DNA of 64,000 nt from positions 1 to 64,000 of the forward strand of contig NZ_SNYQ01000009.1 in the NCBI RefSeq assembly GCF_004363295.1. The letters are read 5' to 3'. The notes below the pieces were generated by a model, which saw only the letters and a list, made by a program, of their open reading frames with translations, made no database searches and was not told the DNA's origin. The stretch comes from Mesocricetibacter intestinalis. Its GTDB lineage: Bacteria; Pseudomonadota; Gammaproteobacteria; Enterobacterales; Pasteurellaceae. Shown one piece after another: positions 1 to 64,000 of the stretch (position 1 is its first letter; the number at the start of each line of letters is the position of its first letter). The position numbers and the translations under genes were made by a program.

Positions 1-93
1 GTCCCACCTGACCCCATGCCGAACTCAGAAGTGAAACGCCGTAACGCCGATGGTAGTGTGGGGCTTCCCCATGTGAGAGTAGGTCACCGCCAG
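1..93 (+). rRNA. rrf: 5S ribosomal RNA, 5'-truncated by the window edge
   Basis: This is the 3' part of a 5S rRNA. It contains the conserved block CCGAACTCAGAAGTGAAA and the loop GGTAGTGTGGGG, and it aligns base for base with the complete 5S gene that follows. The first ~20 bases lie outside the window. It differs from the second copy at six aligned positions (3, 12, 37, 40, 43 and 88). The end is placed by alignment with the second copy. Confidence 0.95.
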
Positions 94-144
94 GTTTATT
101 TACTTAGTATATTGTTTTTCAGTATGCTAACTAAATAAAAATTT

Positions 145-257
145 TTGGCAGCAATAGTGCAGTAGTTCCACCTGATCCCATGCCGAACTCAGAAGTGAAA
201 TGCTGTTACGCCGATGGTAGTGTGGGGCTTCCCCATGTGAGAGTAGGTCACTGCCAA
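145..257 (+). rRNA. rrf: 5S ribosomal RNA, complete second copy
   Basis: This is a complete 5S rRNA of about 113 nt. The terminal helix is visible: TTGGCAG at the 5' end pairs with CTGCCAA at the 3' end. It follows the first 5S copy after a spacer of about 51 nt and precedes tRNA-Asp by 11 nt, so the 23S-distal part of this rRNA operon carries two 5S genes and two tRNAs. Ends were set from the terminal helix and may be off by one or two bases. Confidence 0.95.
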
Positions 258-268
258 TCACCCATTTC

Positions 269-345
269 GGAGTGGTAGTTCAGCTGGTTAGAATACCTGC
301 CTGTCACGCAGGGGGTCGCGGGTTCGAGTCCCGTCCATTCCGCCA
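269..345 (+). tRNA. tRNA-Asp (anticodon GTC)
   Basis: A 77-nt cloverleaf starting GGAGTGG and ending CCATTCCGCCA, so the 3' CCA is encoded. The anticodon loop CTGTCAC gives anticodon GTC, and the T-arm GGGTTCGAGTCCC is canonical. It lies at the distal end of the rRNA operon, as in E. coli rrnC, where Asp and Trp tRNA genes also follow the 5S gene. Confidence 0.98.
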
Positions 346-361
346 TTTATTTTCTATCAAT

Positions 362-437
362 AGGGGCGTAGTTCAATTGGTAGAGCACCGGTCTCCAAAA
401 CCGGGTGTTGGGAGTTCGAGCCTCTCCGCCCCTGCCA
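362..437 (+). tRNA. tRNA-Trp (anticodon CCA)
   Basis: A 76-nt cloverleaf starting AGGGGCG and ending with an encoded CCA. The anticodon loop CTCCAAA gives anticodon CCA, and the T-arm is GGGAGTTCGAGCCTCTC. It is the last gene of the rRNA operon. It ends 20 nt before the convergent greB stop, and I see no classical terminator hairpin in that gap. Confidence 0.98.
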
Positions 438-456
438 TCAGTTTCTAGTTATTATC

Positions 457-936
457 TTATTCTTTTTCATACCATATTTTATTGATATAGAAAGATATTT
501 TCCCTGATGGGGTATCTACTTTTATTTCATCGTCCCTTTCTTTTCCGATTAAAGCACGTGCTACCGGTGAATCGATGGAGATCCAATTTTTGCTGGGATC
601 AAATTCATCGCATCCGACAATTCGATAGTTTTTTACTTCGGCGGTTTCCGTTTCCAGTTCGATCCATGCACCGAAAAATACTTTTCCTTCCTGACGCGGA
701 TGATAATCCACGATTTGTAGTACCTCCAGACGCTTTGTCAGAAAACGTATGCGCCGATCAATTTCGCGCAGACGTCGTTTGCCGTAAATATATTCTGCAT
801 TTTCGCTGCGATCACCTAGTGCTGCGGCTTCCGATACCGCCTGAGTAACTTTAGGGCGTTCTTCTTTCCAAAGGTATTTCAGTTCCCGATCTAAAGCATT
901 CCAGCCGTTACGAGTGATATAGTTTGATTTTGCCAT
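457..936 (-). CDS. greB: transcription elongation factor GreB
   Basis: A 159-aa Gre factor, which enters the secondary channel of RNA polymerase and stimulates transcript cleavage in backtracked complexes. The N-terminal coiled coil (about residues 1-75) carries the acidic-tip region ALGDRSENAEYIYGKRRLRE typical of GreB, and the C-terminal FKBP-like domain contains SPVARALIGKERDDE. The length is normal for GreB. It is transcribed towards the rRNA operon and divergently from tex, as greB and yhgF (tex) are neighbours in E. coli. GreB rather than GreA is judged from the tip sequence and the tex neighbour. Confidence 0.96.
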   Translation of the reverse strand: MAKSNYITRNGWNALDRELKYLWKEERPKVTQAVSEAAALGDRSENAEYIYGKRRLREIDRRIRFLTKRLEVLQIVDYHPRQEGKVFFGAWIELETETAEVKNYRIVGCDEFDPSKNWISIDSPVARALIGKERDDEIKVDTPSGKISFYINKIWYEKE

Positions 937-1055
937 GGTTTTTTCCGTTAATGTTTTGTCGGATTATACGCTAAGTTCAAGAAATATTTGAGCCCGCAAG
1001 CTAAAAACAGTATGCTATGCTGAATTTTTCATGCAACGAAGTACAGAAAATATCT

Positions 1056-3368
1056 ATGTTAAATCAACAACTCAGCCTGATTATCGCAGCCGAACTCGGC
1101 GTACAGGCACAACAAATTATGGCGGCCATTCAATTATTGGATGACGGCAACACAATTCCTTTTATCGCTCGTTATCGTAAAGAAGCCACCGGTGGTTTGG
1201 ACGACGGGCAGCTACGTCATTTTGAAACCCGTTTGACCTATTTGCGCGAACTGGAAGAGCGCCGTCAAACCATTCTGAATTCAATTTCAGAACAGGGGAA
1301 ACTGAGCGATGAGCTACGGGCTAAAATTTTGTCCACACAAAGTAAAACCGAGCTGGAAGATTTGTATCTCCCTTATAAGCCTAAGCGTCGTACCAAAGGG
1401 CAAATCGCCATAGAGGCGGGGTTACAACCATTGGCCGACTTATTGTGGAATGAGCCCGGTCGGGAACCCGAGCAGGCGGCGGCAGACTATATCGCTCAAG
1501 ATAAGGGGATTGAAGATACCAAAGCCGCATTGGACGGCGCCCGTTATATTCTGATGGAACGTTTTGCCGAAGATGCCGAACTTTTGGCCAAGGTACGCGC
1601 TTATTTGCAGAAGAATGCTTTTATCAGTTCGAAAGTGATTGCGGGTAAGGAAATCGAAGGCAATAAATTCCAAGATTATTTTGATTATAGCGAAGCCTTG
1701 CATGCGGTACCTTCTCATCGTGCTTTAGCAATGTTTCGCGGGCGTAACGAGGGTATTTTACAATTAACTTTAAACGCCGATCCCGAAGCCGAAGAAAATA
1801 TCCGGCACAGCTACTGTGAAGAGATAATTCGTCGTCATCTGGGCATTGAGTTTAATCATCAGGCGGCGGATAAATGGCGTGAGCAGGTTATCGCCTGGAC
1901 CTGGAAAATTAAAGTAGCGTTGCACCTTGAAACGGAGCTGATGGGCGCATTACGTGAAAAAGCGGAAGAGGAAGCCATCGATGTATTTGCACGTAATCTG
2001 AATGCCTTGCTTATGGCTGCGCCGGCAGGAGCGAAAAATACAATGGGATTAGACCCGGGATTGCGTACCGGGGTTAAGGTCGCCGTGGTTGATAATACCG
2101 GTAAATTATTGAGTACGGATACGATTTATCCGCATACGGGGCAATCGGAGCGGGCGGCACTGAGCTTATATACCTTGGGGAAAAAATACGGTGTTGAGCT
2201 TATTGCTATAGGTAACGGCACCGCTTCTCGGGAAACTGAGCGGTTTGCCAAAGATGTGATGCAGCGCTTTAAGGATTGGAAGGCGCAAACCGTTGTTGTC
2301 AGCGAAGCGGGAGCATCGGTATATTCCGCTTCCGAATTGGCGGCGGCAGAATTTCCCGAGCTTGATGTATCTTTGCGCGGTGCGGTTTCCATTGCTCGCC
2401 GTTTGCAGGATCCTTTGGCGGAGCTGGTAAAAATCGATCCGAAAGCCATAGGTGTCGGTCAGTATCAGCATGATGTGAACCAAACTCAGCTGGCGCGTAA
2501 ACTGGATGCCGTGGTTGAAGACTGTGTAAATGCGGTCGGGGTTGATTTAAATATGGCTTCCGCACCATTGTTGGCCCGGGTTGCGGGTATGACGAAAACC
2601 TTGGCGCAGAATATTGTGGATTACCGTGATGCCAATGGGCGCTTTGAAAGTCGTATGCAGTTAATGAAGGTACCGCGTTTAGGGCCGAAAGCTTTTGAGC
2701 AGTGCGCCGGTTTTATGCGTATTGCCCAGGGCGAAAATCCGCTGGATGCGTCCGGCGTGCATCCAGAGGCCTACCCCGTGGTAGAAAAAATTCTTCAGGC
2801 GACCCAGCAGTCTATTCTTGAGCTGATGGGCAATGCTGCGGTTATTCGCCAACTTGAAGCTCAGCAGTTTACGGATCAGCAGTTCGGCTTACCTACGGTA
2901 CGAGATATTTTTAAAGAATTGGAAAAACCGGGGCGTGATCCGCGCGGCGAGTTTAAAACTGCGACCTTTATGGACGGGGTGGAAAGTATCGAAGATTTAA
3001 AAAGCGGTATGATTCTGGAAGGGACGGTAACGAATGTAACCAATTTCGGCGCCTTTGTGGATATCGGGGTGCATCAGGACGGGTTGGTGCATATTTCGTT
3101 GTTGGCGGATAAGTTTGTACAGGATCCCCATCAGGTGGTAAAAACCGGCGATATTGTTAAGGTAAAAGTGCTGGAGGTGGATATCGCGCGTAAACGTATT
3201 GCGTTGAGTATGCGCCTAAATGAGAATGCTGCGAAAAAAGATGAAAAATCCGACCGCTCTGCAATGCCGAAAGAACGCTCTTTTGCGACGCATAACAGCG
3301 GGCGGCGGCGTGAGAATAGCACTATGGGGAATGCCTTTGCCGATGCCTTAAAAAATTGGAAAAAATAA
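1056..3368 (+). CDS. tex: Tex/YhgF-family RNA-binding transcription accessory protein
   Basis: A 770-aa Tex protein: N-terminal helical Tex domain, a YqgF/RNase H-like domain ([18 protein letters not shown]), a helix-hairpin-helix region ([21 protein letters not shown] onwards) and a C-terminal S1 RNA-binding domain ([22 protein letters not shown]). An in-frame ATG at 1017 would add 13 residues. I chose 1056 because [14 protein letters not shown] is the usual Tex N-terminus and gives the family length of about 770 aa. Tex is implicated in transcription fidelity and toxin expression in other bacteria; its exact role is unsettled. A USS-containing terminator follows. Confidence 0.95.
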
Positions 3369-3403
3369 GCTTTCCATTGCTGTTGGCATTCTGTTAATCG
3401 GTT

Positions 3404-3449
3404 AAAGACCGCATTTTCTTTTTTTAAAATTAATGTGCGGTCTTTTTTT
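3404..3449 (+). terminator. Rho-independent terminator after tex, with USS-like arms
   Basis: AAAGACCGCA at 3404-3413 pairs perfectly with TGCGGTCTTT at 3435-3444 around a T/A-rich loop and is followed by a T run. The arms contain the USS-related core TGCGGTC. Confidence 0.8.
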
Positions 3450-3613
3450 ACTTTTTTAGTTCAGATTATTTGATAATTATTCTTTATTAAAGATTTTATT
3501 TTGATTGCTAATTTCTATTAAATGTATCAGTGCTGACAATTTTATTTTTGTGCAAGGATTCCCTACAATAGACCTCGATAACACAGAGTACAACAAAATA
3601 TAAGGAGTCTATT

Positions 3614-4096
3614 ATGTCAGTAAATAATATCGGTTTGGATAAAGTTGCATCGGAAAATGTTGCGGCGGAATTGAATAAACTGTTGGCCTCGTATCAGGTA
3701 TTTTATATGAATATGCGTGGTTACCATTGGAATATTAAAGGCGTTCATTTCTTCTCTCTGCATGAAAAGTTTGAAGAATACTATAATGATCTGGTGGAAA
3801 AAGTAGATGAGATCGCAGAACGTATTTTAACCCTGGGTTATACTCCTGCACACGCCTTCAGCCAATACCTGCAGGTTTCCCGTATTAAAGAGCATGTAGG
3901 CGCAAGTTCTGCTCAGGATTGTTTGCAGGGCGCTCTGGAAGGATTTAAAACCCTATTGGCACAGCAGCGTGAAATCCTTGCTGTCGCGGCTGAAGCGGAA
4001 GATGAGGGTTCCGTTTCGCTACTCAGCGATTATATTTCCTCCCAGGAAAAAATCATCTGGATGTTGAGTGCCGCTTGCGAAAGCTGCCATCAGTAA
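3614..4096 (+). CDS. dps: Dps-family DNA-protection ferritin
   Basis: A 160-aa four-helix Dps/ferritin-like protein, expected to form a dodecamer that oxidises and stores iron and protects DNA during starvation and peroxide stress. The inter-subunit ferroxidase residues are recognisable by spacing: His38 (in GYHWN), His50, Glu54, Asp65 and Glu69, matching the H-H-D-D-E set of studied Dps proteins except that the third position is Glu instead of Asp. The N-terminus lacks the long lysine-rich tail of E. coli Dps, so direct DNA binding is uncertain. A good Shine-Dalgarno (AAGGAG) precedes the start. It is a single-gene unit with its own terminator. Confidence 0.93.
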   Translation: MSVNNIGLDKVASENVAAELNKLLASYQVFYMNMRGYHWNIKGVHFFSLHEKFEEYYNDLVEKVDEIAERILTLGYTPAHAFSQYLQVSRIKEHVGASSAQDCLQGALEGFKTLLAQQREILAVAAEAEDEGSVSLLSDYISSQEKIIWMLSAACESCHQ

Positions 4097-4107
4097 TAAG
4101 GTGAATT

Positions 4108-4138
4108 AAAAGTGCGGTGTGTTTCACCGCATTTTTTT
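4108..4138 (+). terminator. Terminator after dps containing a USS
   Basis: TGCGGTG (4113-4119) pairs with CACCGCA (4125-4131) and is flanked by A and T runs. The left arm is a complete USS, AAAGTGCGGT. Confidence 0.85.
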
Positions 4139-4250
4139 ATGGCTATTTTTTCCTGTTAGGAAATAGTTTTTCAATAAATCGCCGTATTTTCTTATAACGG
4201 GAAATTTTCTACAATAGCCCCAGTTCGTTTATTAACTAGGAATAATAATT

Positions 4251-4802
4251 ATGACAAAACAAATCGCATTATTAATCGGCAGCGGTAGCAAGACTTCGAT
4301 CAGTAAACTGGTTGCTTCCCATTTACAAAAAATGGCGCCGGCAAGTATTCGGTTGAACCCGGTGGAAATTGCCGATTTACCTTTATATGATCGGGATTTA
4401 GATGAAAACAGTCCGGCGGCCTACGAGCGTATCCGCAAACAAATTGAAAATGCTGACGGTGTATTATTCGTTAGTCCGGAGCATAATGCGGCGATTCCGG
4501 CAATGCTGAAAAATGCCATTGATGTGGTTTCACGTCCGATGGGACAGAGTAAATGGATCGGTAAACCGGCCGGTATTGTTACTGTCGGCGCTTCTATGGC
4601 GGGCGGTATCCGGGTTGCGGATCAACTGCGAACTATTGCTTCCGGTTCCTTTATCAATATGCCTGTTTATGCGCAAAGCCCGGCCTTGGGATCAATTTTT
4701 AACGGGTTGTTTGATGAGCAGGGGAATATTCTGATTGAGGCCGTCAGCCAGACATTACAGCAGTTTATTACGGGTTATGCCGAATTTGTGGCTAAATTTT
4801 GA
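4251..4802 (+). CDS. NAD(P)H-dependent FMN reductase / quinone reductase family protein
   Basis: A 183-aa flavodoxin-fold flavoprotein of the FMN_red (ChrR/YieF/azoreductase-like) family. The flavin phosphate loop is at the N-terminus (GSGSKTSISK, residues ~10-19), followed by the family motif SPEHNAAIPAMLKNAID, which contacts the flavin and dimer partner. Such enzymes reduce quinones, chromate or azo dyes, or supply reduced FMN; the true substrate cannot be told from sequence. It stands alone between dps and ridA with terminators on both sides, so it is probably monocistronic. Confidence 0.85.
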   Translation: MTKQIALLIGSGSKTSISKLVASHLQKMAPASIRLNPVEIADLPLYDRDLDENSPAAYERIRKQIENADGVLFVSPEHNAAIPAMLKNAIDVVSRPMGQSKWIGKPAGIVTVGASMAGGIRVADQLRTIASGSFINMPVYAQSPALGSIFNGLFDEQGNILIEAVSQTLQQFITGYAEFVAKF

Positions 4803-4840
4803 TCTCCGTTGTTAAGCAAAATAAGATTGCTGTGAATATG

Positions 4841-4873
4841 ACAACCGCTCTGTAAAAGAGCGGTTGTTTTTTT
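4841..4873 (+). terminator. Rho-independent terminator after the FMN reductase gene
   Basis: An 11-bp stem, ACAACCGCTCT paired with AGAGCGGTTGT, with a short GTAA-type loop and a following T run at 4867-4873. Confidence 0.9.
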
Positions 4874-4969
4874 GTAAATTTTTGTCGATAAGGGTATGAT
4901 ATCGCTGGTTGAGCTTGCCGTGGGATAATACGGCGACAGTATTTTTTTAACCTAAAAAAGGAAAACAGC

Positions 4970-5359
4970 ATGACAAAAATCATTCATACCGAACAAGCCC
5001 CGGCGGCTATCGGACCTTATGTGCAGGCGGTGGATTTAGGTAATCTGGTACTGACTTCCGGTCAGATTCCGGTGAATCCGGCAAACGGTGAAGTTCCGGC
5101 GGATATCGTTGCGCAGGCACGCCAATCTCTGGAAAACGTTAAAGCGATTATCGAGCAGGCGGGTTTGACTGTGGCGGATATTGTTAAAACTACGGTTTTT
5201 GTGAAGGATTTAAATGATTTTGCTGCGGTAAATGCCGAGTATGAACGTTTCTTTAAGCAAAATAACCACCCGAGTTTCCCGGCCCGTTCTTGTGTGGAAG
5301 TGGCACGTTTGCCGAAAGACGTCGGTTTAGAAATTGAAGCCATTGCAGTCAGAAAATAA
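4970..5359 (+). CDS. ridA: RidA/YjgF reactive intermediate (enamine/imine) deaminase
   Basis: A 129-aa RidA-family protein. The trimeric family hydrolyses reactive 2-aminoacrylate and 2-aminocrotonate formed by PLP enzymes such as threonine dehydratase. Signature segments are AIGPYVQAV near the N-terminus, LTSGQIP (about residues 28-34), the catalytic-site Arg in FPARSCVEVARLPKD, and LEIEAIAV at the C-terminus. It is convergent with ilvA, whose product generates exactly this kind of intermediate, so the pairing makes functional sense. Strong Shine-Dalgarno AAAAAGGA is upstream. Confidence 0.95.
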   Translation: MTKIIHTEQAPAAIGPYVQAVDLGNLVLTSGQIPVNPANGEVPADIVAQARQSLENVKAIIEQAGLTVADIVKTTVFVKDLNDFAAVNAEYERFFKQNNHPSFPARSCVEVARLPKDVGLEIEAIAVRK

Positions 5360-5379
5360 GCTGAAGCCAAAGTATTAAC

Positions 5380-5413
5380 CGCCCGCCACTTAATGTTGGC
5401 GGGCGATTTTTTT
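5380..5413 (+). terminator. Terminator between convergent ridA and ilvA
   Basis: GCCCGCCA (5381-5388) pairs with TGGCGGGC (5397-5404), followed by a T run reaching 5413. The T run touches the ilvA stop codon, so it serves ridA; the minus-strand side has no T run. Confidence 0.85.
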
Positions 5414-6953
5414 AGCCTAGAAAATAACGGTAAGCAGGACTGGTGCTAACGTCCTGATAGGCATAACCCAGTTTATCCAGATATTGTTCGAAAGCGGCAC
5501 CGTCTTTTTCTTCAATTTGAAATGCCGCCAGCACATCACCGTAATCGGCGCCGTGAGCACGATAATGGAACAGGGAAATATTGGCGTTGGTCGTGCCCAG
5601 GGTTTCCAGGAATTTTAGCAGCGCGCCTTTTTGTTCGGGGAATTCGAAACTGTATAAGCGTTCCGGCAGATGGCTCGGTGCGCGACCGCCGATCATATAA
5701 CGGATATGGGTTTTAGCGATATCGTCTTCGGACAGATCCCGTACGTTATAGCCGCCCTGAATCAGCTGATTTTGAATGCTCAGCTTTTCCTGTTCACCGC
5801 TGATGCGTATCCCGACAAAAATACAGGCCTGCTCTTCATCGACATACCGATAGTTAAATTCGGTTACCGCATTTTGCCCCAGAATCCGGCAGAAGGTTAG
5901 AAAGCTACCGCGTTTTTCCGGAATGGTAACGGCGAATAAGGCTTCATGTTTCTCCCCGATTTCGCAGCGTTCGGAAACGTAACGTAGGGTATGGAAATTG
6001 AGATTGGCGCCCGATAGAACATTGACCAGGGTTTCGTTTCTGATCTGATGTTCTTTCACATATTTTTTCAGTCCCGCCAATGATAATGCGCCGGAGGGTT
6101 CGGCAACGGCACGTACGTTTTCAAAAATATCCTTCATCGCCGCACAGATTTCATCACCGTCCACCAATACCACATCATCGACATATTGCTGACAGAGGCG
6201 GAAAGTTTCGTCGCCGATACGTTTTACCGCAACACCGTCGGCAAACAGACCGACCCGTTCCAGGCTGACCGGGTGGCCGGCTTTCAACGCATGATACAGA
6301 CAGGCGGAATCTCGGGATTCAACGCCGATTACCTTAGTTTCCGGCATCAGCTGTTTAATTAATACCGCAATGCCGGCGATTAATCCGCCGCCGCCCACAG
6401 GTACGAAAATCCGATCGATATAGGCGTTCTGCTGTAACAATTCCATGGCCAGCGAACCTTGTCCGGCGATTACCATCGGGTGATCAAAGGGGGGAATAAA
6501 GGTCATATGTTTGCTTTGCGACAATTCGATGGCTTTGGTTTTCGCTTCGTCGAAGTTGGTGCCGTGCAACAATACTTCACCGCCGAAGCTGCGTACCGCA
6601 TCCACTTTAATGCTTGGGGTATTCTGCGGCATCACGATCAGGGCTTTTAAGCCCAGTGTTTTGGCCGACAAAGCAACCCCCTGAGCATGATTACCGGCGG
6701 AGGCGGCGATAACCCCGGCGGCTTTTTGCTGCGGGCTCAAGGCGGCGAGCATGGCATAGGCACCGCGCAGTTTAAAACTATGTACAGGCTGGCGGTCTTC
6801 CCGCTTGATCAGGACGTTATTGTCCAGTCGTTCCGAAAGTTTCGGCATTGCCTGTAGCGGCGTAACCTGAGCCAGTTCGTAAACTTTAGAGCTGATAATC
6901 GCTTTTAAATAGTCCGTTGCGTCCGGTGAATTTGTTGTGAATGTGTTTAGCAT
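5412..6953 (-). CDS. ilvA: biosynthetic threonine ammonia-lyase (threonine dehydratase)
   Basis: A 513-aa PLP enzyme converting threonine to 2-oxobutanoate, the committed step to isoleucine. The PLP lysine is Lys61 in HSFKLRGAY, and the glycine-rich phosphate loop is PVGGGGLIAG. The long C-terminal part (from about residue 330) holds two ACT-like regulatory domains, as in the isoleucine-inhibited biosynthetic form (E. coli IlvA, 514 aa), unlike the short catabolic TdcB. It is the last gene of ilvGMDA, separated from ilvD by a USS-pair hairpin that could reduce but need not abolish read-through. Confidence 0.98.
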   Translation of the reverse strand: MLNTFTTNSPDATDYLKAIISSKVYELAQVTPLQAMPKLSERLDNNVLIKREDRQPVHSFKLRGAYAMLAALSPQQKAAGVIAASAGNHAQGVALSAKTLGLKALIVMPQNTPSIKVDAVRSFGGEVLLHGTNFDEAKTKAIELSQSKHMTFIPPFDHPMVIAGQGSLAMELLQQNAYIDRIFVPVGGGGLIAGIAVLIKQLMPETKVIGVESRDSACLYHALKAGHPVSLERVGLFADGVAVKRIGDETFRLCQQYVDDVVLVDGDEICAAMKDIFENVRAVAEPSGALSLAGLKKYVKEHQIRNETLVNVLSGANLNFHTLRYVSERCEIGEKHEALFAVTIPEKRGSFLTFCRILGQNAVTEFNYRYVDEEQACIFVGIRISGEQEKLSIQNQLIQGGYNVRDLSEDDIAKTHIRYMIGGRAPSHLPERLYSFEFPEQKGALLKFLETLGTTNANISLFHYRAHGADYGDVLAAFQIEEKDGAAFEQYLDKLGYAYQDVSTSPAYRYFLG

Positions 6954-6978
6954 ATTGAGTTACCGATAATAAGGGATA

Positions 6979-7007
6979 AAAAGTGCGGTCGTTTTTACCG
7001 CACTTTT
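6979..7007 (-). terminator. USS inverted pair between ilvD and ilvA
   Basis: Two facing copies of the uptake signal, AAAAGTGCGGT (6979-6989) and ACCGCACTTTT (6997-7007), make an 11-bp stem with a 7-nt loop ending in T4 on either strand. It sits inside the ilv operon, after ilvD and before ilvA on the minus strand, so it may act as a partial terminator as well as an uptake signal. Confidence 0.65.
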
Positions 7008-7020
7008 GGTTTAAGTCGAG

Positions 7021-8856
7021 CTAAAGTTTTGATTTGTCGCGTACCGCACCTTTGTCCGCAGAGGTCGCAAAATGACCGAAAACTTTCAGTGCAAAAGACA
7101 CTTCGCGGCGACGATCGACCGGTTGCCAGCCTTTGGCATCTTGCTGTGCGCGACGTTGCGCCAGTTCTTCGGGGGCTACGCATAATTCGATTTTTCGTTG
7201 CGGGATATCAATCGCGATGGTATCGCCGTCTTTAACCAAGCCTATGGTACCGCCTGCGGCAGCTTCCGGCGAACAATGGCCGATGGATAAACCTGAGGTA
7301 CCGCCGGAAAAACGGCCGTCGGTGAGCAGAGCGCAAGCTTTGCCCAGCCCCATGGATTTCAGATAGCTGGTCGGATACAGCATTTCCTGCATTCCCGGCC
7401 CGCCTTTCGGCCCTTCGTAACGTATTACCACCACATGACCGGCACGTACTTTACCGCCCAAAATGCCTTCCACCGCATCTTCCTGACTTTCGAATACAAT
7501 GGCTTCGCCGGTGAATTTTAGGATAGATTCGTCTACTCCGGCGGTTTTAACGATACAGCCGTTTTCCGCTAGGTTACCGCTTAACATCGCCAGTCCGCCG
7601 TCTTGGCTATAAGCGTGCGCCTTGTCGCGAATACAACCGTTTTGGCGATCGGTATCCAGGCTATCCCAGCGGCAATCCTGCGAGAAGGCTTCAGTGGTAC
7701 GAATACCGGCGGGACCGGCGCGGAAAAATTTATGTACCTCCTGATCTTGGCTGGTCATAATATCGTATTTTTCGATTTGTTCTGCCAGACTGATTCTCAG
7801 TAGGGTACGGGTTTCTCCATGCAATAAACCGGCCCGATTCAACTCGCCTAAAATAGCCATAATACCGCCGGCGCGGTGTACGTCTTCCATATGGTATTTT
7901 GCCGTATTTGGCGCAACTTTACTCAGGCAGGGTACATGACGCGAGAGGCGATCGATATCCGCCATGGTGAAATCTACCTCCGCTTCCTGAGCGGCGGCAA
8001 GTAGGTGCAGTACCGTATTGGTGGAGCCGCCCATGGCAATATCCAGACTCATCGCATTTTCAAAGGCCGCTTTAGTGGCGATGGAACGAGGTAAAACACT
8101 GGTATCTTCACGCTCATAATAGGCTTTGCAGAGTTCTACAATTTGTTTTCCCGCATCCAGAAACAGCTGTTTGCGATCCGCATGGGTGGCCAGACAGGAA
8201 CCGTTGCCGGGCAGGCTTAAGCCGAGCGCTTCCGTCAGGCAGTTCATTGAATTGGCGGTGAACATACCGGAGCAGGAACCGCAAGTCGGGCAGGCGGAGC
8301 GCTCGATATTTTCCACATCCGAATCGGAAACGTTTTTATCCGCGCTTTGTATCATGGCATCCACTAAATCCAGTTTGATAATTTTATCGGATAATTTGGT
8401 TTTGCCCGCTTCCATCGGGCCGCCGGAAACAAATACGGTAGGGATATTAAGGCGCAACGCCGCCATTAGCATTCCGGGGGTAATTTTGTCGCAGTTGGAA
8501 ATACATACCATGGCATCGGCACAATGGGCATTAACCATATATTCCACCGAGTCGGCGATTAGGTCGCGCGACGGCAGGGAGTACAGCATTCCACCGTGTC
8601 CCATGGCGATACCGTCATCTACCGCAATGGTGTTGAATTCTTTTGCTACCCCGCCGCAGGCTTCGATTTGGTCCGCCACCAGTTTGCCGATATTACGTAA
8701 ATGTACATGTCCCGGCACAAACTGGGTAAAGGAATTCACCACTGCGATAATAGGTTTGCCGAAATCCTGTTCTTTCATTCCCGTTGCCCGCCATAAGGCG
8801 CGGGCGCCTGCCATATTGCGACCCTGAGTACTGGTCGCCGAACGTAGTTTAGCCAT
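7021..8856 (-). CDS. ilvD: dihydroxy-acid dehydratase
   Basis: A 611-aa IlvD/Edd-family iron-sulfur enzyme catalysing the third common step of isoleucine and valine synthesis (dihydroxy acid to 2-oxo acid). Fe-S ligand motifs are visible: [12 protein letters not shown] (about residues 120-131) and [16 protein letters not shown] (about 190-205), with the C-terminal [15 protein letters not shown] active-site loop. Length equals that of E. coli IlvD (616). It follows ilvM with a 79-nt gap that contains a USS (8881-8890). In E. coli ilvE would lie between ilvM and ilvD; here it is absent. Confidence 0.98.
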
Positions 8857-8935
8857 AATCTCTCCAAGTTTTAAGCATCTAAAGTGCGGTCAATATTTCA
8901 ATTGTTTTTGTAAGGGTTAATTCTTCCGAGCTGTT

Positions 8936-9172
8936 TTAAGATTTTTCAGTTTTTACGTCCACCTGCTCCACATCATACAACTTCACCAGCTGATTGACTA
9001 ACAAATGCAAGGGACGTTGGCTGCTGACCTGCATATTCAAGTGGATCTTATTGTCTGCGGTTTGCATTTCCAGTGCGAGAAGGCCGAAGCCGCGGTGGCG
9101 TATTACGCGTAAAATCCGTTCCAGGGTTTCCGGACGATAATTGGCGCTGAGGCTGAGTAGATTGTTTTGCAT
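8936..9172 (-). CDS. ilvM: acetolactate synthase isozyme II small (regulatory) subunit
   Basis: A 78-aa single ACT domain protein (YRPETLERILRVIRHRGFGLLALEM), the size and type of IlvM, the small subunit that activates the isozyme II catalytic subunit. It starts 33 nt downstream of the ilvG stop. Short ALS small subunits of this type pair with IlvG rather than with IlvI or IlvB, which fits its position. Confidence 0.94.
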   Translation of the reverse strand: MQNNLLSLSANYRPETLERILRVIRHRGFGLLALEMQTADNKIHLNMQVSSQRPLHLLVNQLVKLYDVEQVDVKTEKS

Positions 9173-9205
9173 AGTTTTCTCCGAGGGATTAACGAGAGCC
9201 GAGGC

Positions 9206-10858
9206 TTAGGGCATTTCTTCAAGCATATCTGAATTACAGGCGCCGGGTGGTACCAAGGGCCAGACGTTTTCGTTTTCATGAATACAGACGTGTAGCAAAT
9301 AGGCTTCCCGGCTGCTAAGTAAACGCTCCAGCGCAGCATTGACTTCACCGCCGGATTCAATACGTTCGCCTTTAATACCGAAGGCGGATGCCAGGGTAAC
9401 GAAATCCGGATTATCATCCAAAATAGTGTTGCTGTGGCGGGCGCGGAAAAACAAGGATTGCCACTGCCGTACCATGCCCAAGCGCTGGTTATCGATAAGT
9501 ACTATTTTAAGCGGTGTACCGGCGCGTTTGATGGTTCCCAGCTCCTGAATATTCATCATAATCGAACCGTCGCCGGAAATCAGAATTACCTCGTCTTGCG
9601 GACGTGCCTTTTGTGCGCCTATCGCCGCCGGTAAACCGAATCCCATAGTTCCGAAGGCAGCGGAAGTAATGTAATTTTCCGGCGCGCTATGGCGCATATG
9701 CTGTGCCGACCACATCTGATGTTGGCCTACATCTGTTACTACAATGGCATTTTCTCCTTTCCGGCATGAGAGGTGGTTTAGCAGCCAGTGAGGATTAATA
9801 TTTTCCCCAGCGCGATTTTCGCCGTAACGGAAATCAAACTCCTGTTTCAGATTTTTTACCTTTTGCCGCCAAGGTTCAATTTCCAGTGCCAGGCTGAGGG
9901 CGCGAACGGCCTGAATTAAATCTCCCTGTAGCGAGATATCCGCCTTACGCAGTTTGTTCAGTTCGGCATTGTCGATATCCGCATGAATCACTTTGGCATG
10001 GGGAGCGAAGCTGTCCAGTTTACCGGTAACGCGATCATCAAAACGGGCGCCGAATACCAACAGCAGATCGGCTTCCTGCACGGCATAATTCGCCGCTTTG
10101 GTACCATGCATACCAATCATTCCCATATAATAAGGATTGTCGGCGGGAATACTGCCCAGTCCTTTTAAGGTAGAAACGCTCGGTATACGGGTTATATCAA
10201 GAAAACGGCGTAAGGCTTCGACCGCCTGCGCCATACCGACGCCGCCGCCCACATAAAGTACCGGGCGTTTTGCCGCTTTCAGCAGCGCTGCCGCCTGTTC
10301 AAGGGCGACAGGGTTTTGGGCATTAGGTTGCGAGGGAGAATAAAGAGGGACCGGTACAGCGGCGGAAGCAAATTGAATATCTTTCGGTATGTCGATCAAT
10401 ACCGGGCCGGGGCGGCCACTGCGGGCGATTTGGAAGGCTTTGGCAAATATATCCGGAAGTTCTTCTATGCTTTGTACGATAAAACTGTGTTTAGTACAGG
10501 CGAGGGAAAGACCCAATACATCCGCTTCCTGAAAGGCATCGGTACCTATTAATCCACTTGCCACCTGACCGGTAATCGCCACGATGGGAACGGAATCCAT
10601 TAAGGCATCGCCCAGGCCGGTGATAAGATTGGTTGCACCCGGTCCCGAGGTCGCAATACAGACGCCGGTTTTTCCGCTCGCCCGGGCATAACCTATGGCC
10701 GCCATAGCGGCGCCCTGTTCATTACGGCAGAGTAAGTGCTCGATGCCGCAATCGTAAAGCGCATCGTAAACCGGCATAATGGCGCCGCCGGGATAGCCGA
10801 AAACAATATCTACGCCCTGTGCTTTTAAGCATTCGGTAACAAGTTTTGCCCCATTCAT
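9206..10858 (-). CDS. ilvG: acetolactate synthase isozyme II large (catalytic) subunit
   Basis: A 550-aa thiamine-diphosphate enzyme that condenses pyruvate with pyruvate or 2-oxobutanoate. The catalytic glutamate lies in [18 protein letters not shown] (about residues 43-60), and the ThDP/Mg motif begins at [16 protein letters not shown] (about 428-443). The reading frame is intact, unlike the frameshifted ilvG of E. coli K-12. It is first in the operon after the ilvL leader and attenuator. The length matches intact IlvG (548 aa). Confidence 0.97.
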
Positions 10859-10895
10859 TTTTCCACCTGTAAGTTTGTTATTTTATGTTATGCCG

Positions 10896-10930
10896 AAAAA
10901 AGAAAACCCCCGCCGTAACGGCGAGGGTTT
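10896..10930 (-). terminator. ilv operon attenuator (Rho-independent terminator)
   Basis: On the minus strand AAACCCTCGCCG pairs with CGGCGGGGGTTT (one A·C mismatch) around a TTA loop, followed by a T-rich tail (CTTTTTTC). It lies between the ilvL stop and the ilvG start, the classical position for a translation-coupled attenuator. Confidence 0.9.
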
Positions 10931-10960
10931 GTATTTTCGGAACCTTAATTATTTATTCGA

Positions 10961-11047
10961 TCAGCCCGCATTTACAACCGCTCGCCCCGCCGTGATAATA
11001 ATCACCGCGAGGTTGATAATAATGCTCAGAGTCAGTTGTTTTACCAT
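10961..11047 (-). CDS. ilvL: ilv operon leader peptide
   Basis: A 28-codon reading frame starting ATG GTA AAA CAA CTG and ending TGA at 10961. It is packed with regulated amino acids: the runs Ile-Ile-Ile (codons 9-11) and Val-Ile-Ile-Ile (15-18), plus Val-Val near the end and three Leu. It lies directly upstream of the attenuator hairpin and of ilvG. By analogy with E. coli ilvL, ribosome stalling at these codons when Ile, Val or Leu tRNAs are uncharged would prevent the terminator from forming. It is too short for ordinary ORF calling. Confidence 0.9.
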   Translation of the reverse strand: MVKQLTLSIIINLAVIIITAGRAVVNAG

Positions 11048-11220
11048 AGGTTTGTAATTTAATGCGTTATGTTGTGTATGCTTATTATTGATAACACAAT
11101 TTATACGGAATTAAAATCATTTTTTACGTTTTATCTGCAAATCGGGAAAAAGAGCGGTCATTTTCAATGAGTTTTGTTATTATAGGCGCAATTTTTTGTT
11201 AATTGGATTTGAGAAATATT

Positions 11221-12039
11221 ATGCAACAACTGCCTTTCCGCGCCGTGGCTTCGGATATGGACGGAACATTATTGAACGCTGATCATGTGGTCGGCGAATT
11301 TACGGTGAAAACCTTACAAAAACTTGCCCGCAAAGGAGTAAATATTATTCTTGCCACCGGGCGGGGTTATACCGATGTGGCTTCTACCCTCGCTAAAATG
11401 GAAATTGAAAATGCTCTGATGATTACCTCAAACGGCGCTCAGGTGCATAACCGACAAGGTGAGTTACTGTACGCCAACCTATTGCCGGAAGCTATGGCGT
11501 TCGACATTATGCAGATGGATTTTGATCCGAAACGTGTCTGCCTGAATACTTATCAGGGGAACCATTGGTTTATCAATACGGATATTCCGCAGCTGCATAA
11601 ATATCATAAAGATTCCGGTTTTAGTTATCAGGTGGTGGATTTTTCCCGTCATCACGGTGAGCAAACGGAGAAAATATTTTTTATCGGCAAAACACCGCAA
11701 GATTTGGTGGAGTTGGAAGGTCGGTTATATGAAAAATTCGGCGATCGTACTTCCATTACCTATTCCACGCCGATTTGTCTGGAAGTAATGAATAAAAATG
11801 TTTCTAAAGCCACCGCACTTGCACATATTATCCGAGATTATGATTACGGTCTGGAAGATTGCATTGCCTTTGGGGACGGCATGAATGATGTGGGTATGCT
11901 GAGTGAAGTCGGTAAAGGCTGTATCATGGAAAATGCGGATCCTCGCTTATTGGCGGCCCTGCCGCAGTTGGAACGGATCGGATCGCATAAATGCGAATCT
12001 GTAGCCGCTTATTTGCGGGCGATATTCGGTATTTATTAA
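11221..12039 (+). CDS. yigL: Cof-type HAD phosphatase, YigL-like (pyridoxal phosphate phosphatase)
   Basis: A 272-aa haloacid-dehalogenase hydrolase of the Cof subfamily. The nucleophile motif is DMDGTLLNADH (about residues 13-23), motif II TSNGA, and motif IV IAFGDGMNDVGML. The sequence reads like E. coli YigL throughout (for example the C-terminal FGDGMND..ML...GKGCIM), which dephosphorylates PLP and sugar phosphates. A TTG at 11203 in frame would add six residues; the ATG at 11221 after GAGAAATATT is the better start. It precedes crcB by 13 nt, so the two are probably co-transcribed. Confidence 0.9.
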   Translation: MQQLPFRAVASDMDGTLLNADHVVGEFTVKTLQKLARKGVNIILATGRGYTDVASTLAKMEIENALMITSNGAQVHNRQGELLYANLLPEAMAFDIMQMDFDPKRVCLNTYQGNHWFINTDIPQLHKYHKDSGFSYQVVDFSRHHGEQTEKIFFIGKTPQDLVELEGRLYEKFGDRTSITYSTPICLEVMNKNVSKATALAHIIRDYDYGLEDCIAFGDGMNDVGMLSEVGKGCIMENADPRLLAALPQLERIGSHKCESVAAYLRAIFGIY

Positions 12040-12052
12040 TCGGGTTTAATAA

Positions 12053-12445
12053 ATGGGAAACACAGGCCTTTTTCATTCGGCCTTATTAATTAGTAGCGGC
12101 GCCGTATTGGGGGCGTTATTACGTTGGGGATTGGGTCTATGGCTTAATCCGCTGTTTAGCTGGTTTTCTTTCGGAACGCTGGCGGCAAATTATCTGGGCT
12201 GTTTTATTATCGGTATGCTGATGGCGTTGATTTGGCAGTTTCCTCAGCTCGATCCGCAATGGCGTTTGTTTCTGATCACCGGTTTTCTCGGCAGTCTTAC
12301 CACCTTTTCCGCATTGTCCGCCGAGGTAACGGAGTTTTTTTTCCGGCAGCGTTGGACGGAAGGATTCGGGGTTCTTTTCCTGCATTTGTGCGGCGGATTG
12401 TTGTTTACCTGGTTCGGCGCATTATGGGTACGTTGGCTGAGCTAA
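12053..12445 (+). CDS. crcB: fluoride ion channel CrcB/FluC
   Basis: A 130-aa four-helix membrane protein of the CrcB (Fluc) family that exports fluoride as a dual-topology dimer. Family signatures are GALLRWGLG near residue 20, [14 protein letters not shown] (about 39-52) and [15 protein letters not shown] (about 82-96), which lines the fluoride pore. No fluoride riboswitch is visible before it; the gene is closely spaced after yigL. Confidence 0.95.
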
Positions 12446-12503
12446 ACCGCATGGGCTGAGCTTGTTTTGTTACTGTGTTCAATCAATAAAATTAAGAGAT
12501 AAC

Positions 12504-12752
12504 ATGAAAGAATATAATAAATTACGTCTTGAATGGGATTGTCGGCGAGGAATGCTGGAGCTGGATAAAATCATTATGCCCTTTTATCAGCAGCATTTTG
12601 AGCGCTTGAATGCGGCGCAACAGGAAACCTTCGTGCGTCTACTGGCATGTTCCGACCTACAGTTGTTCTCATGGTTTTTTAACGGAGCTGAGGCGCCGGA
12701 TGCCGCATTACGACAAATGGTCGCCTATATTCAGAACAGCTTACAAAATTAA
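12504..12752 (+). CDS. sdhE: succinate dehydrogenase assembly factor SdhE (FAD assembly; CptB/YgfY family)
   Basis: An 82-aa YgfY/Sdh5-family protein that promotes covalent flavinylation of succinate dehydrogenase and fumarate reductase flavoproteins. The motif RLEWDCRRGMLELD (residues ~6-19) corresponds to the conserved RGxxE surface that contacts the flavoprotein. The upstream ATG at 12462 is in frame but lacks a ribosome site; 12504 follows AAGAGATAAC and gives the usual family length. It lies just upstream of the rpoE promoter. Confidence 0.9.
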   Translation: MKEYNKLRLEWDCRRGMLELDKIIMPFYQQHFERLNAAQQETFVRLLACSDLQLFSWFFNGAEAPDAALRQMVAYIQNSLQN

Positions 12753-12766
12753 TTTGATAATTTTTT

Positions 12767-12793
12767 GAACTTTCTCCGGGGATCAGGCTCTAA
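12767..12793 (+). promoter_or_regulatory. sigma-E promoter for rpoE-rseABC
   Basis: GAACTT at 12767-12772 and TCTAA at 12789-12793 are separated by 16 nt. This matches the sigma-E consensus (GGAACTT, 15-17 nt, TCTRA) and the autoregulated rpoE P2 promoter of E. coli, including the flanking CTCTAAC. It implies positive autoregulation of the operon. Confidence 0.75.
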
Positions 12794-12858
12794 CTAAGCA
12801 GAAATAAGCTTGCTTGCTGTCTTTAAAATATTAGGGCTTGTCATAAACAAGAGGTTAT

Positions 12859-13434
12859 ATGGCTGAACAGCTAACAGATCAGGCTTTGGTAGAAAGAGTA
12901 CAGCAGGGGGATAAAAAAGCCTTTAATTTGTTGGTTTCTCGTTATCAGAATAAAGTTGCCGGATTATTAACGCGTTATGTGCCACGCAACGATATTCCCG
13001 ATGTTGCGCAAGAATCCTTTATCAAAGCATACCGCTCCATGGATTCTTTCCGGGGCGACAGCGCTTTCTACACATGGCTTTACAGAATAGCGGTAAATAC
13101 CGCAAAAAATTACTTAACCGCACAGGGGCGACGTCCTCCCAATGAGGATATTTTAGCGGAAGATGCCGAAAGTTATGATGTAGGTACTCATTTGCGTGAT
13201 GTGGATACCCCTGAAAATGAAATGTTATCCGCAGAATTAAAACGAATTGTTTTTGAAACCATAGATGGTTTACAGGAAGAATTGAAAACCGCAATAACCT
13301 TACGGGAAATGGAAGGATTAAGTTACGAAGATATTGCCGAAATAATGAATTGCCCTGTGGGAACGGTACGTTCCCGCATTTTTCGGGCCAGAGAAATTAT
13401 CGAGAGCAAAATTCAGCCGCTAATTCAACGTTGA
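12859..13434 (+). CDS. rpoE: RNA polymerase sigma-E factor
   Basis: A 191-aa ECF sigma factor, identical in length to E. coli RpoE. Region 2 (FNLLVSRYQNKVAGLL...DVAQESFIKAYRSMDSFRGDSAFYTWLYRIAVNTAKNYL) and region 4 (LREMEGLSYEDIAEIMNCPVGTVRSRIFRARE) are both complete. It directs the envelope-stress regulon and is held inactive by RseA, encoded next. It heads an rpoE-rseA-rseB-rseC operon with a sigma-E promoter at 12767-12793. Confidence 0.98.
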   Translation: MAEQLTDQALVERVQQGDKKAFNLLVSRYQNKVAGLLTRYVPRNDIPDVAQESFIKAYRSMDSFRGDSAFYTWLYRIAVNTAKNYLTAQGRRPPNEDILAEDAESYDVGTHLRDVDTPENEMLSAELKRIVFETIDGLQEELKTAITLREMEGLSYEDIAEIMNCPVGTVRSRIFRAREIIESKIQPLIQR

Positions 13435-13471
13435 TCCCAAAGATAGAGAGATAAGAGAGTTGGAGAATCCT

Positions 13472-14035
13472 ATGCAAAAAGAGTTACTTTCGGCATATGT
13501 GGATGGTGAACAGGTTAATGAAAAATTGACCGCGCAATTGTGCCAGAATGCTGAATTACAGCGTACTTGGTCGAATTATCATGCAATCCGCAGCCTGATG
13601 CGTGATGAAAGTCCGGTTTTTTTGGGCGCCGATTTTACCGCTAAAATGGAAACTCTTATCGGGCAGGAAGAGCAGTTATTGGTTTCTCAGCCGATGCCGG
13701 AGGAAGTACAGCGTCCGCTCTTTATCCAAAAGGTTAAAAAATGGTTTGCACCCGCATTACAGGTTGCAGTTGCCGCCGGTGTATGTCTGGCCTCGGTTAT
13801 TGGCTTCCAGTCGTTGAATTTGTCCGCTAATTCGCAGAACAGTGCGGATACGCCGGTATTACAAACATTGCCGTTCACTAATAATGTGCAGGAAGTCAGT
13901 TATAATGCGCCTTTGAAAGATGCGGTTACGGCAGAAAAAATAGAGCAGAAAAATAAACGTATCGGCGCCATGTTGCAAAGTTACGAACTGCAGCGCAGGG
14001 TTTATGCCGATTCGGCGCAGAATCAACATAAATAA
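13472..14035 (+). CDS. rseA: anti-sigma-E factor RseA
   Basis: A 187-aa single-pass inner membrane anti-sigma factor. The N-terminal sigma-binding domain starts MQKELLSAYVDGE and includes TWSNYHAIRSLMRDE; a transmembrane segment lies around residues 88-110 (APALQVAVAAGVCLASVIGF), with a periplasmic C-terminal domain. Regulated proteolysis by DegS and RseP would release sigma-E. The in-frame ATG at 13460 is four codons upstream; 13472 gives the conserved MQKE start. It follows rpoE with a short gap. Confidence 0.95.
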   Translation: MQKELLSAYVDGEQVNEKLTAQLCQNAELQRTWSNYHAIRSLMRDESPVFLGADFTAKMETLIGQEEQLLVSQPMPEEVQRPLFIQKVKKWFAPALQVAVAAGVCLASVIGFQSLNLSANSQNSADTPVLQTLPFTNNVQEVSYNAPLKDAVTAEKIEQKNKRIGAMLQSYELQRRVYADSAQNQHK

Positions 14036-14101
14036 TATTTATCCTATATAAGATTCACCACCGACCGGGTGGTGAATCCTTTTATTGCCGCCGAGATATT
14101 C

Positions 14102-15055
14102 ATGTCAAGCATATTCAGAAATTTCATTGTTTTTCCCGCCATACTGATATTTAGTTCAGCTGTTTTCGCTCAGACCGCTTTATCGCCGTTGCAACGCTTG
14201 AACGAAATGAGCCGAGCCAAGGATCAGTTGAGCTACGAGTACACATTCGTGCAGTTTAATCCCACTAGTGCGGATACCTTGCGTTATCAGCACGTCAATC
14301 TTAAGGGTAAGTCTTACGCTCAGTTGCTGAATCTGGAAGGGACAAAACAAGAAATTATTTTACGAGATGATCTAATCAGCTATTTTCATCCTAACTATCA
14401 ATCCTTCACCATTCAGGGAAAACAAATCGTCGATCATTTACCCAATGTGATGGCGACGGATTTTAATCAACTGGCCCGTTATTATGATTTTGTCGATCTC
14501 GGACGCAATCGTATTGCAGATCGCGTGGTTCAGGCGATTCGAATTTTACCGAAAGATAATTTCCGTTATCAGTATGTGGTATTTGTGGACGAAGAAAATC
14601 ACCTTTTGTTGGGCAGTGATATGTTGGATCGCGACGGTAATTTACTGGAACGTTTTCGAGTTGTAACATTGTACGTCGGAGAGGAGCTTAATCCCTTAAG
14701 CGATTATCTGAATAATATACGTCGCCCCGCTCCGATGTTAAGTATCCGCGGAGATTCCAATCAGCCTTTAGGCTGGCGGGCCGGCTGGGTACCGGAAGGG
14801 TTTAAGCTGATTAATCGCAATGTGGAAAGCGATAATAACGACCGGATCGAAAGCAGCCTATACTCCGATGGTTTGTTTTTCTTTACACTGTATGTTTCCG
14901 ATGAACTGTTGCCGAATATGCAGGAAAATGTGTGGAAACAAGGTTCCTATACCATTTACAGTGAAACGATAAATAACAAAGAAGTAACCTTGATCGGTCA
15001 ACTTCCCTTAAGTACGGCGAAGCGTATTATTAAGGATATTATTTTTAATAAATAG
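14102..15055 (+). CDS. rseB: sigma-E regulatory protein RseB (periplasmic)
   Basis: A 317-aa periplasmic MucB/RseB protein. A Sec signal peptide covers about residues 1-24 (IVFPAILIFSSAVFA, cleaved after AQ or FA). The mature part has the N-terminal LolA/LolB-like fold and smaller C-terminal domain. It binds the RseA periplasmic domain and shields it from DegS until it senses lipopolysaccharide. An upstream GTG at 14069 would disrupt the signal peptide, so ATG 14102 was chosen; the length then equals E. coli RseB (318). Confidence 0.94.
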   Translation: MSSIFRNFIVFPAILIFSSAVFAQTALSPLQRLNEMSRAKDQLSYEYTFVQFNPTSADTLRYQHVNLKGKSYAQLLNLEGTKQEIILRDDLISYFHPNYQSFTIQGKQIVDHLPNVMATDFNQLARYYDFVDLGRNRIADRVVQAIRILPKDNFRYQYVVFVDEENHLLLGSDMLDRDGNLLERFRVVTLYVGEELNPLSDYLNNIRRPAPMLSIRGDSNQPLGWRAGWVPEGFKLINRNVESDNNDRIESSLYSDGLFFFTLYVSDELLPNMQENVWKQGSYTIYSETINNKEVTLIGQLPLSTAKRIIKDIIFNK

Positions 15056-15063
15056 GTTGGTAT

Positions 15064-15498
15064 ATGCTGATAGAAAACGCGGTCGTTATTGATTATAAAT
15101 CCGGCGTAGCAAGGGTAAAATGTCAGAGTAAAAGCGCATGCGGAAGTTGTGCGGCAAAAAGTGAGTGCGGTAATGCCGCACTTTCCGAATTGGGCGGCGG
15201 AAAAGGCGAACATATTTTTAATATAGCAACCATTACGCCGTTGCAGGCGGGCCAGCAGGTGCAAATCGGATTACCGGAACGTTCCCTGTTGCTTTCCGTA
15301 TCATTAGTATATCTTCTGCCCTTAGTTACTTTGCTGGTTAGCGCCCTCATCGGAGAATATTTATTTGCGCAAGAGCTTCTGAATGCGCTGTTTATCTTCG
15401 CGATGACCGCTCTTTCTTTTTTAGGCCTAAAGGTTTATGCGGCGCGATTAAATAAAAAATCGGCATATGCGCCGATTTTGTTAAAAGTATTGAGCTGA
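15064..15498 (+). CDS. rseC: RseC-family inner membrane protein
   Basis: A 144-aa RseC/MucC-family protein. An N-terminal cysteine cluster (CQSKSACGSCAAKSEC, about residues 20-35) suggests an Fe-S or metal site, followed by two transmembrane helices (about 80-103 and 106-126). It is the last gene of the rpoE operon. In E. coli RseC modulates sigma-E mildly, and in other bacteria it (as RsxE-linked reductase partner) is tied to SoxR reduction; its role here is inferred only from family and position. Confidence 0.93.
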   Translation: MLIENAVVIDYKSGVARVKCQSKSACGSCAAKSECGNAALSELGGGKGEHIFNIATITPLQAGQQVQIGLPERSLLLSVSLVYLLPLVTLLVSALIGEYLFAQELLNALFIFAMTALSFLGLKVYAARLNKKSAYAPILLKVLS

Positions 15499-15526
15499 GA
15501 CAGCGGAAAAGAGCGAAAATTTTCCC

Positions 15527-16108
15527 TTAGTAATAAGAATGTTCGCCGCGTTGGTGTTCGGTAACGTCCTTTGCCCCCTTCAGCTCATTCGGGAACATTT
15601 CCACCAACTGTTTTTCCACGCCTTCTTTCAAGGTTACATCTACCATAGAACATCCGTTACAACCGCCGCCGAATTGCAAAATGGCATAGCCTTCATCAGT
15701 GATTTCAATCAGGGTGATACGACCGCCGTGGCTGGCCAGTTGCGGGTTAATCTGAGTTTGAATCACATAATCCACGCGCTCGATTAAAGGTGCGTCCTCT
15801 GCGACTTTACGCATTTTGGCATTAGGCGCCTTTAAGGTCAGCTGAGCTCCCAGCTCTTCGGTAACATAATCAATTTCAGCGTCCTCCAGGAAAGGTAGGC
15901 TGACTTCGTCCACAAAGGCGGAGAAGGTTGCATATTTCATTTCTGTATCCGTTGCTTCTACCGCATTGGCCGGGCAGTAAGAAACGCCGCATTCCGCACT
16001 TGGCGTACCGGGATTGACTACAAAAATACGAATATTGGTGCCTTCTTCCTGCTGATCCAATAATTTACGAAAATGTGCCTGAGCGGCATCGGAAATACTA
16101 ATTTGCAT
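15527..16108 (-). CDS. nfuA: Fe-S biogenesis protein NfuA
   Basis: A 193-aa NfuA: an N-terminal degenerate A-type carrier domain (about residues 1-95) fused to a C-terminal Nfu domain with the [4Fe-4S]-binding motif [16 protein letters not shown] (CXXC at about residues 149-152). It delivers clusters to apo-proteins, which matters here given the many Fe-S respiratory proteins in the window. Convergent with rseC; comF lies upstream on the same strand, matching E. coli gntX-nfuA. Confidence 0.97.
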
Positions 16109-16200
16109 ATGATCCCCTGGTGATTAAATTTGAATCACGGCAATATAGCCGAGTAACATAGTCGGGAATGATACGCTTAGATCGGGCGTTATGCAAATTT

Positions 16201-16887
16201 TTATGCACGTGCCAGCCCCCACACTTGAATATGGGATATGCCCTGTGCGCGCAGTAATTTTGCCAATGTGTTTAAGGTCGTGCCGGTGGTGATCACATCA
16301 TCGATCAAGGCCACGGAAGTGTAGCCGCAATGACATAATTGTGGGGAAGCGGAAAAGGCATTCTGTAGATTTTTGCGCCGCATTGCCGCACTGAGCCCAA
16401 GCTGGGAAGTTGTATGTTTAATACGATAGAGCAAATCGTTACGACAGGGCAAAGAGAGCCAACGGGATAAATAAGCTGCAATTAAAGCTGCTTGATTATA
16501 ACCCCGTCGCCATTGCCTTAGGCGATGTAGCGGAACGGGAATCAGCAGCTCCGGCAATAATAATCCCTGTTCTCTTCTGGCTTGATAAACTGCGAGCAGG
16601 AGTAAACGGGCTAAAGTACGATCCAGCCAGAACTGATTTTGAAATTTGAAGCGGTGAATCAGCGAAGATAAAGGTTCTTGGTAGCGCCCGACGATAACCA
16701 TTTGATCCCAGTCCGGTGTCCGTTGCAAACATATGCCGCAACGCTTGGCATTTTGAGTTAACAGGCTTCCGCACATGGAACAATAGGGTGTGCGTACAAT
16801 CAGCTTATCACAGCGGCTGCACAGCCCTTGGCGAGGCAGGAAGAGAGGGTTTCGGCATTGTACGCAGCATAATCTTAACCAGTTCAT
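16201..16887 (-). CDS. comF: ComF/GntX-family phosphoribosyltransferase-like competence protein
   Basis: A 228-aa ComF-family protein. The N-terminus carries zinc-binding cysteine pairs (CVQC, CSRC, CSMC and CGIC at about residues 8-53); the C-terminal PRTase domain has the PRPP loop VALIDDVITTGTTLNTL (about 191-207). In Haemophilus ComF is needed for DNA translocation during transformation. The family also includes E. coli GntX, whose gene neighbours nfuA as here. A CRP-S-like competence site lies about 100 bp upstream. No other com gene is in the window, so comF is apparently detached from comABCDE. Confidence 0.9.
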   Translation of the reverse strand: MNWLRLCCVQCRNPLFLPRQGLCSRCDKLIVRTPYCSMCGSLLTQNAKRCGICLQRTPDWDQMVIVGRYQEPLSSLIHRFKFQNQFWLDRTLARLLLLAVYQARREQGLLLPELLIPVPLHRLRQWRRGYNQAALIAAYLSRWLSLPCRNDLLYRIKHTTSQLGLSAAMRRKNLQNAFSASPQLCHCGYTSVALIDDVITTGTTLNTLAKLLRAQGISHIQVWGLARA

Positions 16888-17161
16888 TTGGGATTTTATC
16901 TTTTCCTTCAGGGGGTTGTCAGTATTGAGCGAATCTTAATCAAAGGGTGGAAAAAGGCGGTTATATTGCGGGAATTGTTGCGTTCGAGATCGGAGTTTCA
17001 GTGGGAATGATACAAAAAATAAAAATAGCCTAGATAGCTAAACCGCCCCATAGGGGGCAGGAGAAGTAAATTTAATCGAAATAGGTTGCCATCGATGAGC
17101 ATACGGAAAAACTCTTGGTTTTTTGACCGCACTTTGCAGGGGATATTCGTAAATTTGCAAG
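16888..17161. other. intergenic region between comF and the fsa terminator
   Basis: About 270 bases without a credible gene. It contains the CRP-S-like site (16976-16997), a possible -10 for comF at 16933-16938, a small hairpin GCCCC-ATAG-GGGGC near 17045-17058 and a USS in reverse orientation near 17128 (ACCGCACTT). No tRNA or known structured RNA was recognised. Confidence 0.5.
16976..16997 (-). promoter_or_regulatory. candidate CRP-S (Sxy-dependent competence) site upstream of comF
   Basis: The plus-strand sequence TTGCGTTCGAGATCGGA matches the Haemophilus competence (CRP-S) consensus, whose cores are GCG and CGC rather than the GTG/CAC of ordinary CRP sites; one half-site is exact and the other has one mismatch. 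Its centre is 51-52 bp from a plausible minus-strand -10 (TAAGAT, 16938-16933), the spacing of a class I CRP promoter. Unproven. Confidence 0.5.
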
Positions 17162-17183
17162 AAAAAAGGAGCCTCAAGGCTCC
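17162..17183 (-). terminator. terminator of the ybiY-ybiW-deoR-fsa operon
   Basis: On the minus strand GGAGCC-TTGA-GGCTCC is followed by six T residues. It lies 18 nt after the aldolase stop codon. Confidence 0.85.
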
Positions 17184-17200
17184 CCGGGAAGAATCCCTAA

Positions 17201-17863
17201 TTACAGACTGTTTTTATTAAAGGCCCGAAACCAATCCTGATCAAATTTATCTATAGCGGCAAATACGGCGGGATCTTGAATAAATAATTCAATAACATCG
17301 GGGCCAACGGTAACGGAACCCGCGCCGGCAAGCATACAATCCAGAACCTGACGCGGGGTGCGGAAGCTTGCGGCGCAAACTTTGGTTTCCGGCTTATGCA
17401 GGCGCAGTAATGTATTTAATTCCCGTACTGCGCAGATGCCGTCGCCACCCTGAGCATCAATCCGGTTGACATAAGGGGCAATATATTTTGCACCGGCCAG
17501 TGCGGCCAAAAATCCCTGTCCGGCGCCGTAAACCGCCGTACCTAAAGTGGGAATACCCTGTTGGGTTAAGGCTTTGATTGCACTTAAGCCTTCGGCGGTA
17601 ACCGGAATTTTTACGATAAGATTATCAATATGTTCCCGCAGGTACTGCGCTTCTTTAATCATTCCCTGGGTATCATGGGCAATGGTTTGTGCGAACAGTA
17701 ATTTATCTTTGCCTATAATCTGTTGCAGCTCGGAAAGTGCGCTTAAAAGCGGGCGTTTTTCTTTAGCGATAATGCTGGGATTGGTCGTAACGCCGTGAAT
17801 CGGTAAAATTTTTGCCAGACGTTCTACATCGGCAAGATTGGCCGTATCGAGAAAGAGTTCCAC
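17201..17863 (-). CDS. fsa: fructose-6-phosphate aldolase (transaldolase-like, FsaA type)
   Basis: A 220-aa FSA-subfamily aldolase, the exact length of E. coli FsaA. The Schiff-base lysine is Lys85 in VKIPVTAEG; other signatures are GVTTNPSI and [12 protein letters not shown]. The family cleaves fructose-6-phosphate, or 1-deoxyfructose-6-phosphate, to glyceraldehyde-3-phosphate plus dihydroxyacetone or hydroxyacetone. I chose the GTG start at 17863 because it aligns with the family N-terminus (MELYLDT in E. coli) and has AGGAG six bases upstream; an ATG at 17899 would overlap the regulator gene. It is the last gene of the glycyl-radical operon. Confidence 0.93.
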
Positions 17864-17888
17864 AATATACTCCTGTTGTGTGATGAGA

Positions 17889-18641
17889 TTAAATTTCAAC
17901 TTTATGTAACGGAATATTCATCTTGTTAAGCAGATGAACGTATTCCGGTGCAATGCCTGAATCGGTAATAAACCCGGCTAGCGGATAAGGGCAAGAATAA
18001 TGATGCGGGAAACTGCGGCCGCATTTACTGGAATCGGTAATAATATAATGTTCGAGATTGCGTTCAAGCAGGGTATTAACCAGCTCCGCCCGTTTGCGGT
18101 TTTTACCGCTGATACCGTCTTCATCGAATCCGTCGATACCGATAAAGGTTTTATCCATTTCCATATTCAGCACCGAACGACAGGCGTTGCGGCCGACCAC
18201 ATAATCGCTGTCTTTTTGGTATTCGCCGCCGAGCAGAAATATTTTGACCGGACTGTCTTTTAACATACGGGCGATATAACAGCTCGGGGTAATAATGGTA
18301 ACCGCTTTATTGTAGGCGATATATTTGGCTAACAGCGAATTGGTGCTGCCCCCTTCAATAAAAACGTAATCTCCATGATTGACCAGAGAAGCGGCGAAGG
18401 TGGCCAGTTTTTGTTTCAAGGCAAAATTAATACTGATCCGAGTTGCGATATCATCGCTGTCCATTGCTACCGCATAGCCGTGGGTTCTTTTCAGATAATG
18501 ATTTTCTTCCAACAGTGTCAAATCCTGACGGATGGTTACCTCGGAAACCTGATTCATTTGTGCCAGTTCGCTGACCTTGATTTGTCCTTTTTTAAAAACC
18601 TGTAAAATAATATTTTGTTGTCGTTCGTTCAGCCGGTTCAT
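17889..18641 (-). CDS. DeoR-family transcriptional regulator (YciT-like)
   Basis: A 250-aa DeoR regulator. The N-terminal winged helix-turn-helix ([16 protein letters not shown] then [19 protein letters not shown], about residues 1-55) is followed by a C-terminal sugar-phosphate-sensing DeoRC domain ([42 protein letters not shown]). It most resembles E. coli YciT in sequence. The open frame continues 80 codons upstream into the ybiW gene in another frame; the start at 18641, just after the 28-bp palindrome, is the real one. Position inside the operon suggests it controls these genes in response to a sugar phosphate. Confidence 0.9.
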
Positions 18642-18653
18642 CGCCTTTGCCTT

Positions 18654-18681
18654 ATTGGTCGGTAAATATTTACCGACCAAT
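18654..18681. repeat. perfect 28-bp palindrome between ybiW and the DeoR gene
   Basis: The half ATTGGTCGGTAAAT is followed without spacer by its exact reverse complement. It occupies the 52-nt gap between the ybiW stop and the regulator start, ending 12 nt before the ATG. It could be the operator of the DeoR-type regulator, or a hairpin in the mRNA affecting processing or translation of the downstream genes. Confidence 0.85.
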
Positions 18682-18693
18682 GTATCATAAAAA

Positions 18694-21126
18694 CTAGAGG
18701 GAATGTTCCGTTCTTGCAATAATATCGTCCTGAGTTTCAGGTGAAAGTGCGGTAAAAAAGGCTGAATAACCCGCCACCCGTACCACAAGGTCGCGATATT
18801 GATCCGGATCGGCTTTTGCCGCCAGCAGGGTCTGCTTCGAAACCACATTATATTGAATATGCCAACCCTTGTGGACATCAAAGAAGGTACGCAACATCAG
18901 GATCAATTTTTGTCGATCCCGTTCATTCGCCAAGGCTTGAGGGTTGAGTTTTTGATTCAGCAGTACGCCGCCGAGAATTTTCCCCGTCGGTAGTTTACCG
19001 ACCGAGTTAAATACTGCCGTCGGCCCCAATATATCGGTACCGGAAGAAGGGCTGCAGCCTTCCGCCAGAGCGCTCCAGGCTTTACGCCCGTCCGGTGTCG
19101 CCGCAGTTTGTGCGCCGAAAGGGACGTTGGCGGAAATAGATGAGGTACCGGCATAGTAATCACCGCCGATCGGGCCTCTGCCGTAGCGCGGGTTGCGGTA
19201 TTGAGCAAGGGCTTCGATATAGGCTTCATAGGCTTGTACTAACAGCAAATCCACCTCATCGTCGTCATTACCGTATTTCGGGGCTGCATTAAGCAGGCGC
19301 TGACGTAGGATTTCACCCTGGCTACCGCTGAAGTTATTTTCCAACGCTTCGGCCAGTTCCTGCTGCCCGATGTTTCCCTGCTCGAAAACCAGTTTTTTCA
19401 CCGCAGCAAGACTGTTACCGGTATTGGCGATACCTACCTGTAAACCGGAAACCCAGTCATATTTCGCGCCGCCTTCTTTCAGGGTTTTGCCTTTTTCGAT
19501 GCAATCGTCCACCAGTGCCGAACAGATAATATCCTGGACATTATGCTCCAACATGGTATCGATGATATATTCAATTTCGATGGATTTCCGCGTATAGTAT
19601 GCAATCTGCTCGCGCCATTGCGTCATAACTTCGTCAAAGTTATTAAAGTTACCTTGGGAAAGGGATTTTTGTGCCGGCAGGAATATAAGCCCGCTGGTTG
19701 CATCTTTACCGCCGTTTAAGGCGGCCAGAACCACACGCGGGAAATTAATAAAGCTCATTCCCGTACAGCGATACCCCCATTTACCCGGTACGGCGGTTTC
19801 AATACAGCCAATGGCGGAGTAGTCATAGGCATCTTCTCGGCTTACCCCCAGCTTAATAAATTCGGGAATCACGATTTCATCATTATTAAATGCCGGCATA
19901 CCGAACCCGCAACTGATCACCTGAACACAGGCTTGCATAAATTCATTATCAATACCGCTGTGATAGCGTACGCTCAGATTGGGTTGGGTGGAACGCAGAC
20001 GACCGCAGGATTCGAGAATGGTATAAGACAATTCGTTTACCGCATCTTGCGCTTCGCCGTTAACCAGTTTTTGGCCGCCGATGGTTACATTCTGATACAT
20101 AGGACTGCCGGCGGAAGTTTTGGAATGAGAGCCGGAACGAATTTTGTTGATTTCCAGCAGTTTCAGCCAGCAACTATGCAGTAATTCAATGGCTTTTTCC
20201 CGTTCCAAGGTTTTGTCTTTCAGCACCTCCCGTTCATACCAGGGATATAAATATTGATCCAGACGACCGAAAGAAACCGAATGGCCGTTAGACTCGATTT
20301 GTAGAACCAGCATAACAAAGTAGGTAAGCTGTAAGGCCTGCCAGAAGGTTTGCGGCGGACGGTGAGCGATAAGTTCGCAGTTTTCCGCAATTTGCAGCAG
20401 TTCCAACCGCCGCCAGTCGCGTTTTTCATGTCGTGCCATTTCCCGCGCCAGTAGCGCATAGCGTTCAATATAGGCGCTCATCGCTTTTAATGCGATAATT
20501 ACTGCGGTTAAGAATTGATTTTGATAGAACCCTTCCAGTTCGGTCAATTTCACACTTGATTGGCGCGCCTCAACCTTAGCAATTAAACCGTCCAGCCCAT
20601 TTTCCAGAATTAACGGAAAGTTTACCGCCAAATGTGCATCTCCCGAGTTCATATTGCCTTCCGCTTTAATCATCACGGTTTCCAGCAGGGATTTGTGTTC
20701 TTCGCTAAATAAGGCGAAGCATTTATCCACCACGGTTTGGCCGTGCCACCAAGGGCAAACCCGGTGTAGTACTTCTTTATCCTGAGCGCTAACGTTGAAG
20801 CCCGCTCCCGGGCGTTCGCCCAGAATATCGATTTCTTGTTCGATCCAACCGACCGTATATTCCGGAAAAATCGGCGCGGCTTTTGGCGTTTTAGCCTGAT
20901 TTCCCACAATTAATTCATCGTTTTTAATCCAGACGGTTTTTTGTTTTAAATGGTTTTCCAGCGCCAGCGCGCGACGTATTACCGTCGGTTGCGCCAAATG
21001 GCGCTGATAGCTTTCGGTATAATGTTGCGCCCGTTCTACGCAAATATCGGGTTTAATAATATGAATCAGCTCGTTCTTATGGGCCTGAATACGTGCCGTA
21101 ACAGTGGTTAGATCTAATGTTCTCAT
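18694..21126 (-). CDS. ybiW: glycyl radical enzyme, YbiW (PflF) type
   Basis: An 810-aa glycyl radical enzyme, equal in length to E. coli YbiW and similar to it along its whole length. The thiyl-radical cysteine is Cys441 in SAIGCIETAV with Glu443 after it; the glycyl radical site is Gly786 in VVRVAGYSAFF. The GCIE arrangement marks it as a dehydratase/lyase-type GRE and not pyruvate formate-lyase, which has Cys-Cys. E. coli YbiW has been reported to open the ring of 1,5-anhydroglucitol-6-phosphate to 1-deoxyfructose-6-phosphate; the same role is inferred here. It is oxygen-sensitive and needs the adjacent activase, whose gene ends 5 nt upstream. Confidence 0.93.
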   Translation of the reverse strand: MRTLDLTTVTARIQAHKNELIHIIKPDICVERAQHYTESYQRHLAQPTVIRRALALENHLKQKTVWIKNDELIVGNQAKTPKAAPIFPEYTVGWIEQEIDILGERPGAGFNVSAQDKEVLHRVCPWWHGQTVVDKCFALFSEEHKSLLETVMIKAEGNMNSGDAHLAVNFPLILENGLDGLIAKVEARQSSVKLTELEGFYQNQFLTAVIIALKAMSAYIERYALLAREMARHEKRDWRRLELLQIAENCELIAHRPPQTFWQALQLTYFVMLVLQIESNGHSVSFGRLDQYLYPWYEREVLKDKTLEREKAIELLHSCWLKLLEINKIRSGSHSKTSAGSPMYQNVTIGGQKLVNGEAQDAVNELSYTILESCGRLRSTQPNLSVRYHSGIDNEFMQACVQVISCGFGMPAFNNDEIVIPEFIKLGVSREDAYDYSAIGCIETAVPGKWGYRCTGMSFINFPRVVLAALNGGKDATSGLIFLPAQKSLSQGNFNNFDEVMTQWREQIAYYTRKSIEIEYIIDTMLEHNVQDIICSALVDDCIEKGKTLKEGGAKYDWVSGLQVGIANTGNSLAAVKKLVFEQGNIGQQELAEALENNFSGSQGEILRQRLLNAAPKYGNDDDEVDLLLVQAYEAYIEALAQYRNPRYGRGPIGGDYYAGTSSISANVPFGAQTAATPDGRKAWSALAEGCSPSSGTDILGPTAVFNSVGKLPTGKILGGVLLNQKLNPQALANERDRQKLILMLRTFFDVHKGWHIQYNVVSKQTLLAAKADPDQYRDLVVRVAGYSAFFTALSPETQDDIIARTEHSL

Positions 21127-21131
21127 GGCTG

Positions 21132-22034
21132 TTATCCTCCTAAGATAGGGGTGAGATGTTGTTGTTGCGCATATTGTTGGGCGAAAGCCAGCAGTTCAAT
21201 ATCCTCTAAAGGCGTTTGCGGTGCGAGATAGGCTATGTTCAGCAGTTTGTATTTATTCATACCCAGCTTGTGATAGGGCAGGAAATGAATTTCTTTCGCT
21301 TTGGTTTCATGTGCAACAAAATCCACCATAGTGGTTATGGTTGCTTTGTCGGCGTTAAATTGGGGAATCAAAGGGATGCGCACAATGATGTCCGCTTCGC
21401 TCTCGGCAGACAGACGGCGATAGTTATCCAGAATGCGTTTTAACGAACCGCCGGTCCATTGCCGGAAAATATCCGCCTCGGTATGTTTTAAATCCGCCAG
21501 AATTAAATTAAGGTAGGGTAAGGCGGGGGATATTTGCTTCCAGGAAGTATGCAAACAGGTTTCCACCGCCGTATGATAACCCACTTCACGACATCTGCGC
21601 AGCAGTTCAAGAGCCAGTTCCGGTTGCATAAAGGGTTCGCCGCCGGAGAGCGTAACTCCGCCGCCGCTACGCAGATAAAAAGCCCTGTCCTTATGAATTT
21701 CCCGCATAATCTGATCCGGCGATTTTTCTTCTCCACATAGGCTGAGTGCCGTACTCGGACAAAAGTTTTTTAATGCTATATATTCTTCGTTCGAAATTAT
21801 ATCTCTGTTGATGCGAAGATTGTTATTTTCTTTATAAAAAATATGAGGGAAGTTATTCGTACATAGCCGGCAATCCTGTAGGCAGAGGCGATCATCAAAT
21901 AAAAGTTCATAGTTACGGGATTCGCTTTCCGGATTTTGGCACCAGCGACAGGACAGCGAACAGCCTTTAAAAAAGATTACACTGCGGATGCCGGGTCCGT
22001 CATGGGTTGAGTAGCGCTGAATATTGAAAATCAT
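21132..22034 (-). CDS. ybiY: glycyl radical enzyme activating enzyme, YbiY type (radical SAM)
   Basis: A 300-aa radical-SAM activase that would install the glycyl radical on the YbiW-like enzyme. The SAM cluster motif is Cys25-x3-Cys29-x2-Cys32 (KGCSLSCRWCQNPES) and the GGE motif is SGGGVTLSGGEPFMQPE. Between them an insert has Cys51, Cys55, Cys58 and Cys92 (plus Cys100), enough for one extra [4Fe-4S] cluster and not two as in many such activases. First gene of the operon; an FNR/CRP-like dyad lies 75-95 bp upstream. Confidence 0.93.
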   Translation of the reverse strand: MIFNIQRYSTHDGPGIRSVIFFKGCSLSCRWCQNPESESRNYELLFDDRLCLQDCRLCTNNFPHIFYKENNNLRINRDIISNEEYIALKNFCPSTALSLCGEEKSPDQIMREIHKDRAFYLRSGGGVTLSGGEPFMQPELALELLRRCREVGYHTAVETCLHTSWKQISPALPYLNLILADLKHTEADIFRQWTGGSLKRILDNYRRLSAESEADIIVRIPLIPQFNADKATITTMVDFVAHETKAKEIHFLPYHKLGMNKYKLLNIAYLAPQTPLEDIELLAFAQQYAQQQHLTPILGG

Positions 22035-22061
22035 ATAACAACCTCGTTAATTTTGAATGAA

Positions 22062-22067
22062 AGTATA
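22062..22067 (-). promoter_or_regulatory. possible -10 element of the ybiY operon
   Basis: The minus strand reads TATACT here. It is centred about 51 bp from the FNR-like box at 22109-22122, the spacing of a class I activated promoter. Confidence 0.35.
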
Positions 22068-22093
22068 ATTTTCTTCATTCAAAACCTCAACCT

Positions 22094-22128
22094 CTAGTTG
22101 TGAAGATTTTGATCTTGATCGCAACTAG
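22094..22128. promoter_or_regulatory. dyad with FNR/CRP-like core upstream of ybiY
   Basis: The outer arms CTAGTTG (22094-22100) and CAACTAG (22122-22128) form an inverted repeat. Inside it, TTGATCTTGATCGC at 22109-22122 matches 8 of 10 specified bases of the FNR box TTGATnnnnATCAA. The same stretch on the minus strand (TGCGATCAAGATCAAA) also fits a CRP site in 8 of 10 bases. FNR control would make sense for an oxygen-sensitive enzyme. Confidence 0.45.
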
Positions 22129-22244
22129 GGAGAATAATGACCTTTGTGAGAGGGATAAGTTGATTGTCCGGCACCGATCTTCCGAGGGTGCCGATCAAGT
22201 TTTAGCGGAAAATTAAAGGGGAGAAGAAAGGGGTTCGGGCGGGA

Positions 22245-23060
<816 letters not shown>

Positions 23061-23612
23061 TTATCCTTGTCTGAACACTTTGCAGCTAAAAATATCTCGG
23101 ATTTCCGAAGGCTTATCCGCAGTTCCCAGGGGCATATCCAATACCGGAAAATTCGGGCCGAACTGGCGATAAACTTCCGCTGCGCTTTTGCAGGGCGGGC
23201 GGCCGCTTAAGTTGGCGCTGGTGGAGGTTAGTGCGGTTCCGCTGCTTTCACATAATAAACGTACTGCCGGATGTGTACACAGGCGTACGGCGATAGTATC
23301 AAAACTACCGGTAAGCAATTTCGGGGTTGAGGTTTTGGCTGGCATTACCCAGGTAGTGGGGTGAGCATATTCTTGCTGGAGACGCTGCCAATGGATTTCC
23401 TGCAGCGGCCGTTCATCGATAAAGGGGCGCAGAAAACGGATATCGGGCGCAACCAGAATCAGCCCTTTTTGCGGCGCTCTTTGTTTTAAAACTAATAATT
23501 TTTCCACCGCACTTTGGTTGTTCGGATCACAGCCCAGACCGAATACGGCTTCGGTCGGATAAGCGATCACCCGCCCTTGGTGCAACAGTTCCACAAGTTG
23601 GTTAATATTCAT
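23061..23612 (-). CDS. tsaC: threonylcarbamoyl-AMP synthase
   Basis: A 183-aa YrdC/Sua5-domain protein of the TsaC (RimN) type, which makes threonylcarbamoyl-adenylate from threonine, bicarbonate and ATP for the t6A modification of ANN-decoding tRNAs. Signatures: the N-terminal IAYPTEAVFGLGCDPNN, KQRAPQKGLILV and the C-terminal TSTSANLSGRPPC. Length equals E. coli TsaC (190). It lies between yrdD and aroE with very short gaps. Confidence 0.95.
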   Translation of the reverse strand: MNINQLVELLHQGRVIAYPTEAVFGLGCDPNNQSAVEKLLVLKQRAPQKGLILVAPDIRFLRPFIDERPLQEIHWQRLQQEYAHPTTWVMPAKTSTPKLLTGSFDTIAVRLCTHPAVRLLCESSGTALTSTSANLSGRPPCKSAAEVYRQFGPNFPVLDMPLGTADKPSEIRDIFSCKVFRQG

Positions 23613-23618
23613 GTTTTC

Positions 23619-24170
23619 TTATTCGGTTTCAAATAGACGGCGGCAGGATTTATTTGCGCATTGCCAGATGCGCCTTGTTTCCTTTTGTTTTTTCAACATG
23701 GCTACGCGGTAGCCGCAGTAGGGGCAATCTTGCGCATAAGGTTGGCTTGGTAAGGTAAATTTACAGTGCGGAAAACGCCGGCAGGCATAAAAATATTTTC
23801 CCTGACGGCCGCGCCTTGCCACCATTTCGCTTTTAGCACAGGCCGGGCAGATAACGGCTTCTCCTTCCGTTGCGTTATCTTCCCGCTCATGGACGATAAA
23901 ACGACAGTCCGGATAAGCGGAACAGCCGATAAAGATACCGAATTGACCCTGCTTCAGCGCCAAGGGATGATCACATTCGGGGCAATGCTGTTCCAGCAGC
24001 CGGATAATACCGCTTTCGTTTTGGTTGTGCAGCGGTTTGATAAAATCACAGTGCGGATAGGCGCTGCAGCCGAAAAAAGGGCCTTTTTTCCCTTGTTTGA
24101 TTTGCAACGGCGAACCGCATTGCGGGCAGCTCTCTTCCTGTTTGGTGTACTGAAAAAGGGGTTTGCTCAT
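23619..24170 (-). CDS. yrdD: topoisomerase I C-terminal-like zinc finger protein (YrdD)
   Basis: A 183-aa protein made almost entirely of four C4 zinc fingers of the topoisomerase I C-terminal type: CPQCG...GCSAYPHC, CPECD...GCSAYPDC, CPACA...ACRRFPHC and CPYCG...CANKSC. It has no topoisomerase catalytic domain. E. coli YrdD has the same build and the same neighbours (tsaC, aroE); its function is not established, and nucleic acid binding is inferred. A TTG at 24188 is in frame, but ATG 24170 (MSKPLFQYTK) fits the family start. Confidence 0.9.
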   Translation of the reverse strand: MSKPLFQYTKQEESCPQCGSPLQIKQGKKGPFFGCSAYPHCDFIKPLHNQNESGIIRLLEQHCPECDHPLALKQGQFGIFIGCSAYPDCRFIVHEREDNATEGEAVICPACAKSEMVARRGRQGKYFYACRRFPHCKFTLPSQPYAQDCPYCGYRVAMLKKQKETRRIWQCANKSCRRLFETE

Positions 24171-24279
24171 TTTTATCACTCTGTTCAACCTGTGGTAAGG
24201 ATTTTACGCTTTTTCGTTTATACTAGACAACCGGATTCGCCTTCAAATATTAACCCTTTCTCCTTAATAAGGAAAATTT

Positions 24280-25890
24280 ATGTGGCAAACATTACTTCAC
24301 CCTTTGGTTTTGAGCACCCTTCTTTTTATGCTGACGGGGCTGATTTTATTACTGATGTTGCTGCGCCGCAGACGGGATGCGGCGGAATTACAAAGGGAGT
24401 TAAATAAAAATATTCTGGATTTTAACCGTTTGGCGGAAAAATTCGACAGCCTGAATCTACAGCATAATCAAACGGAGCAGCACTTGGTGAAAATGCAGAC
24501 CCTAGCGGAAGGTTTGCAGCTTCGTTTGAGCGAACGAGATGAGAAGATCGGCTATCTGCAAAGGGAATTAAATGAAGAGCAGCAACGCCACGAAGGGGCG
24601 GCTAATCAGGTTATCGTTCTGCAGGAACGTTTCGGCGTAATGTCCGCTCAATCGGAGCATTTAAAGCAACAGTTGGAATATTATCACAACGGCGTACAGC
24701 TTAAGGATCAGGAGTTAGCCGATTTAAACCGTAAAATCACGGCGCTGACACAGGAACTGGCGGAGCTGAAAACCGCTTCGGCAGAGCAGGAAAAATATTT
24801 TAACCAACAGCAGCAGAACTTATTGCAAAGTAAGCAACAACTGACGGTTGAATTTCAGAATCTGGCCAACCGGATTTTGGAAGAAAAAAGCCGCAGTTTC
24901 AGCCGTTCTAATCAGGCCGAACTGGATACCTTACTAAAACCTTTCCGGGAACAGATTGAGGGCTTTCAGAAACGGGTGAATGAAATCCATTCGGAAGCGC
25001 TGAAGGGAAATGCCGGCTTGGAAGCGGAGATTAAAAAAGTACTGGAAATCGGTTTGGCAATGTCGCAGCAGGCGGATAATCTGACTTCCGCTTTAAAAGG
25101 TGAAAAGAAAACCCTTGGCAACTGGGGCGAAATTCAACTGGAGCGGGCATTACAATCGGCCGGATTACTGCAAGGCGAGCATTATGCCGCACAGGCGCAT
25201 TTTAAAGATCAGCAGGGCAAGGCCAATTACCCGGATTTTATTCTGTATCTGCCCGATAATAAGCATTTGATTATTGACAGTAAGATGTCGCTTAACGCCT
25301 ATGAGCAAGCGGTTAATTGCGAAGACGAACAGGGACGCGCCGAATTTCTGCGCGAGCATATTCGTGCGCTTCGTAATCATATTGACGGGCTTTCCCGTAA
25401 AGACTACAGCAACCTAATCGGAATGCGCAGCCCGAATTTCGTGCTTATGTTTATTGCGTTGGAACCTGCCTATATTGAGGCGATGAAAGCGGATAGCCGC
25501 TTATTTGACTATGGCTATGAGAAAAACGTGATTCTGGTTTCTCATACCACTCTAATGCCGATTTTACGCACCGTAGCCAATTTGTGGCGGATTGAACGGG
25601 GTAATGCCGAAGCGCAGGAAATCAGCGCTAAAGCCGGAGAGATTTACAATCAAATTTGCTTGGTGGCGGATCGCCTGTCCAAATTGGGGAATACGCTAGC
25701 GACGTTGAACGGTCATTATAATAATACGGTAACCGCCTTGGCCGGTAATCAGGGGCTTATAGGTAAAGCGGAGCGCTTCAAAAGCTTATCGGCAAAAGCG
25801 AATAAAACTATGCCGAATGTAGAATTACTGCACGGGGATCTGGATACGCAGCGACTGATAATCGCTCGCGCTCCCGAGCAGAAAGAGTAG
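24280..25890 (+). CDS. rmuC: DNA recombination protein RmuC homologue
   Basis: A 536-aa RmuC protein. An N-terminal membrane anchor (about residues 4-27) is followed by a long coiled coil (about 35-220) and a nuclease-like C-terminal domain containing YPDFILYLPDNKHLIIDSKM, resembling PD-(D/E)xK nucleases. RmuC limits recombination at inverted repeats in E. coli and has been linked to defence and DNA processing in other work; the biochemical activity is not settled. It is divergent from yrdD and probably monocistronic; a USS (AAAGTGCGGT) lies just after the stop. Confidence 0.93.
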   Translation: MWQTLLHPLVLSTLLFMLTGLILLLMLLRRRRDAAELQRELNKNILDFNRLAEKFDSLNLQHNQTEQHLVKMQTLAEGLQLRLSERDEKIGYLQRELNEEQQRHEGAANQVIVLQERFGVMSAQSEHLKQQLEYYHNGVQLKDQELADLNRKITALTQELAELKTASAEQEKYFNQQQQNLLQSKQQLTVEFQNLANRILEEKSRSFSRSNQAELDTLLKPFREQIEGFQKRVNEIHSEALKGNAGLEAEIKKVLEIGLAMSQQADNLTSALKGEKKTLGNWGEIQLERALQSAGLLQGEHYAAQAHFKDQQGKANYPDFILYLPDNKHLIIDSKMSLNAYEQAVNCEDEQGRAEFLREHIRALRNHIDGLSRKDYSNLIGMRSPNFVLMFIALEPAYIEAMKADSRLFDYGYEKNVILVSHTTLMPILRTVANLWRIERGNAEAQEISAKAGEIYNQICLVADRLSKLGNTLATLNGHYNNTVTALAGNQGLIGKAERFKSLSAKANKTMPNVELLHGDLDTQRLIIARAPEQKE

Positions 25891-26006
25891 AAGCGCTAAA
25901 AGTGCGGTGATTTTCGGCAGAGTTTTTGGGCGCAGGTCGTCAATGCTCCGAATATTATGCGCCAAAGCACTCTGCAGGCGAAGACAAGCTTATCGGCGTT
26001 AATATA

Positions 26007-26027
26007 AAGGGCGCATTTTGCGCCCTT
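26007..26027. terminator. hairpin between convergent rmuC and the autotransporter gene
   Basis: AAGGGCGCA and TGCGCCCTT form a 9-bp stem with a 3-nt loop. A modest T-rich stretch follows on the minus strand and none on the plus strand, so it most likely ends the autotransporter transcript. Confidence 0.55.
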
Positions 26028-26057
26028 ACCTTAGATTAAACGTCTAAAATATAAGTT

Positions 26058-28040
26058 TTACCATTGGTACATATAGCCGGCACCGCCGGTGAAGTTGTGC
26101 TGCGAGTCATAGGCAGTGGATAGTTTAATTATATGCTTACCGTTATCGCTGGCCTGAGAATAACCGAGGGCAACCGCACTTTGGTTATTTTTGGTACCGA
26201 CGCCGACTCCCAGCCCGGATTTACCCGGCAGCATAACTTGCGGAATATTGCTCATGGCCGCCACGGAAGAGATTCCCGCATCGCTGCGTTTACGGTTCCG
26301 TTCCACTTTATTATTCAGCCCGCGCAGCTGTCCGACATTCACCGCATCATTTTCATGAATACCGGCAGCAACGTTGGTAATACGGTTATTACCGTTATTT
26401 AAGCCGTTTTTACTCAGGCTGACGGGATTTCCGGCGGCACCCTGATTAATACTGATGCCCTGATTATTTATTTGCGTATCTCCCGCCGTAACGGAATCCA
26501 CCTTAATCTCTTTATTTAAGCTAACGGCGACATTGTTGCCTTCGGCGCTGGTCTTAATATTCTCATCGCCTTTTATATGAAGGGTGGAACCTGATTTTTG
26601 TTGAGCGGTGGTGCCTACATCGCCGGCAAAGGTCAGCCCGCCGTCTTTAATTTCATTCACCGAACCGATCACGGATTTCAGTTGGGCAACGTTAACCGCA
26701 TCGGAATCGTTGGAACCGGCGGCCACATTGGTGATCTGTCTGGTATAAGTGGTTCCGTCGACCTCCCCGCCCACGGATACCGCCGCGCGCATATTTTCGG
26801 TAGTGGCTAATATTGCATTTTTCGCACTGTCTGAAGCATTATTGCCCGCATATACGGTGTTGTCCGCCGCATCGGCGTTCGCAGAGGTACTGACCGAAGT
26901 TAAAGCTTCTCGATCGGCTTTCGAATAGGCGCCTAACGCTACGCCGTCTTTAACCGCAGCCGCCGCGGATTTACCCAGAGCAACGCTATTTTCCGCTGAA
27001 GCCGTTGCGGTTTGACCCATGGCGATAGCGGCAGTTGCATTCGCTATGGTACGGGTACCGAATGCCAATGAGTTATTGCCTGCGGCAGTGGTATCCGTAC
27101 CGAAAGACATCGCATAATCGCCGGAAGCGTTTACCACCGTTTGGTGCACATTATTATTGTAACCTATAGCTACCGAATATCTGCCGCCGGCATAGACGTT
27201 GCCGCCTACTGCGGTGGAGCGATTACCTTTGGCAACGGCATTAGCGCCGATAGCTAAGGCATAGGCGCCCGATTCCGCATGGGAATTGGTACCGAATGCG
27301 GTGGCATAGGTACCTTTGGCATAGGCATCGTTACCCACCGCCGTTGCGTTTAAGCCGTAAGCTTTCGCAATAGTACCCAGTGCCGTTGCGCCCCAACCGT
27401 CGGCGATGGCCTGATTCCCCATTGCCGTGTCGGATTCGCCTTTTGCCGCTGCTTGATTACCGATGGCAATGGTTCTCCAAGCGGTGGTCAGAGATTCATT
27501 GCCTATTGCAATGGAGCCTTGGGAGGTTGCCGTGGCTTTTTGTCCGATGGCGACGGCACCGCCGCTACTCGGATAACCGTAAGAAATTCCGGCCTGGGTT
27601 TTCGCTTCATTACCTATGGCTACAGAACCGTCGCCTTCCGCTGCGGTATTGGCGCCAACCGCGGTGGTCGTCCAGCCGGTTGCCTTTGCCTTATAGCCTG
27701 CGGCAATACTTTGAGACCCCATTACTTGCGCCGAATCTCCCAGTGCTAGGCTGCTTTCTCCGCTATATCTTGATTTCTTGCTTTTACCGGCCGCATCATA
27801 AGCCGACTGATAGATGTTTACCGAACTGTTGGTGCCGATAGCCGCGGCGTTTTTTGCCTGAGGTTCGGTAACTTTTGCGCCCTGCCCCAAGGCGATTGAA
27901 TCCGGGGCGGAAGCCGTGGTGGTTTTATCTCCCGAACTGTTGATTTCCAGATAATCGGTTCCGGCGGCATGTAAATAACCCGAGGTAATAAAAAAAGCGC
28001 CGAACAGATATCTGCAGCGCTTTAGAGAGAAAGATTTCAT
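26058..28040 (-). CDS. trimeric autotransporter adhesin (YadA/Hia-like)
   Basis: A 660-aa type Vc secreted adhesin. A signal peptide covers about residues 1-26 (YLFGAFFITSGYLHAAG). Then come many 14-15-residue YadA head repeats of the pattern AxAxGxxSxAxGxxAxA (about 40-380), stalk/neck segments with the signature VAAGSNDSDAVNVAQL (about 430-450) and a second copy VAAGIHENDAVNVGQL, and a C-terminal four-strand beta-barrel anchor ending GAGYMYQW. It should trimerise in the outer membrane and display a short head-and-stalk adhesin. The start at 28040 follows AAAGGA; an upstream in-frame start would precede the signal peptide. The receptor is unknown. Confidence 0.92.
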   Translation of the reverse strand: MKSFSLKRCRYLFGAFFITSGYLHAAGTDYLEINSSGDKTTTASAPDSIALGQGAKVTEPQAKNAAAIGTNSSVNIYQSAYDAAGKSKKSRYSGESSLALGDSAQVMGSQSIAAGYKAKATGWTTTAVGANTAAEGDGSVAIGNEAKTQAGISYGYPSSGGAVAIGQKATATSQGSIAIGNESLTTAWRTIAIGNQAAAKGESDTAMGNQAIADGWGATALGTIAKAYGLNATAVGNDAYAKGTYATAFGTNSHAESGAYALAIGANAVAKGNRSTAVGGNVYAGGRYSVAIGYNNNVHQTVVNASGDYAMSFGTDTTAAGNNSLAFGTRTIANATAAIAMGQTATASAENSVALGKSAAAAVKDGVALGAYSKADREALTSVSTSANADAADNTVYAGNNASDSAKNAILATTENMRAAVSVGGEVDGTTYTRQITNVAAGSNDSDAVNVAQLKSVIGSVNEIKDGGLTFAGDVGTTAQQKSGSTLHIKGDENIKTSAEGNNVAVSLNKEIKVDSVTAGDTQINNQGISINQGAAGNPVSLSKNGLNNGNNRITNVAAGIHENDAVNVGQLRGLNNKVERNRKRSDAGISSVAAMSNIPQVMLPGKSGLGVGVGTKNNQSAVALGYSQASDNGKHIIKLSTAYDSQHNFTGGAGYMYQW

Positions 28041-28338
28041 TTTTATTTCCTTTGTTCGTATTTTTATATGAGGGTACAAAATCCTTAAGATTTTTGGGGG
28101 TGCTAGATTAATTGAAAAATATTTTATTCGTCAATTAATTTTACAAATTCAGAGAAAATATTTTATAAATCAACGGCTCTGTTTGTAAGGATAACCTTGC
28201 CATCTTTAAAAAGAGTGGTCGTAAGTGGCTTTTCTGTGATCTAATTGTTGTTTTTATGTTAAAAAATTAATTGAATTTCCTTATGAAAAAAGGTAATTTT
28301 CACCATTTTTCAAACGGAGTGTTTTCAGGAAAACTACT
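28041..28338. other. AT-rich intergenic region between the divergent autotransporter and yqhA genes
   Basis: About 298 bases that must hold both promoters. A direct repeat AAAATATTTTAT occurs near 28119 and 28156, and a short T5G5 homopolymer pair lies near 28090. No gene or structured RNA was recognised. Confidence 0.5.
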
Positions 28339-28890
28339 ATGGAGCAAACAACTTCTGCCACCCCCTCCTTGGGTTCGGGGAAACAGCGAGGATTTTTCGG
28401 AAAGCTGATCTTTACCAGCCGTTGGCTGCAGCTGCCCATTTATCTCGGCTTAATCGTTGTACAGGGGATTTACGCCTATAAATTTATGAAGTCTTTGTGG
28501 AGCTTACTGACCGACTTAAATAAGTTGGACAGTAATGCGGTGATGTTGGCGGTATTAAATCTGATCGATGTGGTGATGATTGCCAATTTACTGGTGATGG
28601 TGATTATTGGCGGTTATGAGATTTTCGTATCGAAATTAAATACCAAAGGCCATCCCGATGAGCCGGAATGGCTCAATCATGTGAATGCGTCGGTATTGAA
28701 AGTGAAACTGTCCATGTCGATTATCAGCATTTCTTCCATTCATATGTTGCAAACTTTCGTTAATGCGGAAAATATGGCGGAAAAAACCATGATGTGGCAA
28801 TTGTTCCTGCATCTCGGTTTTCTGGTTTCCGCCGTGGCTATGGCTTATACCGATAAAATTTTGTACAGCACCAGTCATAAAGTTCATTAA
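28339..28890 (+). CDS. yqhA: UPF0114 (YqhA) family inner membrane protein
   Basis: A 183-aa polytopic membrane protein of the YqhA/UPF0114 family, with transmembrane segments at about residues 31-50, 70-98, 118-140 and 152-172. The conserved stretch [30 protein letters not shown] is typical of the family. Function is unknown. It is divergent from the adhesin gene and ends with a strong terminator shared by position with the convergent MgtC-family gene. Confidence 0.85.
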
Positions 28891-28894
28891 GAAT

Positions 28895-28920
28895 AAAACC
28901 CCTGCCGCTGCAGGGGTTTT
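28895..28920. terminator. bidirectional terminator between yqhA and the MgtC-family gene
   Basis: AAAACCCCTGC (28895-28905) pairs perfectly with GCAGGGGTTTT (28910-28920) around CGCT; T runs follow on both strands. Confidence 0.9.
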
Positions 28921-28944
28921 CCTTCTTCTTTCGGCGATGCCGGC

Positions 28945-29682
28945 TTAACGGTTTTCCACGTCTACCGCTATAACCTGCGGAATCGCTTTTAAGCGTAGAT
29001 AGAAATCCTGCAACAGATAATGTTCCTCAATATCGCAACTGGCGATTAATTTCACTTCTCCGTTATGTAAATCCTTAATGGCCATATCATCAATTTTATA
29101 TTCTTGTTCGGTGAACAGGCGCATCACTCGGCTGATTGCTTCCGGCGAGTTTAAATGAATACTGAAGGTGGCTTCCGTGTCTTTTTCCTGCTTTTTGTTA
29201 TGGGCCAGTTTCAGAACAATAGGGCTTAAACGGATCGCCACTAAAATCATCAGGGTCGCAATAATGGCATCAAAGAAGAAGCCGGCGCCGGTTGCGATAC
29301 CGATACCCGCTGCCGCCCAGATTATAGCCGCCGTAGTCAGACCGGAAATCGCATCGTTACTCTTACGCAGGATTACCCCAGCGCCGAGAAAACCGATGCC
29401 GCTGATTACCTGTGCCGCCAAACGCATCGGATCGGTACGGATATTCTGCGATACCTCGGCATAATATTCCGCCGACTGAATGGATACGATGGTTAGAATA
29501 CAGGTGGTAATAGCGATAATCACACAGGTTTTTACGCCCACCGGCTTATGTTTCAATTCCCGCTCCAAACCGATAATCGCGCCGAGGAACATCGCAATTG
29601 AAATTTTTATCAAAATCATAAACTGCGGTGAAGAAATAAAGGACATCAGCATGGTGTACAGGTTTTCCAGTTGAATATTCAT
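28945..29682 (-). CDS. MgtC/SapB-family membrane protein
   Basis: A 245-aa MgtC-family protein. The conserved N-terminal membrane domain has about five helices with the motifs GAIIGLERELKHKPVGVKTC, QVISGIGFLGAGVILRK and GLTTAAIIWAAAGIGIATGAG; the C-terminal cytosolic part (about 160-245) looks like an ACT-like domain. MgtC proteins support growth at low magnesium and inside macrophages, in part by inhibiting ATP synthase; the role of this one is unknown. The reading frame opens 30 codons further upstream, but ATG 29682 (MNIQLENLYTML) gives the family N-terminus. Confidence 0.88.
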   Translation of the reverse strand: MNIQLENLYTMLMSFISSPQFMILIKISIAMFLGAIIGLERELKHKPVGVKTCVIIAITTCILTIVSIQSAEYYAEVSQNIRTDPMRLAAQVISGIGFLGAGVILRKSNDAISGLTTAAIIWAAAGIGIATGAGFFFDAIIATLMILVAIRLSPIVLKLAHNKKQEKDTEATFSIHLNSPEAISRVMRLFTEQEYKIDDMAIKDLHNGEVKLIASCDIEEHYLLQDFYLRLKAIPQVIAVDVENR

Positions 29683-29798
29683 AGTATTGGTATTATTGGA
29701 ATGATAAAGGGTTAATCGGGATTCGATTTTTATGCGGCAGTTTATTCTATAACCTTTCCGGGAGGGTTGCAAATTAAGCGGCGAAGCCCTGACAGTGG

Positions 29799-29821
29799 GC
29801 CCCCTTTATATAAAAGGGGCG
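29799..29821. repeat. hairpin upstream of the MgtC-family gene
   Basis: The inverted repeat GCCCCCTT / AAGGGGC with a TATATAA centre lies in the 339-base gap between the MgtC-family gene and mutS. That gap also holds a USS near 29860; nothing else in it was recognised. Confidence 0.4.
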
Positions 29822-30021
29822 GATCTTTAAACAATCTTCGCTATGGATTGGTTCGGGCGAAAGTGCGGTTGTTTTCTTCGGTTTTTTTACGGCAAAGCTC
29901 AGTTGTAACTGATAGTCGACCGCGTTCGGTGCGTACCCCTATCCATCTCCTTGAGCTTAGTACGCTTTTCCAATGCAGAAGAAAGATTTTCGCTTTTGGC
30001 GTTTGGGCCAAGGTGTTAGTG

Positions 30022-32598
30022 CTAAATCAGTTTCTTCAGCTGATATAAGTATGCCAATGCCTGTTTCGGACTGAGCTCATCGGGATCGAGCTGGGCGAGC
30101 ATCTCCATCACCGCGCTTTTGCCTTCCTCCTCTTCAAGCAGGTTGAGTTCGCCCTGATTCTGATTCAGCATCCGTAAATCCTGAATTTTACTATCACCGT
30201 TATATTGCGACAGCTTTTCCAGTTGCGCCAGCTTTCGTTTTGCCAGTTTGATGACCTGCTGCGGAACGCCGGCCAGTGCCGCTACCGCCAATCCGTAACT
30301 TTTACTGGCGGCGCCCTCCTGTACCGCATGCATAAAGGCGATACTATCGTTATGTTCAACGGCATCAAGATGAATATTGGCGCCGCCGGCCAGTTGTTCG
30401 GGCAGAACGGTTAGTTCGAAATAATGGGTGGCGAACAATGTCAGCGAACCTAGTTTTTTAGCCAACCATTCGGCGCAGGCCCAGGCCAAGGAAAGCCCGT
30501 CGTAGGTGGAGGTGCCGCGTCCGATTTCATCAATCAGGACCAAACTGTTTGTCGTGGCCTGATGCAGAATATTGGCCATTTCGGTCATTTCCACCATAAA
30601 GGTGGAACGCCCGGAGGCCAGATCGTCCGAGGCCCCGATGCGGGTAAAAATACGATCGATCGGGCCGATTAATGCGCTTTGCGCCGGTACGAAGCTGCCG
30701 ATATGCGCCATTAGGGCGATAAGTGCGGTCTGGCGCATATAGGTACTTTTCCCGCCCATATTCGGGCCGGTAATAATCAGTAAATGGCGTTGCTGATCAA
30801 GCTTTACCGGATTGGCAATAAAGGGTTCTCGAATAACCTGTTCAACCACGGGATGACGTCCGTTTTCAATATTCAGAACCATTTCTTCACTAAATTGTGG
30901 CGCCACATAGTTGAGACTGTCCGCCCGTTCGGCCAAATTAGTCAGTACGTCCAGTTCCGCTAAATTCATACTGGCAAGCTGTAATGCGCCCAAATGCGGC
31001 AGCAGCTGGTCGAAGATTTCGTCATAAAGCTGCTTTTCCAGCGCCAGAGAGGCGCCTTTGGCTTTCAGTACCTTATCCTCATAGGTTTTCAGTTCCGGGA
31101 TAATATAGCGTTCGGCGTTTTTCAGCGTCTGACGTCGCACATAATGGATTGGGGCTTTGTGCGCCTGCCCTTGACTAATCTGAATATAATAGCCGTGTAC
31201 CGCATTGAAACCGACTTTTAGGGTATCTATACCTGTTGCTTCCCGTTCGCGGATTTCCAAATCTTCAAGATATTTAGTGGCGCCGTCGGACAGCATACGC
31301 CATTCATCCAATTCGGCGTTGTAACCCGGCGCAATAACGCCGCCGTCGCGAATCAACAGCGGCGGATTTTCGATAATCGCCTGTTGTAACAGTAGGTATA
31401 GCTGTTCGAAATCCTGGATTTGAGCGCAAAGTGCGGTCAGATTCGGACAACTTTTTAAAATTTCGCGAATGTAGGGAATTTGCGCCAGTGCGGTACGTAA
31501 ACGGGTCAGATCACGCGGGCGGGCGGTACGCAGAGCGACGCGGGCGAGAATGCGTTCCATATCGCCCAACTGTTGCAGTAGCGGCTGCAGCATAGGGATA
31601 GCCTCCTGCTGCAGAATATCGCCGATAATCCGTTGCCGTTCGGTGAGTTTGGCTATATCCCGAATCGGTTGATGCAACCAGCGCTTCAGTAAGCGGCTGC
31701 CCATTGGGGTCATACATTTGTCCAATATCGCGGCCAGGGTGTTTTCAGTGCCGCCGGCGAGGTTTTGGGTCAGTTCCAGATTACGCCGGGTAGCGGCGTC
31801 CAGCTGAACGGTATCGTTATTTTGGAGCAGACTGATACTTTGAATATGCGGTAATGCGCTGCGCTGCGTCTCCCGTGCATATTGCAGCAGACAACCGGCG
31901 GCACAAAGGCCCAGCACGGATTTTTCCACACCGAAGGCGCGTAAATCCTTGGTACCGAACTGACGATTGAGTAGCTGGATGGCGGTTTTCAGTTCAAATT
32001 CCCAAATCGGGCGGCGGCGCAGACCTTTGGCCTGTTCAATCAGGCGCATATCGGTGAAGTCTTCGCAATACAGTAATTCGGCCGGAGCGATACGCTGTAG
32101 TTCCGCTTGCAGGTTTTCCGGCGAGGCCGGCTCGGTCAATTGGAAGCGACCGGAGGTCATATCCAGCGTGGCCAGTCCGAACCCTTCCTTGTCCTGATAA
32201 ACGGCGGCAATCAGATTATCCTGGCGCTCCGGTAACAGGGCTTCGTCGCTGACGGTTCCCGGCGTAACTATACGTACGATCTTACGTTCCACCGGGCCCT
32301 TGGCCGTTGCGGGATCACCGATTTGTTCGCAAATCGCCACCGATTCGCCCAGTTGTACCAGTTTCGCCAGATAGCCTTCCACCGCATGGTAAGGCACCCC
32401 TGCCATCGGAATCGGCTGACCGGCGGACTGACCGCGTTTGGTCAGGGAAATATCCAGTAGGGCCGCCGCTTTTTTAGCGTCATCGTAAAACAGCTCGTAA
32501 AAATCCCCCATACGATAAAAGAGCAGAATATCGGGATTTTCGGCTTTCAGGGCCAGATACTGACGCATCATCGGCGTATGCTGGTCAAAATTTTCCAT
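30022..32598 (-). CDS. mutS: DNA mismatch repair protein MutS
   Basis: An 858-aa MutS. The mismatch-reading Phe-x-Glu is in the N-terminus ([19 protein letters not shown], residues ~28-46). Connector, lever and clamp domains follow, then the ATPase with Walker [13 protein letters not shown] (about 614-625), Walker B and D-loop [14 protein letters not shown], and the [11 protein letters not shown] switch. The C-terminus retains the tetramerisation helix region. Length is normal (E. coli 853). Two USS copies lie within the coding sequence (near 30721 and 31427). Confidence 0.98.
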
Positions 32599-32734
32599 GA
32601 AAATGACTCGCTTAGTGAACGGAAATACGGTTTGTTATTATACTGAATTATATGCGGATTTCTAATTCCCGCGCCGATTTATTTTGACTGCGGCGGGGAA
32701 AGGGCGGAAAAGCGCAGAAAAAATTAATTATCGC

Positions 32735-32763
32735 TTGATACTGTATATTATAACAGGTATTAT
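32735..32763 (+). promoter_or_regulatory. recA promoter with LexA (SOS) box
   Basis: The -35 TTGATA (32735-32740) and -10 TATTAT (32758-32763) have a 17-bp spacer. The LexA operator CTGT-ATATTATA-ACAG occupies 32741-32756, exactly within the spacer, so LexA would block polymerase. This is the same arrangement as in E. coli recA. Confidence 0.9.
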
Positions 32764-32807
32764 ACGGCATAAGTTTGATGTGTATTAGGTATTGATTGAG
32801 GAAATAT

Positions 32808-33875
32808 ATGGCAACGCAAGAAGAAAAATCAAAAGCGCTGGCGGCCGCACTGGGGCAGATTGAAAAGCAGTTCGGTAAGGGTGCGATTATGAAACTGGGG
32901 GAAACCCAGGCGTTGGATGTGGAGTCCGTATCCACCGGTTCTATCGGCCTGGACGTGGCCTTAGGGATCGGCGGTTTACCTATGGGACGTGTAGTTGAAA
33001 TTTTCGGCCCGGAATCTTCCGGTAAGACCACGCTGACCCTTTCCGTGATTGCTCAGGCGCAGAAAGCTGGGAAAGTCTGCGCATTTATCGATGCCGAGCA
33101 CGCACTGGATCCTATTTATGCGGCTAAGCTGGGGGTGGATGTTAAGGAACTTTTGGTTTCTCAGCCGGATAACGGCGAGCAGGCGTTGGAAATCTGCGAT
33201 GCCTTGGTTCGTTCCGGTGCGGTTGACGTGGTAATTGTGGACTCCGTAGCGGCCTTAACCCCGAAAGCGGAAATCGAAGGCGATATGGGCGATTCCCATA
33301 TGGGGCTGCAGGCGCGTTTAATGTCGCAGGCATTGCGTAAATTGACCGCTCAGATTAAAAGCGCCAATTGTTTGGTGGTGTTTATTAACCAGATTCGTAT
33401 GAAAATCGGCGTTATGTTCGGTAATCCTGAAACTACCACCGGCGGTAACGCTTTGAAATTTTACGCTTCGGTACGTCTGGATATCCGCCGTATCGGTGCG
33501 GTGAAAGACGGTGAGGAAATCATCGGTAACGAAACTCGGGTGAAAGTGGTTAAGAATAAATTGGCGCCGCCTTTCCGTCAGGTGGAATTCCAGATTCTGT
33601 ACGGCGAAGGTATTTCTAAAAACGGTGAGCTGATCGAACTCGGGGTTAAACATAAACTGGTGAATAAGTCCGGTGCCTGGTATTCCTATCAGAACGAAAA
33701 AATCGGTCAGGGTAAGGCCAATGCCATGAAATGGTTGGCGGATAATCCTCAGGCGGCAGCGGAGCTGGAAGAAAAAATCCGTACTGAGCTGTTGGCCAAT
33801 CCGGATAAAGCCCTGTTCGCTGATATTGATGCCAGTGAGAATGGCCAATCCGTAGCAGGAGAAGAAACGGAATAA
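32808..33875 (+). CDS. recA: recombinase RecA
   Basis: A 355-aa RecA. Walker A is GPESSGKT (residues 67-74), and the family signature [14 protein letters not shown] is present, along with the L2 region [22 protein letters not shown]. It forms filaments on single-stranded DNA for strand exchange and for LexA cleavage, and is needed for recombination of DNA taken up through competence. The start at 32808 follows GAGGAAATAT; an ATG four codons upstream has no such site. The C-terminus is acidic as usual. recX follows. Confidence 0.99.
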
Positions 33876-33884
33876 CAGGTCTGA

Positions 33885-33915
33885 AAAAAGTGCGGTCTTT
33901 TTTACCGCACTTTTT
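33885..33915 (+). terminator. USS-pair terminator between recA and recX
   Basis: AAAAAGTGCGGT (33885-33896) pairs with ACCGCACTTTTT (33904-33915), a 12-bp stem with a T-rich loop and tail. Partial read-through into recX, as known for E. coli recA-recX, is likely. Confidence 0.85.
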
Positions 33916-34001
33916 CTTTGGGTTTAATCCATTCATATTTTTATCCCTTTGCTATTTTAGTTGCCGGCGTTTTTTTGATTTGCGCCGGTTAAGGAGTATC
34001 C

Positions 34002-34460
34002 ATGTCCTCCCTTGCCCTGAGCTATGTTTTGAATTTACTCGCCCGCCGCGAATATAGCGAATATGAAATCCGCTGCAAAATGCAGGAAAAGGGTTTTAAC
34101 CCGCAGGAAATAGAACAATGCCTGCTCCATTGCCGGCAAAAGGGTTGGCAGTGCGATAAACGTTTTTGTGAAAATTATTTATATGCCCGTTCTCAGCGCG
34201 GATTCGGGCTTAATCGAATTAAACAGGAGCTGCGTCAGCTGAAAGGCGTTCGTGCCGAAATTATCAGCGAGGCGGTGCAGGAATCGGATATAGACTGGCA
34301 ACAGCTTGCATTGTCGGTATTAAGTAAGAAATTTCCCGCATATTCAAGCTGTAAAGACCAGAAAAGCAAACAGAAAATCTGGCGCTATATGTTGTCGCAC
34401 GGTTTTGAAGCTCAGGATTTTAGCGCTTTGGTCGGCGGCGGAGACGACTTTATCGACTAA
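34002..34460 (+). CDS. recX: RecA regulatory protein RecX
   Basis: A 152-aa RecX, made of three-helix repeats (LARREYSEYEIRCKMQEKGF, then SQRGFGLNRIKQELRQL, then RYMLSHGFEAQDF). It blocks RecA filament growth. It lies 126 nt downstream of recA, with the USS-pair terminator between them. Its last four bases overlap the end of the convergent acetyltransferase gene. Confidence 0.95.
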   Translation: MSSLALSYVLNLLARREYSEYEIRCKMQEKGFNPQEIEQCLLHCRQKGWQCDKRFCENYLYARSQRGFGLNRIKQELRQLKGVRAEIISEAVQESDIDWQQLALSVLSKKFPAYSSCKDQKSKQKIWRYMLSHGFEAQDFSALVGGGDDFID

Positions 34461-35014
34461 TCCCGCTTCGCTTTAGCCGTCGCGGCGCACAGGTTTTCGA
34501 TTCCCTGTTGAAAACCATACATCAGAAAGGTTTGCAGGCTGTCGCCCATATTGGCAATATGCGGATATCGTCCCCATTGTGAAAATCCCTGTTTTTCGAA
34601 CATTCTGCGGCTGACTTGGTTTTCTTCGATCACATAGGCCATCAGCGTATGGATTTCTCTTGGCGCCATTTGTTCGATCATAAAGTGCAGCAGCTTCGAA
34701 CCCAGCCCCTTGCCGGTGGCGTTAGGATCCAGATAAATACTGATTTCCGCCGTATTATCAAAGGCTTCGCGCGGGTAAAACGGGGAGAAGCTGCCCCAGC
34801 CCAGAATATCCGCCGGGCGCTGAATTTCATTTTTTTCTTCATTGATTACCCATAGGGGATATTTATCGTCGCTAAGATGAAAATCGAACCAGCGGCGTCG
34901 GCTTTGCGGGGTAACCGGGGTTAAATCCGCAGTGATCCGGCGGCAGGGAATAGCCTGATTATAAATATCCAGAATAGAGGCGTAATCTTGTTCGGTAGCT
35001 TTTCTGATGATCAT
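34457..35014 (-). CDS. GNAT-family N-acetyltransferase (phosphinothricin acetyltransferase-like)
   Basis: A 185-aa GNAT enzyme. The N-terminal IRKATEQDYASILDIYNQAIP is typical of the Pat/Bar-like subgroup; the acetyl-CoA pyrophosphate loop is NATGKGLGSKLL (about residues 99-110), then AYVIEENQVSRRMFEKQGF. Subgroup members acetylate amino groups of amino acid analogues such as phosphinothricin or methionine sulfoximine; the natural substrate here is unknown. It lies 6 nt upstream in coordinates from narQ on the same strand, so it may be co-transcribed as the distal gene of narQ. Confidence 0.85.
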   Translation of the reverse strand: MIIRKATEQDYASILDIYNQAIPCRRITADLTPVTPQSRRRWFDFHLSDDKYPLWVINEEKNEIQRPADILGWGSFSPFYPREAFDNTAEISIYLDPNATGKGLGSKLLHFMIEQMAPREIHTLMAYVIEENQVSRRMFEKQGFSQWGRYPHIANMGDSLQTFLMYGFQQGIENLCAATAKAKRD

Positions 35015-35020
35015 AGAAAG

Positions 35021-36724
35021 TTAATTTATGGTATCGGGTAAAATCACTTTGACTTCGGTACCGCCGCTTGCCCTGTTACTGATACAGAGACTGGCGTTCA
35101 GTTGCCGGCAGCGCTCTTGCATAATGTTCAGGCCGTAATGCCCGGCAGGTTCTTCCAGACTCGGAATACCTATGCCGTCATCTCTGACCAATAATTCGTT
35201 CTCGCCGTCTTCATTGACATGAGCAATAACTTCAATGCAGTTTGCCTCGGCATGTTTAATGGCATTCAGTACCGCTTCGCGGATAATTTGCAGTGCGTGT
35301 ATCAGTTGCTGCGGGTTAAATAGCTGAGAAGGTAGCGCACATTGTAAACATATCGGAATTTCCGTCTGATTACGTAAGGAATCAATCACTTGTTCCAAGG
35401 CTAATTGTAAATTAGCTTCCTGTACCGTCAAGCGGAAAGTGGTTAATAATTCACGCAGCTGAATATAACCGTTACTCAGCGCTTGCTCAAAATCTTGAAT
35501 AATCTGCAGACTTTTTTGTTTTGCATTTTTGTCTTCAAGATTCAAATTATGTTTTAACAGGGTGAGCTGAATGCGCAGGAAAGACAATACCTGAGCGAGC
35601 GAATCATGCAATTCGCGCGCGATAATCGAACGCTCTTCCATCAGTAACAGCTGTTGTTGTTGGCGCTGAGTCTGATGAAAATATAAGGCTCGACCTAACA
35701 ACTGGGCGATATTACTCATGGTGCGCGTATCCGGGCAGGGCAGTCCGGCCTGCCAGCGTAATACGCCGAGTTTATCGCTGCCGATGCTGATGTTTTGCTC
35801 TTGCCAGCTCAGCTTCTCCGCTTCTGCGCCTAAACGGATATTCCAATGTTCCGCCTGGTCGATAATAATTTCGATTACACGCAGATGCTCCGTGGCCATC
35901 ACATGATGCAGAATTTTTTGCAACAGCGCACGGTTGATATCAGTTACGCTTAATTGCTGAGAACAATGATAAAGAATGCTGAGGGCGCGGTTGGTTTGAT
36001 TCAGCTTCTGGGTTTTTTCGTTGACCTTCTGCTCCAGACCGGTATAAAACTTAAACAGCTCCGCGGACATATGGGTAAAGGCTTTGGCCAATGTTCCCAG
36101 CTCATTGTTATTGGTCGTATCCAATTGGATATGGTTAAACTGGCGCATTTGCATCTGCGTACTGGCCTGCACCAGCTGGTGCAGCGGATTCACTACTTTT
36201 CTGCGGGTATACCAGATAACATAGGATACCATTGCCACAATTAACAGCATGGAAAATAGAGTAACCATTACTACCAAGGTCAGTTTTTTCTCGGCGAAGT
36301 TTTGCAGAATATAAACGAAGTTATCCACCTGGGTTACATAGCTGCCTACTTCTTTCCGATAGGCGGCCAGATTGTTCTGGCGCGCATAGGCTTCCATCTT
36401 TCCCCAGCGCCGGATTACGTTATGATAGGCCTGTTTCAGTTCTTGCGGGGCAAAACGCTGACGGGAAATATTCAACAGCGCATTGGAATGCAGGGACAGC
36501 CGGTATTGCGACAGACTCATATCCACCTTTTGCGGCTCATGCTCCATCATATAAATCAGTCGGTATGCCTGCATACGCAGGGAACCGGAAACATTGATCA
36601 GCTCCGCATCGGATTTATTACTTGCCATAATCGCCAGACTGAGAGCCGTGATTATGCCGGAAAAAACAATAATCAGAAACAGATAATGGGCGATACGGGT
36701 TGAAACGGAATGTGTAACCTTCAC
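35021..36724 (-). CDS. narQ: nitrate/nitrite sensor histidine kinase NarQ
   Basis: A 567-aa membrane sensor kinase. Two transmembrane helices (about residues 11-33 and 146-168) flank a periplasmic sensor with the nitrate-binding P-box NVSGSLRMQAYRL (about 44-56). A HAMP linker and a cysteine-poor central GAF-like region follow, then the NarX/NarQ-type H-box ERSIIARELHDSLAQVLSFL and the HATPase segment ending DDGIGIP. It would phosphorylate the response regulator NarP (not in this window) to control nap and dms genes. Its location next to the dms-nap island is consistent with that job. Length equals Haemophilus NarQ as I recall it. Confidence 0.94.
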   Translation of the reverse strand: MKVTHSVSTRIAHYLFLIIVFSGIITALSLAIMASNKSDAELINVSGSLRMQAYRLIYMMEHEPQKVDMSLSQYRLSLHSNALLNISRQRFAPQELKQAYHNVIRRWGKMEAYARQNNLAAYRKEVGSYVTQVDNFVYILQNFAEKKLTLVVMVTLFSMLLIVAMVSYVIWYTRRKVVNPLHQLVQASTQMQMRQFNHIQLDTTNNNELGTLAKAFTHMSAELFKFYTGLEQKVNEKTQKLNQTNRALSILYHCSQQLSVTDINRALLQKILHHVMATEHLRVIEIIIDQAEHWNIRLGAEAEKLSWQEQNISIGSDKLGVLRWQAGLPCPDTRTMSNIAQLLGRALYFHQTQRQQQQLLLMEERSIIARELHDSLAQVLSFLRIQLTLLKHNLNLEDKNAKQKSLQIIQDFEQALSNGYIQLRELLTTFRLTVQEANLQLALEQVIDSLRNQTEIPICLQCALPSQLFNPQQLIHALQIIREAVLNAIKHAEANCIEVIAHVNEDGENELLVRDDGIGIPSLEEPAGHYGLNIMQERCRQLNASLCISNRASGGTEVKVILPDTIN

Positions 36725-36870
36725 GGGAAATCCTATAGCCTAAATTGATGTTTAAACACTGTAAGAGCGTTTATCCGCACGCTTATTATACGTGTTTAAA
36801 GATCTTGGGATAGATTTTTTTGGCCGCCTTATCTTCTTGGTAAAAAATAATTCTTATTATCGCTTATTTA

Positions 36871-36884
36871 TTGATTTCAATCAT
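36871..36884 (+). promoter_or_regulatory. FNR box upstream of the first dmsA-like gene
   Basis: TTGATTTCAATCAT matches the FNR consensus TTGATnnnnATCAA at 9 of 10 specified bases. Its centre is 31 bp from a possible -10 (TGATAG, 36906-36911), the spacing of a class II FNR-activated promoter (site at -41.5). Confidence 0.75.
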
Positions 36885-37000
36885 ATTTATTCGCGTTATT
36901 GCAAATGATAGGGTATTTTCTGATCCAGATCATAGGTAGTTCAGCCGTGCGGTTATTTAATATTGCCCGATTTTAGCAGTAAATAATAGCGGGGAATAAT

Positions 37001-39436
37001 ATGGGTGAGTCTGTTTTCAATCCGACATTGAATCGAAGAAAATTTTTGCAAAGCGCATCACTGGGGGCGGCGGTTGCGGCCGCGGACATCAGTTTACCCT
37101 TTAATGCGATGGCGGCGCCGAAGGAAACGGAAGGCGTAGCGCAAGTAAAGGAGAATAAAAAGGTCTGGGCGGTATGTTCGGTAAACTGCGGCAGTCGTTG
37201 CCCGCTGCGCCTACATGTTCGGAATAATGAAGTGTACCGGGTGGAAACGGATAATATCGGCGACGATCAATATGGTAATCATCAGATCCGCGCCTGCCTG
37301 CGCGGGCGAGCTATGCGACGCAGAATGAATCACCCCGATCGGCTTAATTATCCGATGAAGCGAATCGGCAAACGCGGGGAGGGTAAATTTAAGCGTATCA
37401 GCTGGGACGAAGCCTTGGATACTATTGCGGATAACTTAAAGCGTATCGTCAGAGATTATGGTAATGAAGCGGTTTATTTAAATTATTGTTCCGGTATTGC
37501 GGCCGGAAGCATGACGCGTTCTTCCGCGGTTAATTCCTGCCTTAGCCGTTTAATGAATTGTTACGGCGGATTTTTAAATCAGTACGGAACTTACAGTCGG
37601 GCGCAAATTGCTCGGGCCATGCCCTTTACTTACGGGTCCAATATGGGCAATAGCACCTCCGATATCGCCAATTCAAAGCTGGTGGTTTATTTCGGTAATA
37701 ATCCGGCGGAAACACGAATGAGCGGCGCGGGGATTACTTATCATCTGGAGCAGGCCAGAGAACGTTCTCGGGCGAAAATGATTGTGATTGATCCTCGTTA
37801 TACCGATACGGCGGCAGGGCGCGAAGATGAGTGGATTCCTATCCGACCGGGGACGGACGCCGCATTGGTTTCCGCCATGGCTTATGTGATGATCAATGAA
37901 AACTTGGTGGATCAGGCTTTTCTGGATAAATATTGTATCGGTTATGATGAAAAAACCTTGCCCCCTTCGGCGCCGAAGAATGCCCATTATAAGGCCTATA
38001 TTTTAGGGCAGGGAGAGGACGGCATCGCCAAAACCCCGGCATGGGCGGCGCAGATTACCGCTATTCCGGAACAAACCATTATCCGTCTGGCTAGAGAAAT
38101 CGCTTCAGCCAAACCCTGCTGTATTACCCAGGGTTGGGGGATTCAGCGCCAGTCCAACGGCGAGTTGGCCTGTCGTGCGGTGGCGATGCTGGCAATTTTA
38201 ACCGGTAATGTGGGGATTAACGGCGGGAATTCCGGCGCCAGGGAAAGCACTTTTACCGCACCTATTAAACCGCTGCCGATATTGGATAACCCGGTGAAAA
38301 CCAAAATTCCGGTTTTTCTGTGGACCGATGCCATTGAACGGGGTACGGAAATGACCGCACTTAAAGACGGGGTTCAGGGTAAGGATAAGCTGGAGGTACC
38401 GATCAAGTTCCTCTGGAATTATGCGGGCAATACCATTACCAATCAGCATTCGGACATTAATAGAACCCACCGCATTTTACAGGACGAAAGTAAGTGCGAA
38501 ATGATCGTGGTAATCGAAAACTTTATGACCGATTCGGCTAAATATGCGGATATTTTGCTACCGGATCTGATGACCACGGAACAAGAGGATATTACGCCGA
38601 ATCATTATGCCGGTAATATGGGCTATCTGATTTTCTCGCAAGCTGCGACCACACCGAAGTTTGAGCGTCGTTCCATTTATGATATTACGAGCGATATCGC
38701 CGCACGATTGGGGCGGGATATTTACGATAAATTTACCGAAGGGCGTACTCAGCAGGAATGGCTGCAATATCTTTATGCCCAAACTCGGGAGAAAAATCCT
38801 TTTATGCCGGAATACGAGGAAGTGAAAAAGGCCGGCATCTATAAAATGAAAGATCCCCAAGGGCATTATGTGGCCTATAAGGAATTCCGCGAGGATCCGG
38901 AAAATCACCCGCTGAAAACCCCCTCCGGAAAAATCGAGATTTATTCGGAACGCTTAGCTCAAATTGCCGCCAGCTGGGAGCTGGATCAGCAATCGGTTGT
39001 TCATCCGCTGCCCATTTATCATGCCGGCTTTAACGGCGTTGATGATCCGAAACGCGACAGCTATCCTTTTCAGCTTATCGGCTTCCACCATAAAGGCCGT
39101 ACTCATTCCAGTTATGCAAATATCGACTGGTTGCAAGCGGCCTGTCCTCAGGAACTGTGGATGAATCCCATTGATGCCCAAAATTATCATCTGAAGGACG
39201 GCGATATGGTACGGGTATTTAATGAAATCGGCGAAACCCGCCTGCCGGTTAAGGTTACCCCGCGTATTATGCCGGGGGTACTGGCCATGGGGCAGGGCGC
39301 CTGGCATAAGGCGAATATGTGGGGGGATCGGGTAGATCACGCCGGCTCCATTAATGTGCTTACCACTCAGCGCCCGTCGCCGCTGGCAAAGGGGAATCCT
39401 CAGCATTCCAATTTGGTTCAGGTGGAAAAATTATAG
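37001..39436 (+). CDS. DMSO-reductase-family molybdoenzyme catalytic subunit, YnfE/YnfF-like
   Basis: An 811-aa Mo-bisPGD oxidoreductase with a twin-arginine signal (NRRKFLQSASLGAAVAAADI, residues 11-30). The N-terminal [4Fe-4S] motif CSVNCGSRC begins at Cys59, and the Mo region MTRSSAVN (Ser174/175) is unlike the MTxSWPP of true DmsA. Downstream segments (SAKYADILLPDLMTTEQEDI, TPSGKIEIYSERLAQIA) resemble E. coli YnfE/YnfF, linked to selenate and S/N-oxide reduction. It has its own FNR-type promoter and terminator and no B or C subunit of its own, so it probably uses the dmsBC products encoded after dmsA. Confidence 0.88.
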   Translation: MGESVFNPTLNRRKFLQSASLGAAVAAADISLPFNAMAAPKETEGVAQVKENKKVWAVCSVNCGSRCPLRLHVRNNEVYRVETDNIGDDQYGNHQIRACLRGRAMRRRMNHPDRLNYPMKRIGKRGEGKFKRISWDEALDTIADNLKRIVRDYGNEAVYLNYCSGIAAGSMTRSSAVNSCLSRLMNCYGGFLNQYGTYSRAQIARAMPFTYGSNMGNSTSDIANSKLVVYFGNNPAETRMSGAGITYHLEQARERSRAKMIVIDPRYTDTAAGREDEWIPIRPGTDAALVSAMAYVMINENLVDQAFLDKYCIGYDEKTLPPSAPKNAHYKAYILGQGEDGIAKTPAWAAQITAIPEQTIIRLAREIASAKPCCITQGWGIQRQSNGELACRAVAMLAILTGNVGINGGNSGARESTFTAPIKPLPILDNPVKTKIPVFLWTDAIERGTEMTALKDGVQGKDKLEVPIKFLWNYAGNTITNQHSDINRTHRILQDESKCEMIVVIENFMTDSAKYADILLPDLMTTEQEDITPNHYAGNMGYLIFSQAATTPKFERRSIYDITSDIAARLGRDIYDKFTEGRTQQEWLQYLYAQTREKNPFMPEYEEVKKAGIYKMKDPQGHYVAYKEFREDPENHPLKTPSGKIEIYSERLAQIAASWELDQQSVVHPLPIYHAGFNGVDDPKRDSYPFQLIGFHHKGRTHSSYANIDWLQAACPQELWMNPIDAQNYHLKDGDMVRVFNEIGETRLPVKVTPRIMPGVLAMGQGAWHKANMWGDRVDHAGSINVLTTQRPSPLAKGNPQHSNLVQVEKL

Positions 39437-39455
39437 TGGCACGGAGGTTGCCTAT

Positions 39456-39483
39456 AAAAGCGGTGAGGTATCACCGCTTTTTC
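39456..39483 (+). terminator. terminator after the YnfE/F-like gene
   Basis: AAAAGCGGTGA (39456-39466) pairs with TCACCGCTTTT (39471-39481) around GGTA, followed by T residues. It separates this gene from the downstream dmsA unit. Confidence 0.88.
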
Positions 39484-39685
39484 TTATGCTTGCTCGGCGC
39501 TAGTAATAAAAAATAAGAAAAAAATCACCGCACTTTTAGTTTATAGCGAGGGCGGCTAAATCTCCTCGCTCCTCAAGCTAACAACGGAATTAAAGGGGCT
39601 TGTTTGCTTTTTCGACAGATAAGGGTGATTTTTCGAACCATCTTCCTTTATGTGATGTAAATTATTCTCATTACCATTTAACTAT

Positions 39686-39699
39686 TTGATTTAAATCGC
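39686..39699 (+). promoter_or_regulatory. upstream FNR-like box of dmsA
   Basis: TTGATTTAAATCGC matches 8 of 10 specified FNR bases. It is 20 bp (about two helical turns) upstream of a better FNR box, so the two sites face the same side of the DNA. Confidence 0.5.
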
Positions 39700-39705
39700 A
39701 TTTTA

Positions 39706-39719
39706 TTGATTTGTATCAT
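39706..39719 (+). promoter_or_regulatory. FNR box of dmsA
   Basis: TTGATTTGTATCAT matches 9 of 10 specified FNR bases. A plausible -10 (CTTAAT, 39742-39747) lies about 32 bp from its centre, close to the class II arrangement. Confidence 0.7.
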
Positions 39720-39788
39720 GGACATTCTCTTCGATTTAGCGCTTAATTAGGGCCGCTCAATTTACTTTCACAGAGCATGGGGAAAGAT

Positions 39789-42218
39789 ATGGATAAATCA
39801 ATTTTTAATCCGAATTTACATAGAAGAAAATTTTTAAAAGCCACTTCAGTGGGTGCGGCGGTTGCGGCGGCGGATATCAGCCTGCCTTTTAACGCCATGG
39901 CGGCGGAAACAATGCCGGCTGTATCCGAAAGCGACGAAAAAGTGGTGTGGAGCGCCTGTACGGTAAACTGCGGCAGCCGCTGTCCGTTAAGAATGCACGT
40001 TAAGGATAATAAGATCCTGTATGTGGAAACGGACAATACCGGCAGCGATACTTATAATCTCGATCATCAGGTTCGCGCCTGCTTGCGCGGACGTTCTATG
40101 CGACGCCGAGTGTATAACCCGGATCGCCTCAAATACCCGATGAAACGGGTGGGTAAACGCGGCGAAGGTAAATTTAAACGCATCAGCTGGGATGAGGCCT
40201 TAAGCGAAATCGCCGAATCTCTGCGTAAAAATATCGCCGCATACGGTAATGAAAGTATTTATCTGAATTACGGTACAGGTACGTTGGGCGGCACCATGAC
40301 CAAATCCTGGCCGCCGGCATCTACCATGTTGGCTCGCTTTATGAACTGCATCGGCGGTTATTTGAATCACTACGGCGACTACAGTACCGCACAGATTGCC
40401 GTGGGTCTGGATTATACCTATGGCGGCGGCTGGGCGATGGGTAACGGCATGGCGGATATTCAGAATACCAAATTAGTGGTGTTATTCGGTAATAATCCGG
40501 CGGAAACCCGCATGAGCGGCGGCGGTCTGACCTATTGTATCGAGCAGGCCAGAGAACGTTCCAATGCCAGAATGATTATTATCGATCCGCGTTATACCGA
40601 TACAGGTGCGGGACGGGAAGACGAATGGATTCCGATTCGTCCGGGTACGGATGCGGCTCTTTGTTCCGCTCTGGCCTATGTGCTAATTACCGAAAATATG
40701 GTGGATCAGCCTTTCTTAGATAAATACTGTGTGGGTTACGACGAGAAAACCCTGCCGGCCGATGCGCCGAAAAACGGCCATTATAAAGCCTATATTTTAG
40801 GTCAGGGCGAAGACGGTATTGCGAAAACACCGGAATGGGCGGAAAAAATCACGGGGATTCCGCAAGAGCGTATTATTAAACTGGCGCGTGAAATCGGCCA
40901 GACCAAACCGGTATATATTTCCCAGGGCTGGGGACCGCAGCGTCGCAGTAACGGCGAACTGATTTCTCGCGCCATTGCCATGCTGCCGATTTTAACCGGC
41001 AACGTAGGTATTAGCGGCGGTAACACAGGTGCGCGCGAAAGTACCTATTCGGTACCTTTTGTACGTATGCCGACCCTGAGTAACCCGGTAAAAGCCAGTA
41101 TCCCGATGTTTATGTGGACGGATGCGATTTTCCGCGCCCATGAAATGACGGCGACAACGGACGGTATCCGCGGGGTAGAACGTTTAACTTCACCAATTAA
41201 GGTGATCTGGAATTACGCCAGTAACTGTCTGATTAATCAACATTCCGATATTAATCGTACGCACCAGATTTTACAGGACGAAACACAGTGCGAAATGATC
41301 ATCACCATTGATAACCATATGACGCCGACGGCAAAATACAGCGATATTCTCCTGCCGGATTGTACCGCTTCGGAACAGATGGACTTCTGTCTTGATGCTT
41401 TTGTCGCCAATATGGCCTATGTGATTTTCGCCGATCAGGTCATCAAACCTTCTTTCGAATGCCGCAATATCTACGATATGTTAACGGCGTTGGCAGAGAA
41501 AATGGGGGTTAAACAGCAGTTTACCGAAGGACGCACTCAGGAAGAATGGTTGCGCCATATTTATGCTCAATCTCGCGAGAAATTACCGGAATTACCGAGT
41601 TTTGAGGAATTCAGACAGCAGGGCATCTTCAAAAAAGTCAGCCCGAAAGGTTTCTATATCGCCTATAAGGATTTCCGTGATAATCCTGAGGCTAATCCGC
41701 TGGATACGCCGACGGGTAAAATCGAAATCTATTCTTCCCGACTGGCGGAAATTGCCAAAACCTGGGATCTGAAACAAGATGAGGTTATCCATCCTCTGCC
41801 GGTACATGCGGACAGCTTCGAGCATTATGGCGATCCGCTGATGGAAAAATATCCGTTGCAGTTGACCGGTTTCCATTACAAGGCCCGCACCCATTCCACC
41901 TATGGTAATGTGGACGTATTAAAAGCGGCCAACCCGCAGGAACTCTGGATCAACCCGGTAGATGCACGAGCGCGCGGCATTGAAGACGGCGATCTTATCC
42001 GTATCTTTAACGATCGCGGCGAAGTACGGATTCATGCCAAGGTAACCCCGCGTATTATTCCGAATGTGATTGCTTTGGGCGAAGGGGCTTGGCATGCACC
42101 GGATAATAATCAGGTGGATCATGCCGGCTGCATCAACGTCCTTACCACCCAGCGTCCTTCACCGCTGGCGAAGGGTAACCCGCAGCATTCGAATTTAGTT
42201 CAGGTTGAAAAAGTTTAA
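39789..42218 (+). CDS. dmsA: anaerobic dimethyl sulfoxide reductase catalytic subunit A
   Basis: An 809-aa Mo-bisPGD enzyme that reduces DMSO and related S- and N-oxides. The twin-arginine signal (HRRKFLKATSVGAAVAAADI, residues 11-30) is followed by the [4Fe-4S] motif starting CTVNCGSRC (Cys57) and the Mo-ligand Ser173 in GTMTKSWPPAST, as in E. coli DmsA. DILLPDCTASEQMDF is also DmsA-like. An ATG at 39777 is in frame; 39789 was chosen because MDKSIFNPNL aligns with the MGESVFNPTL start of the preceding paralogue. It heads dmsABC and stops 10 nt before dmsB. Confidence 0.96.
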   Translation: MDKSIFNPNLHRRKFLKATSVGAAVAAADISLPFNAMAAETMPAVSESDEKVVWSACTVNCGSRCPLRMHVKDNKILYVETDNTGSDTYNLDHQVRACLRGRSMRRRVYNPDRLKYPMKRVGKRGEGKFKRISWDEALSEIAESLRKNIAAYGNESIYLNYGTGTLGGTMTKSWPPASTMLARFMNCIGGYLNHYGDYSTAQIAVGLDYTYGGGWAMGNGMADIQNTKLVVLFGNNPAETRMSGGGLTYCIEQARERSNARMIIIDPRYTDTGAGREDEWIPIRPGTDAALCSALAYVLITENMVDQPFLDKYCVGYDEKTLPADAPKNGHYKAYILGQGEDGIAKTPEWAEKITGIPQERIIKLAREIGQTKPVYISQGWGPQRRSNGELISRAIAMLPILTGNVGISGGNTGARESTYSVPFVRMPTLSNPVKASIPMFMWTDAIFRAHEMTATTDGIRGVERLTSPIKVIWNYASNCLINQHSDINRTHQILQDETQCEMIITIDNHMTPTAKYSDILLPDCTASEQMDFCLDAFVANMAYVIFADQVIKPSFECRNIYDMLTALAEKMGVKQQFTEGRTQEEWLRHIYAQSREKLPELPSFEEFRQQGIFKKVSPKGFYIAYKDFRDNPEANPLDTPTGKIEIYSSRLAEIAKTWDLKQDEVIHPLPVHADSFEHYGDPLMEKYPLQLTGFHYKARTHSTYGNVDVLKAANPQELWINPVDARARGIEDGDLIRIFNDRGEVRIHAKVTPRIIPNVIALGEGAWHAPDNNQVDHAGCINVLTTQRPSPLAKGNPQHSNLVQVEKV

Positions 42219-42228
42219 GGAGTAAGGG

Positions 42229-42849
42229 ATGAGCGAACAATACGGCTTTTATTTTGACTCGGAACGTTGCACCGGCTGTAAGACCTGTGAACTGGCCTGT
42301 AAAGATTATAAAGATCTGGGTACCGATGTGAATTTCCGGCGGATTTACGAATATGCGGGAGGCGAATGGCAACAGCAGGCGAACGGCTGCTGGAATCAGA
42401 ACGTCTTCGCCTATTACCTGTCTATTTCCTGCAACCATTGCGATAATCCGGCTTGTACCAAGGTTTGTCCGACCGGTGCCATGCACAAGAACGAAGACGG
42501 TTTCGTTATTGTTAATGAAGATACCTGTATCGGCTGTCGCTATTGCCATATGGCCTGTCCGTACGATGCACCGCAATATGATGCGGCAAAAGGACATATG
42601 ACCAAATGCGACGGTTGCTACTCACGCGTAAAAGCGGGGCAAAAACCGATTTGTGTGGAGGCCTGCCCGCTGCGTGCGTTGGACTTCGCTCCAATCGAAG
42701 AGCTGCGCGCCAAATATGGTGATATTGCTGCAGTAGCGCCGCTGCCGCCGCAGGAATATACCCAACCAAATCTGGTGGTGAAACCGAATAAAAACAGCCG
42801 CCCGAGCGGAGATACCAGCGGTTTCTTAGCAAATCCGAGAGAGGTATAA
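42229..42849 (+). CDS. dmsB: DMSO reductase iron-sulfur subunit B
   Basis: A 206-aa ferredoxin-like electron-transfer subunit with four [4Fe-4S] cysteine groups: CTGCKTCELACKDYKDL (about residues 16-32), CNHCDNPACTKVCPTGAM, CIGCRYCHMACPYDAP and CDGCYSRVKAGQKPICVEACPLRAL. It carries electrons from DmsC to DmsA. Shine-Dalgarno AAGGAGTAAGGG precedes the start. It is coupled to dmsC (1-nt gap after the stop) and could also serve the YnfE/F-like subunit encoded upstream. Confidence 0.97.
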   Translation: MSEQYGFYFDSERCTGCKTCELACKDYKDLGTDVNFRRIYEYAGGEWQQQANGCWNQNVFAYYLSISCNHCDNPACTKVCPTGAMHKNEDGFVIVNEDTCIGCRYCHMACPYDAPQYDAAKGHMTKCDGCYSRVKAGQKPICVEACPLRALDFAPIEELRAKYGDIAAVAPLPPQEYTQPNLVVKPNKNSRPSGDTSGFLANPREV

Positions 42850-42850
42850 G

Positions 42851-43675
42851 ATGAACGGATTACATGAATTGCCTTTAGTGGTATTTACGGTGCTAGCCCA
42901 ATCGGCGGTCGGCGCATTTTTACTGATGAGCCTGGTATTATGGCGCAGCGAAAGTGCGGAGCAAGCTCGCTCCGTACATCGCGGAATGTTTTTGCTACTG
43001 GCTTTATTGGCCATCGGTTTTATCGCCTCGGTAATGCACCTTGGTTCGCCGTTACGTGCCTTTAACTCACTGAACCGGGTGGGTGAATCCATGCTTAGTA
43101 ATGAGATTGCCAGCGGCGCCTTGTTTTTTGCCGTTGCCGGTCTTTACTGGCTGTTGGCGATTTTAAATAAAATGCCGCCGTTGCTCGGCAAAGTCTGGTT
43201 GCTTATAGGCGCGGTTTGCGGTTTGGTATTTATGGTGATGATGCAGGGCGTCTATCGTATCGATACGGTACCGACCTGGGACAACGCCTTTACCGCCTGG
43301 AATTTTTATCTGACCCTGCTTATCGGCGGTAGCGCCCTCGGCTATGCCCTGTTTTGCCGCGGACAGGCGGGTTATGCCTGGGTACCTAAGCTATTAAGCT
43401 TAGGAATTCTGCTGGCGGCGATTGTGGCGGTCTATCAAGGCTTCCGTTTAAGCGGGATTCATTCTTCCGTGCAGCAGGCGGCGGCACTGGTTCCGGATTT
43501 CGCCGTACTGACTGCCCTGCGCCTGATTTGTCTGGCTTTAGGCGCCTTGTTGTTGCGTCGCACTAATTTAGCCTTATCCCTTTTGGCGGTAGTATTGGTG
43601 TTGGGCGGCGAAATGTTAGGCAGAACCCTGTTCTATGCGTTACATATGACGGTTGGAACCGCAGTGGCCGGTTAA
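42851..43675 (+). CDS. dmsC: DMSO reductase membrane anchor subunit C
   Basis: A 274-aa polytopic membrane protein of the DmsC family with about eight hydrophobic helices. It anchors DmsAB in the inner membrane and oxidises menaquinol. It includes the family stretch MHLGSPLRAFNSLNRVGESMLSNE (about residues 57-80), whose His is near the quinol site in E. coli DmsC, and TWDNAFTAWNFY. It is followed by a USS inverted pair and dmsD. Confidence 0.95.
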   Translation: MNGLHELPLVVFTVLAQSAVGAFLLMSLVLWRSESAEQARSVHRGMFLLLALLAIGFIASVMHLGSPLRAFNSLNRVGESMLSNEIASGALFFAVAGLYWLLAILNKMPPLLGKVWLLIGAVCGLVFMVMMQGVYRIDTVPTWDNAFTAWNFYLTLLIGGSALGYALFCRGQAGYAWVPKLLSLGILLAAIVAVYQGFRLSGIHSSVQQAAALVPDFAVLTALRLICLALGALLLRRTNLALSLLAVVLVLGGEMLGRTLFYALHMTVGTAVAG

Positions 43676-43692
43676 AAAAATCATAAAAAACA

Positions 43693-43725
43693 ACCGCACT
43701 TTTGGCGATAGGCTAAAAGTGCGGT
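43693..43725 (-). repeat. USS inverted pair between dmsC and dmsD
   Basis: ACCGCACTTTT (43693-43703) and AAAAGTGCGGT (43715-43725) form an 11-bp stem. On the plus strand no T run follows, so dmsD is probably still co-transcribed. On the minus strand a T-rich stretch follows, so it could stop antisense transcription. Confidence 0.75.
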
Positions 43726-43748
43726 CATAATTAACGGAGTTTTTAGTT

Positions 43749-44348
43749 ATGAACGAGGAGCTACTTGCTCGTATTTCCGCTGCCGCCCGCTTTTTGGGCG
43801 CATTGTTTTATTATCCGCCGGAAAGCCCGCAGTTGCGCCCGTTACTGGATTTCCTGCAACAGGAGCAATGGCCGCAGAATTGGGGCGAAGTGAAAGATGC
43901 CGAGCTGCTCAAAGCAAAATTTAGGGTTACGGAAAATCTCGACGAACAGTATCAACGCTTGTTTATCGGCCCCAACTCATTGGCGGCGCCGCCTTGGGGT
44001 TCGGTCTACCTTGATCCGGAGTCGGTGATTTTCGGTGATTCTCTGTTGGAACTGCGTGCCTTTATGCAGCGCCATCAAATCCGTTTTCAGTACGATGAAC
44101 GGGAACCTGAGGATCATATCGGACTCATGCTGATGTTCGCCGCCTATTTAGCGGAGAACCATTCCCAATTACTGGCGGAATTTCTGGGTGGGCACTTATT
44201 GACCTGGTCGGAACGTTATCTGCAATTATTGGCGCAGCAGCAGGACTGCCCGTTTTATCAGGGATTGGCATTATTAACGGAACAGACGCTGAGCGATTGG
44301 CGTCGCCGTCTGAACATCGAAGTGGAAAAAGTACGACTGTACCGTTAG
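43749..44348 (+). CDS. dmsD: TorD/DmsD-family Tat proofreading chaperone
   Basis: A 199-aa all-helical TorD/DmsD-family chaperone that binds the twin-arginine leader of DmsA while cofactors are inserted. Family signatures are the N-terminal ARFLGALFYYPPES, the central EQYQRLFIGPNSLAAPPWGSVYLDPE (about residues 65-90) and EPEDHIGLMLMFAAYL. It likely serves both DMSO-reductase-type subunits, because their leader peptides are almost identical. The next ferredoxin gene begins 32 nt downstream. Confidence 0.93.
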   Translation: MNEELLARISAAARFLGALFYYPPESPQLRPLLDFLQQEQWPQNWGEVKDAELLKAKFRVTENLDEQYQRLFIGPNSLAAPPWGSVYLDPESVIFGDSLLELRAFMQRHQIRFQYDEREPEDHIGLMLMFAAYLAENHSQLLAEFLGGHLLTWSERYLQLLAQQQDCPFYQGLALLTEQTLSDWRRRLNIEVEKVRLYR

Positions 44349-44380
44349 TTCGGGCGGTAATCTCCGACACGGTGAAGAAT

Positions 44381-44905
44381 ATGCAAAAAAACGAAGGTTA
44401 TTACAACGCCTATCTCTCCCATCACCGTATTTCCCGGCGCGGTTTATTGCGCGGTGTCTTCGGGGCGGCGGAAAAATCCTGCCTTCCCGTCGAGCGGCGT
44501 AAGGTTGCGCGCCCGCCCTTTGCCTGTGCGGAACATTTGTTTATGGCCGCTTGTAACGGCTGCGGCGAATGTAGCGCCGTTTGTCCCTACGGATTAATTT
44601 TTATTCGCGACGGCAAAGCGGTGCTTGAACCGGATTTTTCTCCTTGCGACCATTGCGGTAAATGTGCGCAAGTATGTCGCGAACGGGCGCTGCATCCGGC
44701 CTTCAGCGCAGATACTCAATTACGCCCCCGTTTCGGGCCGGATTGCTTGCAGCGGCGAGGGCAGCATTGCGATGCTTGCCTTCAGTCTTGTCCGCAACAG
44801 GCGATTTCCCCGCAGCTGGAGGTGAATAATAACAGTTGCAACGGTTGCGGCGAATGTAAATTCCATTGTTTTATGCAGGCAATCAGCCTGCATTTGCCCG
44901 ATTGA
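44381..44905 (+). CDS. NapF-like polyferredoxin of the dms cluster
   Basis: A 174-aa cytoplasmic iron-sulfur protein. An N-terminal twin-arginine-like RISRRGLLRGVFG (about residues 16-28) precedes four cysteine clusters: CNGCGECSAVCPYG, CDHCGKCAQVCRE, CDACLQSCPQQ (a three-cysteine variant as in NapF) and CNGCGECKFHC. It is a paralogue of NapF encoded about 200 bp downstream, but sits with dmsD. NapF is thought to help mature or reduce NapA, so a similar helper role for the DMSO-reductase enzymes is inferred. ATG 44381 after GGTGAAGAAT was preferred over a start inside dmsD at 44297. Confidence 0.85.
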   Translation: MQKNEGYYNAYLSHHRISRRGLLRGVFGAAEKSCLPVERRKVARPPFACAEHLFMAACNGCGECSAVCPYGLIFIRDGKAVLEPDFSPCDHCGKCAQVCRERALHPAFSADTQLRPRFGPDCLQRRGQHCDACLQSCPQQAISPQLEVNNNSCNGCGECKFHCFMQAISLHLPD

Positions 44906-44994
44906 TCGGGGTTCCTTACTTTTCTTTATATTTGCACCGGGCTATATAAGTGCGGTTCTTTCGGGCGGATTTTTTAGCAGTGCAGAGATTTTCT

Positions 44995-45008
44995 TTGATT
45001 TAGCGCAA
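44995..45008 (+). promoter_or_regulatory. weak FNR-like box upstream of napF
   Basis: TTGATTTAGCGCAA matches 8 of 10 specified FNR bases with a poor second half. It lies about 84 bp upstream of the TSS predicted from the -10 at 45073-45078. Confidence 0.35.
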
Positions 45009-45033
45009 ATAAGCGTCTTTTTGCGTCGGCAAA

Positions 45034-45049
45034 TACCCCGTTCGGGGAG
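45034..45049 (+). promoter_or_regulatory. candidate NarP 7-2-7 site of the nap operon
   Basis: TACCCCG-TT-CGGGGAG is an inverted heptamer pair with a 2-bp spacer, the form bound by NarP. Ten of 14 heptamer positions fit TACYYMT/AKRRGTA. Its centre is 34 bp from a -10 CATAAT (45073-45078), placing it near -44.5, the position of the NarL/NarP site in the E. coli napF promoter. Confidence 0.5.
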
Positions 45050-45112
45050 TTATTAATTGACCATTGATTATTCATAATGCGGTAATGAAAGCAGAGTGTT
45101 TCGAGGAATCCG

Positions 45113-45643
45113 ATGGAGCATAGGGTAGCGCGCCGTCAATTCTTACGCGGTGAGTTTTTACAGTCCTTACAGTCCCCAAAACTGAAAGGGCAGAGGCAAC
45201 AAGCGATTCGTCCGCCCTGGGCGCAGGAAGAGGCATTATTCACTGCCGCCTGTACCCGCTGCGATAACTGTATTCGGTTCTGCGAAACACAGATTCTCAT
45301 TCGGGCGCAAGGCGGTTTTCCGCAGGTTGACTTTGCTCGCGGCGAATGCACCTTCTGTATGAAATGCGTACAAGCCTGCGAGCAGCCTGTTTTCCGCTCC
45401 ACGGAGGAAGCGCCTTGGCAATATAAGGCGCAAATTCGGCCGACCTGCTTGGCACGGCACAATATCGAATGCCGAAGTTGCGAGGATAGTTGCGGGCAAC
45501 GGGCGATAAGATTCGTTCCGGTATTGAAAGGGGTTGCTCAGGTACGCCTGGATCCGGAATTATGTACCGGTTGCGGCGCCTGTTTGGGTACCTGTCCGGC
45601 CGATGCCATTGCAATGGGCGGCGTGGATAAGGAAGCATTCTGA
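45113..45643 (+). CDS. napF: ferredoxin-type protein NapF
   Basis: A 176-aa cytoplasmic polyferredoxin, first gene of the nap operon. Cysteine groups are CTRCDNCIRFCE, CTFCMKCVQACEQ, CRSCEDSCGQRA and CTGCGACLGTCPADA, the NapF pattern including the three-cysteine third group. The N-terminus ARRQFLRGEF is twin-arginine-like, as in NapF proteins that nevertheless stay in the cytoplasm. It interacts with NapA before export in E. coli. Shine-Dalgarno GAGGA precedes ATG 45113. Confidence 0.94.
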   Translation: MEHRVARRQFLRGEFLQSLQSPKLKGQRQQAIRPPWAQEEALFTAACTRCDNCIRFCETQILIRAQGGFPQVDFARGECTFCMKCVQACEQPVFRSTEEAPWQYKAQIRPTCLARHNIECRSCEDSCGQRAIRFVPVLKGVAQVRLDPELCTGCGACLGTCPADAIAMGGVDKEAF

Positions 45644-45675
45644 GGCGAGAAGCGGAATAATAAAACGGTAAAAAA

Positions 45676-45978
45676 ATGACTGCTATTAACAATCAACAGC
45701 CAAGGACCGATTGGCATGTTTGCGGTCTGGTAGTACAGTGCCGCATCCAGAAAATTAACGAAATTCAGACCGCACTTTTAGCCATCGAAGGAACCGAAAT
45801 ACCCGGTGCGGATGCGGATAAAGGCAAGCTTGTCGTTGTCATGCAATCGCATGACCAGCAGATTCTGCTGGAAAATATGGAACGGGCGCGAAATATTAAG
45901 GGCGTGATTGCGGTATCCCTGGTGTATCACGAGCAGGACGAATTATCAGCCCGCCCTGAACAAGAACCTAAAAATTAA
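45676..45978 (+). CDS. napD: NapA leader-binding chaperone NapD
   Basis: A 100-aa NapD-family protein with the expected ferredoxin-like fold (WHVCGLVVQCRIQKINEIQTALLAIEGTEI at the N-terminus, GVIAVSLVYHEQDE near the C-terminus). It binds the NapA twin-arginine leader and delays export until the molybdenum cofactor is inserted. It is 21 nt upstream of napA. A USS lies within the gene (near 45769). Confidence 0.95.
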   Translation: MTAINNQQPRTDWHVCGLVVQCRIQKINEIQTALLAIEGTEIPGADADKGKLVVVMQSHDQQILLENMERARNIKGVIAVSLVYHEQDELSARPEQEPKN

Positions 45979-45999
45979 GACAGATAGTGGGGGAACGCT

Positions 46000-48480
46000 A
46001 TGAAATTGAGTCGTCGCGACTTTATGAAAGCCAATGCGGCAACCGCCGCTGCCGCTGCCGCCGGGATTATGATTCCGGTCAAACAGGTCGGTGCGCAGGA
46101 AAACGAGATAAAATGGGATAAGGGCGTGTGCCGTTTCTGCGGCACCGGCTGTGCGGTTCTGATCGGTACCAAAGACGGACGTGTGGTGGCGACTCAGGGC
46201 GATCCCGATGCGGATGTTAACCGCGGCCTAAACTGTATTAAAGGTTATTTCCTGCCGAAAATTATGTACGGTGCGGATCGTGTAACCCGCCCGATGCTGC
46301 GAATGAAAAATGGTAAATACGACAAAAACGGTGAATTTACTCCAATCGAATGGGATCAAGCCTTTAGTCTGATGGCGGATAAATTTAAGGCCGCAATGAA
46401 AGAGCTGGGACCGAACGGCGTTGGAATGTTCACTTCCGGTCAGACAACTATTTTCGAAGGCTATGCCAAGGCCAAACTTTGGAAAGCAGGTTTCCGTTCC
46501 AATAATATCGATCCTAATGCCCGCCATTGTATGGCTTCCGCCGCCGTCGCCTTTATGCGTACCTTCGGTATGGACGAACCTATGGGCTGCTATAACGATA
46601 TCGAAGAAGCGGAAGCTTTTGTGTTATGGGGTTCCAATATGGCGGAAATGCACCCGATCCTATGGTCGCGCATTACCGACAGACGTCTGTCCGCGCCGAA
46701 TGTGCAGGTAGCGGTGCTATCCACCTTTGAACATCGCAGTTTCGAACTGGCCGATAACGGCATGGTTTTTAAACCGCATTCGGATCTGGTGATTCTGAAC
46801 TACATTATTAATTATCTGATTCAGAACGATGCGATTAACTGGGATTTCGTCAATAAACATACGAAGTTCAAACGCGGAGAAACCGATATAGGTTACGGTT
46901 TGCGCGATGATCATCCGTTACAGAAAGCGGCGAAAAATCCGAACAGCGGCAAAATGTACGACAGTAGCTTCGACGAGCTGAAAGCGCTGGTAGCGGAATA
47001 TACGCTGGATAAAGCCCATCAAATGTCCGGCGTTCCTAAAGATCAGCTGGAAGCCTTAGCCAAACTGTATGCGGATCCGAATAAAAAAGTGGTGTCCTTC
47101 TGGACCATGGGCTTCAACCAGCATACGCGCGGTGTTTGGGCCAACCATTTAATCTATAACATTCACTTACTGACCGGCAAAATCTCCTTACCGGGATGCG
47201 GCCCGATGTCGCTCACCGGCCAGCCGTCCGCCTGCGGAACCGCACGTGAAGTGGGTACCTTTATTCACCGCTTGCCGGCGGACTTAGTGGTAACCAATGC
47301 GGAGCATCGCGCCAAAGCGGAAAAAATCTGGAAGCTGCCGGCGGGATTATTATCCGATAAGCTCGGCTTCCATGCGGTGGCACAAAGCCGTGCGTTGAAA
47401 GACGGCAAGATGCGGGTATTGTGGCAAATGTGTACTAATAATATGCAGGGCGGCCCGAACATAAATGAAGAAACCTTCCCGGGCTGGCGCAATCCGGATA
47501 ACTTTATCGTGGTTTCCGATCCTTATCCGTCGGTTTCCGCTCTGGCGGCGGATTTAATTCTGCCGACTGCAATGTGGGTGGAAAAAGAAGGTGCCTATGG
47601 TAACGCCGAACGTCGTACTCAATTCTGGCGCCAGCAAGTAAAAGCGCCGGGCGAATCGAAATCCGATACCTGGCAGCTGGTGGAATTTTCCAAATACTTT
47701 ACCACCGATGAAGTTTGGCCGGCGCAAATTCTGGCGGACAATCCGCAATACAAGGGTAAAACCTTATATGAAGTGCTGTACCGCAACGGACAGGTGGACA
47801 AATTCTCCAATGAAGAACTGCAGGGTCGTTTAAACGACGAAGCGGAACACTTCGGTTTTTATATTCAGAAAGGGCTGTTTGAAGAATATGCCGGGTTCGG
47901 ACGCGGACATGGGCACGATCTGGCCCATTTCGATGTTTATCATCAGGCGCGCGGTTTACGCTGGCCGGTAGTGGATAACAAAGAAACTTTATGGCGTTAC
48001 CGCGAAGGCTTCGATCCTTATGTGAAAGCGGGCGAAGGCGTACGTTTCTACGGCTATCCGGACGGCAAGGCGATTATTTTGGCGGTACCTTACGAGCCGC
48101 CTGCAGAAGCGCCGGACGACGAATATGATCTGTGGTTGTCCACCGGTCGCGTACTTGAACACTGGCATACGGGAACCATGACCCGCCGTGTTCCTGAACT
48201 GCACCGTTCCTTCCCGAACAACTTGGTTTGGATGCACCCGGACGATGCGAAAAAACGCGGTTTACGCCATGGCGACAAAATCAAAGTGATTTCCCGCCGC
48301 GGTGAAATGATCTCTTATTTAGATACGCGCGGTCGTAATAAGGTGCCTGCGGGGCTGATATTCACCACTTTCTTCGATGCGGGCCAGCTGGTGAATAAGC
48401 TTACCTTGGACGCAACGGACCCTATCTCGAAAGAAACCGACTTTAAGAAATGTGCGGTGAAAGTCGAGAAGGCGGTATAA
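46000..48480 (+). CDS. napA: periplasmic nitrate reductase catalytic subunit NapA
   Basis: An 826-aa Mo-bisPGD nitrate reductase exported by Tat ([20 protein letters not shown]). The [4Fe-4S] motif is [10 protein letters not shown] with its fourth Cys in [11 protein letters not shown], and the Mo ligand cysteine is in [13 protein letters not shown]. The C-terminal domain includes [17 protein letters not shown]. Length is typical (E. coli 828). It reduces nitrate to nitrite in the periplasm with electrons from NapB. It is preceded by napD and followed by a USS-pair hairpin before napG. Confidence 0.98.
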
Positions 48481-48503
48481 GCGGATAAGCGAGCGGGGAG
48501 CTA

Positions 48504-48540
48504 AAAGTGCGGTCGAAATATCAAATATTTTTTACCGCAC
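48504..48540 (+). repeat. USS pair hairpin between napA and napG
   Basis: AAAAGTGCGGT at 48504-48514 faces ACCGCAC at 48534-48540, with an inner AAATAT/ATATTT pairing, giving a long stem. A T run lies inside the structure and not after it, so it is probably a weak terminator or mRNA-stability element within the nap operon. Confidence 0.6.
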
Positions 48541-48570
48541 CGCCGCCGTAGCGAGGCTGAAGCAAAGCAT

Positions 48571-49326
48571 ATGAAAACACCGACATTGAGTCCGCAGCGA
48601 CGCCGATTTCTGAAAGATGCAACCCGTACCGCCGGCGGTTTAGCCGGATTGGGCTTATTGTTAGGATTGCAGCAGAAACAGAGTTTGGCACGGGAGGGCG
48701 TTGCCCTGCGTCCGCCCTTTGCGTTACAGAACGAGCAGCAATTTGCCGCCGCCTGTATTCGTTGCGGGCAATGTGTGCAGGCCTGTCCTTACGATATGTT
48801 GCATCTGGCCTCTTTACTCTCTTCCTCGGAAGCGGGTACGCCTTATTTTGTCGCCCGTGATAAACCCTGCGAGATGTGTCCCGATATTCCCTGTGCCAAG
48901 GCTTGCCCGAGCGGTGCCTTGGATAGCGATGCGCAAGATATTGCCGAGGCGCGTATGGGATTGGCGGTTCTGCTCGACCATGAAACCTGCCTGAACTGGG
49001 AAGGGCTGCGTTGTGATGTTTGTTATCGGGTCTGTCCGCTGATTGATAAAGCGATCACCTTGGAACTGCAACGTAACGAACGTACCGGTAAACACGCCCG
49101 TTTTATTCCCACCGTGCATTCCGACGCCTGTACCGGCTGCGGTAAATGCGAACAGGCCTGCGTACTGGAAGAAGCGGCGATTAAGGTATTGCCGCTATCG
49201 TTGGCGAAGGGAATGTTGGGTAAACATTATCGTTTGGGCTGGGTGGAAAAGGAAAAAGCGGGGCGTTCGCTGGCTCCGCAGGAGATGATTGATATGCCTG
49301 TGCGCAGACCGGAGGCTGAAGAATGA
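48571..49326 (+). CDS. napG: ferredoxin-type protein NapG
   Basis: A 251-aa periplasmic polyferredoxin with a Tat signal ([19 protein letters not shown]). Four [4Fe-4S] groups are visible: [40 protein letters not shown] and [16 protein letters not shown]. With the membrane protein NapH it forms a quinol-oxidising branch that feeds NapB/NapA, often used with ubiquinol. Its stop overlaps the napH start by 4 nt, indicating translational coupling. Confidence 0.96.
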
Positions 49327-50168
49327 ATCCGGTTAAATATGCGGGGCGGGAAGCCCGTCAAAAACTCGGCTTCGCTCATGCCAATCGTTTTTTATTCTGG
49401 CGACGGGTAAGCCAATTTGCCGTACTTGCCATGTTTTTGAGCGGTCCCTGGTTCGGTTTCTGGATTCTGAAAGGCAACTACAGCGGCAGTGTGCTGTTTG
49501 ATCTGATTCCTTTCAGTGATCCGCTAATCAGTGCCGAAAGTCTGGCGACGGGTTACCTGCCGGAAGCTAAGGTGTTGCTCGGTGCCTTATTGGTCGTGTT
49601 TATTTATGCCTTACTTGGCGGCAGATTATTCTGCGCCTGGGTTTGCCCGCTCAACCTGGTTACCGATTGCGCCGCCTGGCTGCGGCGTAAGTTGGGAATC
49701 CGCCAGTCGGCGAAACTGCCGCGTAACCTGCGTTATATGCTTCTGCTGGTAATTCTGCTCGGCAGCGCTGTCAGCGGTATGTTGTTATGGGAATGGCTCA
49801 ATCCGGTAGCGGCTTTGGGGCGAGCGCTGATTTACGGATTCGGCGCTACCGCTTGGTTAGTGGCGGCGGTATTCCTGTTCGATCTGTTGGTTACCGAACA
49901 CGGTTGGTGCGGCCATATTTGCCCGATGGGGGCTTGCTACGCACTGATCGGCGCCAAGGGATTACTGCATATTAAAGTAACGGATCGAGCCAAGTGCGAT
50001 AACTGTATGGACTGTTATCACGTCTGTCCCGAACCTCAGGTACTGCGGGCGCCGCTACAGGGAAAACAGAATGAAAGCCTGTTTGTGGTTTCGAAAGATT
50101 GTATCAATTGCGGACGCTGTATCGATGTTTGTCCGGAAAAAGTATTTATATTTAAAACAAAAATTTAG
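49323..50168 (+). CDS. napH: quinol-oxidising ferredoxin-type membrane protein NapH
   Basis: A 281-aa inner membrane protein with about four transmembrane helices, two cytoplasmic CxxxCP motifs (CAWVCPLN and CGHICPMG) and two C-terminal [4Fe-4S] groups ([14 protein letters not shown] and [16 protein letters not shown]). It partners NapG. The start is ATG 49323 inside the end of napG. napB follows after 21 nt. Confidence 0.96.
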
Positions 50169-50189
50169 TCCTTATGGGGAGAGCGACTT

Positions 50190-50633
50190 ATGTTAAAGAA
50201 AATATTGCTGATGGCGAGCGCAATTTGCAGCATGTGGGCGGTAGCGCAGGAGCAACCGGCAACGATCGGCGACAGTATTATGAATGCGGCGGAAAACGTT
50301 GCGCCGGCTTTCCATAATATGCCGAAAGAAACGGGAAATATCGCGCCGACTTTTCCGCACCAGCCGCCGCTGGTGCCGCACAGTATCCGCGGTTTACAGG
50401 TGAGCAAGAATGTGAATCAATGTTTGGCCTGCCATGGTTTGGATTTCTATCAGACCACTGGCGCACCGCGAGTTCCGGAAAGCCACTTTAAAGATCGCAG
50501 CGGGGTTGCCCACGAAACGGAATCGCCGCGGCGTTATTTCTGCTTGCAGTGCCATGTGCAGCAGGCGGACGTAAATCCGATTATCGATAATAAATTCCAG
50601 ACCATTAAAGCGACCAAAGGCTTCAAGGAGTAA
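50190..50633 (+). CDS. napB: periplasmic nitrate reductase small subunit, dihaem cytochrome c NapB
   Basis: A 147-aa periplasmic cytochrome. A Sec signal peptide ends after WAVA (about residue 18). Two CxxCH haem sites are present, CLACH and CLQCH, with conserved NDCLxCH-like and SPRRYFCLQCH contexts and axial His in SHFKDRSG. It transfers electrons from NapC or NapGH to NapA. Only 2 nt separate it from napC. Confidence 0.96.
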   Translation: MLKKILLMASAICSMWAVAQEQPATIGDSIMNAAENVAPAFHNMPKETGNIAPTFPHQPPLVPHSIRGLQVSKNVNQCLACHGLDFYQTTGAPRVPESHFKDRSGVAHETESPRRYFCLQCHVQQADVNPIIDNKFQTIKATKGFKE

Positions 50634-50635
50634 TT

Positions 50636-51247
50636 ATGTTTAAATTGATCAAATCGTTTTGGCGTTGGTTTCGCACTCCGAGTAAAATCGCGGTAGGTAC
50701 CCTGATTCTGGTTTCCGCCATCGGCGGTATTCTGTTCTGGGGCGGTGTTAATCAGGGGCTGGAAGCTACCAGTACGGAAGAATTCTGTTCCAGCTGCCAT
50801 ATGAACGATGTGGTGCCGGAATATCGCCAGACCGTACATTATTCTAACCGTAGCGGGGTAAAAGCGGCCTGTTCCGACTGCCACCTACCTCATGAATTCG
50901 TACCTAAATGGACGCGTAAAATCCAAGCTGCAAATGAAGTTTATGCCTATGTTACCGGCAAAGTGGATACAAAAGAAAAATTTGAAGCGCATCGTCTGGA
51001 AATGGCACAGCGGGAATGGGCGCGTATGAAAGCCAATGATTCGCAAGAATGCCGTAATTGTCATAATTTCGACGATATGGACTTTACCCAGCAAAAACGG
51101 GTGGCCGCCGATATGCATACTCTGGCTCAGCAAGAGGGTAAAACTTGTATTGATTGCCATAAAGGGATTGCGCACCATTTACCTGATATGAAAGGAGTGG
51201 CTTCCGGTTTCAGTCGCGAGCAGGATGCAAAGGGCGAAAATAAATAA
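50636..51247 (+). CDS. napC: membrane-anchored tetrahaem cytochrome c NapC
   Basis: A 203-aa NapC/NirT-family cytochrome. One N-terminal transmembrane anchor (about residues 19-41) is followed by four CxxCH haem motifs: CSSCH, CSDCH, CRNCH and CIDCH. It oxidises menaquinol and passes electrons to NapB. It is the last gene of napFDAGHBC, the same order as in Haemophilus; a terminator follows. Confidence 0.97.
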   Translation: MFKLIKSFWRWFRTPSKIAVGTLILVSAIGGILFWGGVNQGLEATSTEEFCSSCHMNDVVPEYRQTVHYSNRSGVKAACSDCHLPHEFVPKWTRKIQAANEVYAYVTGKVDTKEKFEAHRLEMAQREWARMKANDSQECRNCHNFDDMDFTQQKRVAADMHTLAQQEGKTCIDCHKGIAHHLPDMKGVASGFSREQDAKGENK

Positions 51248-51290
51248 CAGGTGCGGAGAATAAGCACCGCCGAATCGCCGAAAAACTATG

Positions 51291-51327
51291 AAAAAAAGAC
51301 CGCTCTTTTAGATTGCGGTCTTTTTTT
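51291..51327 (+). terminator. terminator of the nap operon
   Basis: A7-GACCGC (51291-51303) pairs with GCGGTC-T7 (51315-51327). The stem ends in a T7 tract. Confidence 0.9.
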
Positions 51328-51415
51328 AGCATCGGTTTTCCCCTAAACTAAGGCGTATCCATTTGAGCAAAGGCGCGGATAATTCTTATCCGCCCCCAAC
51401 CGATAAGACAGAGAA

Positions 51416-51694
51416 ATGCGTTTACTGATATTCGTACTGCTGGCCGTGCTATTACTGTTCCAATATGACTTCTGGTTCGGTAAGAACGGTTATTTCGACT
51501 ACAAGGATACGGCGGCGGAAATTGCCGCCCGTAAAGAAGAAAATACCAAGCTTTCGCAGCGCAATCAGGTGATTGCGGCAGAAATTCGGGATTTAAAAGA
51601 CGGTGTAGAGGCCATTCAGGAACGGGCTCGTTTGCAGTATGAACTGGTTAAACCGAATGAAACTTTCTACCGTATTGTAAAAGAAAACAGATAA
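51416..51694 (+). CDS. ftsB: cell division protein FtsB
   Basis: A 92-aa bitopic division protein: an N-terminal transmembrane helix (about residues 3-20, [20 protein letters not shown]) followed by a periplasmic coiled coil (about 30-70). It forms the FtsQLB complex that activates septal peptidoglycan synthesis. The stop shares one base with the ispD start (TAATG), as in other gammaproteobacterial ftsB-ispD-ispF groups. Confidence 0.96.
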
Positions 51695-52398
51695 TGGCCT
51701 CAGTTTCTCCCCGTAAAATCATCGCCGTTGTGCCCGCCGCCGGTATAGGTAGCCGTATGCGGGCGGATCGTCCGAAACAGTATTTACGCTTGAATGGCAA
51801 AACCGTTCTGGAACACACGCTGAACCTATTGCTCGCCTATCCGCAAATTGAAAGTGTTATTTTGGGGATTGCTAGCGGGGATCCCTATTTATCCCGTCTG
51901 CCGCTGCATGACAACCCTCGTATTCTTGTGGTTGAAGGCGGCCGAACCCGGGCGCAAACGGTGCTTAACTGCCTGAAGAAAGTTGATGACGCGCAGGCCT
52001 GGGTGATGGTGCATGATGCCGCTCGGCCCTGCCTGACCCATGCAGATTTGGATAAACTCTGTCGAATTAAAGATGATAACGGCGCGATTTTGGCGATCCC
52101 CGCCACGGATACGATTAAATTAGCCGACGGTCAAGGGCAGATTCTGCGTACCGAAGATCGCAGTCGCCTGTGGCAGGCGCAGACGCCGCAGTTTTTTCCG
52201 GGCGGGCTGCTACGCAGCGCTCTGGAACAGGCGGCATTGCAAGGGCTTGAGGTAACCGATGAAGCCTCGGCAATGGAGTTGGCAGGATATCGTCCGCATC
52301 TGGTGGCCGGCCGCGGCGATAATCTGAAAATTACCCGTCCGGAAGATTTAGACCTGGCGGAATTTTATTTATCAAAAAGACAGAAGGAAGTCCTATGA
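51694..52398 (+). CDS. ispD: 2-C-methyl-D-erythritol 4-phosphate cytidylyltransferase
   Basis: A 234-aa IspD of the MEP isoprenoid pathway, making CDP-methylerythritol. The CTP-binding loop is [19 protein letters not shown] (about residues 12-30), followed by [16 protein letters not shown] and the C-terminal [13 protein letters not shown]. It overlaps ftsB by one base and ispF by four. Confidence 0.98.
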
Positions 52399-52871
52399 TT
52401 CGAATCGGTCATGGTTTTGACGTGCATGCTTTTGGCGGTGAAGGCCCGATGATTATCGGCGGCGTAACCATTCCTTACGCCCGAGGATTGCTGGCTCATT
52501 CCGACGGCGATGTGGCGCTGCATGCGTTGACAGATGCACTGCTCGGCGCTGCGGCCTTAGGTGATATCGGGAAACTGTTTCCCGATACGGATATGCGTTA
52601 TAAAGGGGCGGACAGCCGCGAACTGCTGCGTATCGCCTATGCCCGGGTAAAAGAGCTGGGTTATCGTATCGGTAACGGGGATCTTACCCTAATTGCCCAG
52701 GCACCGAAAATGCGTCCCTATATTGATGATATGCGGCGTCTTATCGCACAGGATTTAGATTGCGATATGGCGCAGATTAACGTAAAAGCCACCACCACTG
52801 AAAAACTGGGATTTACCGGTCGGGGCGAAGGTATTGCCGCCGAAGCGGTGGTTTTGCTGATAAAGGCGTAG
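52395..52871 (+). CDS. ispF: 2-C-methyl-D-erythritol 2,4-cyclodiphosphate synthase
   Basis: A 158-aa IspF, the trimeric zinc enzyme that cyclises CDP-ME-2-phosphate. Signatures are the zinc ligands in [12 protein letters not shown] (Asp and His), [18 protein letters not shown] and the C-terminal [20 protein letters not shown]. It is translationally coupled to ispD by a 4-nt overlap, and truD starts 7 nt after it. Confidence 0.98.
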
Positions 52872-52878
52872 CGGTAAT

Positions 52879-53925
52879 ATGGAACAACTGGCTTATTTAC
52901 AATCGGAACCGCAGCAACAGGCGATATTGAAACAGGAATGCGCCGATTTCTGGGTAATTGAAAATCTGGGTTATTCCCTGTCCGGCGAAGGTGAATTTGT
53001 TGCCCTGCGGGTACGCAAAACCGACTGTAATACCTTATTTGTCGGCGAAAAATTAGCGGCCTTTGCCGGTATTCCCGCACGTAACATGAGCTATGCGGGA
53101 TTAAAGGATCGCAAAGGAATAACGGAACAATGGTTTTGTTTGCAGATGCCGGGTAAAGCTACGCCGGATTTTTCTCAATTCTGTTTAGCCGGGGTGGAAA
53201 TTCTGGAAGTAACCCGGCATCAGCGCAAAATCCGGATCGGCAGCCTGGAGGGGAATGCCTTTCAGATTTTGTTGCGTAACCTGTCCTACAGCGAGGACTT
53301 GGAAAATCGTCTGCACACCATGGTGCGGATCGGTTTTCCCAATTATTTCACCGAGCAGCGTTTCGGCCGCGACGGACATAATCTGACTCAGGCGATGCGT
53401 TGGGCGACCGGCGAAATTAAGGTGAAGGATCGGAATAAGCGTCGCTTTTACCTCTCCGCCGCCCGTAGCGAAGTATTTAATCGCCTGTTGTCCGAACGAA
53501 TCAAGGAGGGCGTGGCGCAACAGGTTCTGCACGGCGATATTTTACAACTTGCGGGAAGCCACAGTTGGTTCCGCGTTGAACGGGAAGAAGAACTGGAAGG
53601 GCTGCAGCAACGTTTGGATAAGCATGATCTATTACTGACCGGCCCGTTAATCGGCGAGGGCGGGGAAAATTGTACCTCGGCTTTCGAGCGCGATATGCTG
53701 GAAGACTATGCTGCTTTGAATAGGTTAATGGCCAGAGAAGGCGTCAGCCCGGCACGCCGTCCCTTAATAATACGTCCGCAGCAACTGGAATGGCGGTTTG
53801 AAGCGGAGGGATTGCGGCTGAATTTTTATTTGCCGGCCGGCAGTTATGCCACGGCGCTGATCAGAGAGTTGGTACAAACGAAAGAAGCGGCGCCGATGGT
53901 TAAGGGCGCCGACAGTAACGGATAA
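52879..53925 (+). CDS. truD: tRNA pseudouridine(13) synthase TruD
   Basis: A 348-aa TruD. The catalytic Asp lies in [16 protein letters not shown] (about residues 74-89); the TRUD insertion domain and the segment [17 protein letters not shown] are also typical. It modifies U13 of tRNA-Glu and others. It lies between ispF and surE in the same order as in E. coli, with short gaps. Confidence 0.97.
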
Positions 53926-53937
53926 ACAGGAAAATCT

Positions 53938-54678
53938 ATGCATATTTTATTAAGTAATGATGACGGTATCCATGCGGAGGGTATCCGCATTCTGGCTCGC
54001 GCCTTGCGCCGTTTCGCCGATGTTACCGTGGTGGCGCCGGATCGTAACCGCAGTGCGGCTTCCAGTTCGCTGACCCTAGTAGAACCTTTGCGCCCTTATC
54101 GACTGGATAACGGCGATTATTGTATTAACGGTACCCCGGCGGACTGCGTACATTTGGCTTTGAACGGTTTTTTATCCGGCCAGGTGGATTTAGTGGTATC
54201 GGGCATTAACGCCGGGGCAAATTTGGGCGACGATGTTATTTATTCCGGTACGGTGGCGGCCGCATTGGAAGGACGCCATTTGGGGCTGCCCGCCATTGCG
54301 GTTTCTTTGGACGGTCGTCGTTATTACGAAAGCGCCGCGCAGGTGGTTTGTGATCTGATCCCGCGTTTACATGGAAACTTGTTGGCGCGACGGGAAATTA
54401 TCAATATTAATGTGCCGGATATTCCCTATGAACAAATTAAAGGGACGAAGGTCTGTCGCTTAGGGTATCGCGCTTCGGCAGCGGAAGTTGTGAAACAGCA
54501 GGATCCGCGCGGCGAGCATATTTACTGGATTGGTACTTCGGGCCTGCCGGAAGATAAGGAGGCGGGAACGGATTTCCATGCGGTGGAAAACGGTTATGTA
54601 GCGCTGACCCCGATTCAGACGGATATGACTTCTCATGCCTCGCTGGGCGCTTTACAAAGCTGGCTGGAAAGTGAATAA
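53938..54678 (+). CDS. surE: 5'/3'-nucleotidase SurE
   Basis: A 246-aa survival protein SurE, a metal-dependent nucleotidase and exopolyphosphatase. The metal site is [13 protein letters not shown] (residues ~4-16), with [10 protein letters not shown] and [26 protein letters not shown]. It begins 12 nt after truD. In E. coli the order truD-surE-pcm-nlpD is interrupted by pcm; here pcm is absent and a VTT membrane gene takes its place. Confidence 0.97.
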
Positions 54679-54716
54679 TTACGCTTTTTGCACCAAGACC
54701 TAAAAGGTAATTTATT

Positions 54717-55292
54717 GTGAAAATATTCGGCGCAATGTATGACAAAACGATGGAATGGTCGAAACATCGTTTTGCCGCTTTCTGGCTTTCTTTCGTCAGC
54801 TTTATCGAGGCGATATTTTTCCCGATTCCGCCGGATGTAATGCTGATTCCGATGTCGATGTCGGCGCCGAAGCGCGCGCTCAGATTGGCATTATATACCG
54901 CCCTTGCCTCTACGCTGGGCGGTATGATCGGTTATGCCATCGGCTACTATGCCTTTGACCTGGTACAGATATATATCCTCAAGCTGGGTTATCAGGCGCA
55001 TTGGCAACAGGCCATCGAATGGTTTAAGGCCTGGGGCGTATTAGTGGTGTTTGTGGCCGGTTTTTCGCCGATTCCCTATAAGGTTTTCACCATTGCCGCC
55101 GGGGTAATGCAAATGGCATTTCTGCCCTTCGTACTGACTGCATTTATTTCCCGTGCCGCCCGTTTTCTGTTGGTGGCTAAATTGGCGGCTTGGGGCGGCG
55201 AGCGTTTTGCCGCCAAACTGCGCAAATCCATTGAATATATCGGCTGGGGAGTAGTGGTTCTGGCTGTTGTTGCGTACTTTATCCTGAGATAA
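54717..55292 (+). CDS. VTT-domain (DedA/YqaA-like) inner membrane protein
   Basis: A 191-aa polytopic protein of the SNARE-associated/VTT superfamily. Recognisable elements are SFIEAIFFPIPPDVMLIPMSMSAPKRALR (about residues 31-59), a glycine-rich helix GGMIGYAIGYYAFDL and the re-entrant FSPIPYKVFTIAAGVMQM (about 116-133). DedA relatives flip phospholipids or undecaprenyl phosphate; a similar role is possible. A GTG start at 54717 was used; an ATG at 54735 is an alternative. Placed between surE and the lipoprotein genes. Confidence 0.82.
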   Translation: MKIFGAMYDKTMEWSKHRFAAFWLSFVSFIEAIFFPIPPDVMLIPMSMSAPKRALRLALYTALASTLGGMIGYAIGYYAFDLVQIYILKLGYQAHWQQAIEWFKAWGVLVVFVAGFSPIPYKVFTIAAGVMQMAFLPFVLTAFISRAARFLLVAKLAAWGGERFAAKLRKSIEYIGWGVVVLAVVAYFILR

Positions 55293-55301
55293 GAGGAGCC
55301 T

Positions 55302-55490
55302 ATGAAGAAATCAGTGTTCTTATCGGTGGTTATCTTGCTGTTATCCGCCTGTAGCGCCGAACCGCCGCCAAGAAGTGAAAACGACCTGCCGGACGGAATA
55401 ATGCAACCGGTTGAAGGAACCGGTGCCATAGATGACGGTAATTGGCTGCCGGATGTAAAATGGCAGAGTATGCCGGAAAGTATGAGATAA
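55302..55490 (+). CDS. small lipoprotein, apparent partial duplicate of the NlpD N-terminus
   Basis: A 62-aa predicted lipoprotein with signal MKKSVFLSVVILLLSAC and lipidation at Cys17. Its remaining 45 residues match the N-terminus of the next gene product, NlpD: LPDGIMQPVE here against LTPGIMQPVD there, followed by a W and then QSMPESM against SSMPAGM at equivalent spacing. It lacks LysM and M23 domains. It begins 9 nt after the VTT gene and ends 14 nt before nlpD, so it is in the same transcript. Ribosome site GAGGAG precedes it. Function unknown. Confidence 0.8.
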   Translation: MKKSVFLSVVILLLSACSAEPPPRSENDLPDGIMQPVEGTGAIDDGNWLPDVKWQSMPESMR

Positions 55491-55504
55491 AAGGAAAATA
55501 AAGC

Positions 55505-56686
55505 ATGAAAAAATCGTTTTTGTTATTGCCTGTTACTGTGGCGGTGTTATCCGCCTGTAGTTCGTCTGCCCCTGCGCCGGTGGAAAGTGCGGACGGCAAT
55601 TTGACCCCGGGAATTATGCAGCCGGTGGATAATCCTTCCGCAAGCGGCGGTAGCTGGGAACCTCAGGTGCAACAGAGCAGTATGCCGGCGGGGATGAATA
55701 ATACGGTGAGCCTGCCTAATCATAATGTTTCCGCACCGGTTCAGCCGCAGCTACAAACAGCAGCACAGCCTGTACAGCAACAGGTGGCGCAGAAAGCGGT
55801 TACAAGCAGCCGCTCGGTTAACCAGAATTTTGAAATTCCGCGTAATCCGCAGACCAATGCGCCGGATTACAGCAAAATCGATAAGGGTTTCTATAAAGGG
55901 GAAACCTACACCGTGCGTAAAGGCGATACTATGTTCCTTATCGCCTATATTTCCGGTATGGACGTAAAAGCGCTGGCCGCCTTAAATAATATGTCCGAGC
56001 CTTATAATTTACATGTGGGTCAGGTGATTAAGGTATCCCAGGGATCGGCGCAGAATATGCCGGCGACGACTCCGGCGCCTTTACCTGCGGCAACCCAAAC
56101 TGCGAAAAGCGCAACAGTTCAGCCGACTCAACCTGCTGCTCAGCCTGAGGTAACCTATACCAATGGCCCGAACGGAACCCGTTACGGTTCTGACGGTACC
56201 ATTACCGGCCCGATTAAAGCGGGTACCGGATCGGCTCCGGCCGCCGTCGGTGCGGTTGGCGGGGCGGTAACCGCAGGTACGGCAGCCGGCACTGTTCCGG
56301 TTGCGGCGGTTTCCAATATTCGTTGGCAATGGCCGGCGGAGGGACGTATCGTTCAGGGCTTTTCCAATTCTGACGGCGGTAACAAAGGGATTGATATCGG
56401 CGGCTCTAAAGGCCAAGCGGTTTACGCCGCAGCGGCGGGGCGGGTGGTATATGCCGGTAACGCCTTACGCGGTTATGGTAACCTGATTATTATTAAACAT
56501 GACGATGATTTTCTCAGTGCCTATGCGCATAATGATAGTATCTCCGTCAGAGATCAGCAGGAAGTGCGGGCGGGACAGCAAATTGCCAAAATGGGTAATT
56601 CCGGCACCAACAGTGTGAAACTTCATTTTGAAATCCGTTACCGTGGTAAATCCGTCGATCCTATGCGTTATTTACCGAAACGTTAA
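55505..56686 (+). CDS. nlpD: NlpD/LppB murein hydrolase activator lipoprotein
   Basis: A 393-aa outer membrane lipoprotein (lipobox LSAC, Cys18). A Gln/Pro/Ala-rich linker precedes a LysM domain (YTVRKGDTMFLIAYISGMDV, about residues 135-180), a second low-complexity linker, and a C-terminal LytM/M23 domain (about 275-393). The zinc site is degenerate: the first metal motif reads NKGIDIGG and the last KLHFE, so it is an activator of amidases and not itself a peptidase, as for E. coli NlpD. Haemophilus LppB is the orthologue. It is followed by a strong terminator. Confidence 0.94.
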   Translation: MKKSFLLLPVTVAVLSACSSSAPAPVESADGNLTPGIMQPVDNPSASGGSWEPQVQQSSMPAGMNNTVSLPNHNVSAPVQPQLQTAAQPVQQQVAQKAVTSSRSVNQNFEIPRNPQTNAPDYSKIDKGFYKGETYTVRKGDTMFLIAYISGMDVKALAALNNMSEPYNLHVGQVIKVSQGSAQNMPATTPAPLPAATQTAKSATVQPTQPAAQPEVTYTNGPNGTRYGSDGTITGPIKAGTGSAPAAVGAVGGAVTAGTAAGTVPVAAVSNIRWQWPAEGRIVQGFSNSDGGNKGIDIGGSKGQAVYAAAAGRVVYAGNALRGYGNLIIIKHDDDFLSAYAHNDSISVRDQQEVRAGQQIAKMGNSGTNSVKLHFEIRYRGKSVDPMRYLPKR

Positions 56687-56693
56687 TTTGTGG

Positions 56694-56722
56694 GCCGATA
56701 CGAATACCGTATCGGCTTTTTT
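56694..56722 (+). terminator. terminator after nlpD
   Basis: GCCGATACG (56694-56702) pairs with CGTATCGGC (56708-56716), followed by six T residues. Confidence 0.92.
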
Positions 56723-56875
56723 ATCAGTGCGGTTGAGTCGCTGGGCGGCACTGAATAAGCAGAAGAAAATCTTATTTTGCGAGCAGATTCACATTCTGTC
56801 GGTGAATTTAATGATAGTCTGAATCTCCGCATATATAAGGGCGGGCCTCTTAATTATTACATCAAGGAGAAAGGA

Positions 56876-58165
56876 ATGCAGTTTAAGTCTTTAACCAAAT
56901 TATGCTGTTTGGCACTCGGTTTCGGGGTTGCCGCTTCCGCTTTTGCCGTAAACGAAACGGAAAGCACGGACTACGAGTTAAAGGAACTTGTGGTTTTAAG
57001 TCGGCATAATATCCGTGCGCCGCTGTCCGGTAACGACAGCGAGTTGGGTAAAATTACGCCCCATAGCTGGCATCAATGGTCGGCCAAATCCAGCGAATTA
57101 ACATCGCGCGGCGGCGTACTGGAGGTGATGCAGGGCCAGTATTTCCGTAAGATGCTGGAACAGCAGGGATTATTTAAAGAGGGGGCTTGCCTGAATAAAG
57201 ATGAAATTCTGATCTATGCCAATAGTATGCAGCGCACCGTGGCGACGGCAGAGTATTTTCAGGCGGGACTGGCGCCTACGTGCGGCCTAAACGTTATTCA
57301 TCGTTTTGCGCCGAGTAAAATGGATCCGGTTTTTTTCCCGCGTTTAACCAAGGTCAACGATAAATTTACCCAACAGGCCTTAACGGAGATCAACCAGATG
57401 CTGGGAGATAACGGACTGGAGGGCATTAACCGCAAACTCGCCCCTTCTTATGAGTTGCTGGAAAAGGTAACGGATATGAAAGATTCGTCCTTATGCCGAG
57501 ATAAGCAAAGCTGTACCTTGAATACGGACGAGGCCACGGAAGTAAAATTCCAATTATATCGGGAACCGGCCTTATCCGGCACCCTGAAATTAGCCACCCG
57601 AATTACCGATGCGTTAATTCTGCAGTATTTTGAGCAGCCGGACGACAATATAGCCTCCTTTGGGGAAAAACTGAGCGAGGAAGACTGGGAAAAAATCTCT
57701 TACGTGAAAGATGTATACGGCGATATTTTATTCTCTGCACCTATTGTGGCCGCTAATGTCGCCTATCCGTTATTGAATTACTTACATGACGAAATAAATT
57801 CGGAAGTACGTAAATTCACTTTTTTGGTGGGACATGATTCCAATATCTCGTCAGTAACCGCCGCTTTGGGCGTGGAACCTTATAGCTTACCGAATACCAT
57901 TGAGAAAAAAACACCGATCGGCAGTAAACTGGTATTTGAAAAATGGCAGGATAAAAAGAGCAAACAGCTTTATGTCGCCGTTAAAATGGTTTACCAGAGT
58001 ACCGAACAGCTTCGTGCCATGCAAAGTCTGGATTTACAAAATCCGCCACAGATTTATTCCCTGCGTTTACAGGGACTGCAAGCCGACAAGCAGGGATTCT
58101 ATAAGCTTGAAGATATAAATGCTCGTTTTGCCGATGCCTTTGCGGCTTATGAAAATATTCGGTGA
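56876..58165 (+). CDS. agp: periplasmic histidine acid phosphatase, glucose-1-phosphatase-like
   Basis: A 429-aa exported acid phosphatase with signal peptide at about residues 1-24 (CLALGFGVAASAFA). The catalytic motif RHNIRAP is at residues 43-49, and the proton donor motif is VGHDSNISS in the C-terminal part. RHNIRAP and YANSMQRTVATAEYF follow E. coli Agp (glucose-1-phosphatase) more than AppA phytase, though substrate range cannot be read from sequence. ATG 56876 after AAGGAGAAAGGA is preferred over in-frame starts further upstream, which would bury the signal peptide. Confidence 0.88.
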   Translation: MQFKSLTKLCCLALGFGVAASAFAVNETESTDYELKELVVLSRHNIRAPLSGNDSELGKITPHSWHQWSAKSSELTSRGGVLEVMQGQYFRKMLEQQGLFKEGACLNKDEILIYANSMQRTVATAEYFQAGLAPTCGLNVIHRFAPSKMDPVFFPRLTKVNDKFTQQALTEINQMLGDNGLEGINRKLAPSYELLEKVTDMKDSSLCRDKQSCTLNTDEATEVKFQLYREPALSGTLKLATRITDALILQYFEQPDDNIASFGEKLSEEDWEKISYVKDVYGDILFSAPIVAANVAYPLLNYLHDEINSEVRKFTFLVGHDSNISSVTAALGVEPYSLPNTIEKKTPIGSKLVFEKWQDKKSKQLYVAVKMVYQSTEQLRAMQSLDLQNPPQIYSLRLQGLQADKQGFYKLEDINARFADAFAAYENIR

Positions 58166-58175
58166 TGTGAGCCGG

Positions 58176-58208
58176 AAAAGATCCGGCCGAATAGGCTCGG
58201 ATCCTTTT
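58176..58208 (+). terminator. terminator after the acid phosphatase gene
   Basis: AAAAGATCCG (from 58176) pairs with CGGATCCTTTT (to about 58208) with one bulged base, and T residues follow. Confidence 0.65.
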
Positions 58209-58393
58209 CTTTAGGCAATGCCGCCCCTTAATGGGGCCGGCATCTTGCATCAGCATACAAAACCGAATAGAAACTCATGTATTCCGATTTTAGATATCGG
58301 CTGCATAATACAAAAAAGTCTAAAAAAACCGACCGCACTTTTTCCCCTCGAGGATTGCCGGGCAACAAAGTATAGCCTATTGCGGAGGTATCG

Positions 58394-58422
58394 TTTGCAC
58401 AATAACGGAATCTCGCTATAAT
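58394..58422 (+). promoter_or_regulatory. probable sigma-70 promoter of the Bcr-type gene
   Basis: A perfect -10 TATAAT at 58417-58422 lies 17 bp downstream of a -35-like TTTGCA at 58394-58399. The transcript would begin near 58429. Confidence 0.65.
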
Positions 58423-58430
58423 AGGTCGTT

Positions 58431-58466
58431 ACCGCACTCTATATTTTAAAGTGCGGTTAATTTTTT
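58431..58466 (+). terminator. USS inverted pair with T run in the 5' leader of the Bcr-type gene
   Basis: ACCGCACT (58431-58438) pairs with AGTGCGGT (58450-58457), then TAA and a T6 tract (58461-58466). It starts at the predicted transcription start, so the RNA could begin with a terminator-like hairpin only about 17 nt before the start codon. Confidence 0.6.
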
Positions 58467-58482
58467 ATGTTGGAGGTAATTT

Positions 58483-59658
58483 ATGGGGAAAAAAGTTAAT
58501 TCAAGATTTTTCCTAGTCCTTTTACTCGGTGTATTGTCGGCTTTCGGGCCTTTTGTTATTGATCTTTACTTACCTTCTCTGCCGAATCTGGCGCAGTTCT
58601 TTAATACGCACCCTTCTATGTCGCAGTTGACGCTGACCGCAGGTATGCTGGGGCTGGCTTTCGGGCAACTGTTGTTCGGCCCCGTCAGTGATAAATTCGG
58701 TCGCCGTTTGCCGCTGCTGATTTCATTGGGCGTATTTATTGTCAGTACCGTACTGATTCTGTTTTCACCCAATATTCATAGTATGATTGCATTGCGCGTG
58801 GTGCAGGGGCTGGCCTCTTCCGGCAGTGTTGTGATTTCCCGCGCCATTGTTGCCGATTTGTACAGCGGTCGGGAAATGACCCGTTTTTTCGGTACCTTAA
58901 CCACCATTAACGGGCTGGCACCTATAGCTTCCCCTATTCTGGGCAGTTTGATGCTGAAATATACCGACTGGCGCGGTATGTTTGTTTTTCTTGCATTTAT
59001 CGGTGTTGCCGTAATGTTGTTTACTTTTCGCCTGCGTGAATCCTTGCAGCCGCAGCAGCGTGTGCAGACTTCATTGTTGTCTTCCTTTAAATTTTTATTT
59101 TTAATTCTGAAAAATAAAAAATTTGTTACCTATGTGCTGATTAGTTCCTTTGCCTTTGCCGGAATGTTTGCTTATATTTCCGGTTCGCCTTTTATTTTTC
59201 AGCAACACTATGGTTTAAGCAGCGTTGCTTTCGGGCTATGTTTTGCCGCAAATGGTGCGGCCTTTATCGCCGGCTCCAGTTTGGGCGGCCGTTTAAGCAA
59301 CGGGGCTGCGGTAAAGAGCGGAGTATTAGGTATGCTTTTATGCGCCTTTTATGTGGCCGCGGTTCTGGTATTGAAAGCCAACGTTTGGCTGATTGAAGTC
59401 GGTTTTTTCCTGCTGTTACTGAGTATAGGTTTGATGTTACCGGCCCTCGCCGCACTGGCGATGGATGCCGAGCGTCAGTATGCCGGCAGCGCTTCGGCGA
59501 TGATTGGGTTTATGACCTTCTTATTTGGCGCCCTGGTATCTCCATTGGTCGGTATCGGCGATATTTTTTATGCCACCGCCACGGTAATTTTTCTCAGTGC
59601 GTTACTGACCCTGGTATGCTATTTTCCGATTGCAAAAGGGCTGAGAGAGATTAAATAA
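58483..59658 (+). CDS. Bcr/CflA-family multidrug efflux MFS transporter
   Basis: A 391-aa major facilitator with 12 predicted transmembrane helices. Family signatures are FGPFVIDLYLPSLPNLAQFF in helix 1, the loop 2-3 motif GQLLFGPVSDKFGRRLPLL (about residues 61-79) and motif C GLAPIASPILGSLML. Bcr/CflA members export bicyclomycin, chloramphenicol, sulfonamides or dipeptides; the substrate here is unknown. Shine-Dalgarno GGAGG precedes ATG 58483. Single-gene unit with a terminator. Confidence 0.9.
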   Translation: MGKKVNSRFFLVLLLGVLSAFGPFVIDLYLPSLPNLAQFFNTHPSMSQLTLTAGMLGLAFGQLLFGPVSDKFGRRLPLLISLGVFIVSTVLILFSPNIHSMIALRVVQGLASSGSVVISRAIVADLYSGREMTRFFGTLTTINGLAPIASPILGSLMLKYTDWRGMFVFLAFIGVAVMLFTFRLRESLQPQQRVQTSLLSSFKFLFLILKNKKFVTYVLISSFAFAGMFAYISGSPFIFQQHYGLSSVAFGLCFAANGAAFIAGSSLGGRLSNGAAVKSGVLGMLLCAFYVAAVLVLKANVWLIEVGFFLLLLSIGLMLPALAALAMDAERQYAGSASAMIGFMTFLFGALVSPLVGIGDIFYATATVIFLSALLTLVCYFPIAKGLREIK

Positions 59659-59683
59659 GCTTTTCGCCGAGATTAAGTATTTG

Positions 59684-59722
59684 AAAAAACCGCCCCCCGG
59701 GTTTACCGAGGTGCGGTTTTTT
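59684..59722 (+). terminator. terminator after the Bcr-type gene
   Basis: AAAAAACCGC and GCGGTTTTTT form the outer stem with an inner C/G-rich stem (CCCGGGTTTACCGAGG region), followed by T residues. The A-rich left arm makes it usable in both directions, also for the convergent secreted-protein gene. Confidence 0.8.
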
Positions 59723-59748
59723 TATACTCCGTTATTCACGGGGGAGAA

Positions 59749-60195
59749 TTACATATGTAATTGAGATACCAGGTTTCTTGCCGAGGCAAGTTGAATATCC
59801 GCCTGGGCGGCGGCCTGTTCCAACCGGGCGGCGATTTTACCTAAACGATATTGTTGGTAGTTAATATCAAGACGTTGTTGTTTGTTATCCTGAGCGTCAT
59901 CACGTTCTACAAACTGGCTAGGCGCCAGTTCGCGGGCGCTTAGTGCGAGCTGATAACCTTCTTTTGCCAATGTTTTGAAGGCGTTGCTGTCATTACTGTG
60001 CTGTAGTGCGGCTAATTTTTGATCCAATTGATGGATAACCTCTTTATATTGATTATGGCTGGTTACGCCTTGATAATGCTGAGCGCTGATCGCCGCTTCG
60101 ATTGCACGATCCGTCGGGGTATTGTCATTTGCCATAACATTAAAGGACAATGCGGCAAGCGTTAAGGCGAGACTTGTTTTAAATAAATTTTTCAT
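59749..60195 (-). CDS. small secreted protein of unknown function
   Basis: A 148-aa protein not recognised as any family. A clear Sec signal peptide covers residues 1-22 (LALTLAALSFNVMA, cleavage after MA-N). The mature 126 residues are mostly helical, rich in Gln, Ala and Leu (KLAALQHS, YQLALSARELAP, AARLEQAAAQADIQLASARNLVSQL), with no cysteines and no metal motif visible. It is probably periplasmic. It is divergent from a LysR-type regulator gene, with a dyad between them, which suggests it is the regulator's target. Confidence 0.75.
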   Translation of the reverse strand: MKNLFKTSLALTLAALSFNVMANDNTPTDRAIEAAISAQHYQGVTSHNQYKEVIHQLDQKLAALQHSNDSNAFKTLAKEGYQLALSARELAPSQFVERDDAQDNKQQRLDINYQQYRLGKIAARLEQAAAQADIQLASARNLVSQLHM

Positions 60196-60301
60196 AAAGT
60201 TATTCCTATTAAAAATTGTGTATTGATTGTTAATAAAGCTGTTTTTGAAAGTGCGGCTATCATATTCCTTTTATTGTTAAGAATAAATTTATAAAATAGC
60301 A

Positions 60302-60324
60302 TTTCACTATTTCTAAAAATGAAA
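60302..60324. promoter_or_regulatory. LysR-type dyad in the divergent intergenic region
   Basis: TTTCA (60302-60306) and TGAAA (60320-60324) form an interrupted dyad about 34 bp before the LysR-type gene and about 107 bp before the divergent secreted-protein gene. Its form (T...A arms around an AT-rich centre) fits a LysR operator. Confidence 0.4.
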
Positions 60325-60357
60325 CTATCTTTAAGCTAAAACAATCCGAGGTAAAAT

Positions 60358-61263
60358 ATGCTGGATAAGCTGGAGGCATTAAAAGTCTTTTGTATTACGG
60401 CGGAAACCCTGCAATTTAAACAAACGGCAAATATTCTTTCGGTTTCGCCGCCGGTGATTACTCGGGTAATTGCCGAACTGGAAGAATATCTTGGCGAACC
60501 CTTGTTCCGGCGCAATACGCGACAGATCCATCTGACCGAGTTCGGCGCGGATTTTTTACCCCATGCAAAACAATTGCTGGCCCAAAGCGATGAGCTGTTT
60601 TCTCAGGCGAAACATTATCGGGAAGAAGATATAAAAGGAACGGTTCGCATCGCCTTTCCCGACGTGCCCTTTAATGAGGCGGTTTTGCAGGAATTACTGG
60701 AGCGGTTGAGCGCTTATCCCGAGTTAGTATTGGATTGGCGTGTTAGTGCGCAGCGCCTAAATGTGGTACATGCGCAGATTGATTTGGGGTTGAGGGTCGG
60801 GTTTGCGGTAGATAGCCGTTTGATTATGCGCCGTATCGGATATATGCGGGAAAGAATTGTCGCTGCACCGGAGCTTATTGCCAAACTGGGAATGCCGAAA
60901 GATTTACAGGATTTACAAAAACGCTATCCGCTGGCGGGGTTGATCGATAGAAACACGGGACGTGCATGGGTATGGAATATCAGCGAGCAGCAACAGTTTG
61001 TACCCCATGAATATGCCTTTGTTAGTGATGATCAACATCTGAACTTAGGTGCCGCTTTAGCGGGAAAAGCGGTGGCTCAGGCGGGGGACTGGCTATGCGC
61101 TGATTATTTGGCCCGCGGTGAATTGGTAGAATTGTTTGCGGATATGCCGAAATTACCCTGGCCCGCTTGTTTGTATCGCAATCAGACCCTGGTTACTTCA
61201 CCGCGAGTCAGACTGGTATTCGATCTGCTGGCGGATATTCTGCCTAAGTATTTCAGCCAATAA
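60358..61263 (+). CDS. LysR-family transcriptional regulator
   Basis: A 301-aa LysR regulator. The N-terminal winged helix (LDKLEALKVFCITAETLQFKQTANILSVSPPVITRVIAELEEYL, then FRRNTRQIHLTEFG) is followed by a periplasmic-binding-like effector domain (from about residue 90, GTVRIAFPD). The effector is unknown. Two candidate targets are adjacent: the divergent small secreted protein gene and, 155 bp downstream on the same strand, codBA; the former is the usual LysR arrangement. Confidence 0.9.
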   Translation: MLDKLEALKVFCITAETLQFKQTANILSVSPPVITRVIAELEEYLGEPLFRRNTRQIHLTEFGADFLPHAKQLLAQSDELFSQAKHYREEDIKGTVRIAFPDVPFNEAVLQELLERLSAYPELVLDWRVSAQRLNVVHAQIDLGLRVGFAVDSRLIMRRIGYMRERIVAAPELIAKLGMPKDLQDLQKRYPLAGLIDRNTGRAWVWNISEQQQFVPHEYAFVSDDQHLNLGAALAGKAVAQAGDWLCADYLARGELVELFADMPKLPWPACLYRNQTLVTSPRVRLVFDLLADILPKYFSQ

Positions 61264-61329
61264 ATTGTAGGTCGTGCAAACCCGCTTTTTCTCTTATGTC
61301 GATTAAAGAAGGACGGAATAAAATTATTT

Positions 61330-61345
61330 ATGCAAACGTTTGCTT
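61330..61345 (+). promoter_or_regulatory. PurR operator (PUR box) upstream of codBA
   Basis: ATGCAAACGTTTGCTT contains the perfect 12-bp palindrome GCAAACGTTTGC (61332-61343), matching the PurR consensus ACGCAAACGTTTNCGT at nearly every base. It lies upstream of the -10 TATAAT at 61375-61380. E. coli codBA is also repressed by PurR with hypoxanthine or guanine. Confidence 0.85.
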
Positions 61346-61374
61346 TTTATCTTTCGTTCTCTTTCGGGCTGCTC

Positions 61375-61380
61375 TATAAT
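61375..61380 (+). promoter_or_regulatory. -10 element of the codBA promoter
   Basis: A perfect TATAAT, 38 bp before the codB start codon. The -35 region at 17 bp upstream (TTTCGT) is poor. Confidence 0.6.
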
Positions 61381-61417
61381 ATGCCGATTTTTATAACGAG
61401 CGACTAAGGACAAGACA

Positions 61418-62641
61418 ATGAGTTCAGATAATTTCAGTTTAAAGCCGGTTCCCCAGAGCGAGCGCAAAAGTCTGTTGGCGTTAACTTTCGTTATGCTCGG
61501 GCTGACCTTTTTTTCCGCCAGTATGTGGACCGGCGGTACCCTGGGCACCTCATTAAATTATAATGATTTCTGGCTGGCAGTGATTGCCGGAAACCTGATG
61601 CTCGGGGTTTATACATCTTTGTTGGGATATATCGGGGCTAAAACCGGATTGACCACGCATATTCTGGCCCGTTATTCCTTTGGGGTGAAAGGTTCCTGGC
61701 TGCCTTCTTTCTTGCTCGGCGGTACTCAGGTAGGCTGGTTCGGGGTCGGTGTGGCGATGTTTGCGATTCCGGTCAATAAATTTACCGGTATTGATGTCAA
61801 TGTCTTGATTTTGCTGTCCGGGGCGCTAATGACGGTAACGGTTTTCTTTGGTATTTCGGCCTTGACGATACTTTCCGCCGTTGCGGTTCCCGCTATTGCG
61901 ATACTGGGTTCTTATTCCGTTTATCTTGCTATCACCGATGCCGGCGGCTTGTCTGTGGTGGAAAATTTAGTACCTAAAGCGCCGATTTCTTTATCCATGG
62001 CGATTACGCTGGTTGTGGGTTCTTTCGTTAGCGCCGGAACCCTAACTGCCGATTTCGTACGCTTCGGGCGTAAAGCGAATCAGGCGGTCGTGGTTGCCAT
62101 GATCGCCTTTTTTCTGGGCAATTCTCTGATGTTCATATTCGGCGCCGCCGGTGCCGCAGTAAAAGGTATGGCGGATATTTCCGATGTTATGGTGGCCCAA
62201 GGGCTACTGTTACCGGCAATTATCGTACTGGGGTTAAATATCTGGACTACCAATGATAACGCCTTATATGCCTCGGGTCTGGGCTTTGCTAATATTACCG
62301 GGGTAAGTAGCCGTATTTTATCGGTGGTAAACGGAATTGTGGGAACCCTCTGCGCCCTATGGTTGTATAATAACTTTGTGGGTTGGCTGACTTTCCTGTC
62401 CGCCGCAATTCCACCGGTGGGCGGTGTAATTATCGCCGACTATCTGATGCGTCGCCATGCCTACCAGGATTTTGACAAAGCGCATTTTGTCCAGATTAAC
62501 TGGGCGGCGATTGTTGCTGTGGGCGTGGGCGTTGCCTGCGGTAAGTTTTTACCGGGAATTATTCCGGTTAATGCGGTGATTAGCGGTGCAGTCGCCTATT
62601 TGGTACTGAATCCGATTCTGCGCAAACCTTTCAGTAAATAA
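61418..62641 (+). CDS. codB: cytosine permease
   Basis: A 407-aa NCS1-family permease with about 12 transmembrane helices. The opening VPQSERKSLLALTFVMLGLTFFSASMWTGGTLGTSL is characteristic of CodB, as are LARYSFGVKGSWLPSFLLGGTQVGWFGVGVAMF and FVSAGTLTADFVRFGRKANQAV. It imports cytosine with protons. The CodA gene follows 9 nt downstream. Length is normal (E. coli 419). Confidence 0.95.
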   Translation: MSSDNFSLKPVPQSERKSLLALTFVMLGLTFFSASMWTGGTLGTSLNYNDFWLAVIAGNLMLGVYTSLLGYIGAKTGLTTHILARYSFGVKGSWLPSFLLGGTQVGWFGVGVAMFAIPVNKFTGIDVNVLILLSGALMTVTVFFGISALTILSAVAVPAIAILGSYSVYLAITDAGGLSVVENLVPKAPISLSMAITLVVGSFVSAGTLTADFVRFGRKANQAVVVAMIAFFLGNSLMFIFGAAGAAVKGMADISDVMVAQGLLLPAIIVLGLNIWTTNDNALYASGLGFANITGVSSRILSVVNGIVGTLCALWLYNNFVGWLTFLSAAIPPVGGVIIADYLMRRHAYQDFDKAHFVQINWAAIVAVGVGVACGKFLPGIIPVNAVISGAVAYLVLNPILRKPFSK

Positions 62642-62650
62642 GGAGCAATT

Positions 62651-63913
62651 ATGTTAATCGAAAACGTTCATCTCGCCCATAAAGAAGGACTTTGGCAGAT
62701 TCTGATTGAAAACGGCGTTATCCGCGCGATCCGCCCCCATGGAGAAAGCCTTCCGTTTGAAGGTGAAAAAATTGACGGCCAGGGCGGCGTGGTTTATCCG
62801 CCTTTTGTGGAACCTCATATCCATTTGGATGCCACTCAAACCGCCGGCCAGCCGAGCTGGAATCAATCCGGCACCCTGTTTGAGGGGATCGAACGCTGGG
62901 CGGAACGTAAATCCCTGCTCAGCCATGAAGATGTGAAAAGCCGAGCTTGGAAAACGCTGAAATGGCAGATTGCCAACGGTATTCAGCATGTGCGTACCCA
63001 TGTGGATGTTTCCGATCCGACCCTGACCGCACTGAAGGCCATGCTTGAAGTCAAAAAAGAAGTAGCGCCTTGGGTGGATGTTCAGATTGTCGCTTTCCCG
63101 CAGGAGGGAATTTTATCCTACCCGAACGGTGAAGCCTTGTTGGAACGGGCGATGGAAATGGGAGCCGATGTGGTCGGCGGGATTCCGCATTTTGAGTTCA
63201 CGCGCGAATACGGCGTGGAATCTATGCACATTGCGTTTAGAATCGCACGTAAATATGGTAAACCGCTGGATATTCATTGTGATGAAATCGATGATGAACA
63301 GTCCCGCTTTGTAGAAACCGTTGCCGCATTGGCATTAAAATACGAAATCGGCGATCAGGTTACCGCCAGCCATACCACTGCGATGCATTCCTATAACGGC
63401 GCCTATGCTTCCCGTTTATTCCGTTTACTGAAAATGTCGGGTATTAATTTTGTGGCGAATCCTTTGGTAAACATTCATTTGCAGGGGCGTTTCGATACTT
63501 ATCCTAAACGACGCGGTATTACTCGGGTAAAAGAGATGTTAAAAAATAATATCAATGTGTGTTTCGGACATGATGATGTATTTGATCCTTGGTATCCGCT
63601 TGGTACGGCGAATATGCTACAGGTGCTGCATATGGGGCTGCATGTTTGCCAGCTGATGGGCCACGGTCAGATTAATGATGGACTGAAGCTGATCACCGAG
63701 AACAGCGCCAAGGCCTTAGGTTTACGCGGTTACGGTATTGCCGAAGGGAATGTCGCCAATTTGATTATTCTGCCGGCGGAAAACGGTTTTGATGCGGTCA
63801 GACGGCAGGTTCCGGTTCGCTATTCGATTCGTGCCGGAAAAGTTATCGCCTGCACCGAACCTGCGCAGAGTCGGATTTACTTGCAGCAGGAAGAAAAGAT
63901 CGATTTCCGTTAA
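62651..63913 (+). CDS. codA: cytosine deaminase
   Basis: A 420-aa amidohydrolase that deaminates cytosine to uracil for pyrimidine salvage. Metal ligands are His-x-His in EPHIHLDAT (about residues 56-64), His in [11 protein letters not shown] (about 211-221), [10 protein letters not shown] and Asp in [19 protein letters not shown] (about 307-325). It is the second gene of codBA. Length and motifs agree with E. coli CodA (427). Confidence 0.96.
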
Positions 63914-63944
63914 AATACGGGGCGTTCCGCCCTATAAAGCTGTT

Positions 63945-63984
63945 AATACCGGCGCAAAGCGGGCGTTATGTTCTGCGCCGGTAT
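63945..63984 (+). repeat. inverted repeat downstream of codA
   Basis: ATACCGGCGCA (from 63946) pairs with TGCGCCGGTAT (to 63984) around a 17-nt loop. There is no T run after it, so it is a stable mRNA 3' hairpin and not a clear Rho-independent terminator. The last 16 bases of the window show nothing further. Confidence 0.6.
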
Positions 63985-64000
63985 CCTCCCTCATCATTAA

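Follow-up and report, generated by a model that had tools for sequence, protein, structure and literature searches.

A glycyl-radical operon of Mesocricetibacter intestinalis with a built-in YciT-clade regulator and a probable role in anaerobic 1,5-anhydroglucitol catabolism

Mesocricetibacter intestinalis, whose genome comprises 2.21 Mb in 18 contigs, belongs to the same family (Pasteurellaceae) as Chelonobacter oris. Within the 64-kb window analyzed here (the whole stretch of 64,000 nucleotides), four genes follow one another on the minus strand in the order activase, glycyl radical enzyme (GRE), DeoR-type regulator and fructose-6-phosphate aldolase (FSA), separated by gaps of 5, 52 and 25 nt. 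The four-gene operon with this spacing had been proposed in a sequence-only reading of the same DNA, and it was borne out when the coordinates and strands were re-derived. The first gene (21132..22034) encodes a YbiY-like radical SAM enzyme of 300 amino acids that activates GREs, assigned by TIGR02494 and by the Radical_SAM domain of Pfam. It is followed by a YbiW-type GRE of 810 amino acids (18694..21126) with PFL-like and Gly_radical domains and the catalytic positions Cys441 and Gly786, probably a 1,5-anhydroglucitol-6-phosphate (AG6P) dehydratase. The third product (17889..18641) is a DeoR-type regulator of 250 amino acids with HTH_DeoR and DeoRC domains, placed in the YciT clade by a tree. 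The last gene (17201..17863) has a GTG start and encodes an FSA of 220 amino acids with Lys85, recognized by NCBIfam and by the TAL_FSA domain.

Several smaller elements accompany these genes. A predicted operator, ACTTTCATTCAAAATT (22049..22064, minus strand), lies 5′ of the activase gene, where it agrees with 13 of the 15 fixed positions of the consensus ACTTTCNTTCGAAAGT and is also a match to the weight matrix described below. It overlaps the -10 element of a promoter-like sequence (TTGAGG, 17 nt, TATACT; 22062..22090, minus strand), of a kind that is as frequent in shuffled sequence (11 matches observed against 9.1), and it likewise overlaps an inverted repeat (TTTTGAATGAA, 12 nt, TTCATTCAAAA; 22051..22084) that is one of eight inverted pairs listed across its 241-bp stretch. 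Between the GRE and regulator genes resides a 12-bp stem-loop that lacks a T-run (18654..18681, minus strand); none of 200 shuffled sequences folds as well (z-score -3.4). At the same gap position in Chelonobacter there is a 12-bp stem of different sequence (z-score -3.1), also without a T-run, and the stem in this gap could damp expression of the regulator. A hairpin scan places a terminator-like hairpin 3′ of the FSA gene (17166..17185, minus strand), with eight such stems found against a mean of 7.3 in shuffled sequence. At the gathering threshold, Rfam models report 5S rRNA and tRNA only across the 64-kb window.

The GRE aligns with E. coli YbiW along its full length without gaps, with 598 of 810 residues identical (73.8%), and its best matches among solved structures are 6xs4, 8id7 and 8yjn, the latter two being named YbiW. 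Alignment showed all three catalytic residues previously picked out in the operon to be correct, namely Cys441 (GCIET) and Gly786 (RVAGYSAFF) of the GRE and Lys85 (LIVKIPVT) of the FSA. The loops SNGHSVSFGR and NPRYGRGP are identical to those of YbiW, as is the Cys-loop except for Pro447, which is Gly in YbiW and Pro also in Zophobihabitans and PflD. When compared with 73 enteric and five Orbaceae GREs (the incomplete L053 and L086 excluded), the protein retains 450 of 477 invariant columns, and none of its 27 departures falls within the Cys441, Gly786, SNGHS or NPRYGRGP loops. The family-level models TIGR01774 and PF02901 bear pyruvate formate-lyase and glycerol dehydratase names, so that family annotation alone would suggest a generic set of one of these types. 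The GRE, however, scores 160 against a cut-off of 994 for pyruvate formate-lyase, 458 against 1050 for choline lyase and 521 against 1100 for hydroxyproline dehydratase, it matches YbiW structures more closely than glycerol dehydratase (1396 versus 576 bits), and its partner is an FSA. The generic assignment was rejected on the structure-match bits and model cut-offs, and its chance of being right is negligible.

A subtler alternative concerns the substrate, which might be another anhydro-sugar phosphate or a relative of AG6P. According to the accessible part of a review (PMC12441222), YbiW converts AG6P to 1-deoxyfructose-6-phosphate and PflD forms that compound too, starting from 1,5-anhydromannitol-6-phosphate, the mannitol epimer, in both cases following PTS uptake. 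In keeping with a substrate like that of PflD, the FSA is slightly nearer to FsaB (135 identical residues) than to FsaA (125 of 220), and fsaB sits in the pflD region. The GRE itself, however, shares 38.1% identity with PflD (290 of 762 aligned residues) as against 73.8% with YbiW, and its YGRGP insertion and its Cys441 and SNGHS loops match YbiW where PflD differs. In addition, 248 of the 477 invariant columns differ in PflD, and the GRE keeps 230 of these. A substrate other than AG6P therefore seems quite improbable. Because the GRE is gap-free with YbiW and its catalytic loops are kept, the AG6P route appears to be the best reading; that assignment, already suggested by the first inspection, is well supported at the level of sequence by the YbiW structures, the 73.8% identity and the loops.

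The two remaining enzymes can be compared in the same manner. The activase reaches 338.6 bits with TIGR02494 (cut-off 174.35), carries cysteines 25, 29 and 32 as a CX3CX2C motif and stands at 57% to E. coli YbiY. The FSA exceeds the cut-offs of both NF009296 (317.6 bits; cut-off 306) and TIGR00875 (267.1; cut-off 245.95). It keeps the FsaA residues D6, T26, N28, Q59, Lys85, T109, A129, Y131, R134 and S166 and differs from FsaA at 187 and 188; Lys85 is presumably the Schiff-base lysine, and we take the other positions to belong to the active site. E. coli FsaA was reported to cleave 1-deoxyfructose-6-phosphate to glyceraldehyde-3-phosphate and hydroxyacetone.

The absence of a transporter or hydroxyacetone reductase nearby, as remarked in the sequence-only reading, holds for the queries used: tblastn of the 64-kb window with E. 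coli GldA, PtsA, FrwB and FrwC and with three PTS proteins of relatives returned nothing. The genome as a whole contains five PTS permease genes of the PF02378 type and two of the mannose type, and three permeases exceed curated cut-offs, those for the N-acetylglucosamine, sucrose and beta-glucoside types. No dedicated transporter for 1,5-anhydroglucitol (AG) was identified in this genome; the permease adjacent to the Chelonobacter operon has its best match here at 35%, in the N-acetylglucosamine type, and so has no close relative. The PTS genes of the genome were also considered as members of the regulon and rejected, with no good operator site in the fetched loci L087-L091, L093, L096 and L097 (best score 9.6). 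AG may be taken up by a broad PTS. Among relatives, no transporter was recognized by eye beside the GRE in five enteric-type loci with other neighbors (L064, L070, L076, L082 and L083). A GldA-like gene (L092) was rejected as a clear hydroxyacetone reductase, being 34% identical and below every curated cut-off listed, and no other clear candidate was found in this genome; the fate of hydroxyacetone may be excretion, or reduction by some other enzyme.

The regulator is a member of the YciT clade by tree and not of the corresponding NCBIfam model. Its best model is YciT (NF040887), with 259.3 bits and thus below the curated cut-off of 450, and 13 of 37 DeoR-family rows including the regulator form one group, with support of 100/99 and recovery in 100% of 200 bootstrap trees. 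With E. coli YciT as the query, the regulator is the first match in this genome (6e-62; next 7e-25), and with the regulator as the query, a YciT-clade gene comes first in Enterobacter (6e-64; next 7e-26), Salmonella (6e-64; next 1e-29) and Klebsiella (5e-61; next 5e-22). Over a stretch of 10 residues in the HTH domain, its sequence is the same as that of E. coli YciT. Against solved structures, the regulator gave no match at 1e-3.

In the accessible part of the study of E. coli YciT (PMC8464067), the protein gives ChIP-exo peaks in front of ybiUVWY and fsaA, deletion of yciT alters expression of ybiV, ybiY and fsaA, and the binding motif is palindromic; the authors call the pathway uncharacterized and propose a role in osmolarity. 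The available text of a preprint (PMC12132413) describes a ybiYW promoter that is active anaerobically, and in one replicate also with glucose and ampicillin, with YciT enriched on it near -5. YciT was listed by mass spectrometry at phnA in the consulted portion of a third paper (PMC7567609). No paper naming both YciT and anhydroglucitol was found in the literature searched, which omitted most subscription papers, and the link may be published.

Enterics and Orbaceae share a palindrome, ACTTTCnTTCGAAAGT, roughly 50 bp ahead of ybiY. The consensus ACTTTCNTTCGAAAGT was first read by eye from the ybiY promoters of E. coli and five Orbaceae, and these six of the 81 loci examined (E. coli K-12 and the best 80 of 232 relatives) are therefore not independent. 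At 73 of the 81 loci the best match to the consensus falls within 250 bp 5′ of the activase gene, and at the remaining eight such a match ties for best. The site starts at -44 to -54 in 80 loci; the exception is Chelonobacter, whose best consensus match has 12 of 15 bases and lies at -205. Many enterics possess a second-best site just 5′ of ybiV or ybiU.

A weight matrix was built from ybiY sites only, comprising 16 distinct cores from 80 loci outside Pasteurellaceae. Across both strands of the 64-kb window, its top match is the operon promoter at 22049-22064 (14.0; next 12.9). Of 1000 matrices with permuted columns, one has its best match in the window at this promoter, and a score equal to that of the site is reached by 11 of 2000 shuffled upstream regions. 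Matches with two mismatches are not more numerous than those to a reversed-pattern control (36 versus 62 over rows of all kinds, and 3 versus 9 in this genome), so the operator here rests on its position, its matrix rank and the relatives rather than on genome-wide rarity, and its two mismatches to the consensus count against our reading. In Chelonobacter the matrix scores 12.7 inside the activase gene, 12.6 at -205 and 9.6 at the promoter; given this preference for other places, the operator of this organism is weak or altered. A site with at most one mismatch lies 33 bp upstream of an FSA gene start in Zophobihabitans; the product of that gene is 66% identical to the FSA here, and the gene is about 1.4 Mb by coordinates from the ybiYW genes of that genome. 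The matching site at the operon promoter and the HTH stretch shared with E. coli YciT suggest that the DeoR-type protein may bind a ybiY-type operator.

The same matrix can be held against the published targets of YciT. Among 81 E. coli genes, hand-picked from nine stretches (a choice that excluded pseudogenes, IS genes and a number of short or truncated genes), those targets rank 1, 2, 5, 6, 7, 8, 23, 26, 46, 52 and 70. Ranks 1 and 2 are ybiY and fsaA, which share one site, followed at rank 3 by pdeR, which lies two genes ahead of yciT, and at rank 4 by ybiU. With ybiY and fsaA left out and ybiU removed from the controls, a rank test of nine targets versus 69 other genes gives a one-sided p of 0.015. 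The position of five of the 11 targets at rank 23 or lower counts against the proposed link between YciT and this pathway.

The survey of Pasteurellaceae that the sequence-only reading had recommended brings out how rare these genes are in the family. The GRE occurs in two of 140 genomes at E<=1e-150, M. intestinalis and C. oris, and the regulator in the same two at E<=1e-45; as both queries come from this genome, the informative part is that the sole other genome with the GRE is the sole other genome with the regulator. GRE relatives were drawn as named loci from a species-level genome collection, and among the best 80 of 232, identity is 88% for Chelonobacter, 77-81% for five Orbaceae and 72-74% for 74 others, nearly all labeled Enterobacteriaceae. 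A homolog of the regulator, in each case a YciT-clade gene, lies beside the GRE in the six Chelonobacter and Orbaceae loci (L007-L012), and none does so, within the fetched flank, in the 74 others, 58 of which have fsa adjoining the activase gene on the opposite strand. Only in the Pasteurellaceae pair, among these best 80 of 232 relatives, does the regulator lie 52-60 nt behind the GRE with fsa next. In the five Orbaceae the distance is approximately 270-1420 nt, with an extra open frame between the two genes in L008, L009 and L011. Chelonobacter has the same four-gene order and, downstream, genes for a Glc-family PTS IIA and IIBC, while upstream in Frischella there are genes for a Lac-family PTS, an fsa gene and another gene of the YciT clade. 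The operon neighbors differ between the two Pasteurellaceae, which indicates that the operon has moved or been rearranged; the GRE tree, in which the bootstrap had not settled, fixes neither branching order nor horizontal origin. In 17 Pasteurellaceae relatives topZn, tsaC and aroE are found together without a GRE or FSA gene within a 1.5-kb flank, and since comF and nfuA are also absent from these flanks, no clean empty site is shown.

A YciT-clade regulator might instead answer to osmotic or general stress, in which case its placement in this operon would be unrelated to pathway metabolites. In the accessible part of PMC8464067, deletion of yciT impairs growth on sorbitol at high salt, and 49 ChIP-exo sites, ybiO and ompX among them, are given for YciT; such other targets and the osmotic phenotype count against a pathway-specific role. 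As to the strongest operators, however, seven whole genomes contain eight sites with no more than one mismatch, and each of them precedes ybiY, ybiU, ybiV or fsa. The regulator gene, moreover, adjoins the GRE in all six non-enteric relatives among the best 80 of 232, and it shares the distribution of the GRE across the 140 Pasteurellaceae genomes. A stress regulator unconnected with the pathway is accordingly unlikely. Given a regulator inside the operon, together with the operator data, YciT can be assigned to the AG6P pathway, of which it is probably the dedicated regulator. The earlier suggestion that the DeoR protein regulates this pathway thus gains support from the relationship to YciT and from the shared operator, and a built-in regulator resembling YciT suggests what YciT is for in E. 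coli.

Among the nearest known counterparts is the ybiY-ybiW and fsaA system of E. coli with YciT acting in trans, which has the same three enzymes, regulator clade and promoter operator consensus. The E. coli K-12 locus has a divergent fsaA and carries ybiV and ybiU behind ybiW, with yciT some 480 kb distant. In M. intestinalis the operon itself contains the regulator and FSA genes, and it has neither ybiV nor ybiU as a neighbor. It had been stated that E. coli keeps ybiY, ybiW and fsaA together, which is right as to adjacency, but fsaA is divergently transcribed and outside the operon. Similarly, the DeoR gene is indeed missing from the inside of the E. coli locus, but its clade-mate yciT is present elsewhere on the chromosome. 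The E. coli frwBCD-pflDC-ptsA-fsaB-gldA region, associated with 1,5-anhydromannitol-6-phosphate, likewise combines a GRE, an activase and an FSA, but has its own PTS, gldA and regulator yijO, which we take to be of the AraC type. What is new here is the arrangement of the regulator; the enzyme set is that of a known pathway, rare in Pasteurellaceae.

Overall, it is likely that the operon constitutes an anaerobic AG catabolic unit, in which the YbiY-YbiW-FSA pathway is joined to its own copy of a YciT-clade regulator. AG would be imported and phosphorylated by a PTS encoded elsewhere, the activase would install the glycyl radical on the GRE, and the GRE would convert AG6P to 1-deoxyfructose-6-phosphate, which the FSA would then split, both conversions being modeled on E. 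coli. The DeoR-type protein would sit on the putative operator at the operon promoter, most likely repressing it until AG6P or 1-deoxyfructose-6-phosphate fills the DeoRC domain. The same regulator-operator pair would control ybiYW and fsa throughout, with the regulator acting in trans in enterics, encoded by a separate unit next to the GRE in Orbaceae, and placed within the operon in M. intestinalis and C. oris. Anaerobic use of the operon is presumed, and very likely the bacterium could thereby use 1,5-anhydroglucitol, a sugar of blood and food, without oxygen.

These relationships link YciT, a protein with mapped binding sites whose pathway is called uncharacterized in the accessible literature, with the gut-bacterial route for 1,5-AG, for which the available part of PMC12441222 names no regulator. 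In the sources as far as they were accessible, 1,5-AG features as a diabetes marker under study, and the toxic phosphate of two neutropenias derives from it. Knowing the switch for its bacterial breakdown would allow induction and uptake to be tested directly in E. coli K-12. If the proposal is true, the regulator built into this operon shows the function of YciT, and the operator marks candidate transporters.

For Enterobacterales at large, we lean towards a YciT that is a dedicated regulator of AG catabolism sensing AG6P or 1-deoxyfructose-6-phosphate, with ACTTTCNTTCGAAAGT marking the Lac-family PTS of Frischella and possibly the Glc-family PTS of Chelonobacter. In Chelonobacter (L007), the 11-mer ATACTTTCATT occurs twice, 5′ of the operon and 5′ of the PTS genes, against 0.01 expected; its repetition drew attention before any count was made, it contains a hexamer resembling a -10 element, and the window has one copy as well, within a DMSO-reductase-like gene at 40248. 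The Chelonobacter PTS site has no significance by the 16-base matrix, 145 of 1000 shuffles scoring as high. At the Frischella locus, the three best sites precede the activase gene, the Lac-family PTS IIA gene and fsa, and none of 1000 shuffles reaches the score of either the PTS IIA or the fsa site.

In two relatives, genes of the phosphotransferase system (PTS) lie beside the glycyl radical enzyme (GRE) operon. The Frischella japonica locus (L010) is a nearly complete pathway island, in which genes for Lac-family PTS IIA, IIB and IIC, fsa and a second YciT-clade regulator (3650-6831, minus strand) run divergently from those for the activase, the GRE and the DeoR regulator. In Chelonobacter oris (L007), Glc-family PTS IIA and IIBC genes reside downstream of fsa (12362-14512, plus strand), and their products are a candidate transporter for 1,5-anhydroglucitol.

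Further boxes were spotted by eye upstream of the predicted YciT-type operators. The E. coli ybiY promoter (L004) carries an FNR-like box, TTGACGCACATCAA, and the promoters of the five Orbaceae loci (L008-L012) contain CRP-like boxes of the form TGTGA-N6-TCAC. In E. coli K-12 (L100), the match to the ybiY-derived weight matrix that ranks third among 81 genes lies upstream of pdeR, two genes before yciT, and YciT may therefore control its own gene neighbourhood.

Among the relatives, Salmonella arizonae and diarizonae (L042, L049) have ybiYW without an adjoining fsa, and their ybiV is oriented oppositely to that of other enterics. One record titled Chryseobacterium (L085) has ybiYW together with ybiV and ybiU, in a locus of the enteric type; this record is probably a mislabelled or mixed assembly.

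Outside the operon, the Mesocricetibacter intestinalis genome (G000) holds two more glycyl-radical matches, a GRE-like frame (29% identical; open frame of 802 aa; G000:C1:233773-235335, L002) and a short match (open frame of 139 aa; G000:C3:261780-261953, L003), which are probably PflB and GrcA. Elsewhere in the window, on the plus strand, genes named by eye comprise a tandem pair of DMSO-reductase-like catalytic subunits (811 and 813 aa; 37001-39436 and 39777-42218) followed by an iron-sulphur subunit-like gene (42229-42849).

Follow-up and report, generated by a model that had tools for sequence, protein, structure and literature searches.

Respiratory molybdoenzymes are usually regarded as fixed A-B-C complexes, and the use of one B-C-D set by two A subunits is already known from ynfEFGH-dmsD, the selenate/tellurate reductase locus of Escherichia coli and Salmonella. 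The 2003 work of Lubitz and Weiner is reportedly the key study of the E. coli subunits. In both, one DmsD matures DmsA, YnfE and YnfF and reads the hydrophobic core of their leaders, the H-region being the epitope (PMC5203670, PMC3316669, PMC10609526). Selenate reduction by Salmonella requires YnfE (PMC5203670); the substrates of the closest DmsABC enzymes include methionine sulfoxide, nicotinamide N-oxide, and pyrimidine N-oxide besides DMSO (PMC12096835).

Here, we analyzed a stretch of 64,000 nucleotides (the window) belonging to the 2.2-Mb genome of the Pasteurellaceae member Mesocricetibacter intestinalis, for which an original prediction had proposed two tandem DMSO-reductase-type A genes of different type sharing one B-C-D set. 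The tandem was confirmed by NCBIfam ranking and phylogeny. Both A ORFs are intact and, like all parts of the locus, lie on the forward strand. The first (37001-39436) encodes a YnfE-type molybdopterin catalytic subunit of 811 aa with Tat leader, FS0 cysteines, and Mo-ligand Ser174, as assigned by NCBIfam, Pfam, tree, and alignment. The second (39789-42218) encodes a DmsA-type catalytic subunit of 809 aa with Mo-ligand Ser173 in MTKSWPP (NCBIfam, tree, alignment); an in-frame ATG at 39777 would give 813 aa, and the shorter form is favoured because of its better Shine-Dalgarno sequence and its alignment with the YnfE-type leader. The interval between the two A genes, 39436-39789, is free of B, C or D genes. 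As predicted, the first A gene is without an electron-transfer or anchor gene of its own, and all further parts of the complex were found by profile searches 3′ of the DmsA-type gene: DmsB (4x[4Fe-4S] electron-transfer subunit; 42229-42849; TIGR02951 above cut-off), DmsC (membrane anchor/quinol oxidase subunit; 42851-43675; PF04976, E=4.5e-97), and DmsD (Tat proofreading chaperone; 43749-44348; NF008632 above cut-off). A NapF-like ferredoxin gene follows (44381-44905; TIGR00402 above cut-off), called dmsE in H. influenzae nomenclature (dmsDE are described in PMC8340005), for which the ATG at 44381 is a more likely start than the listed TTG at 44297. The order is thus dmsA-dmsB-dmsC-dmsD-napF-like, with the nap nitrate reductase genes starting farther on.

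With ynfEFGH-dmsD the locus has in common the tandem A pair, the single B-C set, dmsD at the end, and a YnfE-type first gene. It differs in that its second A subunit is DmsA-type and not YnfF-type, that a promoter and a terminator lie between the A genes, and that a napF-like gene follows dmsD. YnfE and YnfF of E. coli had been taken to be of the same kind; the alignment revealed them as distinct subtypes with different Mo loops as well, so that the contrast to the window pair is one of degree only. From the second A gene onwards, gene order (B-C-D and the napF-like gene, dmsE) and FNR-type promoter resemble E. coli dmsABC and H. influenzae dmsABCDE, which lack the additional YnfE-type A gene upstream. 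The mixed tandem is not unique to this genome and occurs in other Pasteurellaceae and in enterics: a heterogeneous pair with a downstream set is present in Aggregatibacter kilianii and Pasteurella testudinis, and the order ynfE-dmsA-B-C-D-napF in Rahnella, Ewingella, Serratia silvae, S. microhaemolytica, and others. In P. testudinis, dmsD-napF differs by its position upstream in reverse orientation. The distance between the tandem A genes varies among these relatives from ~30 to 340 nt. In genome G045 it is only ~28 nt and the second FNR box is missing, which suggests co-transcription.

The 64 kb contain only three FNR-like boxes with at most one mismatch, two of which lie in front of the A genes. 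The box TTGATTTCAATCAT (36871-36884; 9/10 consensus match) lies ~130 nt 5′ of the ynfE-type start, and the box at 39706 belongs to a pair 5′ of dmsA, TTGATTTAAATCGC and TTGATTTGTATCAT (boxes at 39686 and 39706; 39686-39719). Matches with two mismatches number 46 in the window vs 37.5 expected by chance, and because this is near chance only the placement of the ≤1-mismatch boxes is informative. Of the terminator-like hairpins in the region, the strongest (39456-39481; 11-pair stem) lies directly 3′ of the ynfE-type gene and is a predicted intrinsic terminator ending this unit. The FNR-type promoter and terminator that had been ascribed to the first A gene were therefore both recovered as motifs. 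The regions upstream of the A genes were also searched for a conserved AATTATTC..ATTA element, but nothing of general occurrence emerged. A NarQ/NarX-like sensor kinase is encoded in divergent orientation to the ynfE-type gene, at 35021-36724 on the reverse strand, with a P-box-like NVSGSLRMQAYRL; control of the region by nitrate is possible.

Both A proteins exceed the 777.7-bit cut-off of TIGR02166, the DmsA/YnfE subfamily of the DMSO reductase superfamily (1298.6 bits for the first, 1326.0 for the second). Among the NCBIfam models, the first ranks YnfE (1504 bits) before YnfF (1409) and DmsA (1254), although its best score is below the NF041885 (YnfE) cut-off of 1675 bits; judged by these scores, it is a YnfE-type relative outside the strict NCBIfam YnfE family. 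The second ranks DmsA (1480 bits) before YnfE (1337), its best score likewise being below the cut-off (NF011566, 1600 bits), and falls into the DmsA group in the tree. The mature parts are 63.6% identical. In the alignment, both proteins retain the Mo-ligand serine and all four FS0 cysteines, and the predicted difference at this serine is seen as well: the loop of the first protein reads MTRS-SAVN, is one residue shorter and lacks WPP, that of the second reads MTKSWPPA. Compared with E. coli DmsA, the second protein has the Mo-ligand serine in an xTxSWPP loop, the Tat leader, and the FS0 cysteines. No DmsA was found among PDB sequence matches. The different Mo loops make different acceptor preferences of the two subunits plausible. 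Phylogenetic analysis of 36 A proteins placed the first window protein with the YnfE of Pasteurellaceae and enterics and the second with DmsA; YnfE and YnfF form a clade excluding DmsA (100/100), within which the YnfE types are together (92/91) and YnfF is their sister. A larger tree of 85 A proteins agrees. By these trees, the split between YnfE and DmsA is older than that between Pasteurellaceae and Enterobacteriaceae.

To see with which A types the B-C module occurs, 140 Pasteurellaceae genomes were surveyed, yielding 12 YnfE-type genes in 11 genomes. The ynfE-dmsA tandems account for six of these genes (this genome, G016, G019 (A. kilianii), G038 (P. testudinis), G045, and G080), and ynfE-only operons with B-C for five (G001, G031, G036 (Chelonobacter oris), a second G038 locus, and G059). 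G010 has ynfE alone, with dmsA-B-C elsewhere in the genome and one dmsB. The majority of Pasteurellaceae loci are dmsA-only, and the B-C module is thus found with DmsA only, YnfE only, or both. In the B+C tree, ynfE-only G001 is nested with the congeneric dmsA-only G004 and G006, and ynfE-only G038b groups with dmsA-only G039/G040 (both 100/100). A single clade of ynfE-only B-C, or of all ynf-bearing B-C, was rejected (p 1.6e-5 and 1.8e-45). By this phylogeny, B-C follows the species and not the A type, and the residues of DmsB give no signature of the A subunit it belongs with (5 ynfE-only vs 46 dmsA-only, p=0.46). Strict congruence of the ynfE and B-C trees was rejected as well (AU p=7.7e-7 and 0.0017), with agreement of the main groups; pure vertical inheritance of ynfE with B-C can therefore be dismissed in detail, and loss, recombination, and transfer probably all contributed. 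Record L201, titled Chryseobacterium sp. 18061, has an enteric ynfE in a locus that looks identical to that of Citrobacter sp. 18056 (L198); probably the title is wrong or the assembly mixed.

A natural exchange of the catalytic body can be seen between G001 (ynfE) and G006 (dmsA), which belong to the same genus (g2) and are syntenic over 11 kb. DNA identity is 86-100% upstream and up to codon 18 of the A gene, drops to ~65% in the A body, and reaches 98% from the last 13 codons into and through dmsB. What changed type is thus the catalytic body, within a retained frame of promoter, leader start, C-terminus of A, B, and C. This could be a replacement or result from two different collapses of an ancestral tandem; with either origin, one promoter/leader/B-C frame has carried either body. 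In P. testudinis (L046), ynfE (10721-13144) and dmsA (8129-10540) share 84-96% DNA identity in most windows of ~codons 225-390 vs 55-75% outside, which reads as recent gene conversion, a direct sign of recombination between tandem copies.

The Tat leader of the window's YnfE-type protein, MGESVFNPTLNRRKFLQSASLGAAVAAADISLPFNAMAA (37001-37117), has 18 consecutive residues in common with the DmsA leader, a run that spans the hydrophobic core of both. The two leaders are 80% identical vs 63.6% in the mature parts. Codons at identical residues agree at 0.54 in the leader vs 0.52 in the mature part, so there is no sign of recent gene conversion; older conversion or selection by one DmsD may have caused the likeness. 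From genome to genome, the leaders of A proteins differ widely. Within tandem genomes, leader pairing beats permutation (p=0.0011; six Pasteurellaceae tandems, exploratory) with a tiny effect in the mature part, but G016 and G019 are exceptions in which the leaders do not co-vary, which counts against the explanation proposed below. As the window leaders nearly coincide in the stretch bound by DmsD, they fit one chaperone, and the simplest reading would be that the resident DmsD keeps them alike.

We infer that the window holds a two-unit locus whose A subunits alternate on one DmsBC/DmsD and which originated by catalytic-subunit exchange; to this explanation as a whole we assign a probability of about 0.68. 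The ynfE-type gene would be monocistronic, and the second unit would comprise the dmsA-dmsB-dmsC operon and then dmsD and the napF-like gene. Both A subunits would be matured by one DmsD and exported via Tat, and one or the other would then dock on a common DmsB-DmsC electron-transfer/anchor module, through which electrons from menaquinol would reach it. By means of the two FNR-controlled promoters, the cell may adjust the proportions of two respiratory reductases that presumably differ in acceptor preference and substrates. As origin we propose that A subunits were exchanged while leader/promoter and B-C module stayed fixed, with an ancestral ynfE-dmsA tandem as the most likely start, followed by recurrent loss of one copy or inter-copy recombination. 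The openly readable literature searched contained neither a biochemical demonstration of YnfE-DmsBC pairing nor substrate data for the Pasteurellaceae YnfE type, and it does not describe the mixed ynfE-dmsA tandem or the cassette-like exchange.

More tentatively, with a chance that we put slightly below even, DmsBC(D) of Enterobacterales might be a general docking module, with DmsA, YnfE, and YnfF types as exchangeable cassettes, Tat leader and C-terminal codons as recombination ends, and tandems as an intermediate state serving two acceptors via one module. In the natural cases the catalytic body alone was exchanged, with no change of promoter, leader, electron-transfer subunit, or anchor subunit; acceptor specificity, chaperone recognition, and A-B docking thereby become separable by experiment. 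For annotation as ynfE (selenate reductase) or dmsA (DMSO reductase), operon context alone is insufficient.

That the A genes are adjacent and equal in length and domain order could be explained by an ordinary duplication of dmsA in the recent past with subsequent drift. This has next to no chance of being correct, since a constraint uniting the two window A proteins was rejected (AU p=2.5e-38), the first gene grouping with enteric YnfE and the second with DmsA; the recent in-paralogy of DmsA on which the original prediction might have failed is thereby ruled out. A more serious question is whether the YnfE-type protein is a relic or dead end, still produced but lacking a productive partner or no longer catalytic. 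Such decay occurs in relatives, where 4 of 12 Pasteurellaceae ynfE genes have a stop or have lost the Mo-ligand serine. One in-frame stop each (TAG, TAA) interrupts ynfE in G080 (L053), which has an intact dmsA, and in G059 (L049), where ynfE is the only A gene and the dmsC match is split; alanine replaces the serine in G016 (L050 ynfE 10143-12557) and G038b (L047 ynfE 6371-8773), with loops ILRA and ITRA, and these proteins would be either inactive or unusual in Mo coordination. A second catalytic subunit is thus dispensable in some lineages, and orthologues diverge by ~24% for ynfE vs ~17% for dmsA. The window ynfE, however, is a full-length gene that retains Mo ligand and FS0 cysteines and has its own FNR box and terminator, and its product is 76% identical to orthologues in other genera; G001 and G031, moreover, have no DmsA/YnfE-class subunit besides the YnfE type with its B-C-D. 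We consider a relic improbable.

Alternation on the adjacent DmsBC also has to be weighed against a second supply of partners. A third A subunit of the genome is encoded at 251015-253423 of contig C1, together with a separate B-C-D set. It is a true YnfF (1751 bits vs the 1650-bit cut-off; its Mo loop, ITNSNVP, matches that of E. coli YnfF), the only one seen among the 140 Pasteurellaceae genomes, and its B subunit is 84% identical to the DmsB of the window. The YnfE-type subunit might pair with this set, or with both, and not specifically with the adjacent DmsBC. The C1 B-C is, however, itself of Pasteurellaceae DmsA-locus descent, sister to dmsA-only G068/G043 (100/100), and expression may not coincide, as no FNR box lies in the 180 nt upstream of the C1 locus and its gene context is one of LysR and sulfur-amino-acid genes. 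A second set is absent from most other tandem genomes: one DmsB each was found in the Pasteurellaceae tandem genomes G045, G016, G019, and G080, and a single close DmsB in 10/10 Rahnella/Ewingella/Serratia-type tandem genomes checked. Enteric loci with ynfE and dmsD only, or ynfE alone, and no B-C (n=21; Enterobacter, Lelliottia, Cedecea, others) are accompanied by a dmsB elsewhere in the genome in 21/21 cases; as dmsB is common in enterics (a second dmsB in 19/21 control genomes), this figure is consistent with sharing, not discriminating. Pairing with the C1 set is in our view unlikely. The claim that two A subunits share one B-C-D is accordingly backed by the single-DmsB tandem genomes and weakened by the second set here, where sharing is likely, not forced; exchange of catalytic subunits on DmsBC stands in so far as A types were swapped or lost on one B-C in relatives.

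The C1 locus (L041:2913-12571; G000:C1, ~245.9-255.6 kb) lies behind a LysR regulator, two PLP enzymes of Cys/Met metabolism, and an NhaC-like transporter, a setting that suggests sulfur-amino-acid sulfoxides, e.g. S-methylcysteine sulfoxide, as acceptor and carbon source. Elsewhere in the genome, two formate-dehydrogenase-like genes are located 11 kb apart (G000:C7:68076-69356 and G000:C7:55840-57120), and just one of them contains an in-frame TGA, which probably encodes selenocysteine. A further TGA-containing gene is present at G000:C5:40075-41529.
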